In this document: positions 1 through 64,000 of the stretch, piece by piece
How the letters are laid out: each line of letters starts with the position of its first letter
Numbering within the stretch: the first letter of the stretch is position 1
Source: a virus
IMG/VR virus record: IMGVR_UViG_3300045738_001212
Location: 93,998 to 157,997 of that record
Length of the DNA stretch: 64,000 nucleotides
Direction: 5' to 3' (one strand)
Notes under the pieces: model-generated
Told to the model about the DNA's origin: nothing
The model's database searches: none
Seen by the model: only the letters and a program-made list of their open reading frames with translations
Position numbers and translations under genes: made by a program

Positions 1-335
1 TTATCTTAACGATTTTCTTTGTTTCGTTTTGGACCCTCCAAAAAGTTAATCACGCAAAAGAAATGGCTCAAATAAAAAAAGAAAATATTTCATTACGAGG
101 AGCTCTAAGCGAGTCCGACAAAGCTATAGAAGATTCTTGGGAAGTGATTCAGCTTCAAGCCAAAACCTTACAAAAGTATGAAAACATCGTTGATAGAGCT
201 CAAAACGCTCTGAATACTCAAGCTAGATTTATCAACGACCTAGTAGAATACCTAAAAAAAATCAAACACTGGCCGCCGAAAGAACCAAGACCAGAAAGTG
301 ACCCTAGCAAATGGATAACCTTTACAAAGGAATAA
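1..335 (+). CDS. Small membrane-anchored coiled-coil protein (5' end outside window)
   Basis: The frame is open from the window edge, so the start lies upstream; an internal ATG at 63 would give 90 residues. The codons before that ATG encode a hydrophobic stretch (ILTIFFVSFW), which suggests an N-terminal membrane segment. A Gln/Lys/Glu-rich, probably coiled-coil body follows, then a Pro-rich basic tail (KHWPPKEPRPESD). The stop is 4 nt before the ClpP-like gene, so the two are probably co-transcribed. The shape is that of a small spanin- or anchor-like protein, but no family is recognised and no function is assigned. Confidence 0.6.
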   Translation, partial: ILTIFFVSFWTLQKVNHAKEMAQIKKENISLRGALSESDKAIEDSWEVIQLQAKTLQKYENIVDRAQNALNTQARFINDLVEYLKKIKHWPPKEPRPESDPSKWITFTKE

Positions 336-339
336 AAAA

Positions 340-1068
340 ATGAGCGAAGAAAAAGACCACAGATCAAAAAAAGAAATCGCCGCTGATATTCTTCTCAAAG
401 AGGCCGAGGCAGCACTAAAGGTGGCCGAGGCAACCAAGGTGAACGCGGAAGCAAAAAAAGCCCAGTTCCACGCCCACGAAGCCGAACTCAAGTATCACGA
501 GACACGACTAAAGTATGACCGCGATCAAGCGGTAGACGAAAGAAACTTCCTTTACAGATTCGACGGTGGCGTCGATGCAAGCTCCGTGAAAGCGTGTATG
601 AAAAAGCTCACAGAATGGTCAAGGCTAAATTCGAAATGCGACATCGAAATTGTTTTCTCCTCCCCCGGAGGAAATATTATTGATGGGTTTGAATTATTTG
701 ATTTTATCCAAGAGTTAAGAGCTAAGGGGCACCACATAACAACAGGTTCCTTGGGCTATGCGGCGTCAATGGCTGGAATTCTATTGATGGCTGGAGACAC
801 TCGTTGGATCGGACATCAAAGTTGGATGATGATTCACCGAGCAGCCTTCGGAGCTTATGGAAAAACGTTTGAAATCGAAGACGAAGTTAAGTTCGTCAGA
901 AGAATTGAATCCAGAATCGTAAACATCTTTGCCCTAAGATCAAAGCTGACGAAACAAAAGATCAAGAGAAACTGGGATAGGAAAGACTGGTGGATTTCGG
1001 CAGATGAATGTCTAGAACTCAGCCTAGTTGATGAAATCAGAGGGATGATGCCTGAGTATAAGAAGTAA
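340..1068 (+). CDS. ClpP-fold serine protease with N-terminal coiled coil
   Basis: 242 residues. Residues 1-65 are highly charged, Ala/Glu/Lys-rich and predicted coiled coil. Residues 70-240 carry the ClpP/crotonase-type peptidase fold. The oxyanion loop SSPGG is at 107-111, the nucleophile in YAASMAG (Ser143), the catalytic His in MMIHRA (His166), and the acidic residue is probably Asp215 in RKDWW, by alignment to the ClpP family. The closing motif LSLVDEI matches the ClpP C-terminal GLVDSI region. No ClpX/ClpA-type ATPase is in the window. Phage ClpP-like proteins often serve as prohead or scaffold-processing proteases, but the coiled-coil extension and the lack of adjacent head genes make the role here uncertain. 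The preceding gene stops 4 nt upstream, implying a shared transcript. Confidence 0.85.
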   Translation: MSEEKDHRSKKEIAADILLKEAEAALKVAEATKVNAEAKKAQFHAHEAELKYHETRLKYDRDQAVDERNFLYRFDGGVDASSVKACMKKLTEWSRLNSKCDIEIVFSSPGGNIIDGFELFDFIQELRAKGHHITTGSLGYAASMAGILLMAGDTRWIGHQSWMMIHRAAFGAYGKTFEIEDEVKFVRRIESRIVNIFALRSKLTKQKIKRNWDRKDWWISADECLELSLVDEIRGMMPEYKK

Positions 1069-1069
1069 G

Positions 1070-1423
1070 TTACTTCTTCTTTTTCTTTAGCCACGGTGGG
1101 AGATTATTTCCGCCTTCCTTCTCCTCTCCCTTCTTGTCTCCCTTCTTGTCCCCTTTCTTGTCCCCTTTCTTGTCTCCCTTTTTCTTGAAGGGGTTTTCTT
1201 TGTTCTTCTTCGCGCTATCCTCTACAATTTTAACGCACTTCGTTTTGTCTTCGTTTACCTCGTAGCCCGAATTACATTTAGGTGGATAGCCCGCTTTCTG
1301 TTCAGCCCTAAGCTCCTCGATGGCCATTCGGACGCCCTCAACGTCCTCGGTAAAATCAATTTCCAAAGTGCCGCGTTCGTCCACTTTTTTTAACCAAGTC
1401 TTTTTGTTTTTATAGTCCCACAT
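1070..1423 (-). CDS. Lys/Gly/Asp-repeat protein, unknown function
   Basis: 117 residues. The first 60 look globular (MWDYKNKKTW...). Residues 48-64 hold two cysteines in a CNSGYEVNEDKTKC arrangement that resembles half of an EGF-like module. Residues 78-100 are a tandem (KKGD)n repeat encoded by an imperfect 12-bp minisatellite. The C-terminus is GGNNLPPWLKKKKK, strongly basic. No recognised family. It converges with the ClpP-like gene, whose stop is 1 nt away. A TATAAA box lies 5 nt before the start with no clear Shine-Dalgarno, so this may be another short-leader gene. The basic tail could bind nucleic acid, which is inference only. Confidence 0.6.
   Translation of the reverse strand: MWDYKNKKTWLKKVDERGTLEIDFTEDVEGVRMAIEELRAEQKAGYPPKCNSGYEVNEDKTKCVKIVEDSAKKNKENPFKKKGDKKGDKKGDKKGDKKGEEKEGGNNLPPWLKKKKK
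1128..1187. repeat. 12-bp tandem repeat (about 5 copies)
   Basis: Five successive 12-base units of the form CCCTTCTTGTCT/CCTTTCTTGTCC (plus strand) encode the KKGD repeats of the overlapping minus-strand gene. Units differ mainly by C/T at one or two positions. This in-frame minisatellite could vary in copy number by slippage. Confidence 0.85.
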
Positions 1424-1537
1424 AATATTTTATACACAAAATTACCCACTTAGGGAAGAGAAGGGCACGGTACATAGAACTGGGTATGCACCGCACCCTC
1501 CTCGTTTACTCGCCTACATGTCTTATTTCGGGCCTGT

Positions 1538-1702
1538 TTATTGGCCTGAATCTTTAGAACAAGAACACCCACAATCAGCCACCGAACAAGCACCAGACTC
1601 ACAACAATTTGCTGCGTCACAGTTACAGTTGGAACAACCAGAGCTTCCCCAGTTACAACCAATAGCCAATGCCATTACGAATAAAACTAAAATCTTTTTC
1701 AT
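1538..1702 (-). CDS. Cys-rich small lipoprotein (54 aa)
   Basis: This gene is shorter than 60 codons. ATG at 1702-1700 shares its A with the TAA stop of the upstream protease gene (TAATG), implying translational coupling. The product has a basic start (MKK), a hydrophobic core (ILVLFVMALA) and the lipobox AIGC with the lipidated Cys at residue 16, so a mature peptide of about 39 residues would be membrane-anchored. Ten cysteines occur in 54 residues, at 16, 23, 26, 28, 33, 34, 39, 44, 46 and 48, mostly in CxC or CC pairs. That suggests a disulfide-rich or metal-binding outer-membrane or periplasmic peptide. No family is recognised. ORFs in other frames here (1450-1662 minus, 1518-1721 plus) look like shadows of it. 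Confidence 0.7.
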   Translation of the reverse strand: MKKILVLFVMALAIGCNWGSSGCSNCNCDAANCCESGACSVADCGCSCSKDSGQ

Positions 1703-2643
1703 TATCTTTTATCCTGAATGATTATTACTTTAGGATAAATTACGCGCAACATGAATGGAAACATCTTCTTCACGGCTTCCTCCTCTGCGTCTTTGACCTC
1801 TTTTTTCTCTTTCGGCGTGTTTTCGACGGGCATTTTCTCTAATTCATCTTCGCTAGGCATTTCCACTGAACCGTCTAAGGCCCACATAATTTTGTGCTCC
1901 TGACAATACCCAACCATGCGGCGTATAGGTACGATTAAATTAAACCCTTCTCCCGCTCCTCTCACCAACATCCCCACGTATTTTGCATTTTCATCACGCT
2001 TTAAGAACACTCCGCCGCCGCTAGAGCCCGGAAACGCCGTACAAGTAGTCTGATCGAAGATGCGCTTGTTTAAATTTTTTAAAATTCTACCATGCTGAGA
2101 ATAGATTCCGTCCGTCATACTGTTTGCGCCTAATTGGCCTAGTAGAGAGCCAACGTGCAGAAGGTCTACGCCCAGTTCGGGAAGTTTCTTGTCGAGATAA
2201 AACGTTACTGAATCAGTTACGAAATTGAACTTACGAACTCGTAATAGTGCTAAATCATGCCCATCCGTAGCGTCACTATATTTTAATACTTCCGCATCCA
2301 TTTGAAGACGGCCAACGGTTCTGCCGTTTTGCCTGATTTCCTTAATGATTACTGGGTCTTTGAATTCTACTAGAGTTTTGGTTAAACCTTCAACTAACAC
2401 CTTCCTTTCGGATCGAAGATTGCCCACAACATGAGCGGCGGTCCAAACAAAGTTCACCAAGTCCCCTTTAGAGTTCTTCCTAGAGAAGATCACCCCCGAG
2501 CCTTCGCTCGCGCTAAATGCGCCTTCTGCCCTAATCGTTACGGATACGTTTTGGAGATGTTCTGCTGTAGACTGCTTTTTCTCTGCTCCGTACAGTGTTC
2601 CTGTAAGGATGAGACCTAACGTAAAGGCTTTTAGAGCTTTCAT
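1702..2643 (-). CDS. Secreted trypsin-fold serine protease
   Basis: 313 residues. Residues 1-20 form a Sec signal peptide (MKALKAFTLGLILTGTLYGA). The protease domain spans about 45-250 with a full chymotrypsin/HtrA-type triad: His71 in WTAAHVV, Asp130 in HDLALL and Ser208 in PGSSGGG. There is no PDZ domain. The C-terminal 60 residues are Glu/Lys-rich and then hydrophobic (MFPFMLRVIYPKVIII), so the protein may be tail-anchored. A good ribosome-binding site (AAGGAG) precedes the ATG. It is coupled by TAATG to the Cys-rich lipoprotein downstream. It probably acts in the host periplasm or envelope. Phage-encoded secreted trypsin-like proteases are uncommon, so a role in lysis, envelope remodelling or superinfection exclusion is speculative. 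Confidence 0.85.
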   Translation of the reverse strand: MKALKAFTLGLILTGTLYGAEKKQSTAEHLQNVSVTIRAEGAFSASEGSGVIFSRKNSKGDLVNFVWTAAHVVGNLRSERKVLVEGLTKTLVEFKDPVIIKEIRQNGRTVGRLQMDAEVLKYSDATDGHDLALLRVRKFNFVTDSVTFYLDKKLPELGVDLLHVGSLLGQLGANSMTDGIYSQHGRILKNLNKRIFDQTTCTAFPGSSGGGVFLKRDENAKYVGMLVRGAGEGFNLIVPIRRMVGYCQEHKIMWALDGSVEMPSEDELEKMPVENTPKEKKEVKDAEEEAVKKMFPFMLRVIYPKVIIIQDKR

Positions 2644-2676
2644 AGTAAAAGATACTCCTTATTCTAGGGAAACTCT

Positions 2677-2706
2677 TTGCAAAGTTCTAAGGAAAATGCG
2701 TGTAAT
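2677..2706 (+). promoter_or_regulatory. Weak promoter candidate TTGCAA-N18-TGTAAT
   Basis: TTGCAA (2677-2682), an 18-nt spacer and TGTAAT (2701-2706) lie 11 nt before the ATG at 2718. It sits in the divergent gap between the secreted protease gene (minus) and the 112-residue gene (plus). There is no Shine-Dalgarno. The -10 overlaps a GTGTAAT string shared with other gaps. Confidence 0.35.
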
Positions 2707-2717
2707 TAAAATTAGAG

Positions 2718-3056
2718 ATGAATTTAATTATAACTGCCAATCTATCTACAGACCCCCCCTCTGAAGGGCTTTACTTTCGTTTCCTTACGATGGTGGCCAA
2801 AAAAGACCTGAGTTATGATATAGCCTTGGAAGCGGACAAGGAAATTATTGATTTTTATTATCATTTTTTGAAAAAAAGAGGCTGGTTTGATTTCGTGGAC
2901 GGTTTCGTAACTCCAGAAGAAAAAGAAGAAGGAATAAGAATCGACACTGAACTAACTTATCCGATGACAATACGAACAAAGAATATCAGGTGTGAAAATA
3001 CGCCCAACCTGATAGGGCAAATAAAGTCCTTAAGGGATATAGATATTAATTTTTAA
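2718..3056 (+). CDS. Hypothetical protein, 112 aa
   Basis: Starts MNLIITANLS and is mixed alpha/beta in composition. A short Asp-rich stretch, FDFVDGFVTPEEKEEG, is at 57-72. A single Cys is near residue 91. No signal peptide, membrane segment or recognised catalytic motif is visible. The short N-terminal beta strand and the Asp positions recall small phage HAD-like or nucleotide-metabolism proteins, but the match is too weak to name. It stands alone, facing the convergent minus-strand genes ending at 3076. Confidence 0.55.
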   Translation: MNLIITANLSTDPPSEGLYFRFLTMVAKKDLSYDIALEADKEIIDFYYHFLKKRGWFDFVDGFVTPEEKEEGIRIDTELTYPMTIRTKNIRCENTPNLIGQIKSLRDIDINF

Positions 3057-3075
3057 GAGCGTCAATTTTTTCTTC

Positions 3076-3174
3076 TTAAGAGGCCAATATTGTTAATACC
3101 CACGCTAGAAAAACGCCAAAGCCAAAGGCTAAAAGTCCAGCTAGTACACAGAGTCTTGCGGTTTTCCAAGACAT
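3076..3174 (-). CDS. 32-residue single-pass membrane peptide
   Basis: ATG at 3174 lies 4 nt after the stop of the preceding membrane/coiled-coil gene. The peptide is MSWKTARLCV followed by an unbroken hydrophobic helix (LAGLLAFGFGVFLAWVLTIL, residues 11-30) and a stop. A basic residue before the helix predicts N-in topology. The tight spacing and near-perfect transmembrane composition support it as a real gene. Such peptides include phage antiholins, holins and regulators, but the specific role is unknown. Confidence 0.5.
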   Translation of the reverse strand: MSWKTARLCVLAGLLAFGFGVFLAWVLTILAS

Positions 3175-3178
3175 AGGC

Positions 3179-3463
3179 TTATTTTTTAAGTCCGTCTATC
3201 TTTTCTTCCAGACGGTCAAACCTGTCATTCATGCGCTCTGAGAACATTTTGAAATCTGATTTGCTAACGTACTTTTCTGGTAGGGAAAGAGCTAGGTCGT
3301 TGTGTTTTTCTCTTAGCTTATCGATATCGACGTGATGGTTTTTCATCAAATCATGATGCTCACCTTTGATTTCGTTCAAGGTGCCAAGAATCATTTTGAA
3401 AATCCACCCCCCCATAAGCGTAATCACAGCTACGGCTATATTGACAAGAATTTGGTAGTCCAT
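3179..3463 (-). CDS. Membrane-anchored coiled-coil protein, 94 aa
   Basis: The N-terminal hydrophobic helix (residues 5-28, VNIAVAVITLMGGWIFKMIL) is followed by a soluble tail. The tail's heptad-like Leu/Asp/Lys pattern (FDRLEEKIDGLKK at the end) predicts a coiled coil. His residues cluster at 36-44. This layout (one TM plus a cytoplasmic or periplasmic coiled coil) is common among small phage lysis and virion-associated proteins. A 32-residue TM peptide follows 4 nt downstream. The start has an AAAGG ribosome-binding site. It could be a spanin- or XhlA-like lysis accessory, but homology cannot be shown here. Confidence 0.6.
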   Translation of the reverse strand: MDYQILVNIAVAVITLMGGWIFKMILGTLNEIKGEHHDLMKNHHVDIDKLREKHNDLALSLPEKYVSKSDFKMFSERMNDRFDRLEEKIDGLKK

Positions 3464-3504
3464 ACCTTTACTTACACTTAAAGAAGAGTGAGCTAAAATA
3501 TTTT

Positions 3505-3882
3505 TTAGACCAACTCAAGAATCGATATCGCTGTAGCGTAGTCCGTACAATGAGCCATAGATAGATGACATGTGTAGCCGTTTTTTTTAATTTTTTTTCC
3601 TATCTCGTTCCTGAATTTGATAAACGGTTTTCCTTTGTCGTTATTGCACACTACAATATCCTTCCAATCTAGGGCTTTACCAAAGCCAACACCCAAAGCC
3701 TTAGCCGTGGCTTCTTTTGCGGCAAATCGAACAGCGTAATGTTGAGCCGAATTGTCATACTGGCCACAGTACTTTTTTTCTGACGACGTGAATACCCTAT
3801 TAAGGAACTTGTCGCCATATTTTTGCTCCATTCTACGTACTCTGGGTATGCTTATTGCGTCTGTGCCCGTTCCAATGATCAT
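3505..3882 (-). CDS. acpS: Holo-[acyl-carrier-protein] synthase
   Basis: 125 residues, the normal AcpS length. The family signatures are intact: the N-terminal GTGTDAISI with Mg ligand Asp8, the RVFTSSEKKYC segment at 29-38, and RFAAKEATAKALG at 52-64 with metal ligand Glu57 and Lys56. AcpS transfers 4'-phosphopantetheine from CoA to the conserved Ser of acyl carrier proteins. An ACP-like gene 6.6 kb away (10506-10787) is the obvious substrate, so the phage appears to carry a matched carrier/activator pair. The start is preceded by AAAGGAC, a suitable ribosome-binding site. Confidence in the family is high; the pathway served is unknown. Confidence 0.93.
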   Translation of the reverse strand: MIIGTGTDAISIPRVRRMEQKYGDKFLNRVFTSSEKKYCGQYDNSAQHYAVRFAAKEATAKALGVGFGKALDWKDIVVCNNDKGKPFIKFRNEIGKKIKKNGYTCHLSMAHCTDYATAISILELV

Positions 3883-3957
3883 TTTTTTGTCCTTTTAAGA
3901 AGTTTACCCTGACTTTGGAATAAAAGCAAGAAATTATAAAAAAGTGTAACTGTTAGT

Positions 3958-4173
3958 ATGTATTATTACGCTTGCCCATATTGCGACCCAAGTAGCAAGG
4001 CTCATCTAAAAATAGTGATAACCGAAGCGGTGGGCTGCAAATATGACAATGAAGATGTTTGCGAAGAAAAGCACAAGTGCAAAGAGACAATGGAATGCAA
4101 AGTGTGTCAAAACCGATTCAAAATCACTAAAAGTTTTTTAAAATCACAGAAGAGGAAAATAAAAGACGGATAA
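3958..4173 (+). CDS. Small zinc-ribbon-like protein
   Basis: 71 residues with cysteines in CPYC (6-9), Cys27, Cys35, Cys41, and a CKVC pair near 47-50, followed by a Lys-rich tail (KSFLKSQKRKIKDG). The paired CxxC motifs suggest a Zn ribbon or knuckle, and the basic tail suggests nucleic-acid or protein binding. No family is assigned. A GTGTAAC string sits just upstream, but no convincing -35 box and no Shine-Dalgarno are present. Confidence 0.55.
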   Translation: MYYYACPYCDPSSKAHLKIVITEAVGCKYDNEDVCEEKHKCKETMECKVCQNRFKITKSFLKSQKRKIKDG

Positions 4174-4178
4174 ACTCC

Positions 4179-4207
4179 TTGACAACAGCCCCAAGCCGTG
4201 CTATCAT
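4179..4207 (+). promoter_or_regulatory. Sigma-70 promoter TTGACA-N17-TATCAT
   Basis: Perfect -35 TTGACA (4179-4184), 17-nt spacer, -10 TATCAT (4202-4207). The ATG of the next gene is at 4217, only 9 nt after the -10. Transcription would start at about 4213-4215, giving a leader of at most a few bases. Confidence 0.8.
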
Positions 4208-4216
4208 CCTTGTGAT

Positions 4217-4420
4217 ATGAATGACCCTACGACACAACTACCTCATTACAAGCTAAAGTATCGGAACGCCGAGGGCAAGGTAAGAGAACACGACATCAGT
4301 CAACCATTCGACTCTGTGATGAACAAAGGCGAACGAGTTGGATTCGTGGCTTACAGCTACGGCAGGGGCATCCGCTCATTCCGAAACGATAGGATTCTTG
4401 AGATGAGTCCTACGGCATAA
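4217..4420 (+). CDS. WYL-like beta-barrel fragment, 67 aa
   Basis: The sequence YRNAEGKVREHDI ... GFVAYSYGRGIRSFRNDRIL follows the pattern of the WYL domain (sugar- or nucleotide-sensing SH3-like barrel), whose end reads roughly Y..AYC...R.FR.DRI. The usual N-terminal winged helix is absent and the whole protein is shorter than a normal WYL domain (about 70-80 residues). The gene has its own strong promoter and a nearly leaderless start. WYL domains commonly bind ligands to control transcription in defence and phage contexts. A free-standing one could modulate a host or phage regulator, which is inference. Confidence 0.5.
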   Translation: MNDPTTQLPHYKLKYRNAEGKVREHDISQPFDSVMNKGERVGFVAYSYGRGIRSFRNDRILEMSPTA

Positions 4421-4423
4421 AGC

Positions 4424-4498
4424 TGGTAGCCCGTAGGGGAATCGAACCCCTCTCTCAGCCTTGAAAGGGCCGTGTCCTGTCCGCTAGACGAACGGGCC
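4424..4498 (-). tRNA. tRNA-Glu (anticodon UUC)
   Basis: Minus-strand cloverleaf starting GGCCCGTTCGTCTAGCGG with anticodon loop CTTTCAA and T-arm GGTTCGATTCC. The acceptor pairs fully (one G-U) and CCA is encoded. Confidence 0.93.
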
Positions 4499-4500
4499 AA

Positions 4501-4576
4501 TGGTGGAGGTAATCGGACTTGAACCGATGACATCCTGCTTGCAAAGCAGGTGCTCTCCCAACTGAGCTATACCCCC
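4501..4576 (-). tRNA. tRNA-Ala (anticodon UGC)
   Basis: Minus strand. 5' GGGGGTATAGCTCAGTTGGG, anticodon arm CCTGC-TTTGCAA-GCAGG, T-loop GGTTCAAGTCC, encoded CCA. It lies 2 nt from tRNA-Glu and 2 nt from tRNA-Thr. Confidence 0.93.
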
Positions 4577-4578
4577 AC

Positions 4579-4654
4579 TGGAGCCGAAGACCGGACTCGA
4601 ACCGATAACCTGTGGTTTACAAAACCACTGCTCTGCCATTGAAGCTACTTCGGC
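4579..4654 (-). tRNA. tRNA-Thr (anticodon UGU)
   Basis: Minus strand. Acceptor GCCGAAG/CTTCGGC, anticodon arm GTGGT-TTTGTAA-ACCAC, T-loop GGTTCGAGTCC, encoded CCA. Confidence 0.92.
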
Positions 4655-4723
4655 GTCAAACCACCAGCCACACTTCGGGTACTTTCTCACGCGACAAGAG
4701 TTACTTTAAACTTTCGCTATGTC

Positions 4724-4750
4724 AAAACAAAAACCCCGCCGAAGCGGGGT
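4724..4750 (-). terminator. Intrinsic terminator with UUCG tetraloop
   Basis: On the minus strand a 7-bp stem ACCCCGC/GCGGGGT with a TTCG loop is followed by TTTTTGTTTTG. It ends transcription coming from the 4840-5112 gene, just before the three-tRNA cluster. The tRNAs therefore need readthrough or their own promoter. The remaining bases to 4840 show only weak hairpins. Confidence 0.9.
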
Positions 4751-4839
4751 CTGGGTTAAGACGCCGATTAGCTAGTCCGGTCTTTCCTTGCCGCAACAAG
4801 GACGTGCAAGCTCACACTACGTCTGGGGAAAAATGCTTT

Positions 4840-5112
4840 TTACAGCCACTTCCACCTGTCTTTTAGGTCCAGCAATAAACGGACGACCCCAACTAAGAGA
4901 GCCCCCCAAGCGATTACAGTCCAAGGCACAATGGATGGACATAACATAGCCAAGCCAAAGAGCACAAGCCCTATGGACCAAAGCGTATGAGTATTCCATT
5001 CGAGCCAGTTCAGTAAACCTTCTCCCCAGCCCTTGAGTTTGTCCCAGTACCTTCTCAAAATAGAGGGTTTCTGAGCCTTTTTTCTAGTTTTTCTTTTCTT
5101 TGTCGTTTTCAT
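4840..5112 (-). CDS. Two-pass membrane protein, holin-like shape
   Basis: 90 residues. The N-terminus is very basic (MKTTKKRKTRKKAQKPSILR), followed by an amphipathic stretch and two hydrophobic helices at about 43-60 and 63-82, then a charged C-terminus (DLKDRWKWL). Length and topology fit a small phage holin, but many small membrane proteins share this shape. The ribosome-binding site GGGAGG lies 9 nt before the ATG and can be sequestered by an upstream CCTCC. The transcript ends at the strong terminator at 4724-4750. Confidence 0.6.
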   Translation of the reverse strand: MKTTKKRKTRKKAQKPSILRRYWDKLKGWGEGLLNWLEWNTHTLWSIGLVLFGLAMLCPSIVPWTVIAWGALLVGVVRLLLDLKDRWKWL

Positions 5113-5121
5113 GATAAAATA

Positions 5122-5138
5122 CCTCCCGTCAAAGGAGG
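5122..5138 (-). promoter_or_regulatory. RBS-sequestering hairpin
   Basis: On the minus strand CCTCC (5138-5134) and GGAGG (5126-5122) pair across a 7-nt loop. GGAGG is the Shine-Dalgarno of the 4840-5112 membrane protein gene, so initiation is predicted to be blocked when the hairpin is formed. Confidence 0.5.
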
Positions 5139-5147
5139 CTCATTTAA

Positions 5148-5166
5148 TTACACTAAAAAAGTGTAA
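5148..5166. promoter_or_regulatory. 7-bp inverted repeat TTACACT-N5-AGTGTAA
   Basis: A perfect palindromic repeat sits in the divergent gap between the membrane-protein gene (minus, 5112) and the 75-codon ORF (plus, 5175). It has the form of a dimeric repressor site. Its right half contains the GTGTAAT string seen in other intergenic gaps. Confidence 0.45.
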
Positions 5167-5174
5167 TACTTTAC

Positions 5175-5402
5175 GTGAACCTCACGATAAATTCATATCC
5201 TGTGGTCTTTCAGCCCGATCTAGACAACGGCTTTTGGATGCAGGAGAAGATCATAATTCATGATTCCCAAGGCTCCTTGGGTGAATCAGGGATTAGGTTG
5301 ATTATCCAATACCTATACGATGAGGGCTTCATACTAGACAGAAGAGCTCCTTATGAAGTGGTACGAGCGGAAGGGATCGAACCTCCGACAAGCACGGTGT
5401 AA
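5175..5402 (+). CDS. Hypothetical protein, 75 aa (GTG start)
   Basis: GTG start, no clear Shine-Dalgarno, reading MNLTINSYPVVFQPDLDNGF at the N-terminus. The segment GIRLIIQYLYDEGFILDRR looks like a genuine helix-beta element. The last 14 codons run antisense into the tRNA-Val gene and the stop lies within it, so the C-terminus (EGIEPPTSTV) is dictated by tRNA sequence. It could be a real small gene or a chance reading frame. Confidence 0.35.
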   Translation: MNLTINSYPVVFQPDLDNGFWMQEKIIIHDSQGSLGESGIRLIIQYLYDEGFILDRRAPYEVVRAEGIEPPTSTV

Positions 5403-5433
5403 ACGTGCCGCTCTACCTCTGAGCTACGCTCGC
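5359..5433 (-). tRNA. tRNA-Val (anticodon UAC)
   Basis: Minus strand. GCGAGCGTAGCTCAGAGGTA, anticodon arm GCACG-TTTACAC-CGTGC, T-loop GGTTCGATCC, acceptor closing with CGCTCGT, encoded CCA. It begins immediately after a terminator. Confidence 0.92.
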
Positions 5434-5459
5434 AAAAAAAAAGGCCCGATAAACGGGCC
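5434..5459 (-). terminator. Intrinsic terminator GGCCCG/CGGGCC + T9
   Basis: The minus-strand stem GGCCCG-TTTAT-CGGGCC is followed directly by nine T residues. It ends the two-gene unit 5753-5956/5472-5756 and abuts the 5' end of tRNA-Val, so the tRNA must be transcribed by readthrough or from inside this site. Confidence 0.92.
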
Positions 5460-5471
5460 AGCCCTCTCGGG

Positions 5472-5756
5472 CTACTCCTTCTCTCGCGTGGGAAGAGCGG
5501 GTTGCTCTCCTTGAGATTCGGTAGCCGCTGGGGTCTGTGGAGTTGCCTTTAGGGACAGCGGCGTTGTTGACGCTGATGACTCCGTAAGACTATCAATTTG
5601 AGCTTGAGTGGCCTGAGTCATATTAAGGACTACGTAGCCAGTGAGACAAAAGTTAAGAGCTAGGAGAACTATAGCGGCTCTCGCGTAAACGGTCTTAACT
5701 GTTGTGAACTTGTTGCCGCCGCTAGTGCTGCAACTTTCTGTGTTTGTTGTTGTCAT
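5472..5756 (-). CDS. Single-pass membrane protein with Thr/Ser/Pro-rich tail
   Basis: 94 residues from the ATG at 5756, whose ATGA overlaps the upstream stop. This start is preferred over the longer in-frame option. A Thr/Ser-rich N-terminus (MTTTNTESCSTSGG) is followed by one TM helix (AAIVLLALNFCLTGYVVL, about 28-45). A low-complexity Ser/Thr/Pro/Gln tail of about 45 residues ends TREKE. It resembles a periplasmic tether or o-spanin-like layout, but no motif supports a function. Confidence 0.6.
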   Translation of the reverse strand: MTTTNTESCSTSGGNKFTTVKTVYARAAIVLLALNFCLTGYVVLNMTQATQAQIDSLTESSASTTPLSLKATPQTPAATESQGEQPALPTREKE

Positions 5757-5956
5757 GGTTTTTTTTGTTCTACGACGACTGGTCGCAAAGTCTTGTACTT
5801 CCAAATATCCGGGTTCTCCTCTCTTTTCCTCCTCATGTAGTCGCGCTTCTGCTGACGCCTTCTTTCGGGGTCTCTCGAATCATACGCTTTCCTTGCTTTC
5901 TGTAAAGCTTTTTTTCCTTTTATTGTTTTAAAATATTTTTTAGTAGCTCCACTCAT
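5753..5956 (-). CDS. Highly basic 67-aa protein, possible nucleic-acid binder
   Basis: About 40% of residues are Lys/Arg. The core AYDSRDPERRRQQKRDYM matches a pattern seen in many short phage proteins and at the ends of some HNH-type homing nucleases (R-Q-P-E-R-R-x-x-K-R-D-Y), but no His-Asn-His motif is present. It may bind DNA or RNA. It is translationally coupled (ATGA) to the membrane protein downstream. No strong ribosome-binding site is seen. Confidence 0.55.
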   Translation of the reverse strand: MSGATKKYFKTIKGKKALQKARKAYDSRDPERRRQQKRDYMRRKREENPDIWKYKTLRPVVVEQKKP

Positions 5957-6019
5957 GATATATCGTCCACCATGTTTCTTTTTCTTCGTTCGGTTAAAAT
6001 TTTATTTTTTTAATAACGG

Positions 6020-6093
6020 CAGGAGAGGTGGGACTCGAACCCACAACCCTCGGTTTAGAAGACCGATGCTCTATCCAATTGAGCTACTCCCCC
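6020..6093 (-). tRNA. tRNA-Arg (anticodon UCU)
   Basis: Minus strand. GGGGGAGTAGCTCAATTGGATA, anticodon arm TCGGT-CTTCTAA-ACCGA, T-loop GGTTCGAGTCC, acceptor with two G-U pairs. The bases after the discriminator read CCG, so CCA is not encoded here, unlike the other five tRNAs. Confidence 0.88.
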
Positions 6094-6099
6094 TAAACT

Positions 6100-6173
6100 T
6101 GGAGCGAGCGAAGGGGATCGAACCCTCATCAAGAGCTTGGAAGGCTCCCGCACTACCGTTGTGCTACACTCGC
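6100..6173 (-). tRNA. tRNA-Gly (anticodon UCC)
   Basis: Minus strand. GCGAGTGTAGCACAACGGTA, anticodon arm GGAGC-CTTCCAA-GCTCT, T-loop GGTTCGATCC, encoded CCA. Its first 21 nt are also the last six codons plus stop of the HldD-like gene. Confidence 0.92.
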
Positions 6174-7028
6174 AAGGGCCAAGTGGTCCCTGTATTTTTT
6201 TGTCCCTGATTCTACATCGAACTCAGGCGTCCAGCCAAGTAATCTTTTGTCCTTATCTGCACAGGTGTAGTGCTGGTACCAAGAGGGAATCTTGTCCGAC
6301 CTGTGATGTTTATATTCCAATCCCATTCCATCAAGCAGCGACTCAAATGTCCGAGCTTCTCCATAACCAATCTCATAGACTCCCTTTTTAGCTGTTACGG
6401 CGTGAAGGTTAGCCTCGATAACGTCATCGATATAAATAAAATCTCTTTGGGGTTGCGTAGGAAACAGCCTAAAAAAAGAATCCTTTTGAATCAAAGAACC
6501 AACCTCCTGCCTCAAACGTATCCGTTGGTTCACGGCAGCTTTTCCCATAGCTCTTTCCCAAGCCTGATACGCCACCGAAGCCATGCGCCCCTTGCATTCT
6601 TCTCCCGGCCCGTAAACATTAAAATATCTTAACGAGACAAATTCGTCACACTTAACTATGCCATATTCTTCGGCAATCAACTTAGACCAACCGTAAATAT
6701 TATTTGGGGTGTCGCCGTCGCCAAGACAGGCCGCAGACGACGAATATATAACTTTCTTGTTGTGGGTTTGAGCTAAGTTGAATAACTCTTTGCTCGCGGA
6801 ATAATTGTACCGCATCATTTTCCCCATGTCTTGCAATGAGGTATCTGACATGGCTCCGACATGAAAAATTATGTCTGCTCGCTCTACCATACGACCCAAC
6901 ACCTTGTCGCGAAGGCCGTTGTCGAAAAGCTGCTTCCCTACCGTGTCTACGGTATAGTTTAAGGCTCTTAGCTTTTCCAACAAACGCTTGCCGATGAATC
7001 CTTCGTGACCCGTTAGCAATATTTTCAT
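6153..7028 (-). CDS. hldD: HldD-like ADP-heptose 6-epimerase (extended SDR)
   Basis: 291 residues. The Rossmann NAD(P) motif GHEGFIG is at 7-13, with catalytic Ser96-98 and Tyr112-x3-Lys116 (YGWSK). HldD-typical segments are NVYGPGEECKGRMASVAYQ near 138-156, a QRDFIYIDDVIEANL motif, and a C-terminal WYQHYTCAD. HldD converts ADP-D-glycero- to ADP-L-glycero-manno-heptose, the LPS inner-core precursor. The window also encodes an HldE C-domain-like nucleotidyltransferase (20177-20599) and GT9-type transferases, so phage heptose metabolism is plausible. The family is about 310 aa, so this copy is slightly short. Its last codons (ASVAQR-stop) are formed by the 5' part of tRNA-Gly. A GTGTAATTATA motif lies about 80 bp upstream. 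Confidence 0.85.
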   Translation of the reverse strand: MKILLTGHEGFIGKRLLEKLRALNYTVDTVGKQLFDNGLRDKVLGRMVERADIIFHVGAMSDTSLQDMGKMMRYNYSASKELFNLAQTHNKKVIYSSSAACLGDGDTPNNIYGWSKLIAEEYGIVKCDEFVSLRYFNVYGPGEECKGRMASVAYQAWERAMGKAAVNQRIRLRQEVGSLIQKDSFFRLFPTQPQRDFIYIDDVIEANLHAVTAKKGVYEIGYGEARTFESLLDGMGLEYKHHRSDKIPSWYQHYTCADKDKRLLGWTPEFDVESGTKKYRDHLALASVAQR

Positions 7029-7108
7029 AACAAAAAGTAAAATTTTAGTATCCTACTCGGAATGAGTTGTCTCATATTAAGACCTTTTTCTCGTATCTAC
7101 TTTCGTAC

Positions 7109-7121
7109 TTATAATTACACC
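7109..7121 (-). promoter_or_regulatory. GTGTAATTATA motif (candidate phage promoter)
   Basis: Minus strand GGTGTAATTATAA, four nt past the nrdA stop and in the 96-bp gap before hldD. The same core occurs at 46188 and 60736. No TTGACA-like box is at the proper distance. Confidence 0.4.
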
Positions 7122-7124
7122 TTT

Positions 7125-9470
7125 TTACGAGCCACAGGCTTCACAATTTTGAGGATCGCTTATTGAGCACGATAGGTCCGGTGTTTTTTCAGATTCCACC
7201 CCTAGTCCTTTTAGGGCAAAAGCTTTCGGTTGAGTGCGTAAATAATACATTCCTGTCTTAAGACCCTTCTCCCATCCGTAAAAATGAGCACTGTTTAACA
7301 TGCCAACGGTGGGTTCTGCCATGAATAAATTCATAGATTGAGATTGGCAAACATAAATCCCCCTTTCTGATGCCATATCTATAATTGATCGCTGCGGTAT
7401 CTCCCAGACGGTTTTATAAAGTTTCTTAACGTCCTCGGGTATAGCAGTGATTTCTTGGACAGACCCATCGTTCTCGTAAAGTTTTAACTTCATTTCCTCG
7501 TCCCAAAGATTCAAGTTAATTAAATCTTGAATAAGATGTTTGTTGATGACGACGAACTCTCCTCCCAAGGTGTTCCTTTTATAGAGGTTACTCGTAAACG
7601 GTTCAAAGCATTCGTTGTTGCCAAGTATCTGAGCGGTAGAAGCGGTGGGCATGGGAGCAATCAAAAGCGAATTCCTTGCTCCATGTTTAAGTAAAGCTTT
7701 CCTTAACTCTTCCCAATCCCACGTTTTAGAAGGTGTCGCTTTCCAAAGGTCAAATTGAAATTTACCTTCTGATAGGGGCGAGCCTTTATAGGAATCATAA
7801 GCTCCTTCTTTTTTCGCTAGGTGCACTGAGGCCCACATGGCTCCGTGATAAATTGCCGCAAACACTTCTTTGTTTAATTCTCTTGCGTCCGGTGAGTCGA
7901 ACGCATAACCCATAAGGACGAAGGTGTCCGCTAACCCCTGAACCCCAATCCCTATGGGGCGATGACGTAAGTTGGATTTTTCTGTTTCTTTCGTGGGGTA
8001 AAAATTAATATCTATAACCCTATTAAGATTAAGAGCTATTTGATATGCTGTTTCTTCCAGCCTCTTCAAGTTGTACGTTCTCTTTGATTTTTTTTGCGAA
8101 CGAATTTGACCACTTGGTATTTCTACAAATTTATTTAAGACAATGCTCGCCAGATTACATACGGCTTGCTCTTTGTGATCTGAGTACTCTATGATTTCGG
8201 TGCAAAGGTTACTGGATTTTATTGTCCCAATATTTTTTTGATTGGATTTATTGTTGGCCGCATCTTTGTATAAAATGTAAGGGGTGCCTGTTTCTATTTG
8301 AGCTTTTAAAATTTCGGTCCATAGCTCTCTTGCTTTTACCTTTCTTCTAGCTAGTCCTTCTTTCTCATATTTTAAATACAGTTTCGTAAACTTTTTGCCC
8401 TTTGGGGTGTCAAAGATATCAGACAACCCCGGAGCGTCGTTCGGACAAAAAAGACTCCACTCTTCATCGTTCTTTACTCTCTCCATGAAAAGGTCTGGAA
8501 CCCACAGGGCGAGGAACAGGTCTCTGGTTCTCATTTCTTCTTTGCCGTGGTTTTTTCTAAGCTCTATGAACTCAAAAACGTCAGAGTGCCAAGGCTCAAG
8601 GTACACAGCAAACGACCCCTTACGTTTACCTCCTTGATTAATCCATCTAGCTATTTCGTTATAGGTCCGCATCATTGGGACCAGCCCGTCTGACTGCCCA
8701 CCCGTCCCAAGAATAGCACTACCCTTAGCTCTTACGTTATGGACATGAATACCTACGCCCCCTGCCCACTTGGAAATGTTTGCTACGTCTTTAATGGTAT
8801 CAAATAACCCGTCAATGCTGTCTCCTTTGTTGGCGATTAAAAAGCATGAGGCTAATTGGCTGGTAGGAGTTCCCGCGTTAAATAAGGTAGGAGTTGCGTG
8901 GGTAAAATACCCTTCAGACAACAGGTCGTAAGTTTTTTGTACGTTCTCAAGATCGTCCCCCCAGATTCCTAACGCCACCCTCATGTACAGATATTGTGGG
9001 CATTCCGCGAGTTCTCCATCCACCTTTTGTAAATAGCTCCTTTCGAGAGTTTTGAACCCGAAATAGTCAATGTTAAAATCCCTATCTCCCACAATCATAG
9101 AGTTTATTTTCCGAGCATTGGATTTAATTATTTCATATGTCTCCTCTGAAAGCTTCCCTGCTTCATAGATTCTCTTGGAATTCTTAGAGAAGGGTTTCAT
9201 CAGACCCTTATAGAGCCTTGTGATAGCAATACGTGAGCCCAGTAGGGAATAGTCAGGATGAATAGAAGACAAACTCGCCGCTGTTTCAGCCGCAAGGTTG
9301 TCTAACTCCGTGGTAGTAATGCCGTCATGAAGCCCGGAGATGGTCTTTTTAACCACTTCCATGTAGTCCACGTAGTCTGGGTTCAGATCATACGTCTGTT
9401 TCTTTATCCTAGCTGTAATTTTATCAAGCTTTACGGGCTCGGAACTGCCGTCTCGTTTTAAAACTTCCAT
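7125..9470 (-). CDS. nrdA: Class I ribonucleotide reductase, alpha subunit
   Basis: 781 residues, full length. An N-terminal ATP-cone (about 1-90, MEVLKRDGSSEPVKL) is followed by the catalytic barrel. The redox pair is Cys209 (LASCFLIA) and Cys438 (AVCNLASI), and the thiyl-radical Cys423 lies in NLCTEI with Glu425. MPTASTAQI and NNECFEPF are the phosphate/substrate loops, and GLKTGMYYLRT holds the Tyr-Tyr radical relay. The C-terminal CEAC tail re-reduces the site. The protein reduces ribonucleoside diphosphates together with NrdB, encoded 2 nt upstream. The motif set is closest to eukaryote/T-even-like NrdA. Complete and probably active. Confidence 0.97.
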   Translation of the reverse strand: MEVLKRDGSSEPVKLDKITARIKKQTYDLNPDYVDYMEVVKKTISGLHDGITTTELDNLAAETAASLSSIHPDYSLLGSRIAITRLYKGLMKPFSKNSKRIYEAGKLSEETYEIIKSNARKINSMIVGDRDFNIDYFGFKTLERSYLQKVDGELAECPQYLYMRVALGIWGDDLENVQKTYDLLSEGYFTHATPTLFNAGTPTSQLASCFLIANKGDSIDGLFDTIKDVANISKWAGGVGIHVHNVRAKGSAILGTGGQSDGLVPMMRTYNEIARWINQGGKRKGSFAVYLEPWHSDVFEFIELRKNHGKEEMRTRDLFLALWVPDLFMERVKNDEEWSLFCPNDAPGLSDIFDTPKGKKFTKLYLKYEKEGLARRKVKARELWTEILKAQIETGTPYILYKDAANNKSNQKNIGTIKSSNLCTEIIEYSDHKEQAVCNLASIVLNKFVEIPSGQIRSQKKSKRTYNLKRLEETAYQIALNLNRVIDINFYPTKETEKSNLRHRPIGIGVQGLADTFVLMGYAFDSPDARELNKEVFAAIYHGAMWASVHLAKKEGAYDSYKGSPLSEGKFQFDLWKATPSKTWDWEELRKALLKHGARNSLLIAPMPTASTAQILGNNECFEPFTSNLYKRNTLGGEFVVINKHLIQDLINLNLWDEEMKLKLYENDGSVQEITAIPEDVKKLYKTVWEIPQRSIIDMASERGIYVCQSQSMNLFMAEPTVGMLNSAHFYGWEKGLKTGMYYLRTQPKAFALKGLGVESEKTPDLSCSISDPQNCEACGS

Positions 9471-9472
9471 CT

Positions 9473-10432
9473 TTAAAAATCCGCATCAAAGGTTAGTTCT
9501 TGGTTTGGTGAGCCTACGTTAGCTTTAGCGTACTCAGCCACCCTCTTCTCAAAAAAATTAGTTTTATTTTGCAGAGCTATGTTCTGCATAAAATCAAAGG
9601 GGTTCTTGGTGCCGTATGTCTTTTCACACATTAAGTCAGCCAAAAGCCTGTCGGCCACGAACTCAAGATACTGCCTCATCAGACCACAATTCATCCCAAT
9701 TAAATCGACTGGCAAGGAGTCAGTAATGAACTCCTTTTCAATTTCCAACGCCGAGGCAATTATTTCTTTAATCCTGTCTTCTGAAACCTTGTTGACTACG
9801 TGATGATTATGAAGGTGGCAAGCAAAGTCGCAATGTAAGCCTTCGTCCCTGCTGATAAGTTCATTTGAGAAACTCAGACCGGGCATTAGCCCTCTCTTCT
9901 TCAACCAAAAAATTGAACAAAAACTACCGCTAAAAAAGATTCCCTCTACAGCGGCAAAGGCGACGAGTCTTTCTGCAAAACTGTCAGAGTCAATCCACTC
10001 CAAAGCCCAGACAGCCTTCTTCTTCACGCAGGTGATCTCCTCTATGGCGTTGAAATATTTTAGCTGCTCTACGGGGTCTTTCACATAGGTGTCGATTAAC
10101 AACGAATACATCTCGCTGTGGACATTTTCCATCATGATCTGGAAACCATAAAAAAACTTAGCTTCTGCATATTGGACCTCACTCACAAAATTTTCAGCAA
10201 GGTTTTCGTTAACTATCCCATCAGAGGCAGCGAAGAAAGCCAACACATTGTTAATGAAATGCTTTTCTCCACTCGTCAAGTTTTCGTACTGGGCCAAATC
10301 GTCAGACAGATCGACCTCCTCCGCTGTCCAAAAGCTTGCTTCTGCTCTCTTGTAGAAATCCCAAATGTCGGGATGCTTGATCGGGAAAATAACGAAGCGG
10401 TTCGGGTTGTTTACGAGGATGGGTTCTTCCAT
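9473..10432 (-). CDS. nrdB: Class I ribonucleotide reductase, beta subunit
   Basis: 319 residues. Metal ligands are recognisable in EEVDLSDD (Asp41), MENVHSE (Glu102, His105), VEGIFFSG and [10 protein letters not shown]. The radical tyrosine is Tyr95 in FFYGFQ, placed as in eukaryotic-type R2. The C-terminus LTFDADF matches the R2 tail that docks on the large subunit. It forms an operon with nrdA (TAA, 2 nt, ATG). On the minus strand a doubled TATGAT lies 9 nt before the ATG, so transcription may begin almost at the start codon. Confidence 0.97.
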
Positions 10433-10505
10433 TACTCAAGTATCATATCATAATCTGTTTTGAATGGAAGGAAAAAGAGAAGCGGTCTGGCGTTTTGCCT
10501 AAAGC

Positions 10506-10787
10506 CTAAGAGGGATTGAGCATCTCTTCAACCGTGTCGGACACGAGATTGATGAACTCTGCGGCTGACAGTTCCATTGCCGTTCCTATCTCGATCTTGG
10601 ATGAAATCTTCTCGTCTAGCCCAAAACCCTCCTCCACCACAAGAAAGACTTCGAGTATGGCTATCGAATCAAAATCAAGTTCCTTCACCTTTCTTTTCAA
10701 AAAGAAATCTTCAAACTCAAAGTCCTCGAAAGAGTAGTGTCCTTTCAAAATTAAAACGAGCTTTTCTTTGGTCTTGATCGAGTTCAT
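10506..10787 (-). CDS. Acyl carrier protein-like
   Basis: 93 residues. The core FDSIAILEVFLVVEEGFGLD at 39-58 matches the ACP helix-2 motif (D-S-[LI]), with Ser41 as the expected 4'-phosphopantetheine site. It is followed by an acidic helix III/IV region (SAAEFINLVSDTVEEM). The N-terminus is slightly longer than in typical ACPs (about 78 aa). An acpS gene in the same window could activate it. The start codon overlaps the upstream 201-residue gene's stop (ATGA). No fatty-acid or polyketide enzymes are visible, so the acyl group and acceptor are unknown. It could instead feed a lipid or protein acylation step, or interact with a host ACP-dependent pathway. Confidence 0.8.
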   Translation of the reverse strand: MNSIKTKEKLVLILKGHYSFEDFEFEDFFLKRKVKELDFDSIAILEVFLVVEEGFGLDEKISSKIEIGTAMELSAAEFINLVSDTVEEMLNPS

Positions 10788-11389
10788 ATCTCCAGAAAAA
10801 TCTCTTCATTGGAAGAGAATATAATTTTTTTTGTTTTTAAAATTTCTTTCATCTTGGGCATCAGGGCCGTCTCTTTATTCTGTTGGACAAACTGCACGTA
10901 GTAGTCTTCAACCATCTTTCTCCTCTGCTCAAGTTTACATTTACACCCATTCGTAATCGATTCGACCGCTGACTTCACAGAGTCTATCGCTGGGTGCTGC
11001 CATTCGTCAAACTGTTCTCTGTTTATGGTAAAAAAATCTCTAAGATCAAAACAATTTGCAAAAGTAAACTCTTCCTTCTCCTCGTCAAGATACTCTCGGA
11101 CCTCGGGAGGCAAATCTTCTTTCGTGAGTTCCGGTTCGGGGAGGGGTGGCTCTTCTGGAATCGTCCCTTTAGCGAGCATCCTGCGCTGCATTTCTTCCGC
11201 CTTCTCTGCCGAGTTATTTAAATCCTCCCTTTCTTTTAGCTCGTCTTCAGAAAAAAAGCTCGACACGTCTTCCAAGGGAGGGTCGGGGTCAGAAGGCATC
11301 CTGTGCTCTACGGTATGCTCAGGGCTTTCTAAAACGCCTTTGTTCTGGCCTATCTGTTTTAGGATTCTATTGAGTGCCGGGTGATCCAT
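10784..11389 (-). CDS. Hypothetical acidic protein, 201 aa
   Basis: No family recognised. The first 100 residues are Pro/Glu-rich and likely disordered (PSDPDPPLEDVSSFFSEDEL; IPEEPPLPEPELTKEDLPP). The C-terminal 100 residues look helical, with a Cys pair in NGCKCKLEQRR. It is coupled at its 3' end to the ACP gene (ATGA) and at its 5' end to the membrane-protein gene (1 nt gap). Co-translation with ACP makes it a candidate partner of the carrier protein, which is inference from position only. Confidence 0.6.
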   Translation of the reverse strand: MDHPALNRILKQIGQNKGVLESPEHTVEHRMPSDPDPPLEDVSSFFSEDELKEREDLNNSAEKAEEMQRRMLAKGTIPEEPPLPEPELTKEDLPPEVREYLDEEKEEFTFANCFDLRDFFTINREQFDEWQHPAIDSVKSAVESITNGCKCKLEQRRKMVEDYYVQFVQQNKETALMPKMKEILKTKKIIFSSNEEIFLEI

Positions 11390-11390
11390 G

Positions 11391-11750
11391 TTATCTATCC
11401 GACGCTTTCACCACAGCCTTCAAGGTAAAAAATAAAAGCCAAGCGAAAACGATCTCTCTAAATATTATAGAGGAAGACATCTCCTTATTATACAGAAAAG
11501 ACACAAGAGGAGCCACCCACACCATCAAACAAACAGGGCAAGTCACGAGCTTCACAAAAAAAGAGCTAGGAAACCTCATCAACAGATGGGTATGATAATC
11601 AAACATTGGCTTCTCCTCTTTCTCGCTCAGGTATTTCCCCAAGCCGAACCAATAAAGACCGAAGGTCTTGCTGTACACTTCAAATGCGTCCGTCTCAAAC
11701 CAAGCGTACATCAAAACAACGGTAATGAAAGTGGGATATAAAAACTCCAT
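11391..11750 (-). CDS. Membrane protein with CPVC motif (DUF1360-like)
   Basis: 119 residues, largely hydrophobic, with probable helices near 5-20, 65-88 and 98-115. The segment LVTCPVCLMVWVAPLVSFL resembles the C-P-[YF]-C-L-x-[FVM]-W signature of small DUF1360-type membrane proteins found in phages and bacteria. It lies between the dCMP deaminase gene (1 nt upstream) and the acidic 201-residue gene. Function unknown. Confidence 0.55.
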   Translation of the reverse strand: MEFLYPTFITVVLMYAWFETDAFEVYSKTFGLYWFGLGKYLSEKEEKPMFDYHTHLLMRFPSSFFVKLVTCPVCLMVWVAPLVSFLYNKEMSSSIIFREIVFAWLLFFTLKAVVKASDR

Positions 11751-11751
11751 A

Positions 11752-12171
11752 TTAGGTAAATTTCAATAGTTCAATGTTGTAAAATCCAAGTATCTCTTTA
11801 GCCTTGTCGTCGTTCTTGTAGTCCTCGTGGTACAAAACCTCTTTCACTCCATAGGCTGCTATCATAGTAGCGCAAAACGAGCAAGGCAACAAGCTAACAG
11901 CCAGCAGTTCCACCTCCCCTTTCTTGCATAAAGAAAGACAGTTTGTTTCAGCGTGGATCATGTAGGGACGCCGAGCGTCCCTATCCTTCCAGAAAGACGG
12001 AGGAGCATCCCGCCCCGAGGCCAACCCATTATACCCAAGCCCCAAGACCATGTGGTCTTTACCAAAGGCGCAAGCCCCCACTTTGTGGTGAGGGTCTTCG
12101 CTTCTTTTAGCCGCAGCGAAGGCCAAAAGCATGGCGTATTCGTACCAATCTATCCTTTCCTCTTCAAACAT
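11752..12171 (-). CDS. Deoxycytidylate (dCMP) deaminase
   Basis: 139 residues. The zinc-dependent deaminase motifs are intact: His73-Ala-Glu75 (MIHAETNCLS) and Pro96-Cys97-x2-Cys100 (LLPCSFCATMI). The N-terminal DPHHKVGACAF is the usual substrate-side strand of the CDA fold. dCMP deaminase makes dUMP for dTTP synthesis. With NrdA/B and the dNMP kinase nearby it completes a nucleotide-supply set. First gene of a minus-strand run that continues through ACP and perhaps nrdBA. The 67-bp gap to the divergent 12239 gene holds the promoter region. Confidence 0.92.
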   Translation of the reverse strand: MFEEERIDWYEYAMLLAFAAAKRSEDPHHKVGACAFGKDHMVLGLGYNGLASGRDAPPSFWKDRDARRPYMIHAETNCLSLCKKGEVELLAVSLLPCSFCATMIAAYGVKEVLYHEDYKNDDKAKEILGFYNIELLKFT

Positions 12172-12238
12172 CAGCTAGGATACTATCACACAGAAACAAA
12201 AAAACAAATATTTTTTACCCGGAACAAGTACAATAAGA

Positions 12239-12703
12239 GTGACCGTATACGAAGCTTATTCAAAACTTTGGGAGTATTTCAAGGATACGGACTCTTTTGT
12301 CATGGAGGAAGACTTTCGCAAGGTCTCCCTCGTTTCAGATACCCCGACGAGAGACAGGGCGGCGTTTCAATCAGCCCTTGACGACTGGGCAAAGCAAGAC
12401 ATTCTAACTCGCCAAGTCCAACACGTCTGGAACAAGGAGATCAAAGACAACGAGACCAAAACAGTCTACGTCCTCAGAAAACCCCTCGACTCAAATGAGC
12501 AGTCAATCAGTGTTCACGCAAACCTCGCAACCTACATGATGAAGGAGATAAACAGTTTCTGCGAACTCATTGATGACAAAACTGACCTCTGCGACCCAAC
12601 GGATTTGCGTAGCAAAGACATTTTGAACTTGATCCATATCCTAAATTTCTACAAAAACAAATACCAAGAAGAGATAGGAATGGACAATGAAAAAGATGAT
12701 TGA
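12239..12703 (+). CDS. Hypothetical protein, 154 aa (GTG start)
   Basis: GTG start (GTGACCG, the same opening as the 27584 gene). A TACAAT box lies 4 nt upstream and there is no Shine-Dalgarno, so the transcript may be leaderless. The N-terminal half (YSKLWEYFKDTD ... FQSALDDWAKQDILTR ... KTVYVLRKPL) has the helix-helix-wing rhythm of a small winged-helix protein. The C-terminal half is helical. No recognised family. Its TGA stop is embedded in the TTGACA of the next promoter. Confidence 0.55.
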   Translation: MTVYEAYSKLWEYFKDTDSFVMEEDFRKVSLVSDTPTRDRAAFQSALDDWAKQDILTRQVQHVWNKEIKDNETKTVYVLRKPLDSNEQSISVHANLATYMMKEINSFCELIDDKTDLCDPTDLRSKDILNLIHILNFYKNKYQEEIGMDNEKDD

Positions 12704-12727
12704 CACCGAAACAGGTTCCGGTATGAT
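12700..12727 (+). promoter_or_regulatory. Sigma-70 promoter TTGACA-N16-TATGAT
   Basis: Perfect TTGACA (12700-12705), 16-nt spacer, TATGAT (12722-12727). No start codon follows within the usual distance. Instead the downstream 380 nt are non-coding and rich in inverted repeats, so the promoter probably makes an untranslated RNA or a long leader for the dNMP kinase gene. Confidence 0.7.
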
Positions 12728-13060
12728 GCTCAAGTCAAAAGGGAAGAGCCCCTTTCAGCCCACCGGGAGTAAACGGCAGGGTTTCCCAAGGTGAGTGAAT
12801 TTCACAGGACTTGAGCGTGGGTCCATATCCGAAGGGCAAACCGCTTTCAAAAAAAACTGACAGGTAGTCCCTGTCGCATAACCCCGGCGTGATGCGGGTA
12901 ATCACTGTAATGAGTTTTTAGCACAGTTTCTCACCCTGTAATAAGGGAGGTGATCCAAAGTACTTGGTTGTACGTGGGCTGGCTACCCACTTAAAAAACT
13001 TTAGCCCTCAAAAGGAAATCAATGTACCCTTACCCCCCAAAAGGGGGTATTGTACCTATT
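12728..13060 (+). ncRNA. Candidate structured RNA or long leader
   Basis: The gene-free stretch between 12704 and 13110 holds many exact inverted repeats. These include GCTCAAGTC (12728-12736) with GACTTGAGC (12808-12816), AAAGGG/CCCTTT (12738-12755), GACAGG/CCTGTC (12859-12875), GTGAT/ATCAC (12889-12905), and TACCCCC/GGGGGTA (13031-13049, flanked by GTAC on both sides). Positions 12942-12956 read TAAGGGAGGTGATCC, the complement of the 16S rRNA 3' end with one extra G, and no start codon is suitably spaced after it. No tmRNA, RNase P, 6S or known riboswitch signature was recognised. It could be a free small RNA or a 5' regulatory leader for the dNMP kinase. Confidence 0.45.
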
Positions 13061-13082
13061 TGCTAAAAGGAAAGTGCAACAT

Positions 13083-13110
13083 ACGATACGTAAGATACGT
13101 AAGATACGAT
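13083..13110 (+). repeat. Short tandem repeat GATACGTAA
   Basis: Two exact copies of GATACGTAA followed by a partial third (GATACGAT) run directly into the ATG of the dNMP kinase gene. They replace a normal ribosome-binding site. TACGAT could serve as a weak -10. Confidence 0.6.
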
Positions 13111-13752
13111 ATGAGTAACATATACATTGGTCTCGCTGGCGTCGCCGGATCAGGCAAAGACCTTTTCTTTTCCATGCTCTCCGAAAGGATGCAGTGCCAA
13201 CGCTTTTCCCTCGCAGACGCCCTTAAGAAAGAAGTGTCCGAGTTCACCAAATGGTCCTACGGCATAGACCCACTCACTTGCTCCCGTAAGGACAAGAACC
13301 TAATTAGACCCTTCCTTGTCTTTCACGGCTCCATGAAAAGAAGCAGGACTAATGGTAGATATTGGATAGATCAAATGAATAATAAAATTTTAAAAAATAA
13401 AACAACCAGTAAGATCGTCATAATAACAGACGTTAGGTATGACGACTACCCTAGAGACGAGGCATATTGGTTGAAAAAGGAGCTTGGGGGCTACCTTGTT
13501 CACATTTCTTTGTACGATGACATCCCTAGATTAAGTTCATCTTACAAGAAATATAAACCCCCCGCGAACGAGGAAGAAAGAAGGAATGACCCCAAATTGA
13601 AAGCCCAAGCTGATTATTTAATCGATTGGGGAAGGGTCAAAGGAGTCGTTAAGCCGCAACTCATACCGTTTGTAGATGAGTTCATTGAGTGGCTCAATAG
13701 AAAAGAAGACGGACTCTCAGCTTACGAAAAAGCTGAAGAAGGACGGGTGTGA
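13111..13752 (+). CDS. Deoxynucleoside monophosphate kinase-like P-loop kinase
   Basis: 213 residues from the ATG at 13111. The N-terminal P-loop GVAGSGKD (10-17) has the Ser-Gly-Lys-Asp form typical of phage dNMP kinases. A DVRYDDYPRDEA segment near 104-115 and the LID-like NEEERRNDPKLKAQADYLID region support this. An in-frame extension back to 12964 is rejected because it would translate the hairpin-rich leader. It phosphorylates dNMPs toward dNTPs and fits with the RNR and dCMP deaminase genes. The start lacks a good Shine-Dalgarno. Its 3' end overlaps the sigma-factor gene by 77 nt. Confidence 0.82.
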   Translation: MSNIYIGLAGVAGSGKDLFFSMLSERMQCQRFSLADALKKEVSEFTKWSYGIDPLTCSRKDKNLIRPFLVFHGSMKRSRTNGRYWIDQMNNKILKNKTTSKIVIITDVRYDDYPRDEAYWLKKELGGYLVHISLYDDIPRLSSSYKKYKPPANEEERRNDPKLKAQADYLIDWGRVKGVVKPQLIPFVDEFIEWLNRKEDGLSAYEKAEEGRV

Positions 13753-14290
13753 GCAAAGCTTTCTAGAGCTCTGCCGGAGATATGAAAATGTATACTATAA
13801 AATCTGCCAAAAATATCGATACACCCTCATTAAAGCTGGCGTTCAACCGGAAGATGTATTCGCAGAGAAAGACATGATCGTGCTAAAATGCGCCCTGTCG
13901 TTCGACCCCTCTAGAAAAACCAAATTCTCCACTTGGCTGGGAAACTACGCTAAATTTACCTGTCTCAACTTTGTAAATTCAAAAAGATATATCTTCAATG
14001 CTGACACTGAAGAGCTTCACGACTTTATAGGAGAAATCCAATGTGCCCCAAAAGCCGAAGACTTTTCAGAGGAAGCTGGGATAGCCTTGGAGATTTTAAA
14101 CAGCCTTAAAGACGAAAGGATAAAAAAAATCTTTAACATGAGGTACTTTCGTGATAAAAAGAAAGATGGCACTTGGAAAAAAATCTCAGAGAAGCTAGGC
14201 ATAAGCATTCAAACCGCTATAAACCTACATAAAAAAGGTCTTAGGCTTTTAAGGAGTAGATTAAGCAACAAAATAAACATTGACATGTGA
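13676..14290 (+). CDS. Sigma-70-family RNA polymerase sigma factor
   Basis: 204 residues. The region-2 core SFDPSRKTKFSTWLGNYAKF (75-94) matches the sigma-70 SFDPxRGxKFSTxA pattern for -10 recognition. The C-terminal helix-turn-helix (about 140-195) ends KISEKLGISIQTAINLHKKG, a region-4-like element. Regions 1 and 3 are missing, as in ECF or phage late sigma factors. The start overlaps the dNMP kinase gene by 77 nt in another frame. Conserved sigma residues begin too early (KTDSQLTKKL) for a start after that stop. It probably redirects host polymerase to phage promoters; the GTGTAATTATA motif is a candidate target. Confidence 0.8.
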   Translation: MSSLSGSIEKKTDSQLTKKLKKDGCEQSFLELCRRYENVYYKICQKYRYTLIKAGVQPEDVFAEKDMIVLKCALSFDPSRKTKFSTWLGNYAKFTCLNFVNSKRYIFNADTEELHDFIGEIQCAPKAEDFSEEAGIALEILNSLKDERIKKIFNMRYFRDKKKDGTWKKISEKLGISIQTAINLHKKGLRLLRSRLSNKINIDM

Positions 14291-14308
14291 CCAGAACAAG
14301 GGTACATT
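14280..14308 (+). promoter_or_regulatory. Sigma-70 promoter TTGACA-N17-TACATT
   Basis: TTGACA (14280-14285) overlaps the end of the sigma gene. A 17-nt spacer and TACATT (14303-14308) follow. The ATG at 14318 begins 9 nt after the -10, leaving almost no leader and no ribosome-binding site. Likely drives the 14318 gene and the glycan locus. Confidence 0.7.
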
Positions 14309-14317
14309 CTCCCGAGT

Positions 14318-14620
14318 ATGACTGATACAAATACAAATAAAGAACCAAGTGAGTGGACAAAACGCGAAATCGGAGCCTTGTGGATACGGGAAAGTCCTAA
14401 TCAAAAATACTTTTCTGGACACTTCACGACTCAAGATGAAATGGGAGTGGAAAAAAAGGTTAAAGTGGTGATCTTCACCAACAAGCATAAAAAGAAAGAT
14501 AACCATCCCGACTTCCGCATTTACCGCTCAGAACCCCAAGCCGCACAGGCGACTGCTGCGACGGAAGAAGTAGCAGAAGTTATGGGAGAAACTAACGTGG
14601 TAGAAGAAGAATTAATCTAA
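14318..14620 (+). CDS. DUF736-like small protein
   Basis: 100 residues. The core KREIGALWIRESPNQKYFSG ... KVVIFTNKHKKKDNHPDFRIYRS matches the DUF736-type pattern (REIGAlW...sG..Y..G....  .i..F.N..K....PDyriy.s), a small OB-like beta barrel common in phages and mobile elements. The tail is acidic and low-complexity (ATAATEEVAEVMGETNVVEEE), as in ssDNA-binding proteins, which would suit a replication accessory. The stop abuts the next ATG directly. Confidence 0.6.
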   Translation: MTDTNTNKEPSEWTKREIGALWIRESPNQKYFSGHFTTQDEMGVEKKVKVVIFTNKHKKKDNHPDFRIYRSEPQAAQATAATEEVAEVMGETNVVEEELI

Positions 14621-15721
14621 ATGTCTTCAATCGCCTTCAATGTACCGATAAATTCGGTCTCGTTCGGGCAAATATCGACCCTCCTGTTAAAGACCTATCA
14701 CAAGAAGTCTTTGGCAGGAGAGTCCTTGCCTGAGCTTAAGGTTTTCCCTTTGGGTGGGCAGGTTGACCTTTCCTCTCAGAAAAAAGACGACCTGTTCGAT
14801 CTGTGGTTGAACAAAAGAAGCACGGAAGCGTTGGAGAGTCATAAAAAAAGCGATCCATGTTTTAAGCTGTGGCATTTAGTTGGATCAATAGAATCTTTCT
14901 CCTGTGATCAAACTCTATTTTCTTTTTATGAACTAAATTCTCCGACCAAGGTTGAAACCAATATAGTAAAGAATAATAGAACTATTTTTAGTTCCCAATA
15001 CACTTGCGACATATTTAAAAGCTCGGGAGTAGACACTGAATACGTCCCCCTAGCATTTGATGACTTCAATTTCAAAAGACTAGAGGGCAAGGAGTACTTT
15101 TCTGACGGAAGAATAACTTTTGGGCTTGTCGGCAAAATGGAGAGAAGAAAGAGGCACGATAAAATCCTTAGTGCGTGGGCTAAAAAATTTGGAGATGATA
15201 AAAGATACGCCCTACATTGCGCTCTATACAATCCCTTCCTCAACCCAGAGCAAAACAACGCCTTCGTCCACAAAGCCCTGAATGGAAAGAAATATTTTAA
15301 TATAAACTTCTTGAATTACATGGGCGAAAATGAAACCTATAATGATTACCTTAATTCAATAGATATAATCATCGGCATGTCAGGCGGCGAAGGGTGGGGA
15401 CTCCCAGAATTTCATACGGTTGCAATAGGTAAACACGGAATAATTATGGACGCTCACGGATATAAGGGATGGGCAAATGAAAAAAATGTTACCTTGGTCG
15501 GTCCCTCTGGGAAAATTGATGCTGCTGACGGTATATTTTTCAGTAAAGACGTAAACCATAATCAAGGTCAAATCTTTGATTTCGATGAGGATGATTTTAT
15601 ATCTGCCTGTGAAGAAACCATAAAGAAATATGAGGCTAACCCCAAAAACGAAGAAGGCATTAAGCTTCAAAAAGAGTTTACAAAAGACAAGTTCCTAAAC
15701 AATATACTCTCAAAGATATGA
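14621..15721 (+). CDS. GT-B glycosyltransferase (GT4-like)
   Basis: 366 residues. The C-terminal domain carries the GT4 donor-site motif GGEGWGLPEFHTVAIGKHG (about 254-272), equivalent to EGFGLPxLEAMACGxP. The segment RITFGLVGKMERRKRHDKIL near 166-185 marks the beta strand after the linker. The N-terminal acceptor domain is shorter than usual. It transfers a sugar from a nucleotide donor, whose identity cannot be read from sequence. It begins directly after the DUF736-like gene and overlaps the methyltransferase start (ATGATG). Confidence 0.85.
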   Translation: MSSIAFNVPINSVSFGQISTLLLKTYHKKSLAGESLPELKVFPLGGQVDLSSQKKDDLFDLWLNKRSTEALESHKKSDPCFKLWHLVGSIESFSCDQTLFSFYELNSPTKVETNIVKNNRTIFSSQYTCDIFKSSGVDTEYVPLAFDDFNFKRLEGKEYFSDGRITFGLVGKMERRKRHDKILSAWAKKFGDDKRYALHCALYNPFLNPEQNNAFVHKALNGKKYFNINFLNYMGENETYNDYLNSIDIIIGMSGGEGWGLPEFHTVAIGKHGIIMDAHGYKGWANEKNVTLVGPSGKIDAADGIFFSKDVNHNQGQIFDFDEDDFISACEETIKKYEANPKNEEGIKLQKEFTKDKFLNNILSKI

Positions 15722-16476
15722 TGACACCAGAATTCACAATCAGAACATTCACCGACGACCAATACGTCCTAGATAAAATCTTCTACGCGAACAACTATAG
15801 ACTTAAAAAGTTCCCCGAAGAAGGTGAGTCTGTAGTCGTGGATATCGGAGCACATACAGGATTCTTCTCTCTTCTTTGCCTAATGAGAAACGCCACTCAG
15901 GTTTACAGCGTGGAACCGTTTGGTGAAAACTACAGAATCCTATCAAGAAACACGGAAGCCTTTGCCGACAAATTAACCAGCATGAAGCTTGGCATTTATA
16001 CAGAAACAAAATTTGCTAGGCTAAAATATCCCAAACCCGAAAACAACTTTTTCTTTTTGAGCCATATCGGTTTTTACGATGGAGAAGAAGAAGCCTTTTC
16101 AGAGACGTGCCACTTCATTAAGCTGGATACCCTCTTGGGGGGGCTAACGGAGGAAAAGGTTGACCTATTAAAAATTCACATAGGCTATGGAGAGGCGGAC
16201 ATACTATTGTCTTCTGAAAAGATTGATAAGTGTAGGTTCGTTTGTGGGGAAACCTCTGCTAACGAAAAGAAACTTAAGGAACTGGTTCAATACATGACCG
16301 ACAAGGGGTTTCAAGATTCTTTCTTGTCTAAATCTAAAGAGAAAGAAGAGTTGCACATGTTTGTGTTTGCTAAAGATTCATGCCAAGAACTGTTTGACAT
16401 ATACGCCCCCGGTTCCGCCGAAGAAGCAGATCAACAGCAAGCGGAGACTGATCAAATGACGAAATTTTCCCCATGA
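15718..16476 (+). CDS. FkbM-family methyltransferase
   Basis: 252 residues. The SAM-binding motif VVDIGAHTGFF is at 40-50, an acidic loop YSVEPFGENY near 63-72, and the FkbM-type LLKIHIGYGEADILLS near 154-169, where the family usually has IKIDVEGaE. The Asp/Glu pair of that motif is altered to His-Ile-Gly-Tyr-Gly-Glu. FkbM enzymes O-methylate sugars and small metabolites, and this one probably caps a glycan. The C-terminal tail is acidic and Gln-rich. Overlaps the upstream glycosyltransferase by 4 nt. Confidence 0.8.
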   Translation: MMTPEFTIRTFTDDQYVLDKIFYANNYRLKKFPEEGESVVVDIGAHTGFFSLLCLMRNATQVYSVEPFGENYRILSRNTEAFADKLTSMKLGIYTETKFARLKYPKPENNFFFLSHIGFYDGEEEAFSETCHFIKLDTLLGGLTEEKVDLLKIHIGYGEADILLSSEKIDKCRFVCGETSANEKKLKELVQYMTDKGFQDSFLSKSKEKEELHMFVFAKDSCQELFDIYAPGSAEEADQQQAETDQMTKFSP

Positions 16477-16477
16477 T

Positions 16478-16825
16478 ATGCCAGTATATGAGTTTGAACA
16501 TCCCGAGACGGGAGAAATCGTAGACGTAGTGCAAAAGATGAGTGGCGAACACGTTTACGAAAACCCCAAAGGAGTAAAATGGAACAGGGTATGGATGTCT
16601 CCGAACGCCGCCATAAAGGACAACCTAATTAACGCGGACACGACAGCCGAAGAATTCGTGAGAAAAACCAAAGAGAAGAACTATAATGTAGGAGAGATGT
16701 GGGACTTATCTAAAGAACTCAGCGAAAAAAGAAAAAGAGTAGCAGGTAAAGATCATGTCAAAGAAAAAACGAAAAAAGCATACCAAAAAAAATGCGACAA
16801 GGCCCACCCTCATGGAAACGACTAA
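16478..16825 (+). CDS. FmdB-like protein lacking zinc ligands
   Basis: 115 residues. The start MPVYEFEHPETGEIVDVV parallels the FmdB-type regulatory zinc ribbon (MPxYEYxCxxCG) but both CxxC pairs are absent, leaving a short beta hairpin. The remainder is charged and helical. The C-terminal 23 codons overlap the SET-protein gene in another frame. Function unknown; phage versions of this fold often lie near structural or modification genes. Confidence 0.5.
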   Translation: MPVYEFEHPETGEIVDVVQKMSGEHVYENPKGVKWNRVWMSPNAAIKDNLINADTTAEEFVRKTKEKNYNVGEMWDLSKELSEKRKRVAGKDHVKEKTKKAYQKKCDKAHPHGND

Positions 16826-17891
16826 AGAAAAACCAGAAGAAACCCCAGCAAGCGCAGAGGTTGTCATAGATGTAGCTGAAGACGCCCAACAAATGGTAGA
16901 ACAAGCCCCGCCGGAGCCATCGGACGCTAAAACTTACGAACTTGGTAGCGTAGAGCCCAACAAAATGGCAATTCCGGCAAAGGCTGATGACTCTCGTATG
17001 TTTGGTGAGCAATCAACACTTCAGAATTGCTATGAAAAAATTACAGTAAGAAATTCTCCCATTGAGGGCTTCGGGGTGTTTGCTCTTGTAGATATCCCAC
17101 GCGATACCGTATTGGAAGAGATTCCTTTCGTCATGTGGCCACGATCCTGTCAATTAGGAGACAAGGTGTATGCAATCATGGACCAAGACGGTTTCATCTC
17201 TCAAGATGAAAAACATTACGAACATATGAGGGCTGTGTTCGGTTTTAAACATCCAACCAAATACTATTTCAAATGGTATCCGCCCAACGCCCCAACAAAT
17301 TCGGACGGAAAACCTCTCGATTTTCAAGTTCTTCCCCTTGGCTTTGGCCCGATTTATAACTCGTCAAACTCTGAAAATAATGCTGGCTGGAAGGTGAAGG
17401 AAAAGACATTCGTATTCCATACGATGAGAGACATAAAGGCGGGAGAAGAAATCCAAACCTTTTACGGATATTTTGTGACCGAAGACGGGTCAACATTTAA
17501 TGTTAGCGACACGTTCGGCTTAGGTCTTGATTTTCAATCTGATCACGAAGGTGTTCTACGGGTTTTTTGCAGGTCGATGAGGTTCTCTGGAGATAAAGAA
17601 AGAGAACTCAGGTTAAAAGAGAGCGGCGTTCAAGAACTCCTCAAGCTTTTTGATCTTAGCAACAGGCAACTCAGGCTTCGCAAGATAAGTGTTATAGACG
17701 GAGCAGAGGAAAAGCACCCCTTCGAGTTCCCAGATGGATTCTCTTTGAAATTTCACTATATGAAACTGAAGGAATTCAAGCAGACCAGATTCAAAATGAT
17801 CAAACTAGTCTTTTCGTTCTACGGTAAAGAAGACTCCAAGCACGAAAAAGAACTAGCCAAGGAAGTCATCCTTCAGAACTATAATGGTTGA
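16755..17891 (+). CDS. SET-domain protein (putative lysine methyltransferase)
   Basis: 378 residues. A basic (MSKKKRKKHTKK) then acidic, low-complexity N-terminus of about 90 residues precedes a SET core. The SET elements are SPIEGFGVFALVDIPRDTVLEE region (101-122), LPLGFGPIYNSSN (193-205, the NHS pseudoknot motif of bacterial-type SET proteins with His replaced by Ser), and AGEEIQTFYG (229-238). A roughly 130-residue C-terminal domain has no recognised family. Canonical SET enzymes methylate protein lysines using SAM. The target here could be host or phage protein. The first ATG overlaps the FmdB-like gene by 71 nt; an alternative start at 16812 would avoid most of that. Confidence 0.75.
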   Translation: MSKKKRKKHTKKNATRPTLMETTKEKPEETPASAEVVIDVAEDAQQMVEQAPPEPSDAKTYELGSVEPNKMAIPAKADDSRMFGEQSTLQNCYEKITVRNSPIEGFGVFALVDIPRDTVLEEIPFVMWPRSCQLGDKVYAIMDQDGFISQDEKHYEHMRAVFGFKHPTKYYFKWYPPNAPTNSDGKPLDFQVLPLGFGPIYNSSNSENNAGWKVKEKTFVFHTMRDIKAGEEIQTFYGYFVTEDGSTFNVSDTFGLGLDFQSDHEGVLRVFCRSMRFSGDKERELRLKESGVQELLKLFDLSNRQLRLRKISVIDGAEEKHPFEFPDGFSLKFHYMKLKEFKQTRFKMIKLVFSFYGKEDSKHEKELAKEVILQNYNG

Positions 17892-18853
17892 TGAATATAA
17901 GTATAAGGCTAGAAGGTGGACTAGGGGATCATTTATTGGGTAACAGGTTTGTCCCTGCTATCCTTGAAGAGTATCCAGACGCACAAATTACGGCCTTCTC
18001 TGATACGGAGAACAATTCTTTTCAAAAAGAGTGCATAGAAATCCTCTATCCTCATTTCTATAAAGACATAAAGGTAATCCCTCACAAGAAATACAAGGAG
18101 TTCTGGGTAGACTGTCAGTTTGGGGAAGATAATTATTATGGAGCTTTGGAAAACTTACCAGACGAGGTGGTCCATGAAATGGAATCCTATGATAAGTTTT
18201 ACGATCTCCATATCGACTCCTTAAAATGGCTTGATTACGATTTCGATTGGTATAGGTATTTTAAGTTTTTCCCCGCGCCCGCGATTAAGAAAGACAAGAG
18301 TAAAGACCCCTACATAGTCTTTCAACTTCACACTTCTAGATCAGGAGTAAAGAACACCAACCACTATCTAGAGCCTTGGTACGTCAACAAGCTTATCCAC
18401 ACCCTAAGAGAAAGGCATAAGTGTAAGATCATAGCCACCCCGGAACTGCTAGAAGAATACAAGGAGCTTAAAGACTGTGAAAATGTTGAGATCGTTATTG
18501 GGGAAATTGAAGACATTATAGAAGAGATAAAAGACGCCTCTTTGTTTATTGGTATCGACTCAGGCTTTAGGTTTATCGGTTATTCTTTCGGGGTTCCTGC
18601 TATTTTGTACGGAATTTGGTACAAGCAACCCTATTGGTGTGTACCTTTTCATCAAATTAGGTGGAGTTTTTATCCTGAGCAGTGCTTTCCGTTGCATCAC
18701 GACTACAAAGAAATAACGTCTCTCGCTTTTAAAATTATGGAGAACAAGGCCATATCAGTATATCCTTTCGTTCAAGATTTTGATATGGAAATGGTAAGGA
18801 GAAAATGGACCATCAACAAAGAGAAGAGTATCTTGAGGGGAGAGTCACATTAG
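17888..18853 (+). CDS. GT9/heptosyltransferase-like glycosyltransferase
   Basis: 321 residues. The start MMNISIRLEGGLGDHLLGNR carries the N-terminal G-x-L/I-G-D signature of the GT9 (heptosyltransferase) GT-B fold. The C-terminal domain has YIVFQLHTSRSGVKNTNHYL and the donor-site DASLFIGIDSGFRFIGYSFG, equivalent to the GT9 'DSG..H.A...G.P' loop but with Phe-Ile in place of His. Donor probably ADP-heptose or a related nucleotide sugar, consistent with HldD/HldE homologues in the window. Overlaps the SET gene by 4 nt. Confidence 0.75.
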   Translation: MMNISIRLEGGLGDHLLGNRFVPAILEEYPDAQITAFSDTENNSFQKECIEILYPHFYKDIKVIPHKKYKEFWVDCQFGEDNYYGALENLPDEVVHEMESYDKFYDLHIDSLKWLDYDFDWYRYFKFFPAPAIKKDKSKDPYIVFQLHTSRSGVKNTNHYLEPWYVNKLIHTLRERHKCKIIATPELLEEYKELKDCENVEIVIGEIEDIIEEIKDASLFIGIDSGFRFIGYSFGVPAILYGIWYKQPYWCVPFHQIRWSFYPEQCFPLHHDYKEITSLAFKIMENKAISVYPFVQDFDMEMVRRKWTINKEKSILRGESH

Positions 18854-19575
18854 GGATAGGAATGCCTAGTGTTATCGGGCTTGGAGATGCCATTCAGTTC
18901 TCCTGTATACCGGAAAACTTCTACAAAAACACCAACCAAAGACTGGTAGACTTCAATAACTCTTACGTCTTTGACTACAACCCTTATGTTGTGCGTGATA
19001 TAACACCTCAAAAAATATTTGACCCTTGGGGGTTTAAGTGGAGTTCGGGTCACAATTTCCGTTCAAAATCAGCGAGGTGGTGTGACGGGTTGGGCCTAGA
19101 AAAATGTTACCTAAGACACCCTCGTCTCTACATATATGAAGATACCCAAAGTCATCTAAATTCCCCTACGGTTTCCATCCATTGCTCTGGCAAAACAAGA
19201 GGGCACCTGTCTGATAAGGTGATAAACGTAATCAAAAAAAACTATAAAGACTTTGACATTATTCAGGTCGGAGGGGCAAACGACAGAGACACCCCCTTTA
19301 TAGACAGGAGAGGGTTAACCTTTTTCGAAAGCGCAAAAATCATAGCCAACAGCCAAACGTTTATTGGTATTGACTCGGCGATGTACCATGTGGCAAGGTG
19401 TTACCCTCGTGTACGAAAGAAGATCATCATTCAAGACGACCACTTCAGCGAAGAAGAACTGCGGGATTTTTTTCCTTACAAAAAAGGATTTGATGACTGG
19501 ATAGATTTTGATTCTGAATATTTTAATGAATTTGATTACGACATAGGTATAACGAACGCGCTACACAAGGTTTAA
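18805..19575 (+). CDS. Second GT9-like glycosyltransferase
   Basis: 256 residues, shorter than a full GT9 enzyme. It has a G-L-G-D motif in GMPSVIGLGDAIQFS near 19-33 and a C-terminal ANSQTFIGIDSAMYHVARCY (about 181-200), which retains the Asp-Ser and His of the donor loop. It overlaps the preceding transferase by 49 nt. The ATG at 18805 is preceded by AAGGAG and keeps the first beta strand (RVTLGIG), so it is preferred to the internal ATG at 18862. It ends 2 nt before the methyltransferase gene. Confidence 0.7.
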   Translation: MDHQQREEYLEGRVTLGIGMPSVIGLGDAIQFSCIPENFYKNTNQRLVDFNNSYVFDYNPYVVRDITPQKIFDPWGFKWSSGHNFRSKSARWCDGLGLEKCYLRHPRLYIYEDTQSHLNSPTVSIHCSGKTRGHLSDKVINVIKKNYKDFDIIQVGGANDRDTPFIDRRGLTFFESAKIIANSQTFIGIDSAMYHVARCYPRVRKKIIIQDDHFSEEELRDFFPYKKGFDDWIDFDSEYFNEFDYDIGITNALHKV

Positions 19576-19577
19576 TT

Positions 19578-20180
19578 ATGGGAAAAGAAACAAGCAAATC
19601 TTACAACTACAGACTGAAAAAGGGTTATGATAAATACCTACAAGGGAAAGGGGTAGACATCGGTCACGGTGGAGACCTTCTCTCTATGAGAATGTTTACT
19701 GGCATATCAGAATTGACCCCTTACGACCTCATTGACGACTCTTCGAACGACGCCGTTACTTGTCACAACTTGCCAGACGAAGCTTTTGATTTCGTATACA
19801 GTTCTCATTGTCTGGAGCATACGAGAGACCCGCACACTACGTTTTCGAATTGGATTAGGATATGTAAAACAGGTGGGCATATCTTCACTAGCGTCCCTCA
19901 CGAAGTCTTTTATGAAAAATGCCAATGGCCAAGCAGATTTGCCCCTTCTCAGATTGAGGGCGGTCACGGTCATCATTGCTCGTGGACCTTAGAGTGGAAA
20001 TCAAACCTGCCTCAATCAATAAATGTTAAAGATTTTATCAAAAAATTTGAAGACGAAGGCTTGGTCGAATTTGTATTAGCCGAAACCGCTTTGGAACATT
20101 TTGATTTTCGAAATTTTTTTGAAGATCAAACTCGGAGCAAGGCGATTTGCCAAATAGATTTCGTAGTCAGGAAACGATGA
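19578..20180 (+). CDS. SAM-dependent methyltransferase (type 11-like)
   Basis: 200 residues. Class I methyltransferase signatures are GKGVDIGHGGDLLS (23-36, motif I) and DEAFDFVYSSHCLEHTRDP (about 67-85, motif IV/post-motif). The second of these is typical of Methyltransf_11 sugar or small-molecule enzymes. A His-rich stretch (GGHGHHCSW, around 127-135) follows. Lies inside the glycan locus, so a nucleotide-sugar or glycan substrate is likely. Its TGA overlaps the next ATG. Confidence 0.78.
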   Translation: MGKETSKSYNYRLKKGYDKYLQGKGVDIGHGGDLLSMRMFTGISELTPYDLIDDSSNDAVTCHNLPDEAFDFVYSSHCLEHTRDPHTTFSNWIRICKTGGHIFTSVPHEVFYEKCQWPSRFAPSQIEGGHGHHCSWTLEWKSNLPQSINVKDFIKKFEDEGLVEFVLAETALEHFDFRNFFEDQTRSKAICQIDFVVRKR

Positions 20181-20599
20181 AAGTTTTTACCAATGGATGT
20201 TTTGACGTTCTCCACAGGGGGCACTTGGAACTGCTTAAGTACTGTCAGCAGTTAGCTTGCCCCGCGACAGGTGGATGGCTCATCGTCGGTTTGAATTCGG
20301 ACATGAGTGTCAGGGGATTAAAAGGGAAAAACAGGCCCATCAACAAGGAAGAAGATAGAAAATTTATGCTGGAAAGCTTGAAATTTGTTGACGAAGTTCA
20401 CATTTTTTCCGAGGATACCCCATACGAGTTAATCAAGAACCTCCGCCCAGATGTCATAGTAAAAGGGGGAGACTACAAGGCTGAAGATGTAGCGGGAAGC
20501 GACATTTGCGAGGTCAGAATTTTTAACCACTTAGAGGGGTATTCTACTTCGAACCTGATTAACTCGTGCGAAAGATTAACTTATGCTAGAAAACTATAA
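20177..20599 (+). CDS. HldE C-domain-like heptose-phosphate nucleotidyltransferase
   Basis: 140 residues from the ATG at 20177 (ATGA coupling, AGGAA upstream). A longer in-frame start at 20147 is less likely. TNGCFDVLHRGHLELL holds the HxGH nucleotidyl-transfer motif (His13/His16), followed by VGLNSDMSVRGLKG, PDVIVKGGDY and GYSTSNLI. All four are diagnostic of the RfaE/HldE C-terminal domain. That domain joins ATP to heptose-1-phosphate to make ADP-heptose, the substrate of HldD. The N-terminal kinase domain of HldE is absent, so the sugar phosphate must come from the host. Related CTP:glycerol-3-phosphate enzymes share the fold and cannot be fully excluded. Confidence 0.85.
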   Translation: MKVFTNGCFDVLHRGHLELLKYCQQLACPATGGWLIVGLNSDMSVRGLKGKNRPINKEEDRKFMLESLKFVDEVHIFSEDTPYELIKNLRPDVIVKGGDYKAEDVAGSDICEVRIFNHLEGYSTSNLINSCERLTYARKL

Positions 20600-21215
20600 A
20601 AAACTATCTACCACTGGAGTGATTAGGCAAGTAGATGTAGAGCCCATTGTTTACGATGAGAAATACGTTGTTCATTATAACGCTGGGCTTGGTGGACTAT
20701 CTAACGAGCTATCCTGTCTACGTCTTGGGGCCATACTGGGCTGCCTAAATCAACCAATAAATAAAATTCTAGACGTGGGGTATGGTGATGGGAATTTTTT
20801 AGAATGGGCTTCCAAGGTTGTTGAAGGGTGTTACGCCTACGACTCTTCCCCTGCGTATCCTCTTCCTTCGAATAGGCTTAAGATGGTGAACGACACGACT
20901 AGTAACTATTATGATGTAGTTACGTTTTTTAACAGTCTCGAACACATGCCTGATATTGATTTTCTTGAAAATTTAAGGTGCAAGTATGTTATTATTACGG
21001 TCCCTTGGTGTCACTACTTTTCAGATGATTGGTTTAAAGGCTGGAAACACAGAAAACCCAACGAACATATTTGGCATTTCAATGATGAATCTTTAAATAG
21101 GATGATGAGGTCCAAGGGATATTCTTCTGTTTATTATTCTAATCTTGAGGATATTATAAGGGGAGAAAAGATTGGCTATCCGAGTTATCTAACCGCCGTT
21201 TTCTCTAAGGGTTAA
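20583..21215 (+). CDS. SAM-dependent methyltransferase
   Basis: 210 residues. Motif I is KILDVGYGDGNFLEW (61-75), and a post-motif YYDVVTFFNSLEHMPDIDFL lies near 110-130, typical of methyltransferases acting on sugars or lipids. A Trp/His-rich C-terminal half (PWCHYFSDDWFKGWKHRKP) may form the acceptor pocket. It overlaps the nucleotidyltransferase gene by 17 nt. The next gene starts immediately after its TAA. Confidence 0.78.
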   Translation: MLENYKKLSTTGVIRQVDVEPIVYDEKYVVHYNAGLGGLSNELSCLRLGAILGCLNQPINKILDVGYGDGNFLEWASKVVEGCYAYDSSPAYPLPSNRLKMVNDTTSNYYDVVTFFNSLEHMPDIDFLENLRCKYVIITVPWCHYFSDDWFKGWKHRKPNEHIWHFNDESLNRMMRSKGYSSVYYSNLEDIIRGEKIGYPSYLTAVFSKG

Positions 21216-22277
21216 ATGAGTAATGTTATTGTTACGGGTGTGCTTGGGCAAGATGGCTCCAATATGGCGGACTTCTTGCTTAAGAATACTAGACATAAAA
21301 TTTACGGGATGATGCGGCGTAGTGCCACGCCTAACTTTAAAAACATTAAAGACCTAAAGAGCGTTCGATTTGAATTAGTTTACGGTGATCTAACCGACGA
21401 AGTAAGTATCAACAGGCTAGTTAAGAGAATCAAACCTAGATATTTTATAAACTTCGCAGCAAATTCTTTTGTCGGGTGTAGCTGGGACATGCCATTGCAA
21501 GTGTTCGACACCAATACGACAGGCGTTATCAGGTGCTTGGAAGCTATAAGAAATCACAAACCCAACTGTAGATTTTACAGTGCCGGAAGTAGCGAAGAGT
21601 TCGGTGACGTTAACTACTGCCCGCAAGATATAAGTCACCCTTTAAAACCACGAAGCCCTTACGGAGCCTCTAAGTGCGCGGCTAGACACATGGTTAAAGT
21701 CTATCGAGAAAGCTACAACATGTATGCTGTTCACGGCGTACTATTTAACCACGAAGGCATCAGGAGGGGAGAAGAGTTTGTAACAAGGAAGATCACGAAA
21801 GGAGTTGCTCGCATTTACCACGAAATGAGAGACGTGGATAAATGGAGGCAAAGACACGGAACCAAGCCGGTGTTTGACCCTATAGAACTTGGAAACCTTG
21901 ACGCCAAAAGAGACTGGAGCGACAGCGAAGATTTTGTCCAAGGAGTATGGCTGATGTTGAACCAAAAAAGCCCCAAAGACTATATCCTTGCCAGTGGAGA
22001 AGCTCATTCGATCAAGGAGTTTGTCGAAGAAGCTTTTGGTTGCGCTAAGATAGACGGAAAATGGGCTGGTAAAAATGAAAACGCAGCCTTCCTTCACTCT
22101 TGGGACGAATACAAAGTCGCCCTAGTGAAGGTCAATCCAGAATTTTACAGACCAGCAGAGGTTAACCTTTTGATGGGAGATTCCACTCCTATCAGAAAGG
22201 AGTTAAAATGGAAACCTAAAACAAATTTCACGGGGCTTGTCCGAAAAATGGTGGAATACGACATTAAAAATCCTTGA
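21216..22277 (+). CDS. gmd: GDP-mannose 4,6-dehydratase
   Basis: 353 residues, the normal Gmd length. The NADP Rossmann motif GVLGQDGS is at 8-15. Catalytic Ser/Glu lie in YSAGSSEEFGDV, and Tyr149-x3-Lys153 in SPYGASKCAA. NHEGIRRGEEFVTRKI is the Gmd GDP-mannose-binding segment. It converts GDP-mannose to GDP-4-keto-6-deoxymannose, the precursor of GDP-fucose, GDP-rhamnose or GDP-perosamine. The final enzyme (reductase, epimerase or aminotransferase) is not in this window. Ends the glycan locus; its stop codon lies inside the TTGACT of the next promoter. Confidence 0.95.
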   Translation: MSNVIVTGVLGQDGSNMADFLLKNTRHKIYGMMRRSATPNFKNIKDLKSVRFELVYGDLTDEVSINRLVKRIKPRYFINFAANSFVGCSWDMPLQVFDTNTTGVIRCLEAIRNHKPNCRFYSAGSSEEFGDVNYCPQDISHPLKPRSPYGASKCAARHMVKVYRESYNMYAVHGVLFNHEGIRRGEEFVTRKITKGVARIYHEMRDVDKWRQRHGTKPVFDPIELGNLDAKRDWSDSEDFVQGVWLMLNQKSPKDYILASGEAHSIKEFVEEAFGCAKIDGKWAGKNENAAFLHSWDEYKVALVKVNPEFYRPAEVNLLMGDSTPIRKELKWKPKTNFTGLVRKMVEYDIKNP

Positions 22278-22302
22278 CTTCATTCTGGATTCGCGCTATA
22301 CT
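22274..22302 (+). promoter_or_regulatory. Sigma-70 promoter TTGACT-N17-TATACT
   Basis: TTGACT (22274-22279) overlaps the gmd stop codon. A 17-nt spacer and TATACT (22297-22302) follow. A start at about 22309 would give a 20-nt leader to the ATG at 22330. It probably opens the replication operon that runs through the RecA-like, helicase and primase genes. Confidence 0.75.
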
Positions 22303-22329
22303 CTCATTGTCATTCAACTGACTGAGAGG

Positions 22330-22701
22330 ATGAAGAAGAAAGGTCCAACACCTAAAGGATTCTACCTATTTATGGTGGAAAATTTCCTGAAAGGAAAAGG
22401 AAATCATCTTACCAGCGCGGGGTGGGCTAGGGAAACTAAAATCGCTAAAAAAATTTTTAATTTATACCCCAACGTGTATCTCTGGCACCAGATAGACCTT
22501 GGCTTTCTTTTAAATTCTTTAGCGTATTTTCTTACCCCCGAAGGAAAGTATACGTTGATTACCCAACGCAAAGGGATAGCCTTTAGACTAAAAAAAATTA
22601 AGTCCTACAAGCTTTCCCGCAGGAAGATAGGCAAAGACAAAAAGATCGTTAGAACGAAAAAAACATTAATGGATTTTTTAAATGAGCAAAAAAAGAATTA
22701 A
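22330..22701 (+). CDS. Hypothetical basic protein, 123 aa
   Basis: Start chosen at the ATG at 22330 (GAGAGG just before it and a promoter 28 nt upstream). The longer TTG-initiated frame from 22237 would overlap gmd and the promoter. The product is Lys-rich at the C-terminus (SRRKIGKDKKIVRTKK) with aromatic-rich helices (FYLFMVENFLKG; YPNVYLWHQIDLGFLLNSL). First gene of the replication operon and overlapping the recombinase gene by 20 nt, so a helicase-loader or recombination-accessory role is possible. No family recognised. Confidence 0.6.
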   Translation: MKKKGPTPKGFYLFMVENFLKGKGNHLTSAGWARETKIAKKIFNLYPNVYLWHQIDLGFLLNSLAYFLTPEGKYTLITQRKGIAFRLKKIKSYKLSRRKIGKDKKIVRTKKTLMDFLNEQKKN

Positions 22702-23758
22702 ATCGCTCCTTGTAGACAAAAGATTCAAGGGAGATCACTACAATCACCTAGAAAAAGTAAAATGGATTTGTAGCACGGGCAGTATACAACTAGACCTTTT
22801 CCTTGACGGGGGACTTAGGCCGGGATTCTTCAGGATGTCTGGCGAACCAGAAAGTGGTAAGACTAGTTTCGCCCTTAACGTGGCAAGAATATTTCAAGAA
22901 ACCATCCCGAATGCTTTTGTGTTCTATATTAATGCGGAGGGAAGACTTACTGAAGAGCTTTTGGAGCGGTCAGGAATCGACACCAGCGAAGACAAATGGT
23001 GCAGTTTCGATTCAAATATTTTAGAAACGGCGATGGGGATGGTAAAAGAACTTATTACCGAAAACGGAAGCGGGGAAGACAAGGAGCAGTATCGATATTT
23101 GTTCGTGGTTGACTCTACGGATGCGCTGATAAAAAAGGCAGACCTTAGCAAAAAATTTGACGAAGGGCAGAAAGTAGCAGGGTCAGCGGTTATCTTTTCT
23201 CATGTCGGGAAAGTCACGAGCTTGCCTCTCACCAAGAATGGCCACGCGATGTTTATACTTTCGCAAACTCGATATAAAATGAACATGGGTATGGGCACGG
23301 GGATGGGGACCACCCAATCAGGCGGGAAGGCTCTCAATTTCTACAGTTCCCTTATCGCTGAGATTAAACCTCTTTGGACTGATCTTTATATCTGGGAAAA
23401 CCCAAGCGGAGCATCTATAGAGAAGAAGGGTAAAAGATTAGGCCACCAATGCGTTCTTAAATTTACTAAAACCCGCAACGAAAAAACAGGGCAAACGGTA
23501 GAAGTGCCGATCAAATACGGATCGAAAGGAGAAGGCTCAATATGGGCTGAACATGAAGTTATGAATCTCTGTTTGCAATTCGAATTTCTTCACAAGAAAA
23601 ACGCTGGGTGGTTTGAATTTGATAAAGAACTGGTCGAAGACGCAAAAAGCGTTGACCTCAAGCCGAAACATCAAGGACTAAACAATTTAATTGGCTACTT
23701 AGAAAAAAACGAAGAGGTGACGCAGTTTCTTATGAACAAGTTTAAACAATTACTATGA
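22682..23758 (+). CDS. RecA/UvsX-like recombinase
   Basis: 358 residues. Walker A is GEPESGKTS (54-62). Walker B is YLFVVDSTDALIK near 138-150. A RecA-style MFILSQTRYK motif follows, then a glycine/methionine-rich L2-like loop (MGMGTGMGTTQSGGKA) and a conserved C-terminal strand region. The closest functional analogue is T4 UvsX, which catalyses strand exchange and recombination-dependent replication. It overlaps the upstream gene by 20 nt and the nuclease by 4 nt. Confidence 0.88.
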   Translation: MSKKRIKSLLVDKRFKGDHYNHLEKVKWICSTGSIQLDLFLDGGLRPGFFRMSGEPESGKTSFALNVARIFQETIPNAFVFYINAEGRLTEELLERSGIDTSEDKWCSFDSNILETAMGMVKELITENGSGEDKEQYRYLFVVDSTDALIKKADLSKKFDEGQKVAGSAVIFSHVGKVTSLPLTKNGHAMFILSQTRYKMNMGMGTGMGTTQSGGKALNFYSSLIAEIKPLWTDLYIWENPSGASIEKKGKRLGHQCVLKFTKTRNEKTGQTVEVPIKYGSKGEGSIWAEHEVMNLCLQFEFLHKKNAGWFEFDKELVEDAKSVDLKPKHQGLNNLIGYLEKNEEVTQFLMNKFKQLL

Positions 23759-24168
23759 GGCTATACAGCACAGCAGGAAGACTGGTCAACAAAAACGTTA
23801 GCAAGTACCTGATAGACTGGGACAAAAAATCCAGATCGAAAATACAATTTAGAATAAAGCAATTTTTAAAAGAGCACTGGCAGAATCATATTGTTTATGA
23901 AGAGTTTCCAGTGTACGGGACGAGACTGAAAGTGGACATATTAAACGCGACAAAGAAAATAGCGGTAGAGGTGAACGGGAATCAGCACACCTCTTTTAAC
24001 AAGTTCTTTCACAAGACTCGCATTAACTTTTTGCAGTCCCTCAAAAGGGACCACAAAAAACTAGAGTGGTTGAAAACAAACGACTTTGAACTAATAGAAA
24101 TAGAAGAAAAAGAAGTTCCTTTGGTGACATATAAGTTTATCAAGGACAAATTTGGGATAGAAATATGA
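23755..24168 (+). CDS. Vsr/DUF559-like PD-(D/E)xK endonuclease
   Basis: 137 residues. The nuclease core is LKVDILNATKKIAVEVNGNQH (59-78): Asp61, Glu72 and the Asn74/Gln77 pair. RDHKKLEWLKTNDFELIEIE follows at 98-116, the standard tail of Vsr/DUF559 restriction-like nucleases. It lies between the recombinase and helicase genes with 4-nt overlaps on both sides, pointing to a recombination or replication-repair role rather than restriction. Confidence 0.8.
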   Translation: MRLYSTAGRLVNKNVSKYLIDWDKKSRSKIQFRIKQFLKEHWQNHIVYEEFPVYGTRLKVDILNATKKIAVEVNGNQHTSFNKFFHKTRINFLQSLKRDHKKLEWLKTNDFELIEIEEKEVPLVTYKFIKDKFGIEI

Positions 24169-25661
24169 CGGCACTTTATTCATACAACATAGAAAAACAC
24201 GTATTGGGAGGGTTAGTGAAGAACCCAGAGGTATTTGCGGACATTGACACGTTCGTTACGGAGAAAGACTTTTACTCAGATGTACACTCAACAATTTATT
24301 GCTGTGTCAGGGACATCCTGCTTAAGGATTCAAAAATTGATCAAGTCATTCTGGCCCAGAGAATTAAGAACTTAGGGATATCATTCAAGGATGATATTAA
24401 TATTTTCGATTATATTGATTCAATTTCATTTACCCATATCACGGCGAAGGCGACCATAGAATCAGCAAAGGAACTTGTTTCCCTTAGAGTCAGAAGAGAC
24501 CTAGATGCGACTGCGGACAAAATCAAGAGGCACATAAAAGACACGCTAGACAAAGGGATATCTACCGTTATATCTGAAGTGGATGCTATTTATGGAGAAA
24601 AAGTTTCGGGCTACTACTCGGAAGAAAACGGTCCACAACGTCTCCTTAGTAGGATCATTGAAGAGATAGAAATCCGAAGCAACTCCGAAAACGAACTGGA
24701 AGAAATAGGATTCGCTGTCCCCTATCCAGAATTCAACAGGCTCTATGGGGGGCTTAGACCCAAATGCCTTTACTCGATAATTGCCCGCCCCGGCAACGGC
24801 AAGACCACGTTTCTTAATGACCTTGTTTTCAAAACTTGCATAAGCAGCAAGGTGAAAGCTCTTATCCTAGATACAGAAATGCCAACTGAAGATATAGAAT
24901 TTAGGATGTTCTCTGCAATTTCTCAGGTTCCCGTATGGCATCTAGAGACTGGGCAATGGAGGAGGAATACTGAGCTAGTACGAAAAACGAATGAAGGGTT
25001 TGTCAAAGTTAAAGAGTATCTCAAAGAAAATCAAGTCGATCACTACTTTATTGGGGACAAGTCAATTGACGAAGTGTGCTCCATTGTGAGAAGGTGGAAG
25101 CTTTCTGAGGTAGGGAGAGAGAACAGGTGCATTATAGCCCTTGACTACCTAAAGCTGACTGGGGAAAAAGTAAACCAGTCGTGGCTTGAATATCAGGCTA
25201 TTGGAGAAAAGGTTAACAAGCTAAAAAAACTAGCGATAGAAATCGATTGCCCCATCATCACCGCTGTCCAATCTAATCGGAGTGGGGAAGGTCGAAGGGT
25301 GGGAGACCCGGTTGACTCTAGCGTAATATCTCTTTCAGATAGGATTCAATGGTTTTCTGATTTCACCGCGTTTCTTACTCGAAAAATCAGAGAAGAGATG
25401 GCTTGGGATGGGGAAGATTATGGCACCCACATGCTTGTACCATTCAAAACGAGATATCAAGGAAGAGACGCGGCGGGACATCAAGACCTAGTAAGGAGAA
25501 GAGACCCCAATGGCAGAGAGAAATACTATAATAACTTTTTAAATTTTCATATTGAAAACTTTAATGTAGAAGAAAGAGGGTCACTACATGACATAGCCGA
25601 AAGAGAAAGAGCGCAGCATACGCCAGATGACGCCAGCGAAAGGGATGGAGAGTTGTTGTAA
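24165..25661 (+). CDS. DnaB-type replicative helicase
   Basis: 498 residues. The N-terminal helical domain opens YSYNIEKHVLGGLVKNPEVF (5-24) like the DnaB N-domain, which contacts primase. Walker A is ARPGNGKTTFL (about 206-216), a DnaB-like LDTEMPTEDIEFRMFSAIS follows, Walker B sits in CIIALDYLKL, and the helicase motif is PIITAVQSNRSGEG. Drives fork unwinding with the TOPRIM primase encoded immediately downstream (adjacent stop/start). Full length for the family. Confidence 0.93.
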   Translation: MTALYSYNIEKHVLGGLVKNPEVFADIDTFVTEKDFYSDVHSTIYCCVRDILLKDSKIDQVILAQRIKNLGISFKDDINIFDYIDSISFTHITAKATIESAKELVSLRVRRDLDATADKIKRHIKDTLDKGISTVISEVDAIYGEKVSGYYSEENGPQRLLSRIIEEIEIRSNSENELEEIGFAVPYPEFNRLYGGLRPKCLYSIIARPGNGKTTFLNDLVFKTCISSKVKALILDTEMPTEDIEFRMFSAISQVPVWHLETGQWRRNTELVRKTNEGFVKVKEYLKENQVDHYFIGDKSIDEVCSIVRRWKLSEVGRENRCIIALDYLKLTGEKVNQSWLEYQAIGEKVNKLKKLAIEIDCPIITAVQSNRSGEGRRVGDPVDSSVISLSDRIQWFSDFTAFLTRKIREEMAWDGEDYGTHMLVPFKTRYQGRDAAGHQDLVRRRDPNGREKYYNNFLNFHIENFNVEERGSLHDIAERERAQHTPDDASERDGELL

Positions 25662-26585
25662 ATGGACAATCCCATTAAAAACATATTAATTGAAATTGGA
25701 TACGACCTGATGGATCGCGGGAAAAACTATAGGGCTAAACCCCTGTACCGCGACTCTGACAGCGGCGATGTATTGTCTATTGATAAAGAGTCTGGGGTAT
25801 GGTATGACTTCAAAGAGAGAAAAGGGGGCAAATTCGAGGAACTCGTTAGGCTTTCCTTGAAGCAAGGAGACGTTTCCGAAACTAAAGAGTGGCTAAAATC
25901 TAGAACGAATGGGTACGCAATCGTTCGTAATAAAAAACCAGAAATTAAAACACCAAAAAAATACTCAAAGGAAATACTCCTAAAGCTGCAAAAGGACCAC
26001 TCTTATTGGCTAGGAAGAAACATAGATAAAGAAACGCTAGAGGTTTTCGATGGGGGCTTGGCAAACTCTGGGCAGATGGCGAACAGGTATGTATTCCCCA
26101 TCTTCAACTCTCAAGATGACCTAGTTGGTTTTACGGGAAGATACGTGAAGGAAATTCCAAAAGAATTCAAAATACCAAAATGGAAGCATGTAGGGACGGT
26201 CTCTAACTGGTGCTATCCATTAAAGCATAATCTCAAAGACATACGAGAAGCGAAGAAAGTCATCCTAGTAGAGAGCGTGGGAGATATGCTTTCCCTTTGG
26301 AATGCGGGAATAAAATACTCCGTGGTTACATTCGGCCTAACGATAAGCAAAGCTATTACTATTGTGTTGCTTAAAATGGATGTCCAAAAAGTTATAATCT
26401 CTTTCAACAACGATAGCCAAAATAACCACGCAGGGAACAAGGCGGCAGAAAAAGCGGCCAGTAGACTTTACTATCACTTTGACAAGCAGCAGGTGAGAGT
26501 CGCTCTGCCTACTAAAAATGATTTCGGAGAGATGACGAGAAAGGAAATCCAGCAGTGGTGCTCGACTGCTCTTGGGGATGTCTAA
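25662..26585 (+). CDS. TOPRIM DNA primase with degenerate zinc domain
   Basis: 307 residues. Residues 25-66 (AKPLYRDSDSGDVLSID ... GVWYDFKERKGGKFEELVRL) follow the DnaG CHC2 zinc-finger shape, but the Cys/His ligands are all replaced. A TOPRIM domain follows: VILVESVGDML (200-210, Glu204, Gly207, Asp208) and SFNNDSQNNHAGNKAA (247-262), in place of the usual Asp-x-Asp. The helicase-binding C-domain of DnaG is missing, a common phage reduction. Encoded directly after the helicase gene; makes RNA primers. Confidence 0.85.
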   Translation: MDNPIKNILIEIGYDLMDRGKNYRAKPLYRDSDSGDVLSIDKESGVWYDFKERKGGKFEELVRLSLKQGDVSETKEWLKSRTNGYAIVRNKKPEIKTPKKYSKEILLKLQKDHSYWLGRNIDKETLEVFDGGLANSGQMANRYVFPIFNSQDDLVGFTGRYVKEIPKEFKIPKWKHVGTVSNWCYPLKHNLKDIREAKKVILVESVGDMLSLWNAGIKYSVVTFGLTISKAITIVLLKMDVQKVIISFNNDSQNNHAGNKAAEKAASRLYYHFDKQQVRVALPTKNDFGEMTRKEIQQWCSTALGDV

Positions 26586-27552
26586 AAATAAAAAATATCT
26601 ATCAGCTTCTAGAATCAAGACCTTAGAGTCCTGTTCTTGGCTGTATTGGTGTCATTATCATTTAAAGATTCCCCAAGGGGGGAACTCTGGCATGTGGATG
26701 GGTAGCGTTTGTCACTTGGTTCTGGAGTTATTACTACTACCCAAGCACAAAAAACATTACGATCTAATTACCGAAGCCAAAACGATAGAAGCTTCGAAGC
26801 CCATCCAGAGGCTGGTCATAAAGCACCTTAAGTCGTATGGAATATACGAGGACGAGTTCTATAAGATGGTTGACAAGATGCTAGTCATCGGTCTCAACCA
26901 AGACTTCTTTGTAGAGGGGGCTGAACTGGAAGAGCCAGAAATTGAATTTGATATAGAAAGCGAAGACCCAGAATATAGAATCTATGGGTTCATTGACAAA
27001 GCTGCTCGGTTCGAGAAAGAAAAGAAAATTGTTATCTCTGACTACAAGAGTAGCAAAAAGAAATTTACCGGAGAAGGATTAGACTCTAATGTGCAAGCGT
27101 TAATGTACAGCTTGGTAGCTAAGAAGATGTGGCCGAAGCTGAAACCTGTCGTTGAATTTATTTTTTTAAGATTTCCGAGAGCCCCCATTCAAAAACTAGA
27201 GTTCAGCGACGATGCCCTGAAGGGGTTTGAGTATTATCTTGAGGCAATGTTTAAGAGGGTGACAGAGTTTAGTGAGAAGGACGCCGCTTCAGATTTCGCA
27301 GCAGTAAAACCCAAGCCTTCTGACGGGGGGTGGGGTGGGTGTCTCAACTGCGGGTTTGCTCGATACGAAGGGCACTTGAAAAAAGACGGCAACCCCATGT
27401 GGCACTGTCCATATAAGTTTAGCTTTGATTACTATGCGCTGAAGGATAAGGAAGGAGAAATGGTTAAAACGAACCTAGAGAACGTCTTTACCCCGAAAGA
27501 GGGCCAAAAGGTGGTAAGGATGAAGTACAAGGGGTGCCCACATTTTTCTTGA
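26578..27552 (+). CDS. RecB/Cas4-like PD-(D/E)xK nuclease
   Basis: 324 residues from the ATG at 26578, overlapping the primase gene by 8 nt; an in-frame TTG six bases earlier is less likely. The N-terminus LSASRIKTLESCSWLYWCHY is the RecB-nuclease SxSRIxxFxxCPxxY motif, followed by a GxxxH element (MGSVCHLVLELLLL). The active site is VISDYKSSKKKF (Asp-x-Lys) with a downstream QALMYSLVAKKM (QxxxY). C-terminal cysteines GGCLNCGF and WHCPYKF could complete a Cas4/AddB-like 4Fe-4S cluster with Cys12 or Cys17. Processes DNA ends, probably with the RecA-like protein. Confidence 0.85.
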   Translation: MSKNKKYLSASRIKTLESCSWLYWCHYHLKIPQGGNSGMWMGSVCHLVLELLLLPKHKKHYDLITEAKTIEASKPIQRLVIKHLKSYGIYEDEFYKMVDKMLVIGLNQDFFVEGAELEEPEIEFDIESEDPEYRIYGFIDKAARFEKEKKIVISDYKSSKKKFTGEGLDSNVQALMYSLVAKKMWPKLKPVVEFIFLRFPRAPIQKLEFSDDALKGFEYYLEAMFKRVTEFSEKDAASDFAAVKPKPSDGGWGGCLNCGFARYEGHLKKDGNPMWHCPYKFSFDYYALKDKEGEMVKTNLENVFTPKEGQKVVRMKYKGCPHFS

Positions 27553-27576
27553 CACAGGCCAGAAACATGGTATAAT
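27549..27576 (+). promoter_or_regulatory. Sigma-70 promoter TTGACA-N16-TATAAT
   Basis: Perfect consensus boxes (27549-27554 and 27571-27576). The GTG start at 27584 lies 7 nt beyond the -10, exactly where transcription should begin, so the mRNA is predicted to be leaderless. The -35 overlaps the TGA stop of the nuclease gene. Confidence 0.9.
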
Positions 27577-27583
27577 CTTACCT

Positions 27584-28939
27584 GTGACCGAATGTATTCC
27601 ATTATTTAAGTCTCACTATTCGCTAGGGAGGTCTATCCTTACTTTGAATAGCCCCGGAGAACACGCTGATGAATCTCCGGTCTCAATTTTCGATATCCTT
27701 ATTGAGAATAAAATCGAAGAGCTCTTCCTCTTAGAAGATTCTTTCGGAGGCTTCCTGCAAGCGCACCAAAATTGTAAGGAGAATAATATCAAACTTAACT
27801 TCGGGTTAAGGTTTAATTTTCTATGTGACGTTAAAGAAAAAAATGAAGAAGCCCTTAAGTCTAGGTGCAAATATTCCATCTTCGCCAAGAATAACGAGGG
27901 CTACAAGCGGCTTGTAAAAATCTGGAGCCTCGCAGCGAAAGAGGGCTTTTATTATACACCTAATCTTGACTTTAAAGTCTTACGGGACTTTTGGAATGAC
28001 GACGACTTATTGATGTGCGTACCGTTCTACGACTCGTTCTTACACAGGAACACCCTAGAGGGTGCTGTCTGCATACCCGACTTTGAATACTGTAAGCCTG
28101 TACTTTTTTTAGAAGATAATGATGTTCCATTTGATTACCTTATAAGGGACAGGGTAGAAGCCTACGCTAAATCTTCCGGTCTCCTTACTCAAGAAGTGAA
28201 AAGCATTTTCTACAAAGGAAAGAAAGACTTCATGGCTTATCTTACGTTTAAATGCGTTAACAAAAGGTCCACGTTAGACAGGCCCAACATGGACCATATG
28301 TGCAGTGATGAATTTTGCTTCGAAAGCTGGGCGAAACAAAAGAAGCTAAAGGTTGCTGACGACAAACCCAAAAAAAAAGTCGCTGTTCCTAAGAAGGAGA
28401 AAGACAATGTGATAGTTCTGACAAAAGAACAACAGAAATACGCAAACCAAATCGGAGCTAAACGACAAAAATATAACGAATCTATAAACAAAAAAGATGC
28501 TTACGGCTTTAAAGGCAACGGAGAAAAAATTCACATACAAGGAGCAAGAGCAGAACTGTCCGTATCCCTAATTCTAAAGCAAGATTGGACAGATTTTAAG
28601 AAGAACTATACGTCCATAATGGCTGATGTTGGAAAGAATATTCAAGTTAGAAGCACTAATTACAGAGAGGGTAACCTTTTGGTCCACCCGAAAGACAAGG
28701 ATGATCAGGTTTTTGTTTTGGTGAAATCTCATAACTATCCAGAGATGGAAATTTCTGGTTGGATTCTGGGCAAGGACGCCAAAAGAAAAGAGTTTTGGGA
28801 GGATGGTACTAACTGGCCCAAGTTTAAGGGGCGAGCTTGCTATCGGTTCCCTTATGAAAGACTAAATCCGATTACAACTTTAGAATCACTGGGTGTAATT
28901 ACAAAGAAGGCTGAAGGAATCGGGGGTACCCATGCGTGA
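27584..28939 (+). CDS. PHP-like N-terminal part of DNA polymerase III alpha plus extra domain
   Basis: 451 residues, GTG start. Residues 1-245 follow the Pol III alpha PHP domain: LFKSHYSLGRSIL (cf. LHxHSxYSLLDG), FLLEDSFGGFLQAHQNC (cf. TDHGxxxGAxxFYxA), INFGLRF-type strand, and the exit segment NKRSTLDRPNMDHMCSDEF. Most metal-binding His/Asp residues are lost, so it is probably structural. After a Lys-rich linker (KKKVAVPKKEKD), residues about 318-440 form a second domain with GARAELSVSLI and IQVRSTNYREGNLLVHP, recalling restriction-like folds. The catalytic core is a separate gene downstream. Confidence 0.75.
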   Translation: MTECIPLFKSHYSLGRSILTLNSPGEHADESPVSIFDILIENKIEELFLLEDSFGGFLQAHQNCKENNIKLNFGLRFNFLCDVKEKNEEALKSRCKYSIFAKNNEGYKRLVKIWSLAAKEGFYYTPNLDFKVLRDFWNDDDLLMCVPFYDSFLHRNTLEGAVCIPDFEYCKPVLFLEDNDVPFDYLIRDRVEAYAKSSGLLTQEVKSIFYKGKKDFMAYLTFKCVNKRSTLDRPNMDHMCSDEFCFESWAKQKKLKVADDKPKKKVAVPKKEKDNVIVLTKEQQKYANQIGAKRQKYNESINKKDAYGFKGNGEKIHIQGARAELSVSLILKQDWTDFKKNYTSIMADVGKNIQVRSTNYREGNLLVHPKDKDDQVFVLVKSHNYPEMEISGWILGKDAKRKEFWEDGTNWPKFKGRACYRFPYERLNPITTLESLGVITKKAEGIGGTHA

Positions 28940-29573
28940 GCACCTACTTAGATTCGACAAGTCTAAGACTTATGTATTCATAGATTGCGAGACGTTCAAC
29001 CTGTGTCTAAACAAGGTCTATAATCTTCCTTGGCAAATAGCGATGATCAAGGCTGTTGCTGGTAAAAAAATTGCCGAAAAGAACTTCTATATTAAATGGA
29101 AAACAGACCTGAAAATAGGAGACGAAGCCGCTAGGATTACCCGCTATAGCCAAAAAACGATGGACGAGAAGGGCATCTCTCCAGAAGAAGCTTTCCCCAC
29201 GATACGAGACTGGTTGGATAACTCTGATTGGATAATCGCTCATAACATGCTGGGGTTTGATCTTTACCTAATAAAGGACTATTACAGGCTGAATAACCTT
29301 GATTATAAGCACCTGATGCCCAAGATTCTTGACACCAACTCCCTCGCTAAGGGTGTTAAGCTTGACATCCCCTACAAGGAGGATGAGGGGTCTTTAATTG
29401 AGTACCAGTATAGGATGACCAATATGCGTAAAAAGGGCGTTAGAACGAACCTGATGGCCTTGGGGAGGGACTATGACATCGAACATGACAGCGACAAACT
29501 CCACGATGCTATAGTAGATTTGGAACTTAATCTGAAAGTCTGGAACAAGCTAAAATGGCAGATAGAAATATAA
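28932..29573 (+). CDS. DnaQ-like 3'-5' proofreading exonuclease
   Basis: 213 residues. DEDDh motifs are FIDCETF (Asp18, Glu20), IIAHNMLGFDLYLIKD (Asp110) and LHDAIVDLE (His191, Asp196). It is the epsilon-type proofreading activity, expressed from a gene lying between the two parts of the polymerase alpha polypeptide. Overlaps the PHP gene by 8 nt and the polymerase core gene by 19 nt, so the three are surely co-translated. Confidence 0.9.
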   Translation: MREHLLRFDKSKTYVFIDCETFNLCLNKVYNLPWQIAMIKAVAGKKIAEKNFYIKWKTDLKIGDEAARITRYSQKTMDEKGISPEEAFPTIRDWLDNSDWIIAHNMLGFDLYLIKDYYRLNNLDYKHLMPKILDTNSLAKGVKLDIPYKEDEGSLIEYQYRMTNMRKKGVRTNLMALGRDYDIEHDSDKLHDAIVDLELNLKVWNKLKWQIEI

Positions 29574-32131
29574 ATTTTAAGTCTCACTTTAAAGGCATTG
29601 ATCTACCTATTCATGGGGTTCGTTTACCTCGGTTCGAGATAGAGAAGAAGTTCAAAAGAGAGCTCGGGGTAAGTGAAGATATTAGTAACTATGACTTCTT
29701 ACGTTCATTAGCTAACGCTGGATTTAAAAATTTAAAAATAAATAAAAAAAGTAAGAAATACAAACTCTATGCCGAAAGAGCGAAGCACGAAATAGACACC
29801 CTAGAAGACTTGGGATTTGTTGACTATGTGCTTTTAGTTTGGGACGTAATTAACTACTGCAAGCGTAGTGATATACCGACAGGTCTCGGGCGGGGCAGTG
29901 CTGCTGGAAGCCTTATCCTTTATTTAATTGGAGTGACCAAGGTTGACCCAATTGAGTACGGCCTTTATTTCGAGAGATTTATTTCAAAAATTAGAGCGAA
30001 GAAGCAGGTCGTTGACGGCATCACTTATCTTGATGGTTCGCTAATGTGTGATGTCGATTTAGACATTTGTTATTACAATCGTGGTAAGGTTATCGATTAC
30101 CTTGAAGAAAAGTTTAAAGGGAGGACTTCTAAAATTATAACCTTCAACACCCTTAGTGGGAAGCTGTGCATGAAGGAATGCGGGAAGATTGTAGGGGGGA
30201 AGACCGAACAAGAAATGAGCCTTGTGTCTTCAATGATACCTAAAGTCTTTGGTAAGGTGAAAGACATAGAAGAAGCGAACGAAGAAGTTCCCGAGTTTAA
30301 AGAGTGGTGCGACAAAAACAGGCGGGCCTACAAGATAGCCTTGAACCTTAGAGGCTTAATCAAAAACAAAGGAGTTCACCCATCGGCCCTTTCCTTATCG
30401 TATGAAGACATGGAGGACAGTTGTCCCACAGAATTTTCATCAGACAAAGCTTCCATCTCGTCTTTCGACATGAACTGGACCTCGATTTCCAATGTTAAGC
30501 TAGACTTGCTGGGACTAAGGTCCGTATCGGTAATCGATGACGTTTGCAAAAGTGTTAAAATTAAAATAGAAGACATTAATCCTAACAGCAAATTTATATA
30601 CAGGCACCTTCAAGATTTAAGAACGCCTCATGGCTTATTTCAAATTGAAGCCGATACAAACTATGGGGTTTGTAGGAAGGTGATGCCCAAGAATCTTGAA
30701 GAACTAAGCGCGGTACTAGCCCTTGCTCGTCCCGGAGCATTAGCTTTCGTTAACCAATACGCAAACTACTCAAACAACGGGGTGAAAGAATCCATACACC
30801 CATTCTTTGATGACATTTTGGCGTCAACTGGTGGTGTTTGTTTATATCAAGAGCAGATGATGCAAATGGCTCACAAGGTTGGGTTCACGCTTGACGAAGC
30901 TGAAATTCTACGTCGTATCGTGGGCAAAAAGAAAGTTACTGAGGTACGCAAGTGGAAGAAGAAAATTAAAAACAAAATCACAGAGAAGAAGCTCGATTCT
31001 GAGATCGGTAAAATCCTCTGGAAAATCCTTGAGGATTCAGCCAACTACTCTTTCAATAAGTCCCATTCTATTTCATACGCCGCGCTTGCCGCGACGACGA
31101 TTTATCTTAAGTTCAAATACCCTATGGAATTTTTCTTAAGCCTGTTGCGTATGACCAGACACGAACCAGACCCGATTAACGAAATTTCCAAAATCCAGAA
31201 AGAGATGCACAACTTTAATATAAAGTTACTGCCTCCTCATATCACAAAATCACGGATGGATTTTATGTCTGAAGGCGAAGATATTCGATTCGGACTACTC
31301 TCGATTAAGGGAATTTCAGATAAGTCTATAGAAAAACTAAACAGGTTTAAAAGAGACACCTCCACAAAGTTCGAGGTATTCGAGGCGGCAAACGAAGCCA
31401 ACCTAACGATTGGTATACTGTGTGCGCTTATTCAAGCGGGGGCTTTTCAGGGGTTTGTGCAATCCAGAACCAAGATAGCATACGAAGCTCAACTTTGGAA
31501 TGTCCTTACCCAAAAAGAAAAGAAGCTCTGCATAAGCCTATCTAAAGAACACAGGCACGATCTGGTTGCCGTTCTTAAAGACATCTTAGGCAAGAAAAAC
31601 GAAAAAGGGAAACCCCTTATTAAGCCTTCTCGTTTTGAGACTATCCAAAGAAAATCTCAACCTTACAAGGAAATTTTTAACAAGAACAGGTACTCTGAAA
31701 GCTTTGCGAATTGGTACTACGAAAATCATTTACTAGGATACACCTACGGAAAGACCCTCAAGGATATTTTCGCTAAAGAAAGACCCAACTTGCTTTCCCT
31801 TAGCTCAGTCAACGCCAGAACTAAGGGGGCAGAGGTAGAGTTTATTGCTCCCGTTGGGAGTAAGCCAGCCACGCGCATGTCTAGAAACGGCAACCGTTAT
31901 CTTGTCATGGAAGTCCAAGACGAAACAGATAGAACGAAGGTAATGATATTCGGTGACAGACTGGATGGGTGCGAAGAAACGAACGGAGGTCTTCCTCAAG
32001 AAAAGAACATTGTGATAGTCACGGGGCAGAAACAAGATGACAACACGGTCTTTGCCAACTCCATCACTATCCAGACAAATAAAATTTACACCCGCTATTC
32101 TGAAATAGAATCAGAAAGAAAACTTAAGTAG
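29555..32131 (+). CDS. dnaE: DNA polymerase III alpha, catalytic core and OB domain
   Basis: 858 residues beginning directly in the palm/thumb region. GLGRGSAAGSLILYLIG (110-126) is the nucleotide-binding loop. MCDVDLDICYY carries catalytic Asp168/Asp170, equivalent to E. coli Asp401/403, and VKLDLLGLRS supplies the third Asp (317). A helix-hairpin-helix fingers region (YSFNKSHSISYAALA) and a C-terminal OB fold (about 755-840, RYLVMEVQDETDRTKVMIFG) follow. The N-terminal PHP domain is encoded separately at 27584-28939. No beta-clamp motif was identified with certainty. Converges with the giant virion gene, overlapping by 8 nt and without a terminator. Confidence 0.93.
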   Translation: MADRNINFKSHFKGIDLPIHGVRLPRFEIEKKFKRELGVSEDISNYDFLRSLANAGFKNLKINKKSKKYKLYAERAKHEIDTLEDLGFVDYVLLVWDVINYCKRSDIPTGLGRGSAAGSLILYLIGVTKVDPIEYGLYFERFISKIRAKKQVVDGITYLDGSLMCDVDLDICYYNRGKVIDYLEEKFKGRTSKIITFNTLSGKLCMKECGKIVGGKTEQEMSLVSSMIPKVFGKVKDIEEANEEVPEFKEWCDKNRRAYKIALNLRGLIKNKGVHPSALSLSYEDMEDSCPTEFSSDKASISSFDMNWTSISNVKLDLLGLRSVSVIDDVCKSVKIKIEDINPNSKFIYRHLQDLRTPHGLFQIEADTNYGVCRKVMPKNLEELSAVLALARPGALAFVNQYANYSNNGVKESIHPFFDDILASTGGVCLYQEQMMQMAHKVGFTLDEAEILRRIVGKKKVTEVRKWKKKIKNKITEKKLDSEIGKILWKILEDSANYSFNKSHSISYAALAATTIYLKFKYPMEFFLSLLRMTRHEPDPINEISKIQKEMHNFNIKLLPPHITKSRMDFMSEGEDIRFGLLSIKGISDKSIEKLNRFKRDTSTKFEVFEAANEANLTIGILCALIQAGAFQGFVQSRTKIAYEAQLWNVLTQKEKKLCISLSKEHRHDLVAVLKDILGKKNEKGKPLIKPSRFETIQRKSQPYKEIFNKNRYSESFANWYYENHLLGYTYGKTLKDIFAKERPNLLSLSSVNARTKGAEVEFIAPVGSKPATRMSRNGNRYLVMEVQDETDRTKVMIFGDRLDGCEETNGGLPQEKNIVIVTGQKQDDNTVFANSITIQTNKIYTRYSEIESERKLK

Positions 32132-35100
32132 ACGAGCCGATAGGAACCGACCCCCCCGCTTCGTCAGGCGGTCTTAGAATCGTCTTTTCGGCTGACACGA
32201 TTCCTTGTTCAATGTCATTGACGGTTGTTCCTTTCGGGACCACATATCCTCCTCCGGGGAAAAAGTTATGTCCGACTTCGCCTCTTCGCATCCACTCTCT
32301 ATTTATTGTGGGGTCGGTAACTACGCCATCGTAAAACATCCAATGCTGGGTTACCACGTAGTGTCTTTGCGTGAAGATACTAGTGTCGTCGTTAGCCGTG
32401 GGTTGTCCAGCGGCAGCAGAACAAAGTAAAGCACTGACCGGATAAGTTTGAGAGTCGCTAGTCGGCAAACTTTCCCAAGATAATAAGTGGCCATTAAAAT
32501 GATGAAGATCGCTTATGGTTGGCCACAAATATCTATTGTAATAATAGGGAGCCCCCCTATATAAGTCATGATAGTTATGCATCCCGCTACCCATCGTTAC
32601 CAATTCATTAGCTCTTACCTGCATCCTTGAAGGAGCAAAGAGGATGTCTTTCGTTACGGGGGCAAAGTCTGGATTAAACAGGCCGAATTGGGCTTCGTAT
32701 GCATCACCAGTCGGGAATGTAACCCCATCTCTCTTGATTACTTCTGAGGCGTAGTGAGGGTAGTCCAAGTCATTTAGGTCAGGGTCTTCTGATACGTCTT
32801 CCATCACGATACCCTCGGTATATATCGAAGCCTCCTGTTGATGTTGGTATTGCAGGTATCCCGAGACTTGACACGCTCCGCTTTGTTCCATTGCGAAATA
32901 AGAATCTACAGGCATTCTTCCAAGTCCATCTATTTTTATGTCTGTGATTAGAATTTTTATTCTTGATGTCTCTTTCCATCCCGATACGGGTATTAAAAGA
33001 CTAGCGTCCGTTGGGTCTGGCGTCGTAGGCGTTGGAGCGCAAAGGCTTATCTCAACCCCTTGGAAACTTGCGTTAGGCTGTCCGGTCTCGGCGGAACCAT
33101 GCACACCACATGTCCAAGATACCCCATTGGGCAGATGATTCGAGCCATCACCGGGGCACGGCCATTGGAGGGTGGCATTATCCACGGCGAGTGCCCAACA
33201 TGATGCTTTCGAGTAATCGTAATGATTAGGGATATCATCCTTATTTCCAATCAACCAGTGCGTATTGCCACCGGGCACATCTGTACGTCCGAACATACTG
33301 ACTCCATTTTCTGAGTCCACCATGTCCCACTCTGTCTGTGAATAATTGAGGTAATCATAAGCGAGTCTCCAGTATCCATTAAGCGATTCATCTTCAAAGC
33401 CAACAGACTTCAAACATCCAGCGCAACTTCCGGGTATGAATTCAGGAGTGGTAGAAGTAGTGGTAGTAGGGGGGGTGGGATCGACAGTGGTTCCCACCGC
33501 TCCTCCGACAGCTATCCTTGCTCCGTGTTCGAGTAGTGTTTCCCACCGAGTCCCGCCAGCATGAGATTTATAGGCCCACGGTTGGGTTGGTTTTTCAAAC
33601 ACGATACCATCTGCGATGGGGAACGCCCCCTCGAAAGAAAGTGTTTTTTCGTCTATCCATGATTCCTTAAACAACTCGATAGGCTTATTGTTTGGGTTTC
33701 CGTATACCGCCTCTACTCCCTCTGGCAACTCCTCCATCCCTACGCGAGCAATTTGGTCTGTTCCAGTCAAGTAACACAAGACTACCTGCTTGGCCCAGCC
33801 CATTCCTGCCAACGAACCACCACCCCCGTCATACATGGACATCTCACCTATCGTCCCCACTCCGGTTGGATCATAGACTCTCCCCTCTGTGTCCTCTGAT
33901 ACGTAGTCGGGTGCCCTAATGTGTATATCGACTTCAGTTGGTCGAATATTAAATAAGTATACCCTTGATTCCGCTTCTCTTAGGGTAGGATATTCGTCGA
34001 AGTAAGGGCTTGTAGAAAAATCCATAGGGCATCTAAGATAGTCATCCATGCCGTAGTGTCCCGCCTCGCCCTCGCAATTAATTGTTGCGCTCTCGTCGTT
34101 TGGACAACACAACCCCGGAGAATCGTCAATTGGGCTTTTGCTGTAAGGGTGAATCCATTCGTGACCATCTCTTTCGCAATATTCCTGCGAACCTGTCCAA
34201 TAATGCCCGTGCCAAGTGCAATCACCTGCTTCTGTGTAATAGGGGGATGAGCATCTCCCCATCCGGGCTTCCCAAACCTTATCATGGTAGTCGCAATCTT
34301 CCTTGGTTAAGTATTGCTCGTCCGAGCATACCCAGATTTCATAAAGCTCCCTGTTCTCATCGCAAAAATATCCAGCATCATTGCCTGTTGCCGGGAGCCC
34401 TTCCAGATCAATTAAAGAATCGAAGTTGCCAGCGTAACCATTCGCGCCATAAAGACACCCAGACCTTAACCCCACCCAATGATCACCATATATTTTTTCT
34501 GGATGGACCAGCGGCCCTTCGATGACCTTACACGCTTCACTTTGTATCGCGGGCTGTTGCCCGTCCATGACGTAAGCATCTGCACATTTCTCGTAGTTCT
34601 CGTGGTAGGTTCCTGTCACATGAGAAGAACTACTCATTGGCCACCAGTGGACAGGATCAAACGACATAGACTCTGGCCCATAGTCTACTCTATCCATGTT
34701 TTGGCTAAATGTCCCCCCTCCTCCCTGATCGTAGCTACATAGAAAATACGCTTGGTTCCCGTAAGAGAAAGCGGTGTTGAATTCCTCGAAATCTTGCAAT
34801 AAATTTTCTAACCTGTAGGAAGGCTTGGCGTACCTAGTTTTTACCGGGAAATCGTATTTTGAATAGCGACGGTATCCACCATAAGTTACTGAAGCTTTTA
34901 CCTCGTAATAGTCATCTTCTAGGTCATTGTCGTAGTGGCTTTCTTCCGTCTGGTATTTGTAATATTGCGCCCTTGCAAATTTGTTTCCCCCATCAATGAC
35001 CACTTGGGTTGGCTTGGTTTCGATATAGCTCGGTTGCCATATGTAATTAGCGTCTTCGCATGTATATCGGGTGACGTAATCATGCATTGGGTTCGCGTCT

Positions 35101-38100
35101 TGGTCACCGCATCCAGTTATAGAATAATATGTCTCAGTGGTGAAATCATTTATGTTTCTTCCTGACGCTAGATCAACATCTATGGTTATAACTTGGTCAG
35201 CAGCCGGATCAGGACCGAAGCTACTCAATACGGCTTCTTCTGTAACGTAATCAACATTGACTAAGCCAGACCAATTATAGTCTTCGTTAACACTCTTAAA
35301 CTCCGGCAAAGTCGAGCCTTCTTTGGTGAGCTTTTTGGTCCAAGATACATTTCCGTATGTGTCAACAAACCCTCCAGAAACGAAATCTTTCATTGCCCAC
35401 TCTTCAACTTCCACGTTAAATGATACATGCCAGAGGAACCCACTGATTTCTTTGTCCTCCTCTTCTTCTGGATAGGTTGTCGCGTGAGCCCCAGAAGCGT
35501 TTGGATATAAAAAAGTATAATGAGTGCTTGCGTATGGTCCCCTCCAATATCTTGGGGGGTTTTCTGTTCTTTGTTTCCCCTCTAACTCAAGCCACCCCCG
35601 TTCCTCTGGCCATATTCCAGTGTCCCACGCTATGTCCCTGTGATAATGGTAATCGCAGTCATAAACCTCACAATATGCCCACCAGCTTGAGCATTGCTCC
35701 CAATTACATGCTCCGGGAGATGAGCTATTATAGCCCCCATACTGTGTTGCTTCCGATCCATCTGGACAGGGTAACGGGATAGCGTTTTCGCCACACTCTT
35801 CCATCTCAGGAGGTATTGGCGTGGTAGTGGTGGGTTCATTTGCGGGATCGTATGAGGTCGTCGTTCCGTAAGGGTCAGCCGAGGTAGTAGTCCCTTGGTA
35901 ATTCGGATTGTCGGGATTTAGGGGGTCGCAATCGTCAGGGTTAGAAACATTAGCGCAAGGATCGAGAGTCGTAGTCGTGCAAAGTTTGTCGTATGGTGGC
36001 CCCCCATCCCAGTTTCCGGGAGGTGGGCCGTGGAACGGTGGGGTAAATCCGACATCACAACACTTACTTATGTGTGGATAGTCGGCAAGGAAACCCGCCG
36101 TATTTGTCATGCAGTCTAGTCCTACGTAAGGAAAATCTTCATGGACATCTCCTTCTCCGCTTCCTATCCAGTAATACGTGACCTGACTATCTAGATAATG
36201 CTTACACTCGTTATTCCATTGGTGACCAGTGTGTACGTGCATACAAGAAACCGACTCTCCCGCCGCGTCTCCCGTTATCTGCATCCACCCCGATACAAAG
36301 GTGTGCCAATAGTCGCCTCCCCACTCACCTATGATCGTATTCTGCCACAGTCCTTCCGCTCCCGTTACTTCTGTGTATCCGCTAAGGAACAGTATTGCGC
36401 TTTCGTTATTGGCGATCTCAGGGTTGGTAATGTTTTTATAGTCAACGGTGTGGAACTGATAAGGAAACGTTGCGTTGTCCCGGAACTCTTTGGTAACTGG
36501 TATGTCCTGACAGTTGTCTCCCATTCCGAAGAATTTCTGTGGAGTGATTATCTCTTGGCCCATAGAAAACGGATCAGGAGGCAGGGGGTCTGGTGGGGAA
36601 AAATGTTGAGAGTAGCTTCCCATGTACGACTGATATGTCTGTGGAAATACGGAAGCACCTTGACAGCCAGTGAATCTATACGGATAATTTCTTTGGTTTT
36701 CTTCGTTAAAGTTATTGCTTATTTTCTTTCCTTCGAATTTTACGGTTGGACATTTTTCCCAAAAGGCTGTCTCGGGATCACAAAACGATGTTTGATATTC
36801 CACGTCTATGAGAGGGAGATTCCAACCACCTGTCCTATGAAAATAAAAAGACCCGTAGGGGTCTTGTGCCCATCTATACATCCACCCCGGAAAGAGGTTG
36901 ATGGATGCCTTTTGCATTTTTGTTTTATTCTCTATGTATACTTGGGCGTACACAAATGGGCCACCAGCAAAATCGCTATACGACAACCTGTCAGTATGCG
37001 ATATGTATCTGCTATAGAAAGGTTGAGGAGGTCCACATGTGCCAGCGACAACCCCCGCCGTAGCTGGCCCATAATGGAAAGCTCTTCTTCCTAGATTCTT
37101 GAGGTCACCTATCGGATTAGTGTAATGCTGAAGGTATGATCCACTTAGCCTTTCCTCAGTGAACCCTAGTGGACACAGAACAAATCCTGTCCATTTAATT
37201 ATGTTGCTGTTTTGCCAATAAGTTTGCGAGGTGCCCATATCCTTATTGATATGGTGGTGCCTGAAACTCATGCTTTCGACTGCATTATAATCGTCGTAGA
37301 TGCCCATCCCGACCATATCGTTACTTCCCGGAAAAGGAGACGGCCCCGGCGAGAGAGGGTTTTCGCAACTCTCTCTCCACACTCCAGCTTCGGCCCAATC
37401 GTGGTCAGATGAAAATTCTTCAGTTGTCCAATACTCTTCAGCGTCTGCCCATGTAGAGCCAGCAGCTTCACAAGTTTCTTTGGTTGTATATTGGCCCTCC
37501 CAACAATAATGAGCAGCTTCACAAGCCTCTTTGGTTACGTGTTGGGAGTCCGAGCAGTAACCAGCAGCTTCACAGCCAGCCTTATTGTTATCAAACGCAG
37601 AGTCCGTGCAAGTACCTACATCCTCGCAAGTTTCTCTGGTCGTGTATTGGGTATCTGAACACCGAGCAGTCTCACATTCAGTCTTGGTGGCCGTATACTC
37701 CCCTTGACATCCGTTTAAAGTAAAGCAACTCTTCGGTACAGTCCATTCACCCCCGATAGCGTCGCATTCTCCTGTGGTGTTGTAGTCAGGCCAAAGATAA
37801 CCTATTTTCCACGATCCACCATTGTTTACGCAATCCTCTTTGTTATTGTCTACGGAACCGAGACAAAAACCATCCTCGTGATGGCACAATGTCCTAACAA
37901 GCTCAGGGCATCCTCCGTACCAACGAGACCCGTGGACCTCGTGCGCGTGTACAAATGCATATGGTTCGTAAACTGAAGAGTCCGAAACGTCATGATACCA
38001 CGAAGGATAAGAATAATAATCAGTAAGCCATCTTCCGTCTATGCCCGTGTAGGTTTTTAGGGATTCATACGTATCTCCGAGGTAGTCAGCAGAGGCTGGA

Positions 38101-39158
38101 TAATTCCATATTGTTTTATCTGTAATATATTTTGTAGCTCCTTCGTCGTAAGTACCAGACACGGGAGGAGACTCTACAAACTTCCTTTCAAATGAAGTCC
38201 CGGTTATGGGAGCAATGGTGTAGGCTTCATCAAGGCACGGGAATTTAATTGGTCCTATGTTATCATACCCCGTTACTACTCCTTGTGGATTTGTTTTTGA
38301 AATTATCTTGTCTTCGCACGGGGGGGTGTACCACCACCAAGTTGGGTCGTATAATATTTCTCCCTTAATTGAGTAGGTAGCAAGCTCGGCGTCTTTCATG
38401 AGTTGGGGGTCGATAGGCTCCCCAAAAATTTTTGTTACGTCTTCGTAGCCGAACATGACAGCCGGAGTCGGTATTGTGGCCTCAGAAGTAATTGAAATCT
38501 CTTGAAACATTGGCGTCCAGTTGGTCGTCAATATCCTCTTAAAAACATCAGAAGATATATGCACTGGCGACATCGGAGACGCTGCTGCCCCATATTCCGT
38601 GTAATACGTATGAAGAAAAGCGGAAATTTTAGCGTAGACATGAAGGTGAATCATGTTGTTGTTCACCCCCTGTGAAGCCATCGACCCCAAACACGAAACG
38701 ATAGCTACTGAAAAATCTTCCCGAGCCTGAGTGGTTCCCCCCGACATTCTGGAAAGAACAAATTCCCTATGCGCCCCGAAGACCGAACCTTCATTAAACC
38801 CCTTGGATTGAGTTAACGCATTCCATTGCTCGTCTTTTTTTGTTACTTTCTCAAGATTTCTCAAGGGAGAGTTTGGCGACATATCTTCTACGATACTGAA
38901 ATAAGCAGCCTGAAGAACCCGAGTTATCCGGTCAAGAATCTCATGCTTACTCTTGTGACCAGCGTATGTGGATGCGTAATAGCAGACAATTAACGAGCTC
39001 GCTTTGCCCAAGGCTTGGCTCATTGCTTCTAGGTCAGGATTTCCAACTCCTTTTGCTCTATCTCCATATCCTTGTCTCCTCAAGGTAGCATATTCGTTAC
39101 TTTGCTCACTTTTACTGAGCCAAGAACTCATTTTCAGGGTTGGATCATAGCTTCCCAT
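32124..39158 (-). CDS. Giant virion-type protein (2,344 aa) with Cys-rich repeats
   Basis: No family recognised. The N-terminal 260 residues are helical and soluble (SSWLSKSEQSNEYATLR). The rest is Tyr/Gly/Trp/Asp-rich beta sequence, like fibres or baseplate arms. Residues about 420-585 hold five or more copies of a 17-residue Cys repeat (CEAAGYCSDSQHVTKEA type). More copies lie near 1,600-1,655. Thr-rich linkers (TTTTTLDPC..., about 1,063-1,120; PPTTTTSTTPEF, about 1,893-1,910) separate globular segments. A TATAAT lies 8 nt before the ATG and no Shine-Dalgarno is present. Probably a distal tail or surface protein. Confidence 0.7.
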   Translation of the reverse strand: MGSYDPTLKMSSWLSKSEQSNEYATLRRQGYGDRAKGVGNPDLEAMSQALGKASSLIVCYYASTYAGHKSKHEILDRITRVLQAAYFSIVEDMSPNSPLRNLEKVTKKDEQWNALTQSKGFNEGSVFGAHREFVLSRMSGGTTQAREDFSVAIVSCLGSMASQGVNNNMIHLHVYAKISAFLHTYYTEYGAAASPMSPVHISSDVFKRILTTNWTPMFQEISITSEATIPTPAVMFGYEDVTKIFGEPIDPQLMKDAELATYSIKGEILYDPTWWWYTPPCEDKIISKTNPQGVVTGYDNIGPIKFPCLDEAYTIAPITGTSFERKFVESPPVSGTYDEGATKYITDKTIWNYPASADYLGDTYESLKTYTGIDGRWLTDYYSYPSWYHDVSDSSVYEPYAFVHAHEVHGSRWYGGCPELVRTLCHHEDGFCLGSVDNNKEDCVNNGGSWKIGYLWPDYNTTGECDAIGGEWTVPKSCFTLNGCQGEYTATKTECETARCSDTQYTTRETCEDVGTCTDSAFDNNKAGCEAAGYCSDSQHVTKEACEAAHYCWEGQYTTKETCEAAGSTWADAEEYWTTEEFSSDHDWAEAGVWRESCENPLSPGPSPFPGSNDMVGMGIYDDYNAVESMSFRHHHINKDMGTSQTYWQNSNIIKWTGFVLCPLGFTEERLSGSYLQHYTNPIGDLKNLGRRAFHYGPATAGVVAGTCGPPQPFYSRYISHTDRLSYSDFAGGPFVYAQVYIENKTKMQKASINLFPGWMYRWAQDPYGSFYFHRTGGWNLPLIDVEYQTSFCDPETAFWEKCPTVKFEGKKISNNFNEENQRNYPYRFTGCQGASVFPQTYQSYMGSYSQHFSPPDPLPPDPFSMGQEIITPQKFFGMGDNCQDIPVTKEFRDNATFPYQFHTVDYKNITNPEIANNESAILFLSGYTEVTGAEGLWQNTIIGEWGGDYWHTFVSGWMQITGDAAGESVSCMHVHTGHQWNNECKHYLDSQVTYYWIGSGEGDVHEDFPYVGLDCMTNTAGFLADYPHISKCCDVGFTPPFHGPPPGNWDGGPPYDKLCTTTTLDPCANVSNPDDCDPLNPDNPNYQGTTTSADPYGTTTSYDPANEPTTTTPIPPEMEECGENAIPLPCPDGSEATQYGGYNSSSPGACNWEQCSSWWAYCEVYDCDYHYHRDIAWDTGIWPEERGWLELEGKQRTENPPRYWRGPYASTHYTFLYPNASGAHATTYPEEEEDKEISGFLWHVSFNVEVEEWAMKDFVSGGFVDTYGNVSWTKKLTKEGSTLPEFKSVNEDYNWSGLVNVDYVTEEAVLSSFGPDPAADQVITIDVDLASGRNINDFTTETYYSITGCGDQDANPMHDYVTRYTCEDANYIWQPSYIETKPTQVVIDGGNKFARAQYYKYQTEESHYDNDLEDDYYEVKASVTYGGYRRYSKYDFPVKTRYAKPSYRLENLLQDFEEFNTAFSYGNQAYFLCSYDQGGGGTFSQNMDRVDYGPESMSFDPVHWWPMSSSSHVTGTYHENYEKCADAYVMDGQQPAIQSEACKVIEGPLVHPEKIYGDHWVGLRSGCLYGANGYAGNFDSLIDLEGLPATGNDAGYFCDENRELYEIWVCSDEQYLTKEDCDYHDKVWEARMGRCSSPYYTEAGDCTWHGHYWTGSQEYCERDGHEWIHPYSKSPIDDSPGLCCPNDESATINCEGEAGHYGMDDYLRCPMDFSTSPYFDEYPTLREAESRVYLFNIRPTEVDIHIRAPDYVSEDTEGRVYDPTGVGTIGEMSMYDGGGGSLAGMGWAKQVVLCYLTGTDQIARVGMEELPEGVEAVYGNPNNKPIELFKESWIDEKTLSFEGAFPIADGIVFEKPTQPWAYKSHAGGTRWETLLEHGARIAVGGAVGTTVDPTPPTTTTSTTPEFIPGSCAGCLKSVGFEDESLNGYWRLAYDYLNYSQTEWDMVDSENGVSMFGRTDVPGGNTHWLIGNKDDIPNHYDYSKASCWALAVDNATLQWPCPGDGSNHLPNGVSWTCGVHGSAETGQPNASFQGVEISLCAPTPTTPDPTDASLLIPVSGWKETSRIKILITDIKIDGLGRMPVDSYFAMEQSGACQVSGYLQYQHQQEASIYTEGIVMEDVSEDPDLNDLDYPHYASEVIKRDGVTFPTGDAYEAQFGLFNPDFAPVTKDILFAPSRMQVRANELVTMGSGMHNYHDLYRGAPYYYNRYLWPTISDLHHFNGHLLSWESLPTSDSQTYPVSALLCSAAAGQPTANDDTSIFTQRHYVVTQHWMFYDGVVTDPTINREWMRRGEVGHNFFPGGGYVVPKGTTVNDIEQGIVSAEKTILRPPDEAGGSVPIGSST
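37461..37695 (-). repeat. 51-bp coding tandem repeat of Cys-rich motif
   Basis: AGCAGCTTCACAAG-like units begin at 37461, 37512 and 37563 (51-nt period) with diverged copies near 37621 and 37665. They encode the C-x2-(A/G)...YCSDxQ-x-TKEx repeats of the 2,344-residue protein. Confidence 0.75.
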
Positions 39159-39166
39159 AGGTGTAT

Positions 39167-39172
39167 ATTATA
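39167..39172 (-). promoter_or_regulatory. Candidate -10 box TATAAT
   Basis: Minus-strand TATAAT ends 8 nt before the ATG of the 2,344-residue gene. There is no TTGACA-like -35 and no Shine-Dalgarno, and an 8-T run is just upstream. It may mark the start of a very short-leader transcript. Confidence 0.4.
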
Positions 39173-39207
39173 TAAAAAAAAGCCTGTTTAGTCTCCTTAA
39201 TCAGACC

Positions 39208-42200
39208 TTAGACTATCTCAAGCTGACCATTATTGAGGAAATCATGGAACATTGCGTCCACCCCTTGCCGCGTTCGATTTGCCGCGTATGTTGCTGCTCG
39301 GCTATATATTTCCTTTTGATGAAGGGTGGAGTTATTAGCTCCAACATTAATCACGAGTTGGTCGAGAAATTTATCGAGAGGTTCTCCCAACATGTTTGTC
39401 GCGCACCAAATTTGGTCATTTGTAAATAGTGCTTTTATCGTTTGGTATGACCCGCCGCTGCTGTTGATTCCGGGAACTTGAATCATGGTACTCATGAACC
39501 CGTCCACCATGTTTACAAGTTCACTGGTGAACGTGAGTTCTAGCAGGTCTTGATGAGTCTCTGCGAAAACACTTGCCGATTGAGCGAATGCTGATTGCAT
39601 CATTGTTAATTCTACATCCATTCCCAGATGCAGGGTAGGGGTTAGAAAATTACAGTGTTCTGCGCCCTGACCATTACACGGAGAAATGGAGGTGTCAGCA
39701 TATCTCTGTGCAGACAAGTCTGGTGTAGCTCCATATGTGCCCTTATTTTCGGACAAGTTGTAAGCGGTTGCTTCCTGTAATCCCTGCCCCAGAAAATCAG
39801 CCTCGAATACACCACCGCCTTCACTCTTAATTCCATCCCCGCCAGCTATTGTATTCTTAATACGTCTGTAAGGGGTAGCCCACGGTCCTCTCATTATTCT
39901 GCAAGATTTCCCAAGCGCATTTTTAGACAACAACTTTTCTTCATCGTCAACCTCGTTTGAGATTTGCGTTACGAATCTGCTTCCCTGCGCTTGTCCTGCC
40001 GCCGAAAAGCCACTTTGCGCGGCTGTGCGAGCGTCAATTACGGCCTGTGCTTGTTGCGCGGCTTGTGCAGTTTGAGTTAGCCCAAGTTTTTTGGTGCTTG
40101 GAGCCGGGATGTTGTGTCTGCTGTAGCTATATTTGACATGACCGTTTATGGTTAGTAGCTTTCCTCCGGGGAAAAATCCATAATTATATTTCATGCTTAA
40201 ACAGGGATCAAAGCACTTACCTTTCAACAATTGGTCCTCATTACACCCGTAAAACCAACCGGGGTCTAAGCCCACCCTAATCGCGTAGACATACCAGTCA
40301 CATATCGGGTCTCCCGGATGATAAAAAGCAGGGCGGCTCCGATGTGGTGCGTCCACGCAACTTATTCTCCACGACCCGCAGCCTCCGGCTTTTGATGAAC
40401 CGTGCGGCCCCCATCTTATGTATCTAACGCTTGTTATCCCGCCGAACGCTTGCATGGCTCTACGTCTTAACTTCCTTACTCTTTTAACCTGTGGAAGAAG
40501 ATTATTGGTTTCCTGTCTGGCCCACAAACCATATATCGCGGGAGGATCATACATGTTATCCATAGCCCTCTCAAACCTGTGTGAGTAAAAAGATTGAGGT
40601 ATGCCGTTCCCGTTCCTGTCCCTGTTGTGTCTGGAAATTTTCCATTCGTATGCATACGGCCCAATGAGGGCAGTTCTTTTAATGCGTGTGCTATTCGGGT
40701 TCCCTCCCCAGAAATATTGACAAGCTGCTGATCCAGCCCTTAATCCGGGAGCGATATAGCTTTTGTTTTTTACTTTAGCTTTACCCTTGGCGTCGCAAGA
40801 AAGCCAATATCTCATCAAGTTTTCTACGAAATACAACATGAATCTTCCGCATGAGCCCTCTCGCCACCCACACCTTTCGCCACCCAATGAATGAGGGAAA
40901 ACCATTCTTCTTGCGGCGTAAAATTCATGTCTCATCGCCGCCTGATCGGTTGACCAGAAAAGAACATCTTCATCATCTTCTATTTCGGTGCCAGTAGGGC
41001 CACCAAGCTTTAATATGGAGTAGCGGCCAAATCTTTTAATTGCCCCCAAGTTATTTGAAAACTGCCATGTGACACCTATTCCAAAATTCTGAACCAAATG
41101 ACCGGGGCCAAAACCATAGTCGTGGGTGACATCTTGCTCATTGTAAGGATATAGTTCTCCGTGATGAAATTGTAGAGACGGTTTTACCCCATAGATTGAA
41201 CTGGTGCAGATAATAGCTGGCTCCAACGGAGCCCAGTGTCGTGTCACAGGTGCCGTTGCGGGCGTTGCGCCAACTAATCCAGCAAGGTTTGTGCTGTTGG
41301 TTTGCTGGGACACCTCTCCGCACTTGTCTGTATGAGTGGTAAGACTATGGGCTGCTGCCCCATCAAATTTACCCACCTGAATGTTACCCCCGAACCCACA
41401 CCCCTTTCCCCCTCTCTGCATATTATAATTCTTGCAAATAGGAATCTGGCTTTGACCATATAGAGCGTTTCCTTCTTCCTGTTTTAACTTGGTCCCGAAT
41501 GGAACTAGGTAACCATACTCAAACCAGCTTGCTCTTTCAGCCTTGTCTCCTTTTACGGCTGCTTGCGTGGGTGGCATAAACGATCTGGTTGTTCCCCTAA
41601 ACCCTTCTACACCGAGAAAGGAATAAGACCTACAGTTGTTGTACATGTTCATGAACTCTTTAACATGGTTTTCGGTAACTTGGTTTTTGTCTTTTTGAAT
41701 ACCCAGAAACGCAGGAATCATTCCCTTTTTAAAAAACGATGGGCTTTCTTTGTGAGCTCCCCATCCCATTTTAAGAATTACCGACCCTGCTACCCCCTCA
41801 ACTGTTTCGTACTCAAAATTGACTGAGTTCATAGGTATCTGCGCTGGAGCACCATTTCTTATAGAGAAATCTATCTTTACCCAGTCTTCCACCTGCAAGT
41901 TGACATGCTCGCTCCGTCGGAAACCAAACCTTCCAGAAGCGACACAAAGATAAAGATAATCTTCATCTCCGTTAAAACCCGGTGCCGCCGGGTGGACAAT
42001 AGGAACTTTTTCCCATTCGTCTGGGCCGACACCGAACGTCGGACATGCGCTGTGTCCGTCTCGCATTATCGCCCCTTGGACATAACTAAACTCCCTGTAA
42101 AGCCTTTTGTCGTAGTCGCTGTCCACATGTATTTGAGATGTGCCTTTTATTTTTCCGTTGTAGTCGCACAGCTTAGACCAGTGTTCTTCACCGACTTTTC

Positions 42201-45200
42201 TGCTGCCCGGATTATATTCGTATTGAGACATGTCCCACGTATAGGTCAATTGAGGGTGAATCAAGGTGCAATCCTCGGCTCCTCTTCCGCTTATCCCTTC
42301 GAGGCAACACCACGTACCAGTCACGGAAGCTTCTTGAATAAGCTCAAAATCTTTCAGGCCAGCACTCTTTACTTGGTTGAAGTTGGGAGACTTGGGGTCC
42401 GTCTCGAAAATATTACCATAGAAAAGACTATCCAATTCCGCTTCAGCAGAAGCCTTATTTAAATATGTCTTATTTATTCGGTACCATTTGTACTCAACAG
42501 GGTATTTCGGATTCCCCTCTTTGTTCGTAAGCTTGAGGTTGTTGGTCCAAAAATCAATTTCTGGATAACCCTTATTTATCTTGTCCTCTGGGATGGTATG
42601 ATAGTCAACAGCCTGACACCTGAACTTGGGCCTTTGTCCAACCTTACACGCCACATCTATCGGTTGCTGCGTAAAGATGGGTGAGAAGCAGGAGAAGTTC
42701 GGGTCCAGTTCCCCGACATCGTTATGACCGACTACCCTCCAAGGGGCAATCGGGATTTTAGAGGACCAGCTTTCCCCAGCAGCTTCACAGTCCGCCTTGC
42801 TGGCGTGACCTCCCGCGCTACAGGTTCCTTTTGTGTCCGTTGATACTCCGTAAGAAGTATTTTGTCTTCTTGGTATGTCGCCGCCGCACCCAAACTCCTG
42901 AAAGAAACCTGCGGAAAAGAAAGGAGACTGCGATATAGCATCTTTGATCTTATGTTGTACTCCCGTGATGGTAGACTTGTGGGCGTATACACCTTGGAAA
43001 TATGTCCTTGGTACGTCTGGTAAAGGGTCGAATCGAGCATTAGCTGGATTTTTTGAGCCTCGATAGTTATCTGTTACGTTGTTGCCATATATGGAATTTC
43101 CCCAATGTTCGTTCAAGCGATACCCTGACGCTGTGTCCGTGGAGAATCCGATGTGGTTTGTCGGGTACAGGTCGATGGCTTTGCCCCTTAATTTATTTTC
43201 GACAAACCTTGTCAATAACCTTGCTTCCTTTCCTGTAATTCCCGATTCGTAAAAGGCTCCTCTTGCCACTGACTTGGAATTGGACGGAGCACCAGCGTGG
43301 CTGGCATTATCAGCGACGTAGTGGCCGTATAAATTTACAAGGTCATTCCAAGCGTCGTTATGTTTCTCGCTATTGCCTAAAAGATTGTTCCCCAAGTCCC
43401 ACGAAATTTCTTTTATAAATCTTTTGTACCTATCGTTAGTGAACAGCAAGTCGTTAAGGGCACTTTTTCTTGAGTAAGATAATGCGTCAGTGCCGAACAT
43501 ATCCCCTCCCCCCGTGTCGTAAAAAATGACAGGTGAATTTGCTCCCCTCATAAAGTTGGGAAGATTTATAAGGGTTTCGTCAAAGTCCTGCTTTAGTCTT
43601 AGAAAGCTTTGTTTAAAATGAATTTCTCCGTCTGCTCCGGGAGTACTTCCCGTTAATAATTTTCGGTACTCGTATGAATTTACTATGTGATCGTAATTAG
43701 CCCAAAGGAAAAAGCCCCTATTACCAGCAAAAAATTCTCCCAAACGTTCTTCATGCTTCGCAAGCTCTAAAAGAGTTTCGTAGTGTGCGGTATCACATGT
43801 CCCGGCGGCAACCGCTGGCTCTTCATAGGGCGTACAGTTTTGTACGCTCGCTGAAAAATCTCTCACCAAGCCTACCTTGCTGTCACAAGTGCTGTACTTT
43901 CCTTCAGAAGCTTGTATATTGTCGAGGGTTCCTCTAGCCGATGTCCTTATCATGTTTAACGCGAGGAACGGGTCGTTAACCACGATGTCTACGTTAAAGT
44001 ATTCCGAACCATGCCTCAGAAGACTTGCGTCGGAAGTGCTGCCTATCGCTCGTAATTCTGCCAACGTTTTTCCAAACTCGGTTTCTATCGCTGTTGTTAT
44101 TTGCTCCTCTACCTTATCGAAGGCGTCCTTGCCTCCATCAATACAGGATGAGCAAGGGTCTATTGTGTAATTGATAGTTTTCCAAGTGACCGTATCTTTT
44201 TTCACCATGTGATAAAAATTCATAAGGTCGAACTCTTCTTCGAATACGTCATATTCAAGGTCTATATTTCCTTGTTCTTGGGCAAAAGCTGGGCCAGTAG
44301 AAGACAACTGGAGGTCTGCTGGTTCATCATCCGTTGAAGTCTTTACGAATGTCACGTTGTAACACTTATAATTGACCATCAAGGTAGAGCTCGGAGAACT
44401 AGAGCCGCCAGCTAAAGACTTCATGGTGACAGTCCCACCACCACCACCGCACTCTGTAGCCGTGTAGTAACTGTACTCGTCGTTAAATTGAGCGCACGTT
44501 TCATTATCTTTTTGTGATACCGGGCGGCTACAGGAATTAAAAAACCTTGCCCCGTAAAATCCAAACTTGCCTATCGCAGCGTAGTATGGAATATCAAAAT
44601 AATCCGAGGGACAGGCGGTAATTGGATTATCTTGGCTCCAAGGCAGGAAATCTGGAGTGTTGGGGCATTGCCTATATTCCCACATATGCTTATCGAAAGC
44701 TCCCTCACCATGAACGAGTGACGTTACCTTCTTCGACGTGGTGTTTTCTGTGTCGTTCCACAGTTGGTCGTGATTGTACCTATAAATAAAATGCCAATAG
44801 ACAAACGGATCATAAGTAGCGAAGCTTGCCTGATCGTTCACTGCTGACGCAAAGCCGTGACCCGCCCCCAATTGAACTCCCGCAAAATGGTAACCGAGAA
44901 GCTGGGATGTTTCACATTGCCTAGCTTTACATATACCTCCGTCTAGTTTTGATTCGTTAGTCCCCGCGACGGGGTAGGCCATTTCTGGGAATCCGCCTTT
45001 TATTTTATATCCAAGATATTTTGGTGCCCCTTCATAGCAAAGTTGAGCTTCGTAAACGTGAGTATTAAGCCAACCATCTGCGTCTACGGAATTTGGGAAA
45101 GGATTATCGTTGTAAAATGATCCCGCTCCCGGAGCCATGATTGAACCGGGGTGATAAGCGAACCTTTGTTCCTGAAAATAATAAGCCGGAATAAAGTCTG

Positions 45201-46155
45201 GCGGACACTCTTCAGATGGAGCATGAATCCCATGTTCGTCCCCCCTCTGTTGGTCGAAAGTCACCATAAAAGTGCCTCTAGTGGGGAAAATCGTTCTTAT
45301 CCCCCACATAAATAGCTCTTCTGGGTCGTCTAACTTTTTACAGCAATCTCCAGCCATAAAGTTGCCGAGAGCGAAGTCCTCGGCGTTCATTATTTGCCCC
45401 TCTCCAAGACCTCCTAAGTCTCCCCCGTCGGGGTCAGGGCCATAAAGACTAAGGGTCGGGACTTCTCCGTAGGGGGGAGCAAAGTATCCAGCGGGATATG
45501 TGGCGTTGTAGAAATTGTGCTCGCCACCATGCCCCTGTTCAGCAAGCCTTGTAGTCCCATGACACGTTTCATAAATATCAAACTTATAACTGGTTGCCAT
45601 GTGGAATTGATTAACGCCAGCTACGAATTTCTCTTGTTTTTTCGCGGAGCTATGCTTACCGACTTCATACCAGTCCTGTATCTTGTGTTTTTCTGTATTC
45701 AGAAGGTGAAATGCGTCAGGGTCTAGTTCCCCCGCGTTTCCTTCGAATTCGAAAGAGTCAATAGGCACTTCTTCCCAGAGACTATCGCTTTCGGTGGGAG
45801 CGGTAGCAGAACCGTGATCAGTCATGCAATAATAGAACTTAGGTTCTCCCCCTCCGGGGTCAGGCACGGAAACGAAATCTCCTTTTGCGTAGTTTGTAGC
45901 TCCAGCCCAGCCTTTCTGATTGTCGTAGCCGAAAGGAATTCCACCCGTAAATGACTTCCTGTGGACACCTGTCCAGTAATAGTCTGTGACTTTTTCGTCA
46001 GGCTCGAAGGAAATCATTTTGGGATCAACCCACTCTTTCTCGGCATACCATGTTTTTCCATCGGTCTCACAAGCCGCCTTCGTAGCGTGACCCCCTTCAC
46101 TACAGTGGCCCTCATCGACTTGTCTCGTGTATCTGTAAAAACCGGGTATTCTCAT
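39208..46155 (-). CDS. Giant virion-type protein (2,315 aa)
   Basis: No overall family recognised. The N-terminus bears a Cys repeat (CSEGGHATKAACETDG, about 18-33) and another lies near 1,107-1,125. A segment around 1,155-1,235 (PIFTQQPIDVACKVGQRPKF ... VEYKWYRI) has the Cys...Trp pattern of an immunoglobulin-like domain. An Ala/Gln-rich coiled segment (TAQAAQQAQAVIDARTAAQS) lies late, followed by a helical C-terminus. Composition is rich in Tyr, Trp, Gly and His with many short loops. It precedes the other giant gene by 49 bp in the same orientation. Likely a tail-fibre, baseplate or capsid-decoration protein. Confidence 0.7.
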   Translation of the reverse strand: MRIPGFYRYTRQVDEGHCSEGGHATKAACETDGKTWYAEKEWVDPKMISFEPDEKVTDYYWTGVHRKSFTGGIPFGYDNQKGWAGATNYAKGDFVSVPDPGGGEPKFYYCMTDHGSATAPTESDSLWEEVPIDSFEFEGNAGELDPDAFHLLNTEKHKIQDWYEVGKHSSAKKQEKFVAGVNQFHMATSYKFDIYETCHGTTRLAEQGHGGEHNFYNATYPAGYFAPPYGEVPTLSLYGPDPDGGDLGGLGEGQIMNAEDFALGNFMAGDCCKKLDDPEELFMWGIRTIFPTRGTFMVTFDQQRGDEHGIHAPSEECPPDFIPAYYFQEQRFAYHPGSIMAPGAGSFYNDNPFPNSVDADGWLNTHVYEAQLCYEGAPKYLGYKIKGGFPEMAYPVAGTNESKLDGGICKARQCETSQLLGYHFAGVQLGAGHGFASAVNDQASFATYDPFVYWHFIYRYNHDQLWNDTENTTSKKVTSLVHGEGAFDKHMWEYRQCPNTPDFLPWSQDNPITACPSDYFDIPYYAAIGKFGFYGARFFNSCSRPVSQKDNETCAQFNDEYSYYTATECGGGGGTVTMKSLAGGSSSPSSTLMVNYKCYNVTFVKTSTDDEPADLQLSSTGPAFAQEQGNIDLEYDVFEEEFDLMNFYHMVKKDTVTWKTINYTIDPCSSCIDGGKDAFDKVEEQITTAIETEFGKTLAELRAIGSTSDASLLRHGSEYFNVDIVVNDPFLALNMIRTSARGTLDNIQASEGKYSTCDSKVGLVRDFSASVQNCTPYEEPAVAAGTCDTAHYETLLELAKHEERLGEFFAGNRGFFLWANYDHIVNSYEYRKLLTGSTPGADGEIHFKQSFLRLKQDFDETLINLPNFMRGANSPVIFYDTGGGDMFGTDALSYSRKSALNDLLFTNDRYKRFIKEISWDLGNNLLGNSEKHNDAWNDLVNLYGHYVADNASHAGAPSNSKSVARGAFYESGITGKEARLLTRFVENKLRGKAIDLYPTNHIGFSTDTASGYRLNEHWGNSIYGNNVTDNYRGSKNPANARFDPLPDVPRTYFQGVYAHKSTITGVQHKIKDAISQSPFFSAGFFQEFGCGGDIPRRQNTSYGVSTDTKGTCSAGGHASKADCEAAGESWSSKIPIAPWRVVGHNDVGELDPNFSCFSPIFTQQPIDVACKVGQRPKFRCQAVDYHTIPEDKINKGYPEIDFWTNNLKLTNKEGNPKYPVEYKWYRINKTYLNKASAEAELDSLFYGNIFETDPKSPNFNQVKSAGLKDFELIQEASVTGTWCCLEGISGRGAEDCTLIHPQLTYTWDMSQYEYNPGSRKVGEEHWSKLCDYNGKIKGTSQIHVDSDYDKRLYREFSYVQGAIMRDGHSACPTFGVGPDEWEKVPIVHPAAPGFNGDEDYLYLCVASGRFGFRRSEHVNLQVEDWVKIDFSIRNGAPAQIPMNSVNFEYETVEGVAGSVILKMGWGAHKESPSFFKKGMIPAFLGIQKDKNQVTENHVKEFMNMYNNCRSYSFLGVEGFRGTTRSFMPPTQAAVKGDKAERASWFEYGYLVPFGTKLKQEEGNALYGQSQIPICKNYNMQRGGKGCGFGGNIQVGKFDGAAAHSLTTHTDKCGEVSQQTNSTNLAGLVGATPATAPVTRHWAPLEPAIICTSSIYGVKPSLQFHHGELYPYNEQDVTHDYGFGPGHLVQNFGIGVTWQFSNNLGAIKRFGRYSILKLGGPTGTEIEDDEDVLFWSTDQAAMRHEFYAARRMVFPHSLGGERCGWREGSCGRFMLYFVENLMRYWLSCDAKGKAKVKNKSYIAPGLRAGSAACQYFWGGNPNSTRIKRTALIGPYAYEWKISRHNRDRNGNGIPQSFYSHRFERAMDNMYDPPAIYGLWARQETNNLLPQVKRVRKLRRRAMQAFGGITSVRYIRWGPHGSSKAGGCGSWRISCVDAPHRSRPAFYHPGDPICDWYVYAIRVGLDPGWFYGCNEDQLLKGKCFDPCLSMKYNYGFFPGGKLLTINGHVKYSYSRHNIPAPSTKKLGLTQTAQAAQQAQAVIDARTAAQSGFSAAGQAQGSRFVTQISNEVDDEEKLLSKNALGKSCRIMRGPWATPYRRIKNTIAGGDGIKSEGGGVFEADFLGQGLQEATAYNLSENKGTYGATPDLSAQRYADTSISPCNGQGAEHCNFLTPTLHLGMDVELTMMQSAFAQSASVFAETHQDLLELTFTSELVNMVDGFMSTMIQVPGINSSGGSYQTIKALFTNDQIWCATNMLGEPLDKFLDQLVINVGANNSTLHQKEIYSRAATYAANRTRQGVDAMFHDFLNNGQLEIV

Positions 46156-46164
46156 CCTTTATCC

Positions 46165-46193
46165 TTGACTTTCTCCTCTATTATGCCTATAAT
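46165..46193 (+). promoter_or_regulatory. Sigma-70 promoter TTGACT-N17-TATAAT
   Basis: TTGACT (46165-46170), 17-nt spacer, TATAAT (46188-46193). The ATG at 46204 is 10 nt past the -10. It lies in the divergent gap and overlaps the minus-strand GTGTAATTATA motif. Confidence 0.75.
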
Positions 46194-46199
46194 TACACG
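46188..46199 (-). promoter_or_regulatory. GTGTAATTATA motif before the giant-protein operon
   Basis: Minus strand CGTGTAATTATA, 32 nt before the ATG of the 2,315-residue gene, which has an AAGGATAAAGG ribosome-binding region. Second of three near-identical intergenic copies (7109, 46188, 60736). Confidence 0.45.
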
Positions 46200-46203
46200 T
46201 ATT

Positions 46204-46782
46204 ATGATACAATTCTACAAGCCAAATGGCAAAAATACCGGGGCCGCCTGTTCTTTTTGGTATAGCCCTGATAAAGACGCCTTTTTTAGCAACATTATTA
46301 AACAGGCATCTTGGAACGCCAAGTCTAGGACGGGCTCCTTTTTGGAGAACAAAAAAAATAGAGAAAAAAACGTCCTGATTAAGCTAAACTTAAATGAAAT
46401 TGGTGGGATACTGGACTGCTTGGAAAACAACAGGGAATTCTCTGCATACCACTCTTCTCCACAGGCTAACCACATTACCAAGATGAAGTTTGCTAAGTAC
46501 GTCAAAGAAGATGAGCAGCTAGGTTTTATTTTTATGGCATCGAAAGAACCGAAAGACGACCCTTCTTCCAAGTTGAATTTCAGTATCGCTTTGAATTTTG
46601 GGGAGGCTAAAGCTCTCCAACAGTGTCTTTTGTTCATGATGAACTCGATGTTCACGGATAAAATCGACAAGATTAAAAGTAAAGCAGCCAGCCGACAAAA
46701 AACCTTGCCCAGTCAAGCTCCCGCTAAAAAAGCGACCTACACGCAGGGAGACAGTGAAAAAAGTGACGAGATAGTCTTTTAG
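46204..46782 (+). CDS. Possible ssDNA-binding protein, 192 aa
   Basis: Start at 46204, fixed by the promoter 10 nt upstream; a longer frame would run through the divergent giant gene. The pattern FYKPNGKNTGAACSFWYS ... IIKQASWNAKSRTGSF ... KNVLIKLNLNEIGGIL ... YHSSPQANHITKMKF resembles a compact beta-sheet phage family with Whirly/PC4-like organisation, followed by a basic Ser/Lys tail. The family identity is tentative. ssDNA binding would suit its orientation with replication genes. Confidence 0.5.
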   Translation: MIQFYKPNGKNTGAACSFWYSPDKDAFFSNIIKQASWNAKSRTGSFLENKKNREKNVLIKLNLNEIGGILDCLENNREFSAYHSSPQANHITKMKFAKYVKEDEQLGFIFMASKEPKDDPSSKLNFSIALNFGEAKALQQCLLFMMNSMFTDKIDKIKSKAASRQKTLPSQAPAKKATYTQGDSEKSDEIVF

Positions 46783-46787
46783 AAGAA

Positions 46788-48713
46788 ATGAAAAAAAAGA
46801 AAGTAGTATTCCAAACTGATTTTAGCTTGGCTAAAACGGGGTTTGGGCGCAATGCAAGAATTCTTCTAGAGTATCTTCATGCGACAGGGAAATATGACCT
46901 AGTTCACTACGTCGTCGGGCTAAATTACTCCAACCCCGAACTAGAAAGGACGCCTTGGAAATCCGTAGGTTGTCTCCCGGATAGTCAGCAAGAGCTTCAA
47001 GAGCTACAAAGAGACCCAAATGTAGCTAGGCAAGCTGGCTACGGCGCACACTATCTCGACAGGGTTATCAAAGAGGAACGACCAGATATATACATAGCTA
47101 CTCAAGATATCTGGGGGGTTGACTTTGCTTTAGAAAAAAAATGGTTTAAAAAAATAACAAGCGTCATCTGGACAACCCTCGACTCTCTCCCCCTGTTGCC
47201 CGTGGCGATAGATAAGGCTAACAAAATTGATAACTATTGGATATGGAGCAACTTCGCTGTCAAAGCCCTCCATAAATTAGACCACAAACACGTTAAGCAA
47301 GTCTCAGGGGTTATAAACGAAAAAGATTTCTACAAACTGGAAGACGAAAAAAGAAAATCGTTAAGAAAGAAGTTCCAAATCCCCGAAGACACTTTTGTTA
47401 TAGGGTTCGTATTCAGAAACCAACTAAGAAAATCTGTCCCGAATCTCCTAGAGGGGTACAAAATATTCAAAGAGCAAAACCCTGATACCAAGACGCTTTT
47501 GTTGCTACATACGCACTTCTCAGAAGGTTGGGAAATCGAACGGCTGATTAAAGAGTATGACCTGCCGAAGGAAGAAATAATCACCACGTATATTTGTCGA
47601 AACTGCCTCAACTACGAGATCAAACCCTTCACTAAACAGGACATAGACTGCAATCTCTGTCGTACCCAAAAGTCTCAAGTAACCACACAGCCTCAGATAG
47701 GGGTTGAAGAGAAGCAGTTAAACGAGGTGTACAATTTAATGGATGTTTATTGCCATCCATTTACTTCTGGAGGTCAGGAGATTCCAATCCAAGAGGCTAA
47801 ACTAGTAGAGCTTATTACCCTTGTTACAAATTATAGTTGTGGCGAAGATATGTGTGTGCCCGAAGCGGCTTCCATTGCGTTGGATTGGGCAGAATACAGG
47901 GAGCACGGAACACAATTCATCAAAGCCTCTACTTATCCAAAGTCCATAGCTGAAGGGCTTACGAAGGTTCTCAACATGGACCCAGAAGAGAGAGAGCTCC
48001 TTGGGGCGAAAGCTAAAGAGTGGACTATCAAAAATTATTCCATCAACTCTATGGGATCGTTTTTCGAGGAGTTCATAGATTCTGCCCCCTTTACTAAATA
48101 TGACTTTGAAGAAAAAGAAGAAGAGAAAAACCCCTTTTACGAAATCCCAAACATTGAAAAAGACGACGAGTGGTTGATTAATATATATGAGAACATCCTC
48201 AGAATGAAAGATGTGGACAAGGGCGATGATGGCCACCAGTATTGGATGAAAGAGCTTGAGAAGGGGGCTAATCGACGAGACATAGAAAATTATTTTCGGC
48301 AAATTGCTCTTAAAGAAAATCAAAAAAATCAAAAAATACCCTTTGAGGATTTGCTAGATGAAGACGACGAAGGCAAGAGAGTCCTCTACGTTATACCCCA
48401 AAGTATAGGTGACATTTTTCTATCAACAAGCCTGTTCAAATCAATTAAAGAGCAATACCCAGACTATAATCTATACGTAGCCATCGATCCTCAATTCAGA
48501 GATATTTTAGAAGGCGGACCCTATATTCATAAGATAATTAATTACATTCCACAAATGGACAACCTTTTGTGGCTAGAGGGCACTGGGGATCATAAAGGAT
48601 TTTTTGAAATAGCATTTCTCCCTCACTTGGGAACCCAAAGGATGCTTAGTTACTTACACAACGGTAAAGATAAAATAGCTTACAAAGACCTATGTTATGA
48701 AAGGGAACGATGA
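46788..48713 (+). CDS. Composite protein: GT4 glycosyltransferase + DUF4214-like + N-terminal GT9 half
   Basis: 641 residues in three parts. Residues 1-420 form a GT4-type GT-B fold (QTDFSLAKTGFGRNARILLE at 9-28; HPFTSGGQEIPIQEAKLVEL near 323-342, with a CRNCLNYE...CNLCRT zinc-like insert at about 269-290). Residues 462-515 (LINIYENILRMKDVDKGDDG ... ALKEN) resemble DUF4214 linkers found between phage sugar-transferase domains. Residues 530-641 start a heptosyltransferase fold (VLYVIPQSIGDIFLSTSLFK). The last domain stops before its C-terminal half, which appears in the next-but-one gene. Adds sugar(s) to an unknown acceptor. Confidence 0.8.
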   Translation: MKKKKVVFQTDFSLAKTGFGRNARILLEYLHATGKYDLVHYVVGLNYSNPELERTPWKSVGCLPDSQQELQELQRDPNVARQAGYGAHYLDRVIKEERPDIYIATQDIWGVDFALEKKWFKKITSVIWTTLDSLPLLPVAIDKANKIDNYWIWSNFAVKALHKLDHKHVKQVSGVINEKDFYKLEDEKRKSLRKKFQIPEDTFVIGFVFRNQLRKSVPNLLEGYKIFKEQNPDTKTLLLLHTHFSEGWEIERLIKEYDLPKEEIITTYICRNCLNYEIKPFTKQDIDCNLCRTQKSQVTTQPQIGVEEKQLNEVYNLMDVYCHPFTSGGQEIPIQEAKLVELITLVTNYSCGEDMCVPEAASIALDWAEYREHGTQFIKASTYPKSIAEGLTKVLNMDPEERELLGAKAKEWTIKNYSINSMGSFFEEFIDSAPFTKYDFEEKEEEKNPFYEIPNIEKDDEWLINIYENILRMKDVDKGDDGHQYWMKELEKGANRRDIENYFRQIALKENQKNQKIPFEDLLDEDDEGKRVLYVIPQSIGDIFLSTSLFKSIKEQYPDYNLYVAIDPQFRDILEGGPYIHKIINYIPQMDNLLWLEGTGDHKGFFEIAFLPHLGTQRMLSYLHNGKDKIAYKDLCYERER

Positions 48714-48906
48714 ATTTACTAAAAACTTCAAAAGCCCCATACCTCCCCACCTTTCTCCCGAAGAAAGAGAGGAGTGGGAAGAAGAATTCCGCCGGGACAA
48801 AGAAGAGTTAGAGAAGAGGAAGAAGAAAGGTCTCTACAAACAACAACCAAGGAAAAGAAGAGGCAAATTAACAGAAAGAATTGCCAATCTTTTTAGATCG
48901 ACATAA
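48697..48906 (+). CDS. 69-residue charged ORF interrupting a GT9 domain
   Basis: Highly charged (PEEREEWEEEFRRDKEELEKR ... RKRRGKLTERIANLFRST), predicted helical, no Cys. It starts 17 nt before the end of the composite glycosyltransferase gene and stops at 48906, where TAATG joins it to the next gene. The flanking proteins look like the two halves of one GT9 domain, so this ORF sits at the break. It might be an inserted element, a linker that once joined the halves, or a small partner subunit. No nuclease or intein motif is present. Confidence 0.6.
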   Translation: MKGNDEFTKNFKSPIPPHLSPEEREEWEEEFRRDKEELEKRKKKGLYKQQPRKRRGKLTERIANLFRST

Positions 48907-50069
48907 TGCACCTAGTAGAAACATACGCCTTAGCTTGCGGGGCCAAGATAGATAAGCCTTACATCTATGAAAAATACTTTCCGCTTCCAAACGCCAAGTA
49001 CATATCCTTCCAGCCCTTTGCTGGTGCGCCCATCAAGAACTATGATTACTGGCAAGAGGTAATTAACATATTGTCCCCTTCCCTTTCGAAAGAGAAAATT
49101 TCTATTTTACAGATCGGAGCGAAAGATGAAAAAATTTTCAAGGGATGTCTAAGCGTCGTGGGGCATACAAACGTTAATCAAGCAGCCTATGTGATAAGCA
49201 GGGGTGAACTTCACTTGGGGGCGGACAGCTTTGGTGTGCACATAGCCTCCTCTCAGGAGAAAAGAATTGTTTCTTTATATTCTAATAATCTCATCAAGAA
49301 CGTCGGGCCTTATTGGTCTGAAAGCAAAGATGTCGCTCTCCTAGAACCCAAGAGGGAAGGCAAACCAAACTATTCCACCGAAGAAAAACCGAAGTCAATA
49401 AACTCAATCAAGCCCGAAGACATAGCTCAATCTGTATGTAGACTACTAAATATAAAATTTAAAAAACCATATCAAACAATCTTTACCGGAGAAAGGTTCG
49501 GTGAAGATGAGTTCCTTGTCTTTGTTCCTGACACGATACACATGATTAGAAAGCCGCCCCAACCAATAGAGATAAGAATGGACTACCACTTCGATGAGAG
49601 CATGTTGGAAAAACAGCTAGGGATATGTCCATGTGGTATAATTACGAAGAGACCCATTAACCTTGAGATGCTTAAGCGATACAAGCCTCATGTCGGTCAC
49701 TTGTTTTATGAAATTACAGAAAATGACAAGCCAGAATTTGCCCAAGCAGTCAGGAAGTTAGGCATAAAAATCATGCCGATCTCAAGGCTTCCAAAGGAAG
49801 AGCTTTCGAGAAAGAAGATCGACTACCTAGACGTGGGCAAAATCAACGTTGTCGAAGAGCCTGATGAAAAATTAATTAAAAAAATAAAAAAAGAATCAAA
49901 TCTTTTTTATAAATCGAACAAGATAATTATGTCTCGTGAGAAAACATTCTCCAGTTACCCAAAATACAAAAAAGATCAACCAAGTAACGGAAATTTCGAG
50001 CCTGTTGAAACGTCTGATATGTTTTTCGACGACTTAGATCACTATCACATCGTGAAAAAGCTTGACTAG
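48906..50069 (+). CDS. C-terminal GT9-like half fused to unknown domain
   Basis: 387 residues. Residues 1-140 (HLVETYALACGAKIDKPYIY ... SILQIGAKDEKIFKGCLSVV ... LHLGADSFGVHIASSQEKRI) match the acceptor helix, donor strand and DSG/H loop of a GT9 enzyme's second half. The expected preceding half is at the end of the 46788-48713 protein. Residues 200-387 form another domain with cysteines in GICPCGI and a basic C-terminus, not recognised. The stop TAG overlaps the TTGACT of the next promoter. Confidence 0.7.
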   Translation: MHLVETYALACGAKIDKPYIYEKYFPLPNAKYISFQPFAGAPIKNYDYWQEVINILSPSLSKEKISILQIGAKDEKIFKGCLSVVGHTNVNQAAYVISRGELHLGADSFGVHIASSQEKRIVSLYSNNLIKNVGPYWSESKDVALLEPKREGKPNYSTEEKPKSINSIKPEDIAQSVCRLLNIKFKKPYQTIFTGERFGEDEFLVFVPDTIHMIRKPPQPIEIRMDYHFDESMLEKQLGICPCGIITKRPINLEMLKRYKPHVGHLFYEITENDKPEFAQAVRKLGIKIMPISRLPKEELSRKKIDYLDVGKINVVEEPDEKLIKKIKKESNLFYKSNKIIMSREKTFSSYPKYKKDQPSNGNFEPVETSDMFFDDLDHYHIVKKLD

Positions 50070-50089
50070 TCAAAAGATTATGGTATAAT
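50062..50089 (+). promoter_or_regulatory. Sigma-70 promoter TTGACT-N16-TATAAT
   Basis: TTGACT (50062-50067), 16-nt spacer, TATAAT (50084-50089). The ATG at 50096 is 6 nt beyond the -10, so the transcript is predicted to start at the AUG. No ribosome-binding site. Confidence 0.85.
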
Positions 50090-50095
50090 CCTTAT

Positions 50096-50833
50096 ATGGC
50101 TACGAAAAAACAAAGCGGCCCGGTGGGGTCGCGAGGGAAAACTCAATTCAAGAGGGATAACAACGGGCTAATCAGTGGGGTTGATTACGTCTTTAATGAA
50201 GATGGAGCAATCGACTGGAGAGCGATGGTCAAAACTCAATATCTTGTCCCAGATAGAAATAAAACCCAAGAAACCGACGTAACCAAACTTCCTGATAATC
50301 AACTTATTATTCTTCTCGGCGGGATTAAAGAGCTTGCTCAGATCAGGGGCTATAGCTCTGTAAAATATGACGTAAAAAGCCCTAGTTCAGATTATGTTGT
50401 GGCCGCTTGCTCGATAGATTGGACTCCAAATTATGAGACAGAGAACCAAGCTGTCACATTTTCAGCAATAGGAGATGCTTCTCCCGCTAATACGACAAGC
50501 TTCGCTCGCAATTACCTCGGTCCTATCGCGGAAAATCGAGCATTCGTAAGATGTGTCAGAAGTTTTTTGAAAATAAACATTGTTTCCCAAGAAGAACTTG
50601 GAGAGCAAAATCCTTCGAAACAACAGCCCAAGACAGCAGAAGATCAAGTGGTTCCAAGCCCTCATAACGTTTTAAAAAACACAATGGAGAGCAAGGGCGT
50701 TGACTTCAAGACCATAAAGAAACGACTTGGCGATGAAGGATACGAGAAGGCAGAAGAAATCTTCTCAATTGAAGACATTCCAAAGATAAAGGTCTTTGAA
50801 CTCATAGAGAGAATCAAAAAGATTCCCGCCTAG
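50096..50833 (+). CDS. Putative recombination mediator / ssDNA-annealing-like protein
   Basis: 245 residues. The central motif AVTFSAIGDASPANTTSFAR followed by GPIAENRAFVRCVRSFLKIN recalls the Rad52/Sak-type annealing protein core (GxGDA...AEtRAkaRAlr). The C-terminus ends with a helical segment (SKGVDFKTIKKRLGDEG). The N-terminus is basic (ATKKQSGPVGSRGKTQF). The match is by pattern only. Own leaderless promoter and early-type orientation fit a DNA-metabolism role. It converges with the structural operon end, 3 nt away. Confidence 0.5.
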   Translation: MATKKQSGPVGSRGKTQFKRDNNGLISGVDYVFNEDGAIDWRAMVKTQYLVPDRNKTQETDVTKLPDNQLIILLGGIKELAQIRGYSSVKYDVKSPSSDYVVAACSIDWTPNYETENQAVTFSAIGDASPANTTSFARNYLGPIAENRAFVRCVRSFLKINIVSQEELGEQNPSKQQPKTAEDQVVPSPHNVLKNTMESKGVDFKTIKKRLGDEGYEKAEEIFSIEDIPKIKVFELIERIKKIPA

Positions 50834-50836
50834 TTA

Positions 50837-52060
50837 TTACGGGTTTTGTGCCGCAGCTACAGTGGCGTAAGCTGGGTTGTAGATAATCGCTCCCACTTTT
50901 CTTTCTTTTGGTGTCGGGAAATTGTTCGGGCTTGCTATAACCAGCGGCATACACTCGTCTCTTGATATTCTTTGCTTGTTCCCTTGGTTCGTGTCTTCCC
51001 ACTCGCATAGCCCGAAAGGTATATTTTTTGTTATATATTTTTTATCGGTCTGTACCGTTCCCGCGCTTATCACCTGTCCTTTATCGTCTGTGACGAAATG
51101 TTTTCTGCTTCCGCTAGGGAATAAGTTTTTCAACTTCTGTCCAGTGGCGGGGTCAAACCCCAATTGATATTTATGTAGTCCTACTTTTAATTTTTCTATT
51201 GTTGTCGTGTTTTGGGGATTAGTGACCCCAAGGAACCAGTCAATCATGTAATAATGTAGAACAAACCAAAAAGTATTTGCAGAAGGCATACCCGATTCCC
51301 TTGAAGTTCCGGCGTTTTTTACTGCACTTATATAGTATGGCATAGCAGCCATCAAGGGCTTAAGTTTATGTTCTAAATTTCCTCTTGCTCCCGCACCCGC
51401 TAAATTTGTTTGAGTTCCATGAGCGGTCCAGTAACTAGAGGAATACTGCATCGTAAGGTCAAGAGTAGCAGCGGGAAGCATTTTACCTACGCCTGTTCTT
51501 CCGCCTCCTGCCTTATACGGTAGATTTGCCGCCCCCTTAGCTTTCCCATAAAACTGTTCAAAGTCGTCATTAACAAACGCGGAAATAAAAACAGGCGATG
51601 CCCCAGCCCACTCTTTGGGAATTTTTCTGCATTGTAATGTCTGACCGATGGCGTAATTTTCACTTAGATTAGGTATGGTGTTAATGGTATAAGTGCCGGG
51701 AGAACCAACATTTAAATTGCCCTGAGCGTCCTTCCTTCTGGTAGTTGCAAATAGTTTTCCGGGGTCCAATTCTGGTGCGCCTTCGCACGATACCCAAAGA
51801 TGCTCGGGTCTTTTTACTAGAAAAAATTGTCTAAAATATGACGAATTAGTTGGAACCTTGGTGGTTGGTTCGATCATGCAAAGCACAAACCTGCTTAATA
51901 TATCAAAAAAATATGGTTCAGTTAGCCCCGGATCGCCAGCGTTACCGACGACTTTCATTGCCACGGGGTCTCCCCCGACTGGTCCCTGATCGTCAGGCTT
52001 TTTTTGATTTTTCTTATTCGCTTTGTTTTTAGCCTGTTGCTCTCTTGATAATTTAGACAT
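50837..52060 (-). CDS. Hypothetical virion-operon protein, 407 aa
   Basis: Basic N-terminus (MSKLSREQQAKNKANKKNQK), then a mostly beta-rich globular part. SYFRQFFLVKRPEHLWVSCE and LPYKAGGGRTGVGKMLPAAT are the most distinctive segments; no catalytic motif stands out. Last gene of a six-gene minus-strand operon with 2-bp spacings. Likely a baseplate or neck protein; no family recognised. Confidence 0.65.
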   Translation of the reverse strand: MSKLSREQQAKNKANKKNQKKPDDQGPVGGDPVAMKVVGNAGDPGLTEPYFFDILSRFVLCMIEPTTKVPTNSSYFRQFFLVKRPEHLWVSCEGAPELDPGKLFATTRRKDAQGNLNVGSPGTYTINTIPNLSENYAIGQTLQCRKIPKEWAGASPVFISAFVNDDFEQFYGKAKGAANLPYKAGGGRTGVGKMLPAATLDLTMQYSSSYWTAHGTQTNLAGAGARGNLEHKLKPLMAAMPYYISAVKNAGTSRESGMPSANTFWFVLHYYMIDWFLGVTNPQNTTTIEKLKVGLHKYQLGFDPATGQKLKNLFPSGSRKHFVTDDKGQVISAGTVQTDKKYITKNIPFGLCEWEDTNQGNKQRISRDECMPLVIASPNNFPTPKERKVGAIIYNPAYATVAAAQNP

Positions 52061-52062
52061 TT

Positions 52063-54336
52063 TTATCCTCCAAAATATGTTGTGTTATATGCCCCTACGC
52101 CTTCTGAGTACAAGATGTAAGCTTTGACATAGGCCATACCAGTCTCCGTTGAGTAAGAGTTGACCCCTGAGATAAGAAACTCCTCCCTTACGTCATCTTT
52201 TCCTGTGACAACCAGTTTTGCGAATATGGGCTCGTCAATATCCAAGTTGTCGAACTCTACACAGGCATAAAAACTTGTATCATAGCTAGAAACAATACCA
52301 GAGTTCACGTACTTTTCGTTTTGAATAAAATTTTCTTCTCTAAAATCAACCAGATCACTTAAGCCAGTTAGATATACTCCTGTTTTTAAATTCCATGTTT
52401 CTGTAAAGTCATAAAGCGTACCTTTCGTGTTAAACAGGAACTCTCCCGATAAATCATCTCCCAATATAGCCGTCCAAATTTCTCCATAATTTTCGCAACT
52501 AGCCTGAGTCGTATAGGAGGTGTCGGTACAAAAACCCCTATCAGGGCCGAACAAGTCTTCAGAATCCCTTGTAATTCTTAACCGAGGCTTGTAAACATCA
52601 GGTTCATAGCCCGATCCGGGATTAGTAATTAGTACCCCTGAAAAAGCATAAATAGAGTTTCCTGTTTCCACAAAGTACGGCACCCCGGTAAGATAGGCTG
52701 CTTGTTCTTTAAGGCGGGACTCTGGCACAAACCGCTCGAAAGTATAAAGGGCTCCGTATGACCACGGCAAGTCATAAGCGTAAGGCGTGTCAATAACGAC
52801 CCCTTCTTCTCTAAAGCCACCCGCGACAGTACCGTCCTGTACCATCATTCCTGTAGCCGCAAATACTGCTGGGGCTTTGGTGTATCCGGTACCGAAATCG
52901 GTCATTTCAAACCCTGTTATTCTTCTCCAATTTGTATCACTTGTTGTCCAAGTTTCATTGTTGTAAAGTTCGCACTCGTCTTCGCTTGTGTATTGGGGGT
53001 CTGAACAAACATAATTATATGTCCTCGGGTGGGGTGAGTTTGAGTCGATATTGAAAGTAAACTGAAAGGGTTCCGTAAGGAAATACCCCGCTGCTCCTGC
53101 GCCTAATTCCCCCTCATGCCCAGAAAAAAGCATAGAGATTTTATCTGGAGTGCCTTGGCTAAAAATATTTTGAGAATTAAATTCAACCCCAGTGACCCTG
53201 CTATAACTTAGGAATTCTACCAATGGGGCTTGTCCTGAATAGCTTCCACTCCCCGGTATTTCTCCCCTGCATATTTCCAAGTCTGATTGCCAAGTTGCTC
53301 CGTTAGTTTCACACGCTTCCTTGCTTGCGTATATTGAGTTAGAGCAAGAATGGTCTGACCCGGTGCAATAAGCTAAATTTTTGTCATACGTTAGCCATGA
53401 CGCTACATAAGTCCCGGTGTAAAGCTCTTGGTTGGCTGGCGAAACATTTTCTAATGAAAAATATAATGGCTTTGGCAATTCCACCATACCTTCCCCGTAT
53501 TCTTCGTTGGTTCCCTGTACGCTGTACTCTAAATTATATGCTATTTTTTGTCTTGCGTCTGCCAGCCAGCTAAAGCCAGTTGCGTCTCCGCTACCCAAGA
53601 AAGATGGCTCTATCGTATCTATCCCCTCTTCGGCTATTGAAAAATTTAATACGTCATTAAAATAACCAGACACCCTAAAGGCCATAATGTCATGGCTTAC
53701 TGCCCCGAACGTGGTCACAAGGGACAAGGTAGAACTAGCTTCAGAATCATATAGAATCTCAGATACGTCATGAAGCTCAAATTCTAAAGTCGATAGGGCG
53801 GGCATGTCTCCCGTCACAATTCCGGTAAAGGCGTTGTTACTTACCCCATCCCCCTGAACTAATTCGCTTGATAGAATCTTGAAACCTATGGCGGAAGAAT
53901 TAACAATACGCCCGTTTAATGTTCTCCCAGCGATAAAATAATCATCAACTTCAACCGAATAATTAATAATTGGGCAGAACATTTCCAGACCCAAGGATAA
54001 TTGGCAATCCTGAGTTTTCACAAAAAACTTTTCAGTTGCAAACCCTTGCTTGGCGGAACCATCAACAACTAATACGTCGTTTATGTAGTACCTGTAGCTA
54101 GAGTCGTTATAGTCTCCAGATATAGTGATTTGTTCGTCTGAACCATAGCTGTAGGCAAACCTGTTGTTGGGGTCTAAAAGTCTTTGCCCCGACATTAAGA
54201 ATGAAAATACTTGATTGTCCCCAGAAAACCCGAACTCTGCCACTCCGGTACGATTGTCCAGAGTCAGGCTGCTGAAAACAAAAGATAGGTTTTCTGTCCT
54301 TGGAGTGGGTACGTAATGTTCTCCAGAGAAATCCAT
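52063..54336 (-). CDS. Virion-operon protein (757 aa) with Cys repeats
   Basis: Beta-rich, Tyr/Gly/Ser/Thr-rich protein with 'TGV/TGI' turns typical of fibre or baseplate domains. Three Cys mini-repeats lie near residues 325-346 (CSNSIYASKEACETNGATW), 440-460 and 600-620 (CTDTSYTTQASCENYGEIW). Most of the rest is unrecognised. Separated by 1 bp from the upstream gene and 2 bp from the downstream gene, so clearly co-transcribed. Confidence 0.65.
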   Translation of the reverse strand: MDFSGEHYVPTPRTENLSFVFSSLTLDNRTGVAEFGFSGDNQVFSFLMSGQRLLDPNNRFAYSYGSDEQITISGDYNDSSYRYYINDVLVVDGSAKQGFATEKFFVKTQDCQLSLGLEMFCPIINYSVEVDDYFIAGRTLNGRIVNSSAIGFKILSSELVQGDGVSNNAFTGIVTGDMPALSTLEFELHDVSEILYDSEASSTLSLVTTFGAVSHDIMAFRVSGYFNDVLNFSIAEEGIDTIEPSFLGSGDATGFSWLADARQKIAYNLEYSVQGTNEEYGEGMVELPKPLYFSLENVSPANQELYTGTYVASWLTYDKNLAYCTGSDHSCSNSIYASKEACETNGATWQSDLEICRGEIPGSGSYSGQAPLVEFLSYSRVTGVEFNSQNIFSQGTPDKISMLFSGHEGELGAGAAGYFLTEPFQFTFNIDSNSPHPRTYNYVCSDPQYTSEDECELYNNETWTTSDTNWRRITGFEMTDFGTGYTKAPAVFAATGMMVQDGTVAGGFREEGVVIDTPYAYDLPWSYGALYTFERFVPESRLKEQAAYLTGVPYFVETGNSIYAFSGVLITNPGSGYEPDVYKPRLRITRDSEDLFGPDRGFCTDTSYTTQASCENYGEIWTAILGDDLSGEFLFNTKGTLYDFTETWNLKTGVYLTGLSDLVDFREENFIQNEKYVNSGIVSSYDTSFYACVEFDNLDIDEPIFAKLVVTGKDDVREEFLISGVNSYSTETGMAYVKAYILYSEGVGAYNTTYFGG

Positions 54337-54337
54337 C

Positions 54338-57300
54338 CTAAAGCATCCTTGGCCCGATTTTGTTTAGAATGCTTTCCTGTTGTGGAGCTTGCGCTGGCCT
54401 ATCGGCAAAGGTCAAAGAAGTTTCAACTCCTCCGTCAGAAAGCGAAACGTTTATACTTGTTAGCCCATTCCTCGGTTCACATACCTGTTTGAAAAAAGGA
54501 AAATCTAATAGAGACCCGGCTAATTTTAAATCTACTTTTTGATTTGGCTTAAGAACACTATAATTATTCAATCCACCACCTATATTCGGCCTTTGTTTGG
54601 CGTCGCCATAGGCAATTACATTATGGTATTGTTCTATAGTTTGTATCGCGTCACCGTCTTGATCGTACATTTTTGTTACGAAACCCCTTCCGTCTGGGTC
54701 TAGCATGGCTCCCATGTCAGGATCAATTGTATTATTTATTACCTTTATTCCTGCGGTAGCGTTTTCATTCGCGGGTGGCTCTCCATAAATTTCCATTAAT
54801 TCCGGCATTCGATCTTCAATCGTCACGTTAGCGTTCCAAATCCCGCTATATAATTGGAATGCCCTCGAACTCGAAGGCAGTCGTACACCTAAGTTATCAA
54901 CCAACTTAAAGTTGTTCATTGGGTAAACGATGTTTTTTACGAAACTTTTTCTCGGCAAGTATTCCAAGTCTTCTTCCAAGTCCATCAAGTGATAGTGCCC
55001 CAAGTCGGAGGTGGGAACATAGCCTTCTTGATCTGGATTTCTGACAACAGTTAGTCTCAGTACTCTGGAATTTTCCATCCCATTCCACGGGGCACCATTG
55101 GGCATTATGTACCCACCAATCAACGCCTTATCAAATCCTTCCTTATAATTACCTGTTGGGTCAACAGCGCATGAATTTACGTCCATATTTCCCCATCCGC
55201 CTCGCTGAAAGCTTGCTGGATCAGTTCTTCCTCTGTGCTTTATGGCTTCTTCACAGAATTCATACAGGATATCTCTATCACACTTGTTCCTTATGTCGGC
55301 AACCTGCCTTCTCTTGCGCTCCGCTAACTCCCACAGTTCTCTTTGCTTTCTTGCTTCTGTGTTGACTACGCCTCGGCCAAGATATTTGGCGTCAAAGTAA
55401 ATGTTGGGATGAGTTTTCACGTTTGGGATAACCATCAGCGTAACCTTTTTACAGGCATTTCTAAACTGATAGTCAATGTCCCAACTGCTAACGCTTACTT
55501 CATCCACGAGCTTGCCATCATTATACAAATTTTGTAATAGGTCTGAACAAGCGTCTAGCATTTGCTCTGTGTCATCGAAAAATTTAGGAGCGAACATCCC
55601 GATATCCCAGCTTTGTTTTTTCTCTGGCCAAGGCCGATTTACTATTTCTTCAAATCCTCCAGCTTGAATTGTATTTAATGAGTCGTTGAATTGCTGACAC
55701 GCATTATCGTTAAAAGCCCTACTCCATTCTTTATCAAAGTTATCCTTGGTGTAGCCCCAAGGGTTGTCCAGTGTGCAAAAGTACAGGCCCGTAGGCATGA
55801 AGTTACCTGAGTTAACTAGTACTCCATTGTACGGGGCGGTAAATGCTGCCGCGCTGTAGGTGGGCTGTTGGCCATGTTCTAAACTTAATATTGGATATTG
55901 CTGTGCATCGGGCTCAAAAGTGCTGTTCAACTTGGGGATGGATAGCCCCTTATCCCCCGGTTGCAAACCAGCACCCCCATCAGTGACCCCGAAGTAGTCC
56001 CTTGGGACAAATGGATAAGCAGGGAGTGTCCCTCCGACGATAGCTCCAAATTTGTACATTCCTTCAGCGCATCTCTGTTCCCACGCCACATATTCATCGT
56101 GAAGAGCTTTGTCATAGTATCCCACGAAGATTTTATAGTCAGCCGCGTCCATGCTAATGTCTTCGATTTCCTGCTTGTTGAGAAAAATTTCTAAAACATT
56201 TTGTTTTACCATGACGTTTTCTACTTCTGAAATCCGCTGGAAGCCTAACGCTTCCATTTGGGCGGTAAGCTCTTTTTTTTCGTATGCGTTTGGACGCCCC
56301 GGAAAGTTCTTTCTTTTGGTTGATGTGGGTACCGCAGGAACAGCTTCTAATTGGGCTTGAGTAGCTAAAGTGTTTGATGCTCCCCCGCCAGCAGCTTGCG
56401 TATATAGCCTAGTATCGCCTTCTTGAGCGTGACCCACGGGGTAAGTGTCAACGGGGCATAAAGTACTTAAAGCGTACTCTGATAAACGTGACCCTACGTA
56501 TATGTCCCTTAATTCCCTGCTGTAACGAGACAATGCTATTGATACGTCCATGTCCCATAGCTGTCTATTGGTTCTGTGGTCCAAGCGTAGTCTTCCGTCG
56601 TGGGTCGATGCGTCTCCCAATTCCTGTGTGGGAAGAAAACGTGGGTTTTCCCAAGGAAAAGAGTTCGCTAATTGTATATATTTAAAGTCTTCCCCCAACA
56701 AGCTAGTGTAATTAGTTTCGGTTTTGTTCGGCATACTGAAGTCCAACGGGTGAAGCGGTAGTACTGGGACGTATCTTGTAATTGTCTTTTTTCGTTCTTT
56801 CACCATGAACGGTTTGATATTTGAAGTTATACAGCTTTGGACGAACGTGTTTTCTAGGGTAGAAGATTCCTTATAGGATATAATGGCTGAAGTTCCTGCT
56901 GCTGTTGCTCCAAATTCCATTCCCATAGGAGTGGAAGGATCAACTATGTTTCGGATGGGAGCTACATCTGCCCCCCGTTGCAAGTCGAGGAAATAAAAAC
57001 CCTGAAAACTATTAGCTCCAACCGGAGGGAACAGGGGATTTGTGTTATCCCTGTAGTAATAGTCCAAGGCAAATACCCCGCACCACTGTTCTAATACTTC
57101 CCTGAGTGTACCAATATAATTCGCCCTGTATCTTGGGTTTTTGTCCGGGCTTCTAGGGACTCCATTTGGGTAGGTGATATTTCCGAATTTCAAACCTCTA
57201 AGCTTTAAGCTGTCCAAAAGCTCGGTGAAATTATAACTTACATTAGGTGCCTCTCCGCACGGCTTTTCTTGGAACTCTTCTGTCCCGATTATTAAATAAC

Positions 57301-58348
57301 CACCGTCCATAGTAAAACCTACTGGCTCTACCATTCCCGCAGAGACTCTAGCATGTAACAAACCCCAATATTCTTTCGGATTGAAACGAACATAGGGTCT
57401 CCACTTTGTGCCTCGCACTCGCAATGGGTGGACATCACCGTGGTAACCAATCCAGTGACAAGCAGCCGCATTGCCTCCGTAGCAAGCTGAATCTTTTATA
57501 TTATAAATGTTTGTCACGTCGTACACTGGACCGACTAGGTTGGTCCCATAACGAGGGTTACCACCGAAGCCCGGTCTTCCAATGAAAGAAGCAAGGGCGC
57601 AATCTCTTTTAATCATTCCCTTCTCCTTATTGAAGAATCCGGGGCGGCCTACTCTTCCAAATAAATTCGCGCCAAACCAACTCTTGTTTGCTGGATTGGA
57701 AAATCCTTCCCCCTCCAGATAACAATTCGGACACATTGCCTCAAGCTCCACCATTGCGTGTGAGTCTTTCCCGAATGCTGTACGATACACATTTTGCCTC
57801 GGGTCAACTGCTTGCTCCCATCTCATACGCTGTGGGCCTTGTTTTTTAGCTAATCCAACGTAAATTTTATCCAATATTACTGAGTAGTCTTTGAACGTAA
57901 CATGTAATACTTTTTGATTTGGCTCTATGCTAATGTTGTAATCGAACAGATACATTCTGGCGAACACTAAGCCGTGGATATAAATGGTATAGAAATTTCC
58001 GAGCACTGTTTCCTGAAGGAAATTCGCAGCCGTTGCTCCTGTTCTCGGGTGTGTAGAGGTCAAGCTGACCCCTAATATGTTATCATTTATGTCAAATTGG
58101 GGGACTTGAAAGATCGTCATCTTGTGATCTGCTCGTCGAGGGGCAACTTTTTCTTCCTCTAACACCATACTCATGGTGATTTGAGTAGGGGACTTAGAGA
58201 AGCCCAAGTCAACTGAAGCGTTATATATCCACCCTCCGAAAGCGAACCCCTTGGGCCATAACCACGGATTTTTTCTAAATAATCCAGAATTCTTAAGGTT
58301 TACGCTCGGGATTACCTCTACTGCCTGTAAATTTTGTACGAATGCCAT
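54338..58348 (-). CDS. Large baseplate-type protein, 1,336 aa
   Basis: The N-terminal 180 residues (VNLKNSGLFRKNPWLWPKGF ... GFSKSPTQITMSMVLEEEKV ... HVTFKDYSVILDKIYVGLAK) have the beta-strand layout of a tail-hub or baseplate domain, including a 'DYS..LDKI' element seen in phage tail-hub proteins. A Cys pair (MCPNCYLEG) near 206-211 may bind metal. Much of the remainder is unrecognised; a region around 990-1,040 (RKQRELWELAERKRRQVADI) is helical. The largest gene of the operon. A hub or baseplate role is inference from order and size. Confidence 0.6.
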   Translation of the reverse strand: MAFVQNLQAVEVIPSVNLKNSGLFRKNPWLWPKGFAFGGWIYNASVDLGFSKSPTQITMSMVLEEEKVAPRRADHKMTIFQVPQFDINDNILGVSLTSTHPRTGATAANFLQETVLGNFYTIYIHGLVFARMYLFDYNISIEPNQKVLHVTFKDYSVILDKIYVGLAKKQGPQRMRWEQAVDPRQNVYRTAFGKDSHAMVELEAMCPNCYLEGEGFSNPANKSWFGANLFGRVGRPGFFNKEKGMIKRDCALASFIGRPGFGGNPRYGTNLVGPVYDVTNIYNIKDSACYGGNAAACHWIGYHGDVHPLRVRGTKWRPYVRFNPKEYWGLLHARVSAGMVEPVGFTMDGGYLIIGTEEFQEKPCGEAPNVSYNFTELLDSLKLRGLKFGNITYPNGVPRSPDKNPRYRANYIGTLREVLEQWCGVFALDYYYRDNTNPLFPPVGANSFQGFYFLDLQRGADVAPIRNIVDPSTPMGMEFGATAAGTSAIISYKESSTLENTFVQSCITSNIKPFMVKERKKTITRYVPVLPLHPLDFSMPNKTETNYTSLLGEDFKYIQLANSFPWENPRFLPTQELGDASTHDGRLRLDHRTNRQLWDMDVSIALSRYSRELRDIYVGSRLSEYALSTLCPVDTYPVGHAQEGDTRLYTQAAGGGASNTLATQAQLEAVPAVPTSTKRKNFPGRPNAYEKKELTAQMEALGFQRISEVENVMVKQNVLEIFLNKQEIEDISMDAADYKIFVGYYDKALHDEYVAWEQRCAEGMYKFGAIVGGTLPAYPFVPRDYFGVTDGGAGLQPGDKGLSIPKLNSTFEPDAQQYPILSLEHGQQPTYSAAAFTAPYNGVLVNSGNFMPTGLYFCTLDNPWGYTKDNFDKEWSRAFNDNACQQFNDSLNTIQAGGFEEIVNRPWPEKKQSWDIGMFAPKFFDDTEQMLDACSDLLQNLYNDGKLVDEVSVSSWDIDYQFRNACKKVTLMVIPNVKTHPNIYFDAKYLGRGVVNTEARKQRELWELAERKRRQVADIRNKCDRDILYEFCEEAIKHRGRTDPASFQRGGWGNMDVNSCAVDPTGNYKEGFDKALIGGYIMPNGAPWNGMENSRVLRLTVVRNPDQEGYVPTSDLGHYHLMDLEEDLEYLPRKSFVKNIVYPMNNFKLVDNLGVRLPSSSRAFQLYSGIWNANVTIEDRMPELMEIYGEPPANENATAGIKVINNTIDPDMGAMLDPDGRGFVTKMYDQDGDAIQTIEQYHNVIAYGDAKQRPNIGGGLNNYSVLKPNQKVDLKLAGSLLDFPFFKQVCEPRNGLTSINVSLSDGGVETSLTFADRPAQAPQQESILNKIGPRML

Positions 58349-58353
58349 AATTT

Positions 58354-60723
58354 TTATCCTAAATCTACTAAGTCCTCATCATTATTATAAAAATAAAAGA
58401 GGTTTTCGTCAAAGAAAGTGAATGATTTTGTCATGCTGCACTCCCTCCCTCTTCTATAATCTGTATGCCTTTCCTGCCTTACCCCGTTAACCCAAATCAT
58501 TTCGGAGAACCCAGAAATTGGGTTTGGTATGCCGTCAATTGGAGCCCAAGCCCCACCTGCGGCTTCGCAAATGGTTTCGGTTGCATACGTGTCAGTCCAA
58601 GCGTTGGTAACTGTCCAAGTGTTGGTGGGTGTCCAAGTCTCGGATGCTCCTTCGCAAGTTGCTTTCGTAGCATATTGAGTATTAGAGCAAAGCCCATCAT
58701 ACTCCAAACAGGTTACCTCTGTGGAATACACAGCGTTACTACAAGTTCCATCGTTTAAGCAGGTCGCTTCAGTTATGTGCTGAGAATCACTACAGGAAGG
58801 GGCAACGGTACAAATTCGTATAGACTCTTTGATTATCGAAGGCTTTTCTCCCGTAACCATTGGCGCGAAACATAATTCCGGGGTATAAACTTCTTCTGCT
58901 AGGCGTGGGTAGCTTGGCCCCGCTTGGAGCCCCGGCAATCCCCCCAAGATAGTCAAACTTGGGACGTTAACGGGCAAGTCCCACTCTTGGAAATTAGCAT
59001 TGTTTGAACTATTCCCGGTTCTATAAAAGCCAGTTGAGTAATCGATATCCTCGATTAGCTTCTGGCCGTTATAATAGACGTGCTTATCGTGCACGTATTG
59101 ACCGGAAACCCCCGTGATAATCACGTTACAAGAGTTGCCTGTTTGTATAAACTGGGCGTGTGCTGGCCAATATCCACCGTTTCCAGTAACAAATCGGTGG
59201 GATACTAAACACCCGCTAAAATCTACACATATGGAGGTGTCTTCAAGAATATCATAAATTAGATTATGCTCTCCCGCCTCATACCCAACTAAAGACCTGT
59301 CGTCGAATATCTCATAATCGTAATAGTGTCCCCCTTCTTGTCCATCAGCCATGACAGCGGTGGAATCATCTCCAGAAGTCAAAAGAGTCGGATCATTTAT
59401 AGATTGCTGGAACAAACCACAATGGTACAGCCTGATAGCGTCCCCAGTAACCTTGTCCTCTATGGGGTGAAGCTGGGTATCCGTTCTCGGGTTGTCAAAA
59501 ACAGATATTTCTAAGTGTTCTCCGGCTGCTAATTTATTTTTAAAATTTAAAAAATATCTGTTATAGAGACCTAATTTCTCGTGATCATATATCACCCCTG
59601 TGACATCCTCGCTTAACGAAGTGGTGTTGATGTCTCCTGTTAAAAATGTTGTTAACGTCCCCGACTCTATCAACCCTGTTACTCCCGAAGAAAAAGCAGT
59701 AAGGACAGTCGATCCGTCCAAGTCGGTCACGTATTTGTTTCTTATTTCATACCCAGTGATTCCAGTGGTATAAATTATGACCTCTTCAAAACCCGTGATA
59801 GTCGGAGAAAGTATCTCTGACGAGACATTGGTTACGTTTGTGCCACTTGCGAACATGCACTTGCATTGGTCATCAGCAGTGGTTCCCCCAATAGCGGTAT
59901 TGTACAAGGCGAAGTTGCGTATATAACCTTGGTACCCAGTGTAGTAAATATTACCTTCGACATCATTACCGTGGTATGGACTTCCGTCAGGGTATACTGC
60001 TTTTTCAGGGAAACTTCCAAGATATATCTTATCGGAATCAAAAATGTGTTGAGAAATCAAACTTACAAAATCCGAAGCTTCTGTTTCCATGTCGTAAAGA
60101 CCAATGGAGACCTGATTTAAGTCCTTTAGTACGCTTACTATTGAATGGGTACCTATTTCCCTATTTAGGGTTTGGCCGACGGGAATACCATTATCGTTGT
60201 ATTGAATATACAGCCTATTTGATTGGTTGATTCCTACAAAAAAACCAGAAGTGGAATCATAGGCATTCATCGAAGAAAGAAGGACTCGCGAAAGATTGTC
60301 CTCGTCTGAATAATTACACAGAGATGGGTTGATATCTATTATTGCAGTCCACCCCGCGAAGGGGACACTTATGCCCACCCTTACCCAGTCTTCCTTGGTA
60401 AAAAGACCAAAATCTGTAACAGGTTTGTCTGTTTTTCCGATAGAAAACCCCGGCAAAAGATCAGCGTTAACTACCTGTGCATATGTCCAAGCGTTTGCTG
60501 AAGCGTCACATTCCGTTTTTGTGTCGTACTGAGGGTCAGAACAGGTGCCCGCGAAATCTTCAACACCTACCACGAAGTGGTCTCCAGTCGGATAATTAAG
60601 GTTAAATATGTAGTCCCCTACCGGATTATCCTGAGTTCCACTGTCGAAATCATAAAAGACTTTAAGTTCTCCCGTTTCCAAGGAACTAGCTGTTAAGCAG
60701 TCTATGTAATTTCCATATTTCAT
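58354..60723 (-). CDS. Virion protein (789 aa) with LamG-like domain and Cys repeats
   Basis: Residues 1-300 resemble a laminin-G/concanavalin-like lectin fold: FYDFDSGTQDNPVG, WVRVGISVPFAGWTAIIDIN, FFVGINQSNRLYIQYNDNG, HSIVSVLKDLNQVSIGLYD, and the closing YQGYIRNFALYNTAIG. A Cys repeat interrupts it near 59-80. The C-terminal 640-720 carries at least four more Cys repeats (CSDSQHITEATCLNDG, CSNTQYATKATCEGAS). Lectin domains in phage virions usually bind host or environmental glycans. First gene after the GTGTAATATAA motif; ribosome-binding site GAAGGTAAACGG. Confidence 0.7.
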   Translation of the reverse strand: MKYGNYIDCLTASSLETGELKVFYDFDSGTQDNPVGDYIFNLNYPTGDHFVVGVEDFAGTCSDPQYDTKTECDASANAWTYAQVVNADLLPGFSIGKTDKPVTDFGLFTKEDWVRVGISVPFAGWTAIIDINPSLCNYSDEDNLSRVLLSSMNAYDSTSGFFVGINQSNRLYIQYNDNGIPVGQTLNREIGTHSIVSVLKDLNQVSIGLYDMETEASDFVSLISQHIFDSDKIYLGSFPEKAVYPDGSPYHGNDVEGNIYYTGYQGYIRNFALYNTAIGGTTADDQCKCMFASGTNVTNVSSEILSPTITGFEEVIIYTTGITGYEIRNKYVTDLDGSTVLTAFSSGVTGLIESGTLTTFLTGDINTTSLSEDVTGVIYDHEKLGLYNRYFLNFKNKLAAGEHLEISVFDNPRTDTQLHPIEDKVTGDAIRLYHCGLFQQSINDPTLLTSGDDSTAVMADGQEGGHYYDYEIFDDRSLVGYEAGEHNLIYDILEDTSICVDFSGCLVSHRFVTGNGGYWPAHAQFIQTGNSCNVIITGVSGQYVHDKHVYYNGQKLIEDIDYSTGFYRTGNSSNNANFQEWDLPVNVPSLTILGGLPGLQAGPSYPRLAEEVYTPELCFAPMVTGEKPSIIKESIRICTVAPSCSDSQHITEATCLNDGTCSNAVYSTEVTCLEYDGLCSNTQYATKATCEGASETWTPTNTWTVTNAWTDTYATETICEAAGGAWAPIDGIPNPISGFSEMIWVNGVRQERHTDYRRGRECSMTKSFTFFDENLFYFYNNDEDLVDLG

Positions 60724-60735
60724 CCGTTTACCTTC

Positions 60736-60747
60736 TTATATTACACC
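60736..60747 (-). promoter_or_regulatory. GTGTAATATAA motif in structural operon
   Basis: Minus strand GGTGTAATATAA, directly after the stop of the 618-residue gene and 12 nt before the next ATG region. Third member of the GTGTAAT(T)ATA set; lacks a consensus -35. Confidence 0.4.
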
Positions 60748-62603
60748 TAGAAACCCCACTTATACCCCGGAGGTCTTATATATTGCATATTCAACGCGGA
60801 GAATAAGACCCGCGCCTGATTTAAAACCTCCATATGTTTTATGGTTGGATTATGTAAAAAACTAGATGACAAAGTGTACATATAAGGAAACTGGACATCA
60901 TCCGTACTGTCTTGTTCAAAGCGCGAAATGATTGGGAACATACCCCCGATAAGGGGGTACTTGGTTATGTCTATAGGAGCGGTAGCGAGTTCAACAGCCT
61001 GTCGAAAAATTATTAGTTGTTCGTGAGCCATTTGGTCTGCCGTTCTGCCCAAAGGCCATCCCCCAGCGGGCGGGTAAGATTTGCCATTCCAGTTTGCCGA
61101 GGAGTAGACGAGTCTTCCGTGAGCCGCTTGTCCATCTACATTTATCTTAGTATTCGTTTGAGAAATACTGTTGAGATTTTGTAATACATATACTCCATCC
61201 ACGTTTGCCGAGGCCATTTCTTTGTAGGTGTCCTTTGAGCTTGTCACGCTTACGTTATATTTTGCGTCAGCAACCACATCCAAATAATCTTCATCTGAAT
61301 AAGTGGCGTTCATACTTAACGAACCTTTGAGTTGATCCTCGTTCCATTTTATCGTCGTTGGGAACGGGTCTAATGCCCTGCTGTTGCCAAGGATACGGTA
61401 AACTTCGCTAGACGTGACTTTTTGGTATAGGTAAGCTTCTAAGTTGCTGTAAATTGTGGACGCTCCGTAAGCTAAATCTTTGAAATTTTTAATAGCTACG
61501 TTTTTATTTGGAATAGTTCCATAAGCGATTAACTTAGCGTCAATGGCATAAGTTGCGACCTCTGTCACGTCATCTCTATTAAACGAAATAGTATAATCAA
61601 ATACACCCTTGGTGAGGTCTGTAATTCCATACTGGAATGCTCCCTTAATGTTTATTTTGTTCGCCGCTGGCTCTTCGTTAATCGAGAAACTAACTTGATG
61701 GACTTGGCCGACAGGAACACCCAACAAACCAGCTACTTCATTATGGTACTCCTTTGTGTCTACGGCGTTATTGATTATGGTCCTTAAAGACGCCATCCCG
61801 TTAGCGTCATCGGTTGTGTATTGTGCCTCGTAATCTACAGTTTTGTATTCTTCTGCGATGCTTTCGTTGTGGGTAAATTTAGATTTTTTCAGGTAAGGCA
61901 ACCCAGCACCGCCGCCGAGACCATCGGGGTGATTTACGGTATATTTATATTTTTCCGTGACAGAGTAGGAACCCTCAAGCCTGTTAATGTTTTCCGACCT
62001 GTCGATTAGTACAGGTGTTCGATTTGCTATGAAAGATGGATCACATGTTCCGAAGTGGCTAACTCCGACGTATTTATCTACAAAAGTTATTGCCCTCTGC
62101 AACGGGGAAACGGTTCCATTTTTAATTCCCTTGGCTGAAACTTTGTGTACAACGTCAACCGATCCATCCTCGTTTTCTGTGAAATTGTATGAGTCGGTTG
62201 GGTCTAACACCGAGTCTGCACTAAAAATATCATAAGCTTTTAGCTTAACTGTGTATCTAATTTGGGATTTAGGTGACCACTTATCTTTCGGAAAGTCTAT
62301 TGAGTCCACCACCACGGATGGGAATTTATAATATTCAATCGCGCCCTCCATCACCTTCAATTCTGCAAAATTGTTCTTAAATGTCTCGGCAAACTCTATG
62401 CCCAAGTCCCTAGTAGTTCCACCTACGGGAGCTTCAAGCTGGGCGATAACGCCATTTAAAGTAATAGTTTCGGTCATGCCCCACCTATCACCATAATCTA
62501 TGGGATCAAGGCTTCTTGAGACAAAAGGGTCACCCTCTACTATAATGCCATCATAGTATACTCTAGCCGTCGTTACTCCGGGTAATGTATTAGCTAAACT
62601 CAT
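60747..62603 (-). CDS. Virion/baseplate protein with repeated beta modules (618 aa)
   Basis: Beta-rich throughout. Repeated strands such as WGMTETITLNGVI, GSVDVVHKVSAKGIKNG, GSYSVTEKYKYTVNHPDGLG and LDVVADAKYNVSVTSSKDTY suggest several copies of a small beta-sandwich. The neighbouring upstream protein has similar modules (VKYSVEFNKEGRVSVSETLD), so the two may have arisen by duplication. ATGA overlap with the upstream gene. No enzymatic motif. Likely tail-tube, sheath-initiator or baseplate role; uncertain. Confidence 0.65.
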   Translation of the reverse strand: MSLANTLPGVTTARVYYDGIIVEGDPFVSRSLDPIDYGDRWGMTETITLNGVIAQLEAPVGGTTRDLGIEFAETFKNNFAELKVMEGAIEYYKFPSVVVDSIDFPKDKWSPKSQIRYTVKLKAYDIFSADSVLDPTDSYNFTENEDGSVDVVHKVSAKGIKNGTVSPLQRAITFVDKYVGVSHFGTCDPSFIANRTPVLIDRSENINRLEGSYSVTEKYKYTVNHPDGLGGGAGLPYLKKSKFTHNESIAEEYKTVDYEAQYTTDDANGMASLRTIINNAVDTKEYHNEVAGLLGVPVGQVHQVSFSINEEPAANKINIKGAFQYGITDLTKGVFDYTISFNRDDVTEVATYAIDAKLIAYGTIPNKNVAIKNFKDLAYGASTIYSNLEAYLYQKVTSSEVYRILGNSRALDPFPTTIKWNEDQLKGSLSMNATYSDEDYLDVVADAKYNVSVTSSKDTYKEMASANVDGVYVLQNLNSISQTNTKINVDGQAAHGRLVYSSANWNGKSYPPAGGWPLGRTADQMAHEQLIIFRQAVELATAPIDITKYPLIGGMFPIISRFEQDSTDDVQFPYMYTLSSSFLHNPTIKHMEVLNQARVLFSALNMQYIRPPGYKWGF

Positions 62604-64000
62604 ATTGGTGGCCCCTTATAAGTGTAAGTGAGTTCAGCCGTTAAACTGATATTTCTTCGAGAATCAAATGTGTAACTTAGGTTAGATAGATAGCCGACGC
62701 TTTGGAGACTGTTATTCGTTTTAGGGTGCAGCAAAGCTCCCTGTAGTACTGCTTTCGCTTCGTAAGCCAGAAGCTTTAGTTCCGCCCACGGGACAGTCAC
62801 GTTTGTTAACATATTGAAAGCGGGCCTTGCGTGTACCCCGTTCAAAGTAACCGATCTTTTTCCCGGTGTTGTTTGAAAAGCCGGAGCAACAGCACTTGTG
62901 CCGGGAAGGTTTCGTGTTATAGGGCTCGTCCCCCTGTTTATGATAGGGTGTTCGTTTACTATTTGTTTCGGCCAAGAGTCGTTCCATTTTACTTCTATTT
63001 TATTGAATAGGTTTGCAATATTACCGCCCATGTACCAATTGTTGTAAGTGGAGAATTCGTTCGAAAAAGTTTTTTTAAGGGAGTATGCTTTCCCCATATT
63101 TGAAGAAGTCACCGCTGTAGTCAAATACATGAAACAGCAATTACCTCCTTGTCCGCTTGCGTATTGGCCCCATCTACCAGCGGGGAGTAAGAAAGATAGA
63201 GTAGACCCCCACATTCCTACTGCAAATCCAACACCCGCACCCCCCGTGTGATTGTAGATATCTTGTATCCTCGTTAAAGCGTTATTGTCGTAATCTTTAA
63301 TTACTTCTATTATGGTTTTACCCGTGGCCGCATTAACAATTGCTTGATCGTTGTTGAAAGTTTTTTGATCGAACAGACTAAAGTCTACGTTGTAGTTTAT
63401 TTTCACTACCCCCCTCGTGTCTTTATCCACGTCAATTGTTTCTTGGATAGTCGCGCCAACTACTTGCGGGTCGTTTGAAAACGTTGTTGAGATTGTCGCG
63501 GTCAAAGATTGCTCGTCGTAAACCACGCTTCTTTGAACTGGCTGAGAAAACAAAGTGTCCCCAAGTCCGGGGCTGGTTACACCCGCTGAATTTAATTCTG
63601 CGGTATACGAGCCTAATATGCCTAAGCAATTTGCGCCAGAAGCGGCCTTTAGAGCGGGTATACCCGCAAGTAAGTTAGCCCAAGTCCCATCTCTTGATCT
63701 AATGTCCAGAGTTTCTGAAACAGATACCCTGCCTTCCTTATTGAATTCCACTGAATACTTTACATCTGTCGTATAGGAGGCGTAGGAGGCTGGCAAAATC
63801 ATTATTTTCTTGGAGAAAGAAAACTTATTTTGCTTGAGATCATAAGATTCAGTATAGTAGTGCTTGTTGTTTGCTCCGCTACCGTAGTCTTTAAGCGCGT
63901 TGATAAAAGTATTGTGCCCAAAGTATTCGTTATCTACGTCACTTGCGAATAGATGGACCGCAATATTTACAGCGGCGTCTTTGGGGGTATTAGCTCCCGA
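62600..64000 (-). CDS. Beta-module virion protein, 5' end beyond the window
   Basis: The frame is open without stop to the window edge, so the true start lies outside; a start at the ATG at 63802 (400 codons) is probably internal. The added upstream reading encodes SGANTPKDAAVNIAVHLFAS ... GHNTFINALKDYGSGANNKH. Beta modules (VKYSVEFNKEGRVSVSETLD; SLTATISTTFSNDPQVVG; GVVKINYNVDFSLFDQ) parallel those of the next gene. Contains an NCCFMYLTTAV segment near residue 226 of the 400-codon version. Function as for its neighbour: probable virion component. Confidence 0.65.
   Translation of the reverse strand, partial: SGANTPKDAAVNIAVHLFASDVDNEYFGHNTFINALKDYGSGANNKHYYTESYDLKQNKFSFSKKIMILPASYASYTTDVKYSVEFNKEGRVSVSETLDIRSRDGTWANLLAGIPALKAASGANCLGILGSYTAELNSAGVTSPGLGDTLFSQPVQRSVVYDEQSLTATISTTFSNDPQVVGATIQETIDVDKDTRGVVKINYNVDFSLFDQKTFNNDQAIVNAATGKTIIEVIKDYDNNALTRIQDIYNHTGGAGVGFAVGMWGSTLSFLLPAGRWGQYASGQGGNCCFMYLTTAVTSSNMGKAYSLKKTFSNEFSTYNNWYMGGNIANLFNKIEVKWNDSWPKQIVNEHPIINRGTSPITRNLPGTSAVAPAFQTTPGKRSVTLNGVHARPAFNMLTNVTVPWAELKLLAYEAKAVLQGALLHPKTNNSLQSVGYLSNLSYTFDSRRNISLTAELTYTYKGPPI

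What the first reader, a model, noticed from the sequence alone, without database searches (positions are those of the whole stretch)
46788..50069. A GT9 domain split across two genes by a 69-residue ORF
The end of the 641-residue protein reads as the first half of a heptosyltransferase fold (VLYVIPQSIGDIFLS... stopping at KDLCYERER), and the start of the 387-residue protein reads as the second half (HLVETYALACGAKID...LHLGADSFGVHIA). Between them a charged 69-codon ORF overlaps the first gene by 17 nt and the next by TAATG. This looks like insertion or fission of a single enzyme with coupling kept, perhaps a new mobile or linker element or a three-piece enzyme.
Basis: partly seen in the sequence, partly recalled or inferred. 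Interest (0 to 1): 0.65.

Follow-up and report, generated by a model that had tools for sequence, protein, structure and literature searches.

The report
Phage enzyme split across two genes
Hundreds of uncultured phages appear to make one sugar-attaching enzyme as two separate proteins, with one essential catalytic residue on each; the small gene between them here is an unrelated later arrival, not a third part of the enzyme.

Summary
Gene A (641 aa) ends in the N-terminal half of a GT9 (heptosyltransferase-type GT-B) domain. Gene B (387 aa) starts with the C-terminal half. A 69-codon gene C lies between them, overlapping A by 17 nt and B by 1 nt.

The split is real but old and universal in the family: 194 A-B loci plus 80 more divergent ones contain no fused copy. 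B lies in all three frames relative to A, which excludes a conserved frameshift, and the closest relative has no insert.

C is a normal separate gene inserted later. It entered the same junction independently in two lineages and sits between unrelated genes in other phages. Other phages carry different genes in this junction (Anp1-like transferase, DUF6165, sugar dehydratase).

A and B most likely assemble into one active site. The WaaC Asp13 equivalent is on A and the Asp261 equivalent on B. The GD loop of A and the D[ST]xxxH motif of B are kept or lost together in 129 of 130 rows. A joined chain folds confidently (pTM 0.91) and matches heptosyltransferases across both halves.

It works like the split GT-B pairs Alg14/Alg13 and EpsE/EpsF. 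I found no description of a split GT9. Donor and acceptor are unknown.

The parts
46788..48713 (+). Gene A, 641 aa: complete GT4 glycosyltransferase (about residues 1-430), weak DUF4214-like helical segment (459-499), then the N-terminal half of a GT9 domain
   Evidence: Pfam PF00534 E 9e-8, phrog_2170 E 8e-13; fold matches GT4 enzymes over about 450 columns; relatives
48363..48713 (+). GT9 N-terminal half at the end of A (residues 526-641), with the IGD loop; the D542 codon is 48411-48413 (equivalent of WaaC D13)
   Evidence: Profile match to 1psw 2-56; joined-chain model; D invariant in 133 of 133 loci
48697..48906 (+). Gene C, 69 aa, charged small protein with motif SPIPxHLTPEERExWE; inserted in the A|B junction
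   Evidence: 12 family loci; synonymous-rich codon change in the motif; only one copy in this genome; no repeats in 48600-49000
48906..50069 (+). Gene B, 387 aa: C-terminal half of the GT9 domain (about residues 1-190) and an unidentified C-terminal domain
   Evidence: PF01075 E 1.6e-9, profile positions 104-229; relatives; model
49224..49241 (+). Donor-side motif DSFGVH in B; D107 codon 49224-49226 (equivalent of WaaC D261)
   Evidence: Alignment; joint conservation with the GD loop of A
45961..46782 (+). Fixed upstream neighbour (start probably 46204, MIQFYKP...), function not identified
   Evidence: Relative next to A in 129 of 133 loci; no family found
50096..50833 (+). Fixed downstream neighbour, 245 aa, function not identified
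   Evidence: Relative next to B in 129 of 133 loci; no family found

Best explanation
A and B are two subunits of one split GT9-type glycosyltransferase. A carries a complete GT4 transferase and, at its end, the GT9 N-terminal Rossmann half with the catalytic Asp. B carries the GT9 C-terminal, donor-binding half with D[ST]xxxH plus an extra domain. The two proteins, made from adjacent or overlapping genes, pair so that the GT9 active site forms in the cleft between them; because A also has its own GT4 site, the assembly may make two sugar transfers. The split falls in the interdomain linker and predates the family. The 69-codon gene C is a separate small gene that later entered the junction and is not part of the enzyme. 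Shown: gene structure, universal split, insertion history, joint motif loss, fold match of the joined chain. Inferred: physical pairing, catalysis, two-step action. Unknown: donor, acceptor, role of C.
For: Both halves match one heptosyltransferase chain in order. The joined chain from L002 folds with pTM 0.91 and pLDDT 92.8, with only the stretch around the split poorly placed, and its top 30 PDB matches are all GT9 or heptosyltransferases (1psw, WaaC, TibC, 3tov) over about 350 columns. No fusion in 194 + 80 loci, with the halves adjacent in all of them. The WaaC D13 equivalent (A D542) is invariant in 133 of 133 and the D261 equivalent is on the other protein (residue roles from PMC5713226). 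GD in A and D[ST]xxxH in B agree in 129 of 130 rows; 11 and 12 changes on a tree built from the GT4 part only; all six independent pairs on supported branches go together. Separate insertions of C in window and L045 lineages, and other genes in the same junction. Precedents: Alg14/13 and EpsE/F (PMC8993221); separately made GT-B halves self-assemble into active dimers (PMC10937113).
Against: No experiment. The N half of GT9 is weak by sequence alone. The model joins the halves by reading through a stop, which brings them together artificially, and its TM-scores to WaaF are modest (0.58 by target, rmsd 7.4), so the angle between the halves is uncertain. Linkage of A and B could also come from simple co-inheritance. 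The motif D[ST]xxxH was defined after seeing the alignment; with D..H alone the agreement is 125 of 133, and the sign test on supported branches is only p 0.03. About a quarter of the family has lost the donor motif and may be inactive.
Confidence: 0.75

Rival explanations
1. A and B are independent proteins: the GT9-like tail of A and the GT9-like start of B no longer form one site, and B or the GT4 part of A works alone.
For: They are separate genes in different frames and the junction tolerates other genes. Part of the family has lost the donor motif.
Against: The catalytic Asp and the donor motif are on different proteins and are kept or lost together; the halves are adjacent in every locus; each half alone lacks the other side of a GT-B cleft.
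Confidence: 0.14
2. The pair works as proposed but as a DNA-glycosylating enzyme of the replication module, rather than on cell-surface glycans, lipids or virion proteins. This is a rival about the acceptor only.
For: A-B lie between the same two genes in 129 of 133 loci and near DNA polymerase III alpha in 102. Known DNA glucosyltransferases of T4-like phages also have the GT-B fold (own knowledge).
Against: No Tet/JBP match in 50 related records (the search had no positive control), thymidylate-synthase type genes in only 5 of 50 and none in this one. The two fixed neighbours are unidentified. The fold matches are to lipid and protein heptosyltransferases.
Confidence: 0.12
3. The 69-codon product is a third subunit or linker that holds the two halves together.
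For: It sits exactly in the junction with overlaps on both sides, and independently does so in L045.
Against: Absent from this junction in all but two of 133 distinct loci, including the closest relative; found between unrelated genes in other phages, in one of which A-B lie elsewhere without it (L048 and L150 are one contig).
Confidence: 0.04
4. Ribosomes bypass or frameshift across the junction to make one fused GT9 polypeptide.
For: The halves are adjacent and often overlap by a few nucleotides (gap -17 to +15 in 118 of 133).
Against: B lies in all three frames relative to A (59/61/13), no fused copy exists, B has an ATG start in 130 of 133, and inserts of 190-1020 nt coding for whole genes are tolerated.
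Confidence: 0.02

Closest known systems
GT9 heptosyltransferases (WaaF 1psw, WaaC, TibC; Pfam PF01075)
   Same: Both Rossmann halves, the GD loop with catalytic Asp and the D[ST]xxxH donor motif are present; best fold and profile matches.
   Different: Known members are single chains; here the halves are on two proteins, the first fused to a GT4 enzyme and the second to an unidentified domain. Heptose as donor is not shown.
Alg14/Alg13 and bacterial EpsE/EpsF split GT-B enzymes (PMC8993221)
   Same: A GT-B enzyme divided between its two Rossmann domains into two proteins, the acceptor-side half and the donor-side half.
   Different: Those belong to the MurG-like lineage; this pair matches GT9. 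Re-fusions are known there, none was seen here; no membrane segment is involved in the Alg14 way (not tested here).
Engineered self-assembling GT-B halves (PMC10937113)
   Same: Separately made N- and C-domains, cut in the linker, form active dimers.
   Different: Artificial plant GT1 enzymes.
Phage GT4-family glycosyltransferases (phrog_2170; S-CBS4, S-EIV1)
   Same: The N-terminal part of A matches them.
   Different: Those are single-domain genes of about 380-420 aa without a GT9 tail.

Membership tests
GT9 (PF01075) | C-terminal donor-binding half with D[ST]xxxH motif | tested here: met
   B: E 1.6e-9 over profile 104-229; DSFGVH. Some relatives have lost the motif.
GT9 (PF01075) | N-terminal half with GD loop and catalytic Asp | tested here: met
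   A residues 526-641: collinear profile match to 1psw 2-56 (weak alone), joined-chain fold match, Asp invariant in 133 of 133
GT9 (PF01075) | Both halves on one polypeptide, as in all solved members | tested here: not met
   0 fused in 194 + 80 loci
GT9 (PF01075) | Transferase activity with ADP-heptose or another nucleotide sugar | not testable with these tools
   Needs an enzyme assay; HldE-type genes strong in only 4 of 50 related records
Alg14/Alg13 or EpsE/EpsF | GT-B enzyme split between the two Rossmann domains into adjacent or separate genes | tested here: met
   Split lies in the linker of the joined model; works like, not member of
Alg14/Alg13 or EpsE/EpsF | Sequence relation to MurG / GT28-type enzymes | tested here: not met
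   Top 30 fold matches and both profile matches are GT9 or heptosyltransferases
Alg14/Alg13 or EpsE/EpsF | Physical heterodimer | not testable with these tools
   Only indirect support from joint motif loss
GT4 (for the N-terminal part of A) | GT4 domain match and fold | tested here: met
   PF00534 over cut-off; GT4 structures top the fold search
Mobile element or intron-like insertion (for gene C) | Endonuclease or transposase domain, terminal repeats or target duplications | tested here: not met
   No Pfam or PHROGs family, no direct or inverted repeats in 48600-49000

The most novel reading that the evidence does not exclude
An obligate two-protein enzyme, universal in a large uncultured phage group, in which a GT4 transferase and a split GT9 active site form one assembly that adds two sugars in sequence and which, from its fixed place in the replication module, modifies phage DNA.
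Probability: 0.1. Interest if true: 0.8.

Novelty: new variant of a known kind. Interest (0 to 1): 0.52.

Why it matters
A split GT9 would be another natural way of dividing a GT-B enzyme between two proteins, besides Alg14/Alg13 and EpsE/EpsF. It would show that the division can be stable across a whole group of phages and that the junction can even take up other genes. The joint loss of active-site motifs in two separate genes gives a clean, testable case of two proteins sharing one catalytic site. It also points to an unknown glycosylation step fixed near the DNA polymerase in many uncultured phages. Domain searches here see A as a GT4 and B as a partial GT9, and would miss this.

Tried and rejected
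Conserved programmed frameshift: rejected, B is in all three frames relative to A. Fusion in divergent members: none in 80 further loci. Gene C as a mobile element with ends: no repeats and no known domain. Gene C as a spurious ORF: rejected, conserved family with synonymous-rich change. ADP-heptose as a general donor: strong HldE-type match in only 4 of 50 records; HldD-type hits in 34 of 50 are all below cut-off and shared with many sugar epimerases. DNA-base modification hallmarks: Tet/JBP 0 of 50 (no positive control rang), ThyA-type 5 of 50 over cut-off. Naming the two fixed neighbours by Pfam, PHROGs or PDB profiles gave nothing usable; my impression that they resemble a single-strand-binding and an annealing protein is a lead only. 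Named phages: only GT4-only cyanophage genes, no match for B, and weak GT9 hits in S-CAM3. A divergent B alignment gave no pattern for a scan. Profile comparison with the intact GT9-like genes of this phage aligned the C half only. The viral fold library lists single-chain phage GT9 proteins, two of them long (924 and 985 aa), whose sequences I could not fetch; whether they are unsplit relatives is open. Literature searches found no split GT9, but the library holds open-access papers only.

Full report
What is there. The window is bases 93998-157997 of a 157,997-base virus record. A has a GT4 domain (PF00534; fold matches to GT4 enzymes over about 450 columns). B has the second half of a GT9 domain (PF01075 positions 104-229 of 247, E 1.6e-9).

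The two halves belong to one fold. A family profile of the joined halves matches E. coli heptosyltransferase II (1psw) and a Veillonella GT9 (3tov) with both pieces in order, A-encoded part first. The joined chain was modelled from relative L002, in which A and B are in one frame, separated by one stop and four codons. Reading the TAA as a residue gives P0001. With 113 alignment rows, nearly all of them unjoined halves, AlphaFold2 gave mean pLDDT 92.8 and pTM 0.91, and only the stretch around the split is poorly placed. Its top 30 PDB matches are WaaF, WaaC, TibC and 3tov, over about 350 columns spanning both halves. TM-scores are modest (0.58 by target for 1psw), so the angle between the halves is uncertain.

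The split is old and universal. Scans found at least 594 viral stretches encoding A relatives and 340 encoding B relatives, of which the best 80 each could be read; 12 more lie in genome-bin contigs. In 194 loci (133 distinct complete pairs) no A-B fusion exists. B is in frame +1, +2 or 0 relative to A in 59, 61 and 13 cases, always with a stop between, usually from 17 nt of overlap to 15 nt of gap. A further 80 loci found with a divergent N-half alignment are all split as well. This rules out a conserved frameshift and shows that gene C did not create the split. The closest relative, L002 (79% and 67% identity), has no insert.

The junction accepts genes. In 15 of 133 distinct loci the A|B junction holds a whole gene: the C family (window and L045), an Anp1-like transferase (10 loci), a DUF6165 protein (L055, L087) or a sugar-nucleotide dehydratase (L038), each tightly packed against both neighbours. 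On a tree of the GT4 part the insert kinds need at least 10 changes; window and L045 are separate events. By comparison the expected neighbour is not directly adjacent in 7 loci at the upstream boundary of A and in 5 at the downstream boundary of B. The two halves are thus treated as two genes.

Gene C. Its family has the motif SPIPxHLTPEERExWE. In other phages it lies between RmlA-like and RmlD-like genes, beside an aldehyde dehydrogenase, beside HAD or methyltransferase genes, or near tail-type genes, often with the same kind of start-stop overlap. In one phage (the contig of L048 and L150) C and A-B are both present but far apart. Codon changes in the motif are almost all synonymous (pS 0.87, pN 0.11, in a motif chosen for conservation). 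There are no repeats around it and no known domain. It is a real small gene of unknown function, often near sugar-metabolism genes.

A shared active site. In WaaC, D13 (N half) and D261 (C half) are the residues whose loss cuts activity several thousand-fold (PMC5713226). By alignment their equivalents here are D542 of A and D107 of B. The first is invariant in 133 of 133 loci. The Gly before it (GD loop) and the D[ST]xxxH motif in B are kept together or lost together in 129 of 130 rows, with 11 and 12 changes on a tree built without either region; the six independent pairs on well-supported branches change together (p 0.03). The motif definition was made after seeing the alignment; with D..H alone the agreement is 125 of 133. 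Such joint loss in two genes is what is expected if both line one cleft. It also means that about a quarter of the family may be catalytically altered.

How it probably works. A and B pair, as do Alg14/Alg13 and EpsE/EpsF (PMC8993221) and as do engineered GT-B halves (PMC10937113). The GT9 site forms between the A tail and the start of B and sits beside the complete GT4 transferase of A, so two transfers may be made by one assembly. Pairing and catalysis are inferred. The donor is unknown: this phage has ADP-heptose-type genes (HldE- and HldD-like, all below NCBIfam cut-offs), but most relatives show no such HldE match. The acceptor is unknown: A-B are fixed between the same two unidentified genes in 129 of 133 loci and near DNA polymerase III alpha in 102, which suggests a role tied to replication such as DNA glycosylation, yet the usual base-modifying partners were not found.

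Verdict. Observation confirmed. Interpretation partly right: one enzyme in two pieces, yes; a mobile or linker element or a third piece, no. It is best described as a new, split variant of GT9, working like but not belonging to the Alg14/Alg13 kind.

Noticed in passing
window 27584-32131: DNA polymerase III alpha appears divided into three adjacent ORFs: a PHP-like N-terminal part (27584-28939), a DnaQ-like exonuclease (28932-29573) and the polymerase body (29555-32131, TIGR00594 436 bits). The first two names are by eye.
   Followed up: partly
window 32124-46155: Two very large minus-strand ORFs (2344 and 2315 aa) lie between the polymerase and the gene upstream of A, whereas in 102 of 133 relatives a polymerase gene is within two or three genes upstream of A.
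   Followed up: no
window 20147-20599, 6153-7028 (-), and record bases 85399-86208: HldE adenylyltransferase-like, HldD epimerase-like and HldE kinase-like genes: a possible phage ADP-heptose pathway, all below NCBIfam cut-offs.
   Followed up: partly
window 17888-18853, 18805-19575, and record bases 24374-25264: Further GT9-like ORFs in the same phage that look unsplit.
   Followed up: partly
L010, L015, L016, L019, L022 and relatives: One subclade has replaced the donor-side D[ST]xxxH motif of B by N/S...Q or similar while keeping the catalytic Asp of A; it may be a non-catalytic or re-purposed version.
   Followed up: partly
L042, L047, L048, L051: The 69-residue family repeatedly lies just upstream of an RmlD-like gene and close behind an RmlA-like gene, suggesting a link to sugar-nucleotide synthesis.
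   Followed up: no
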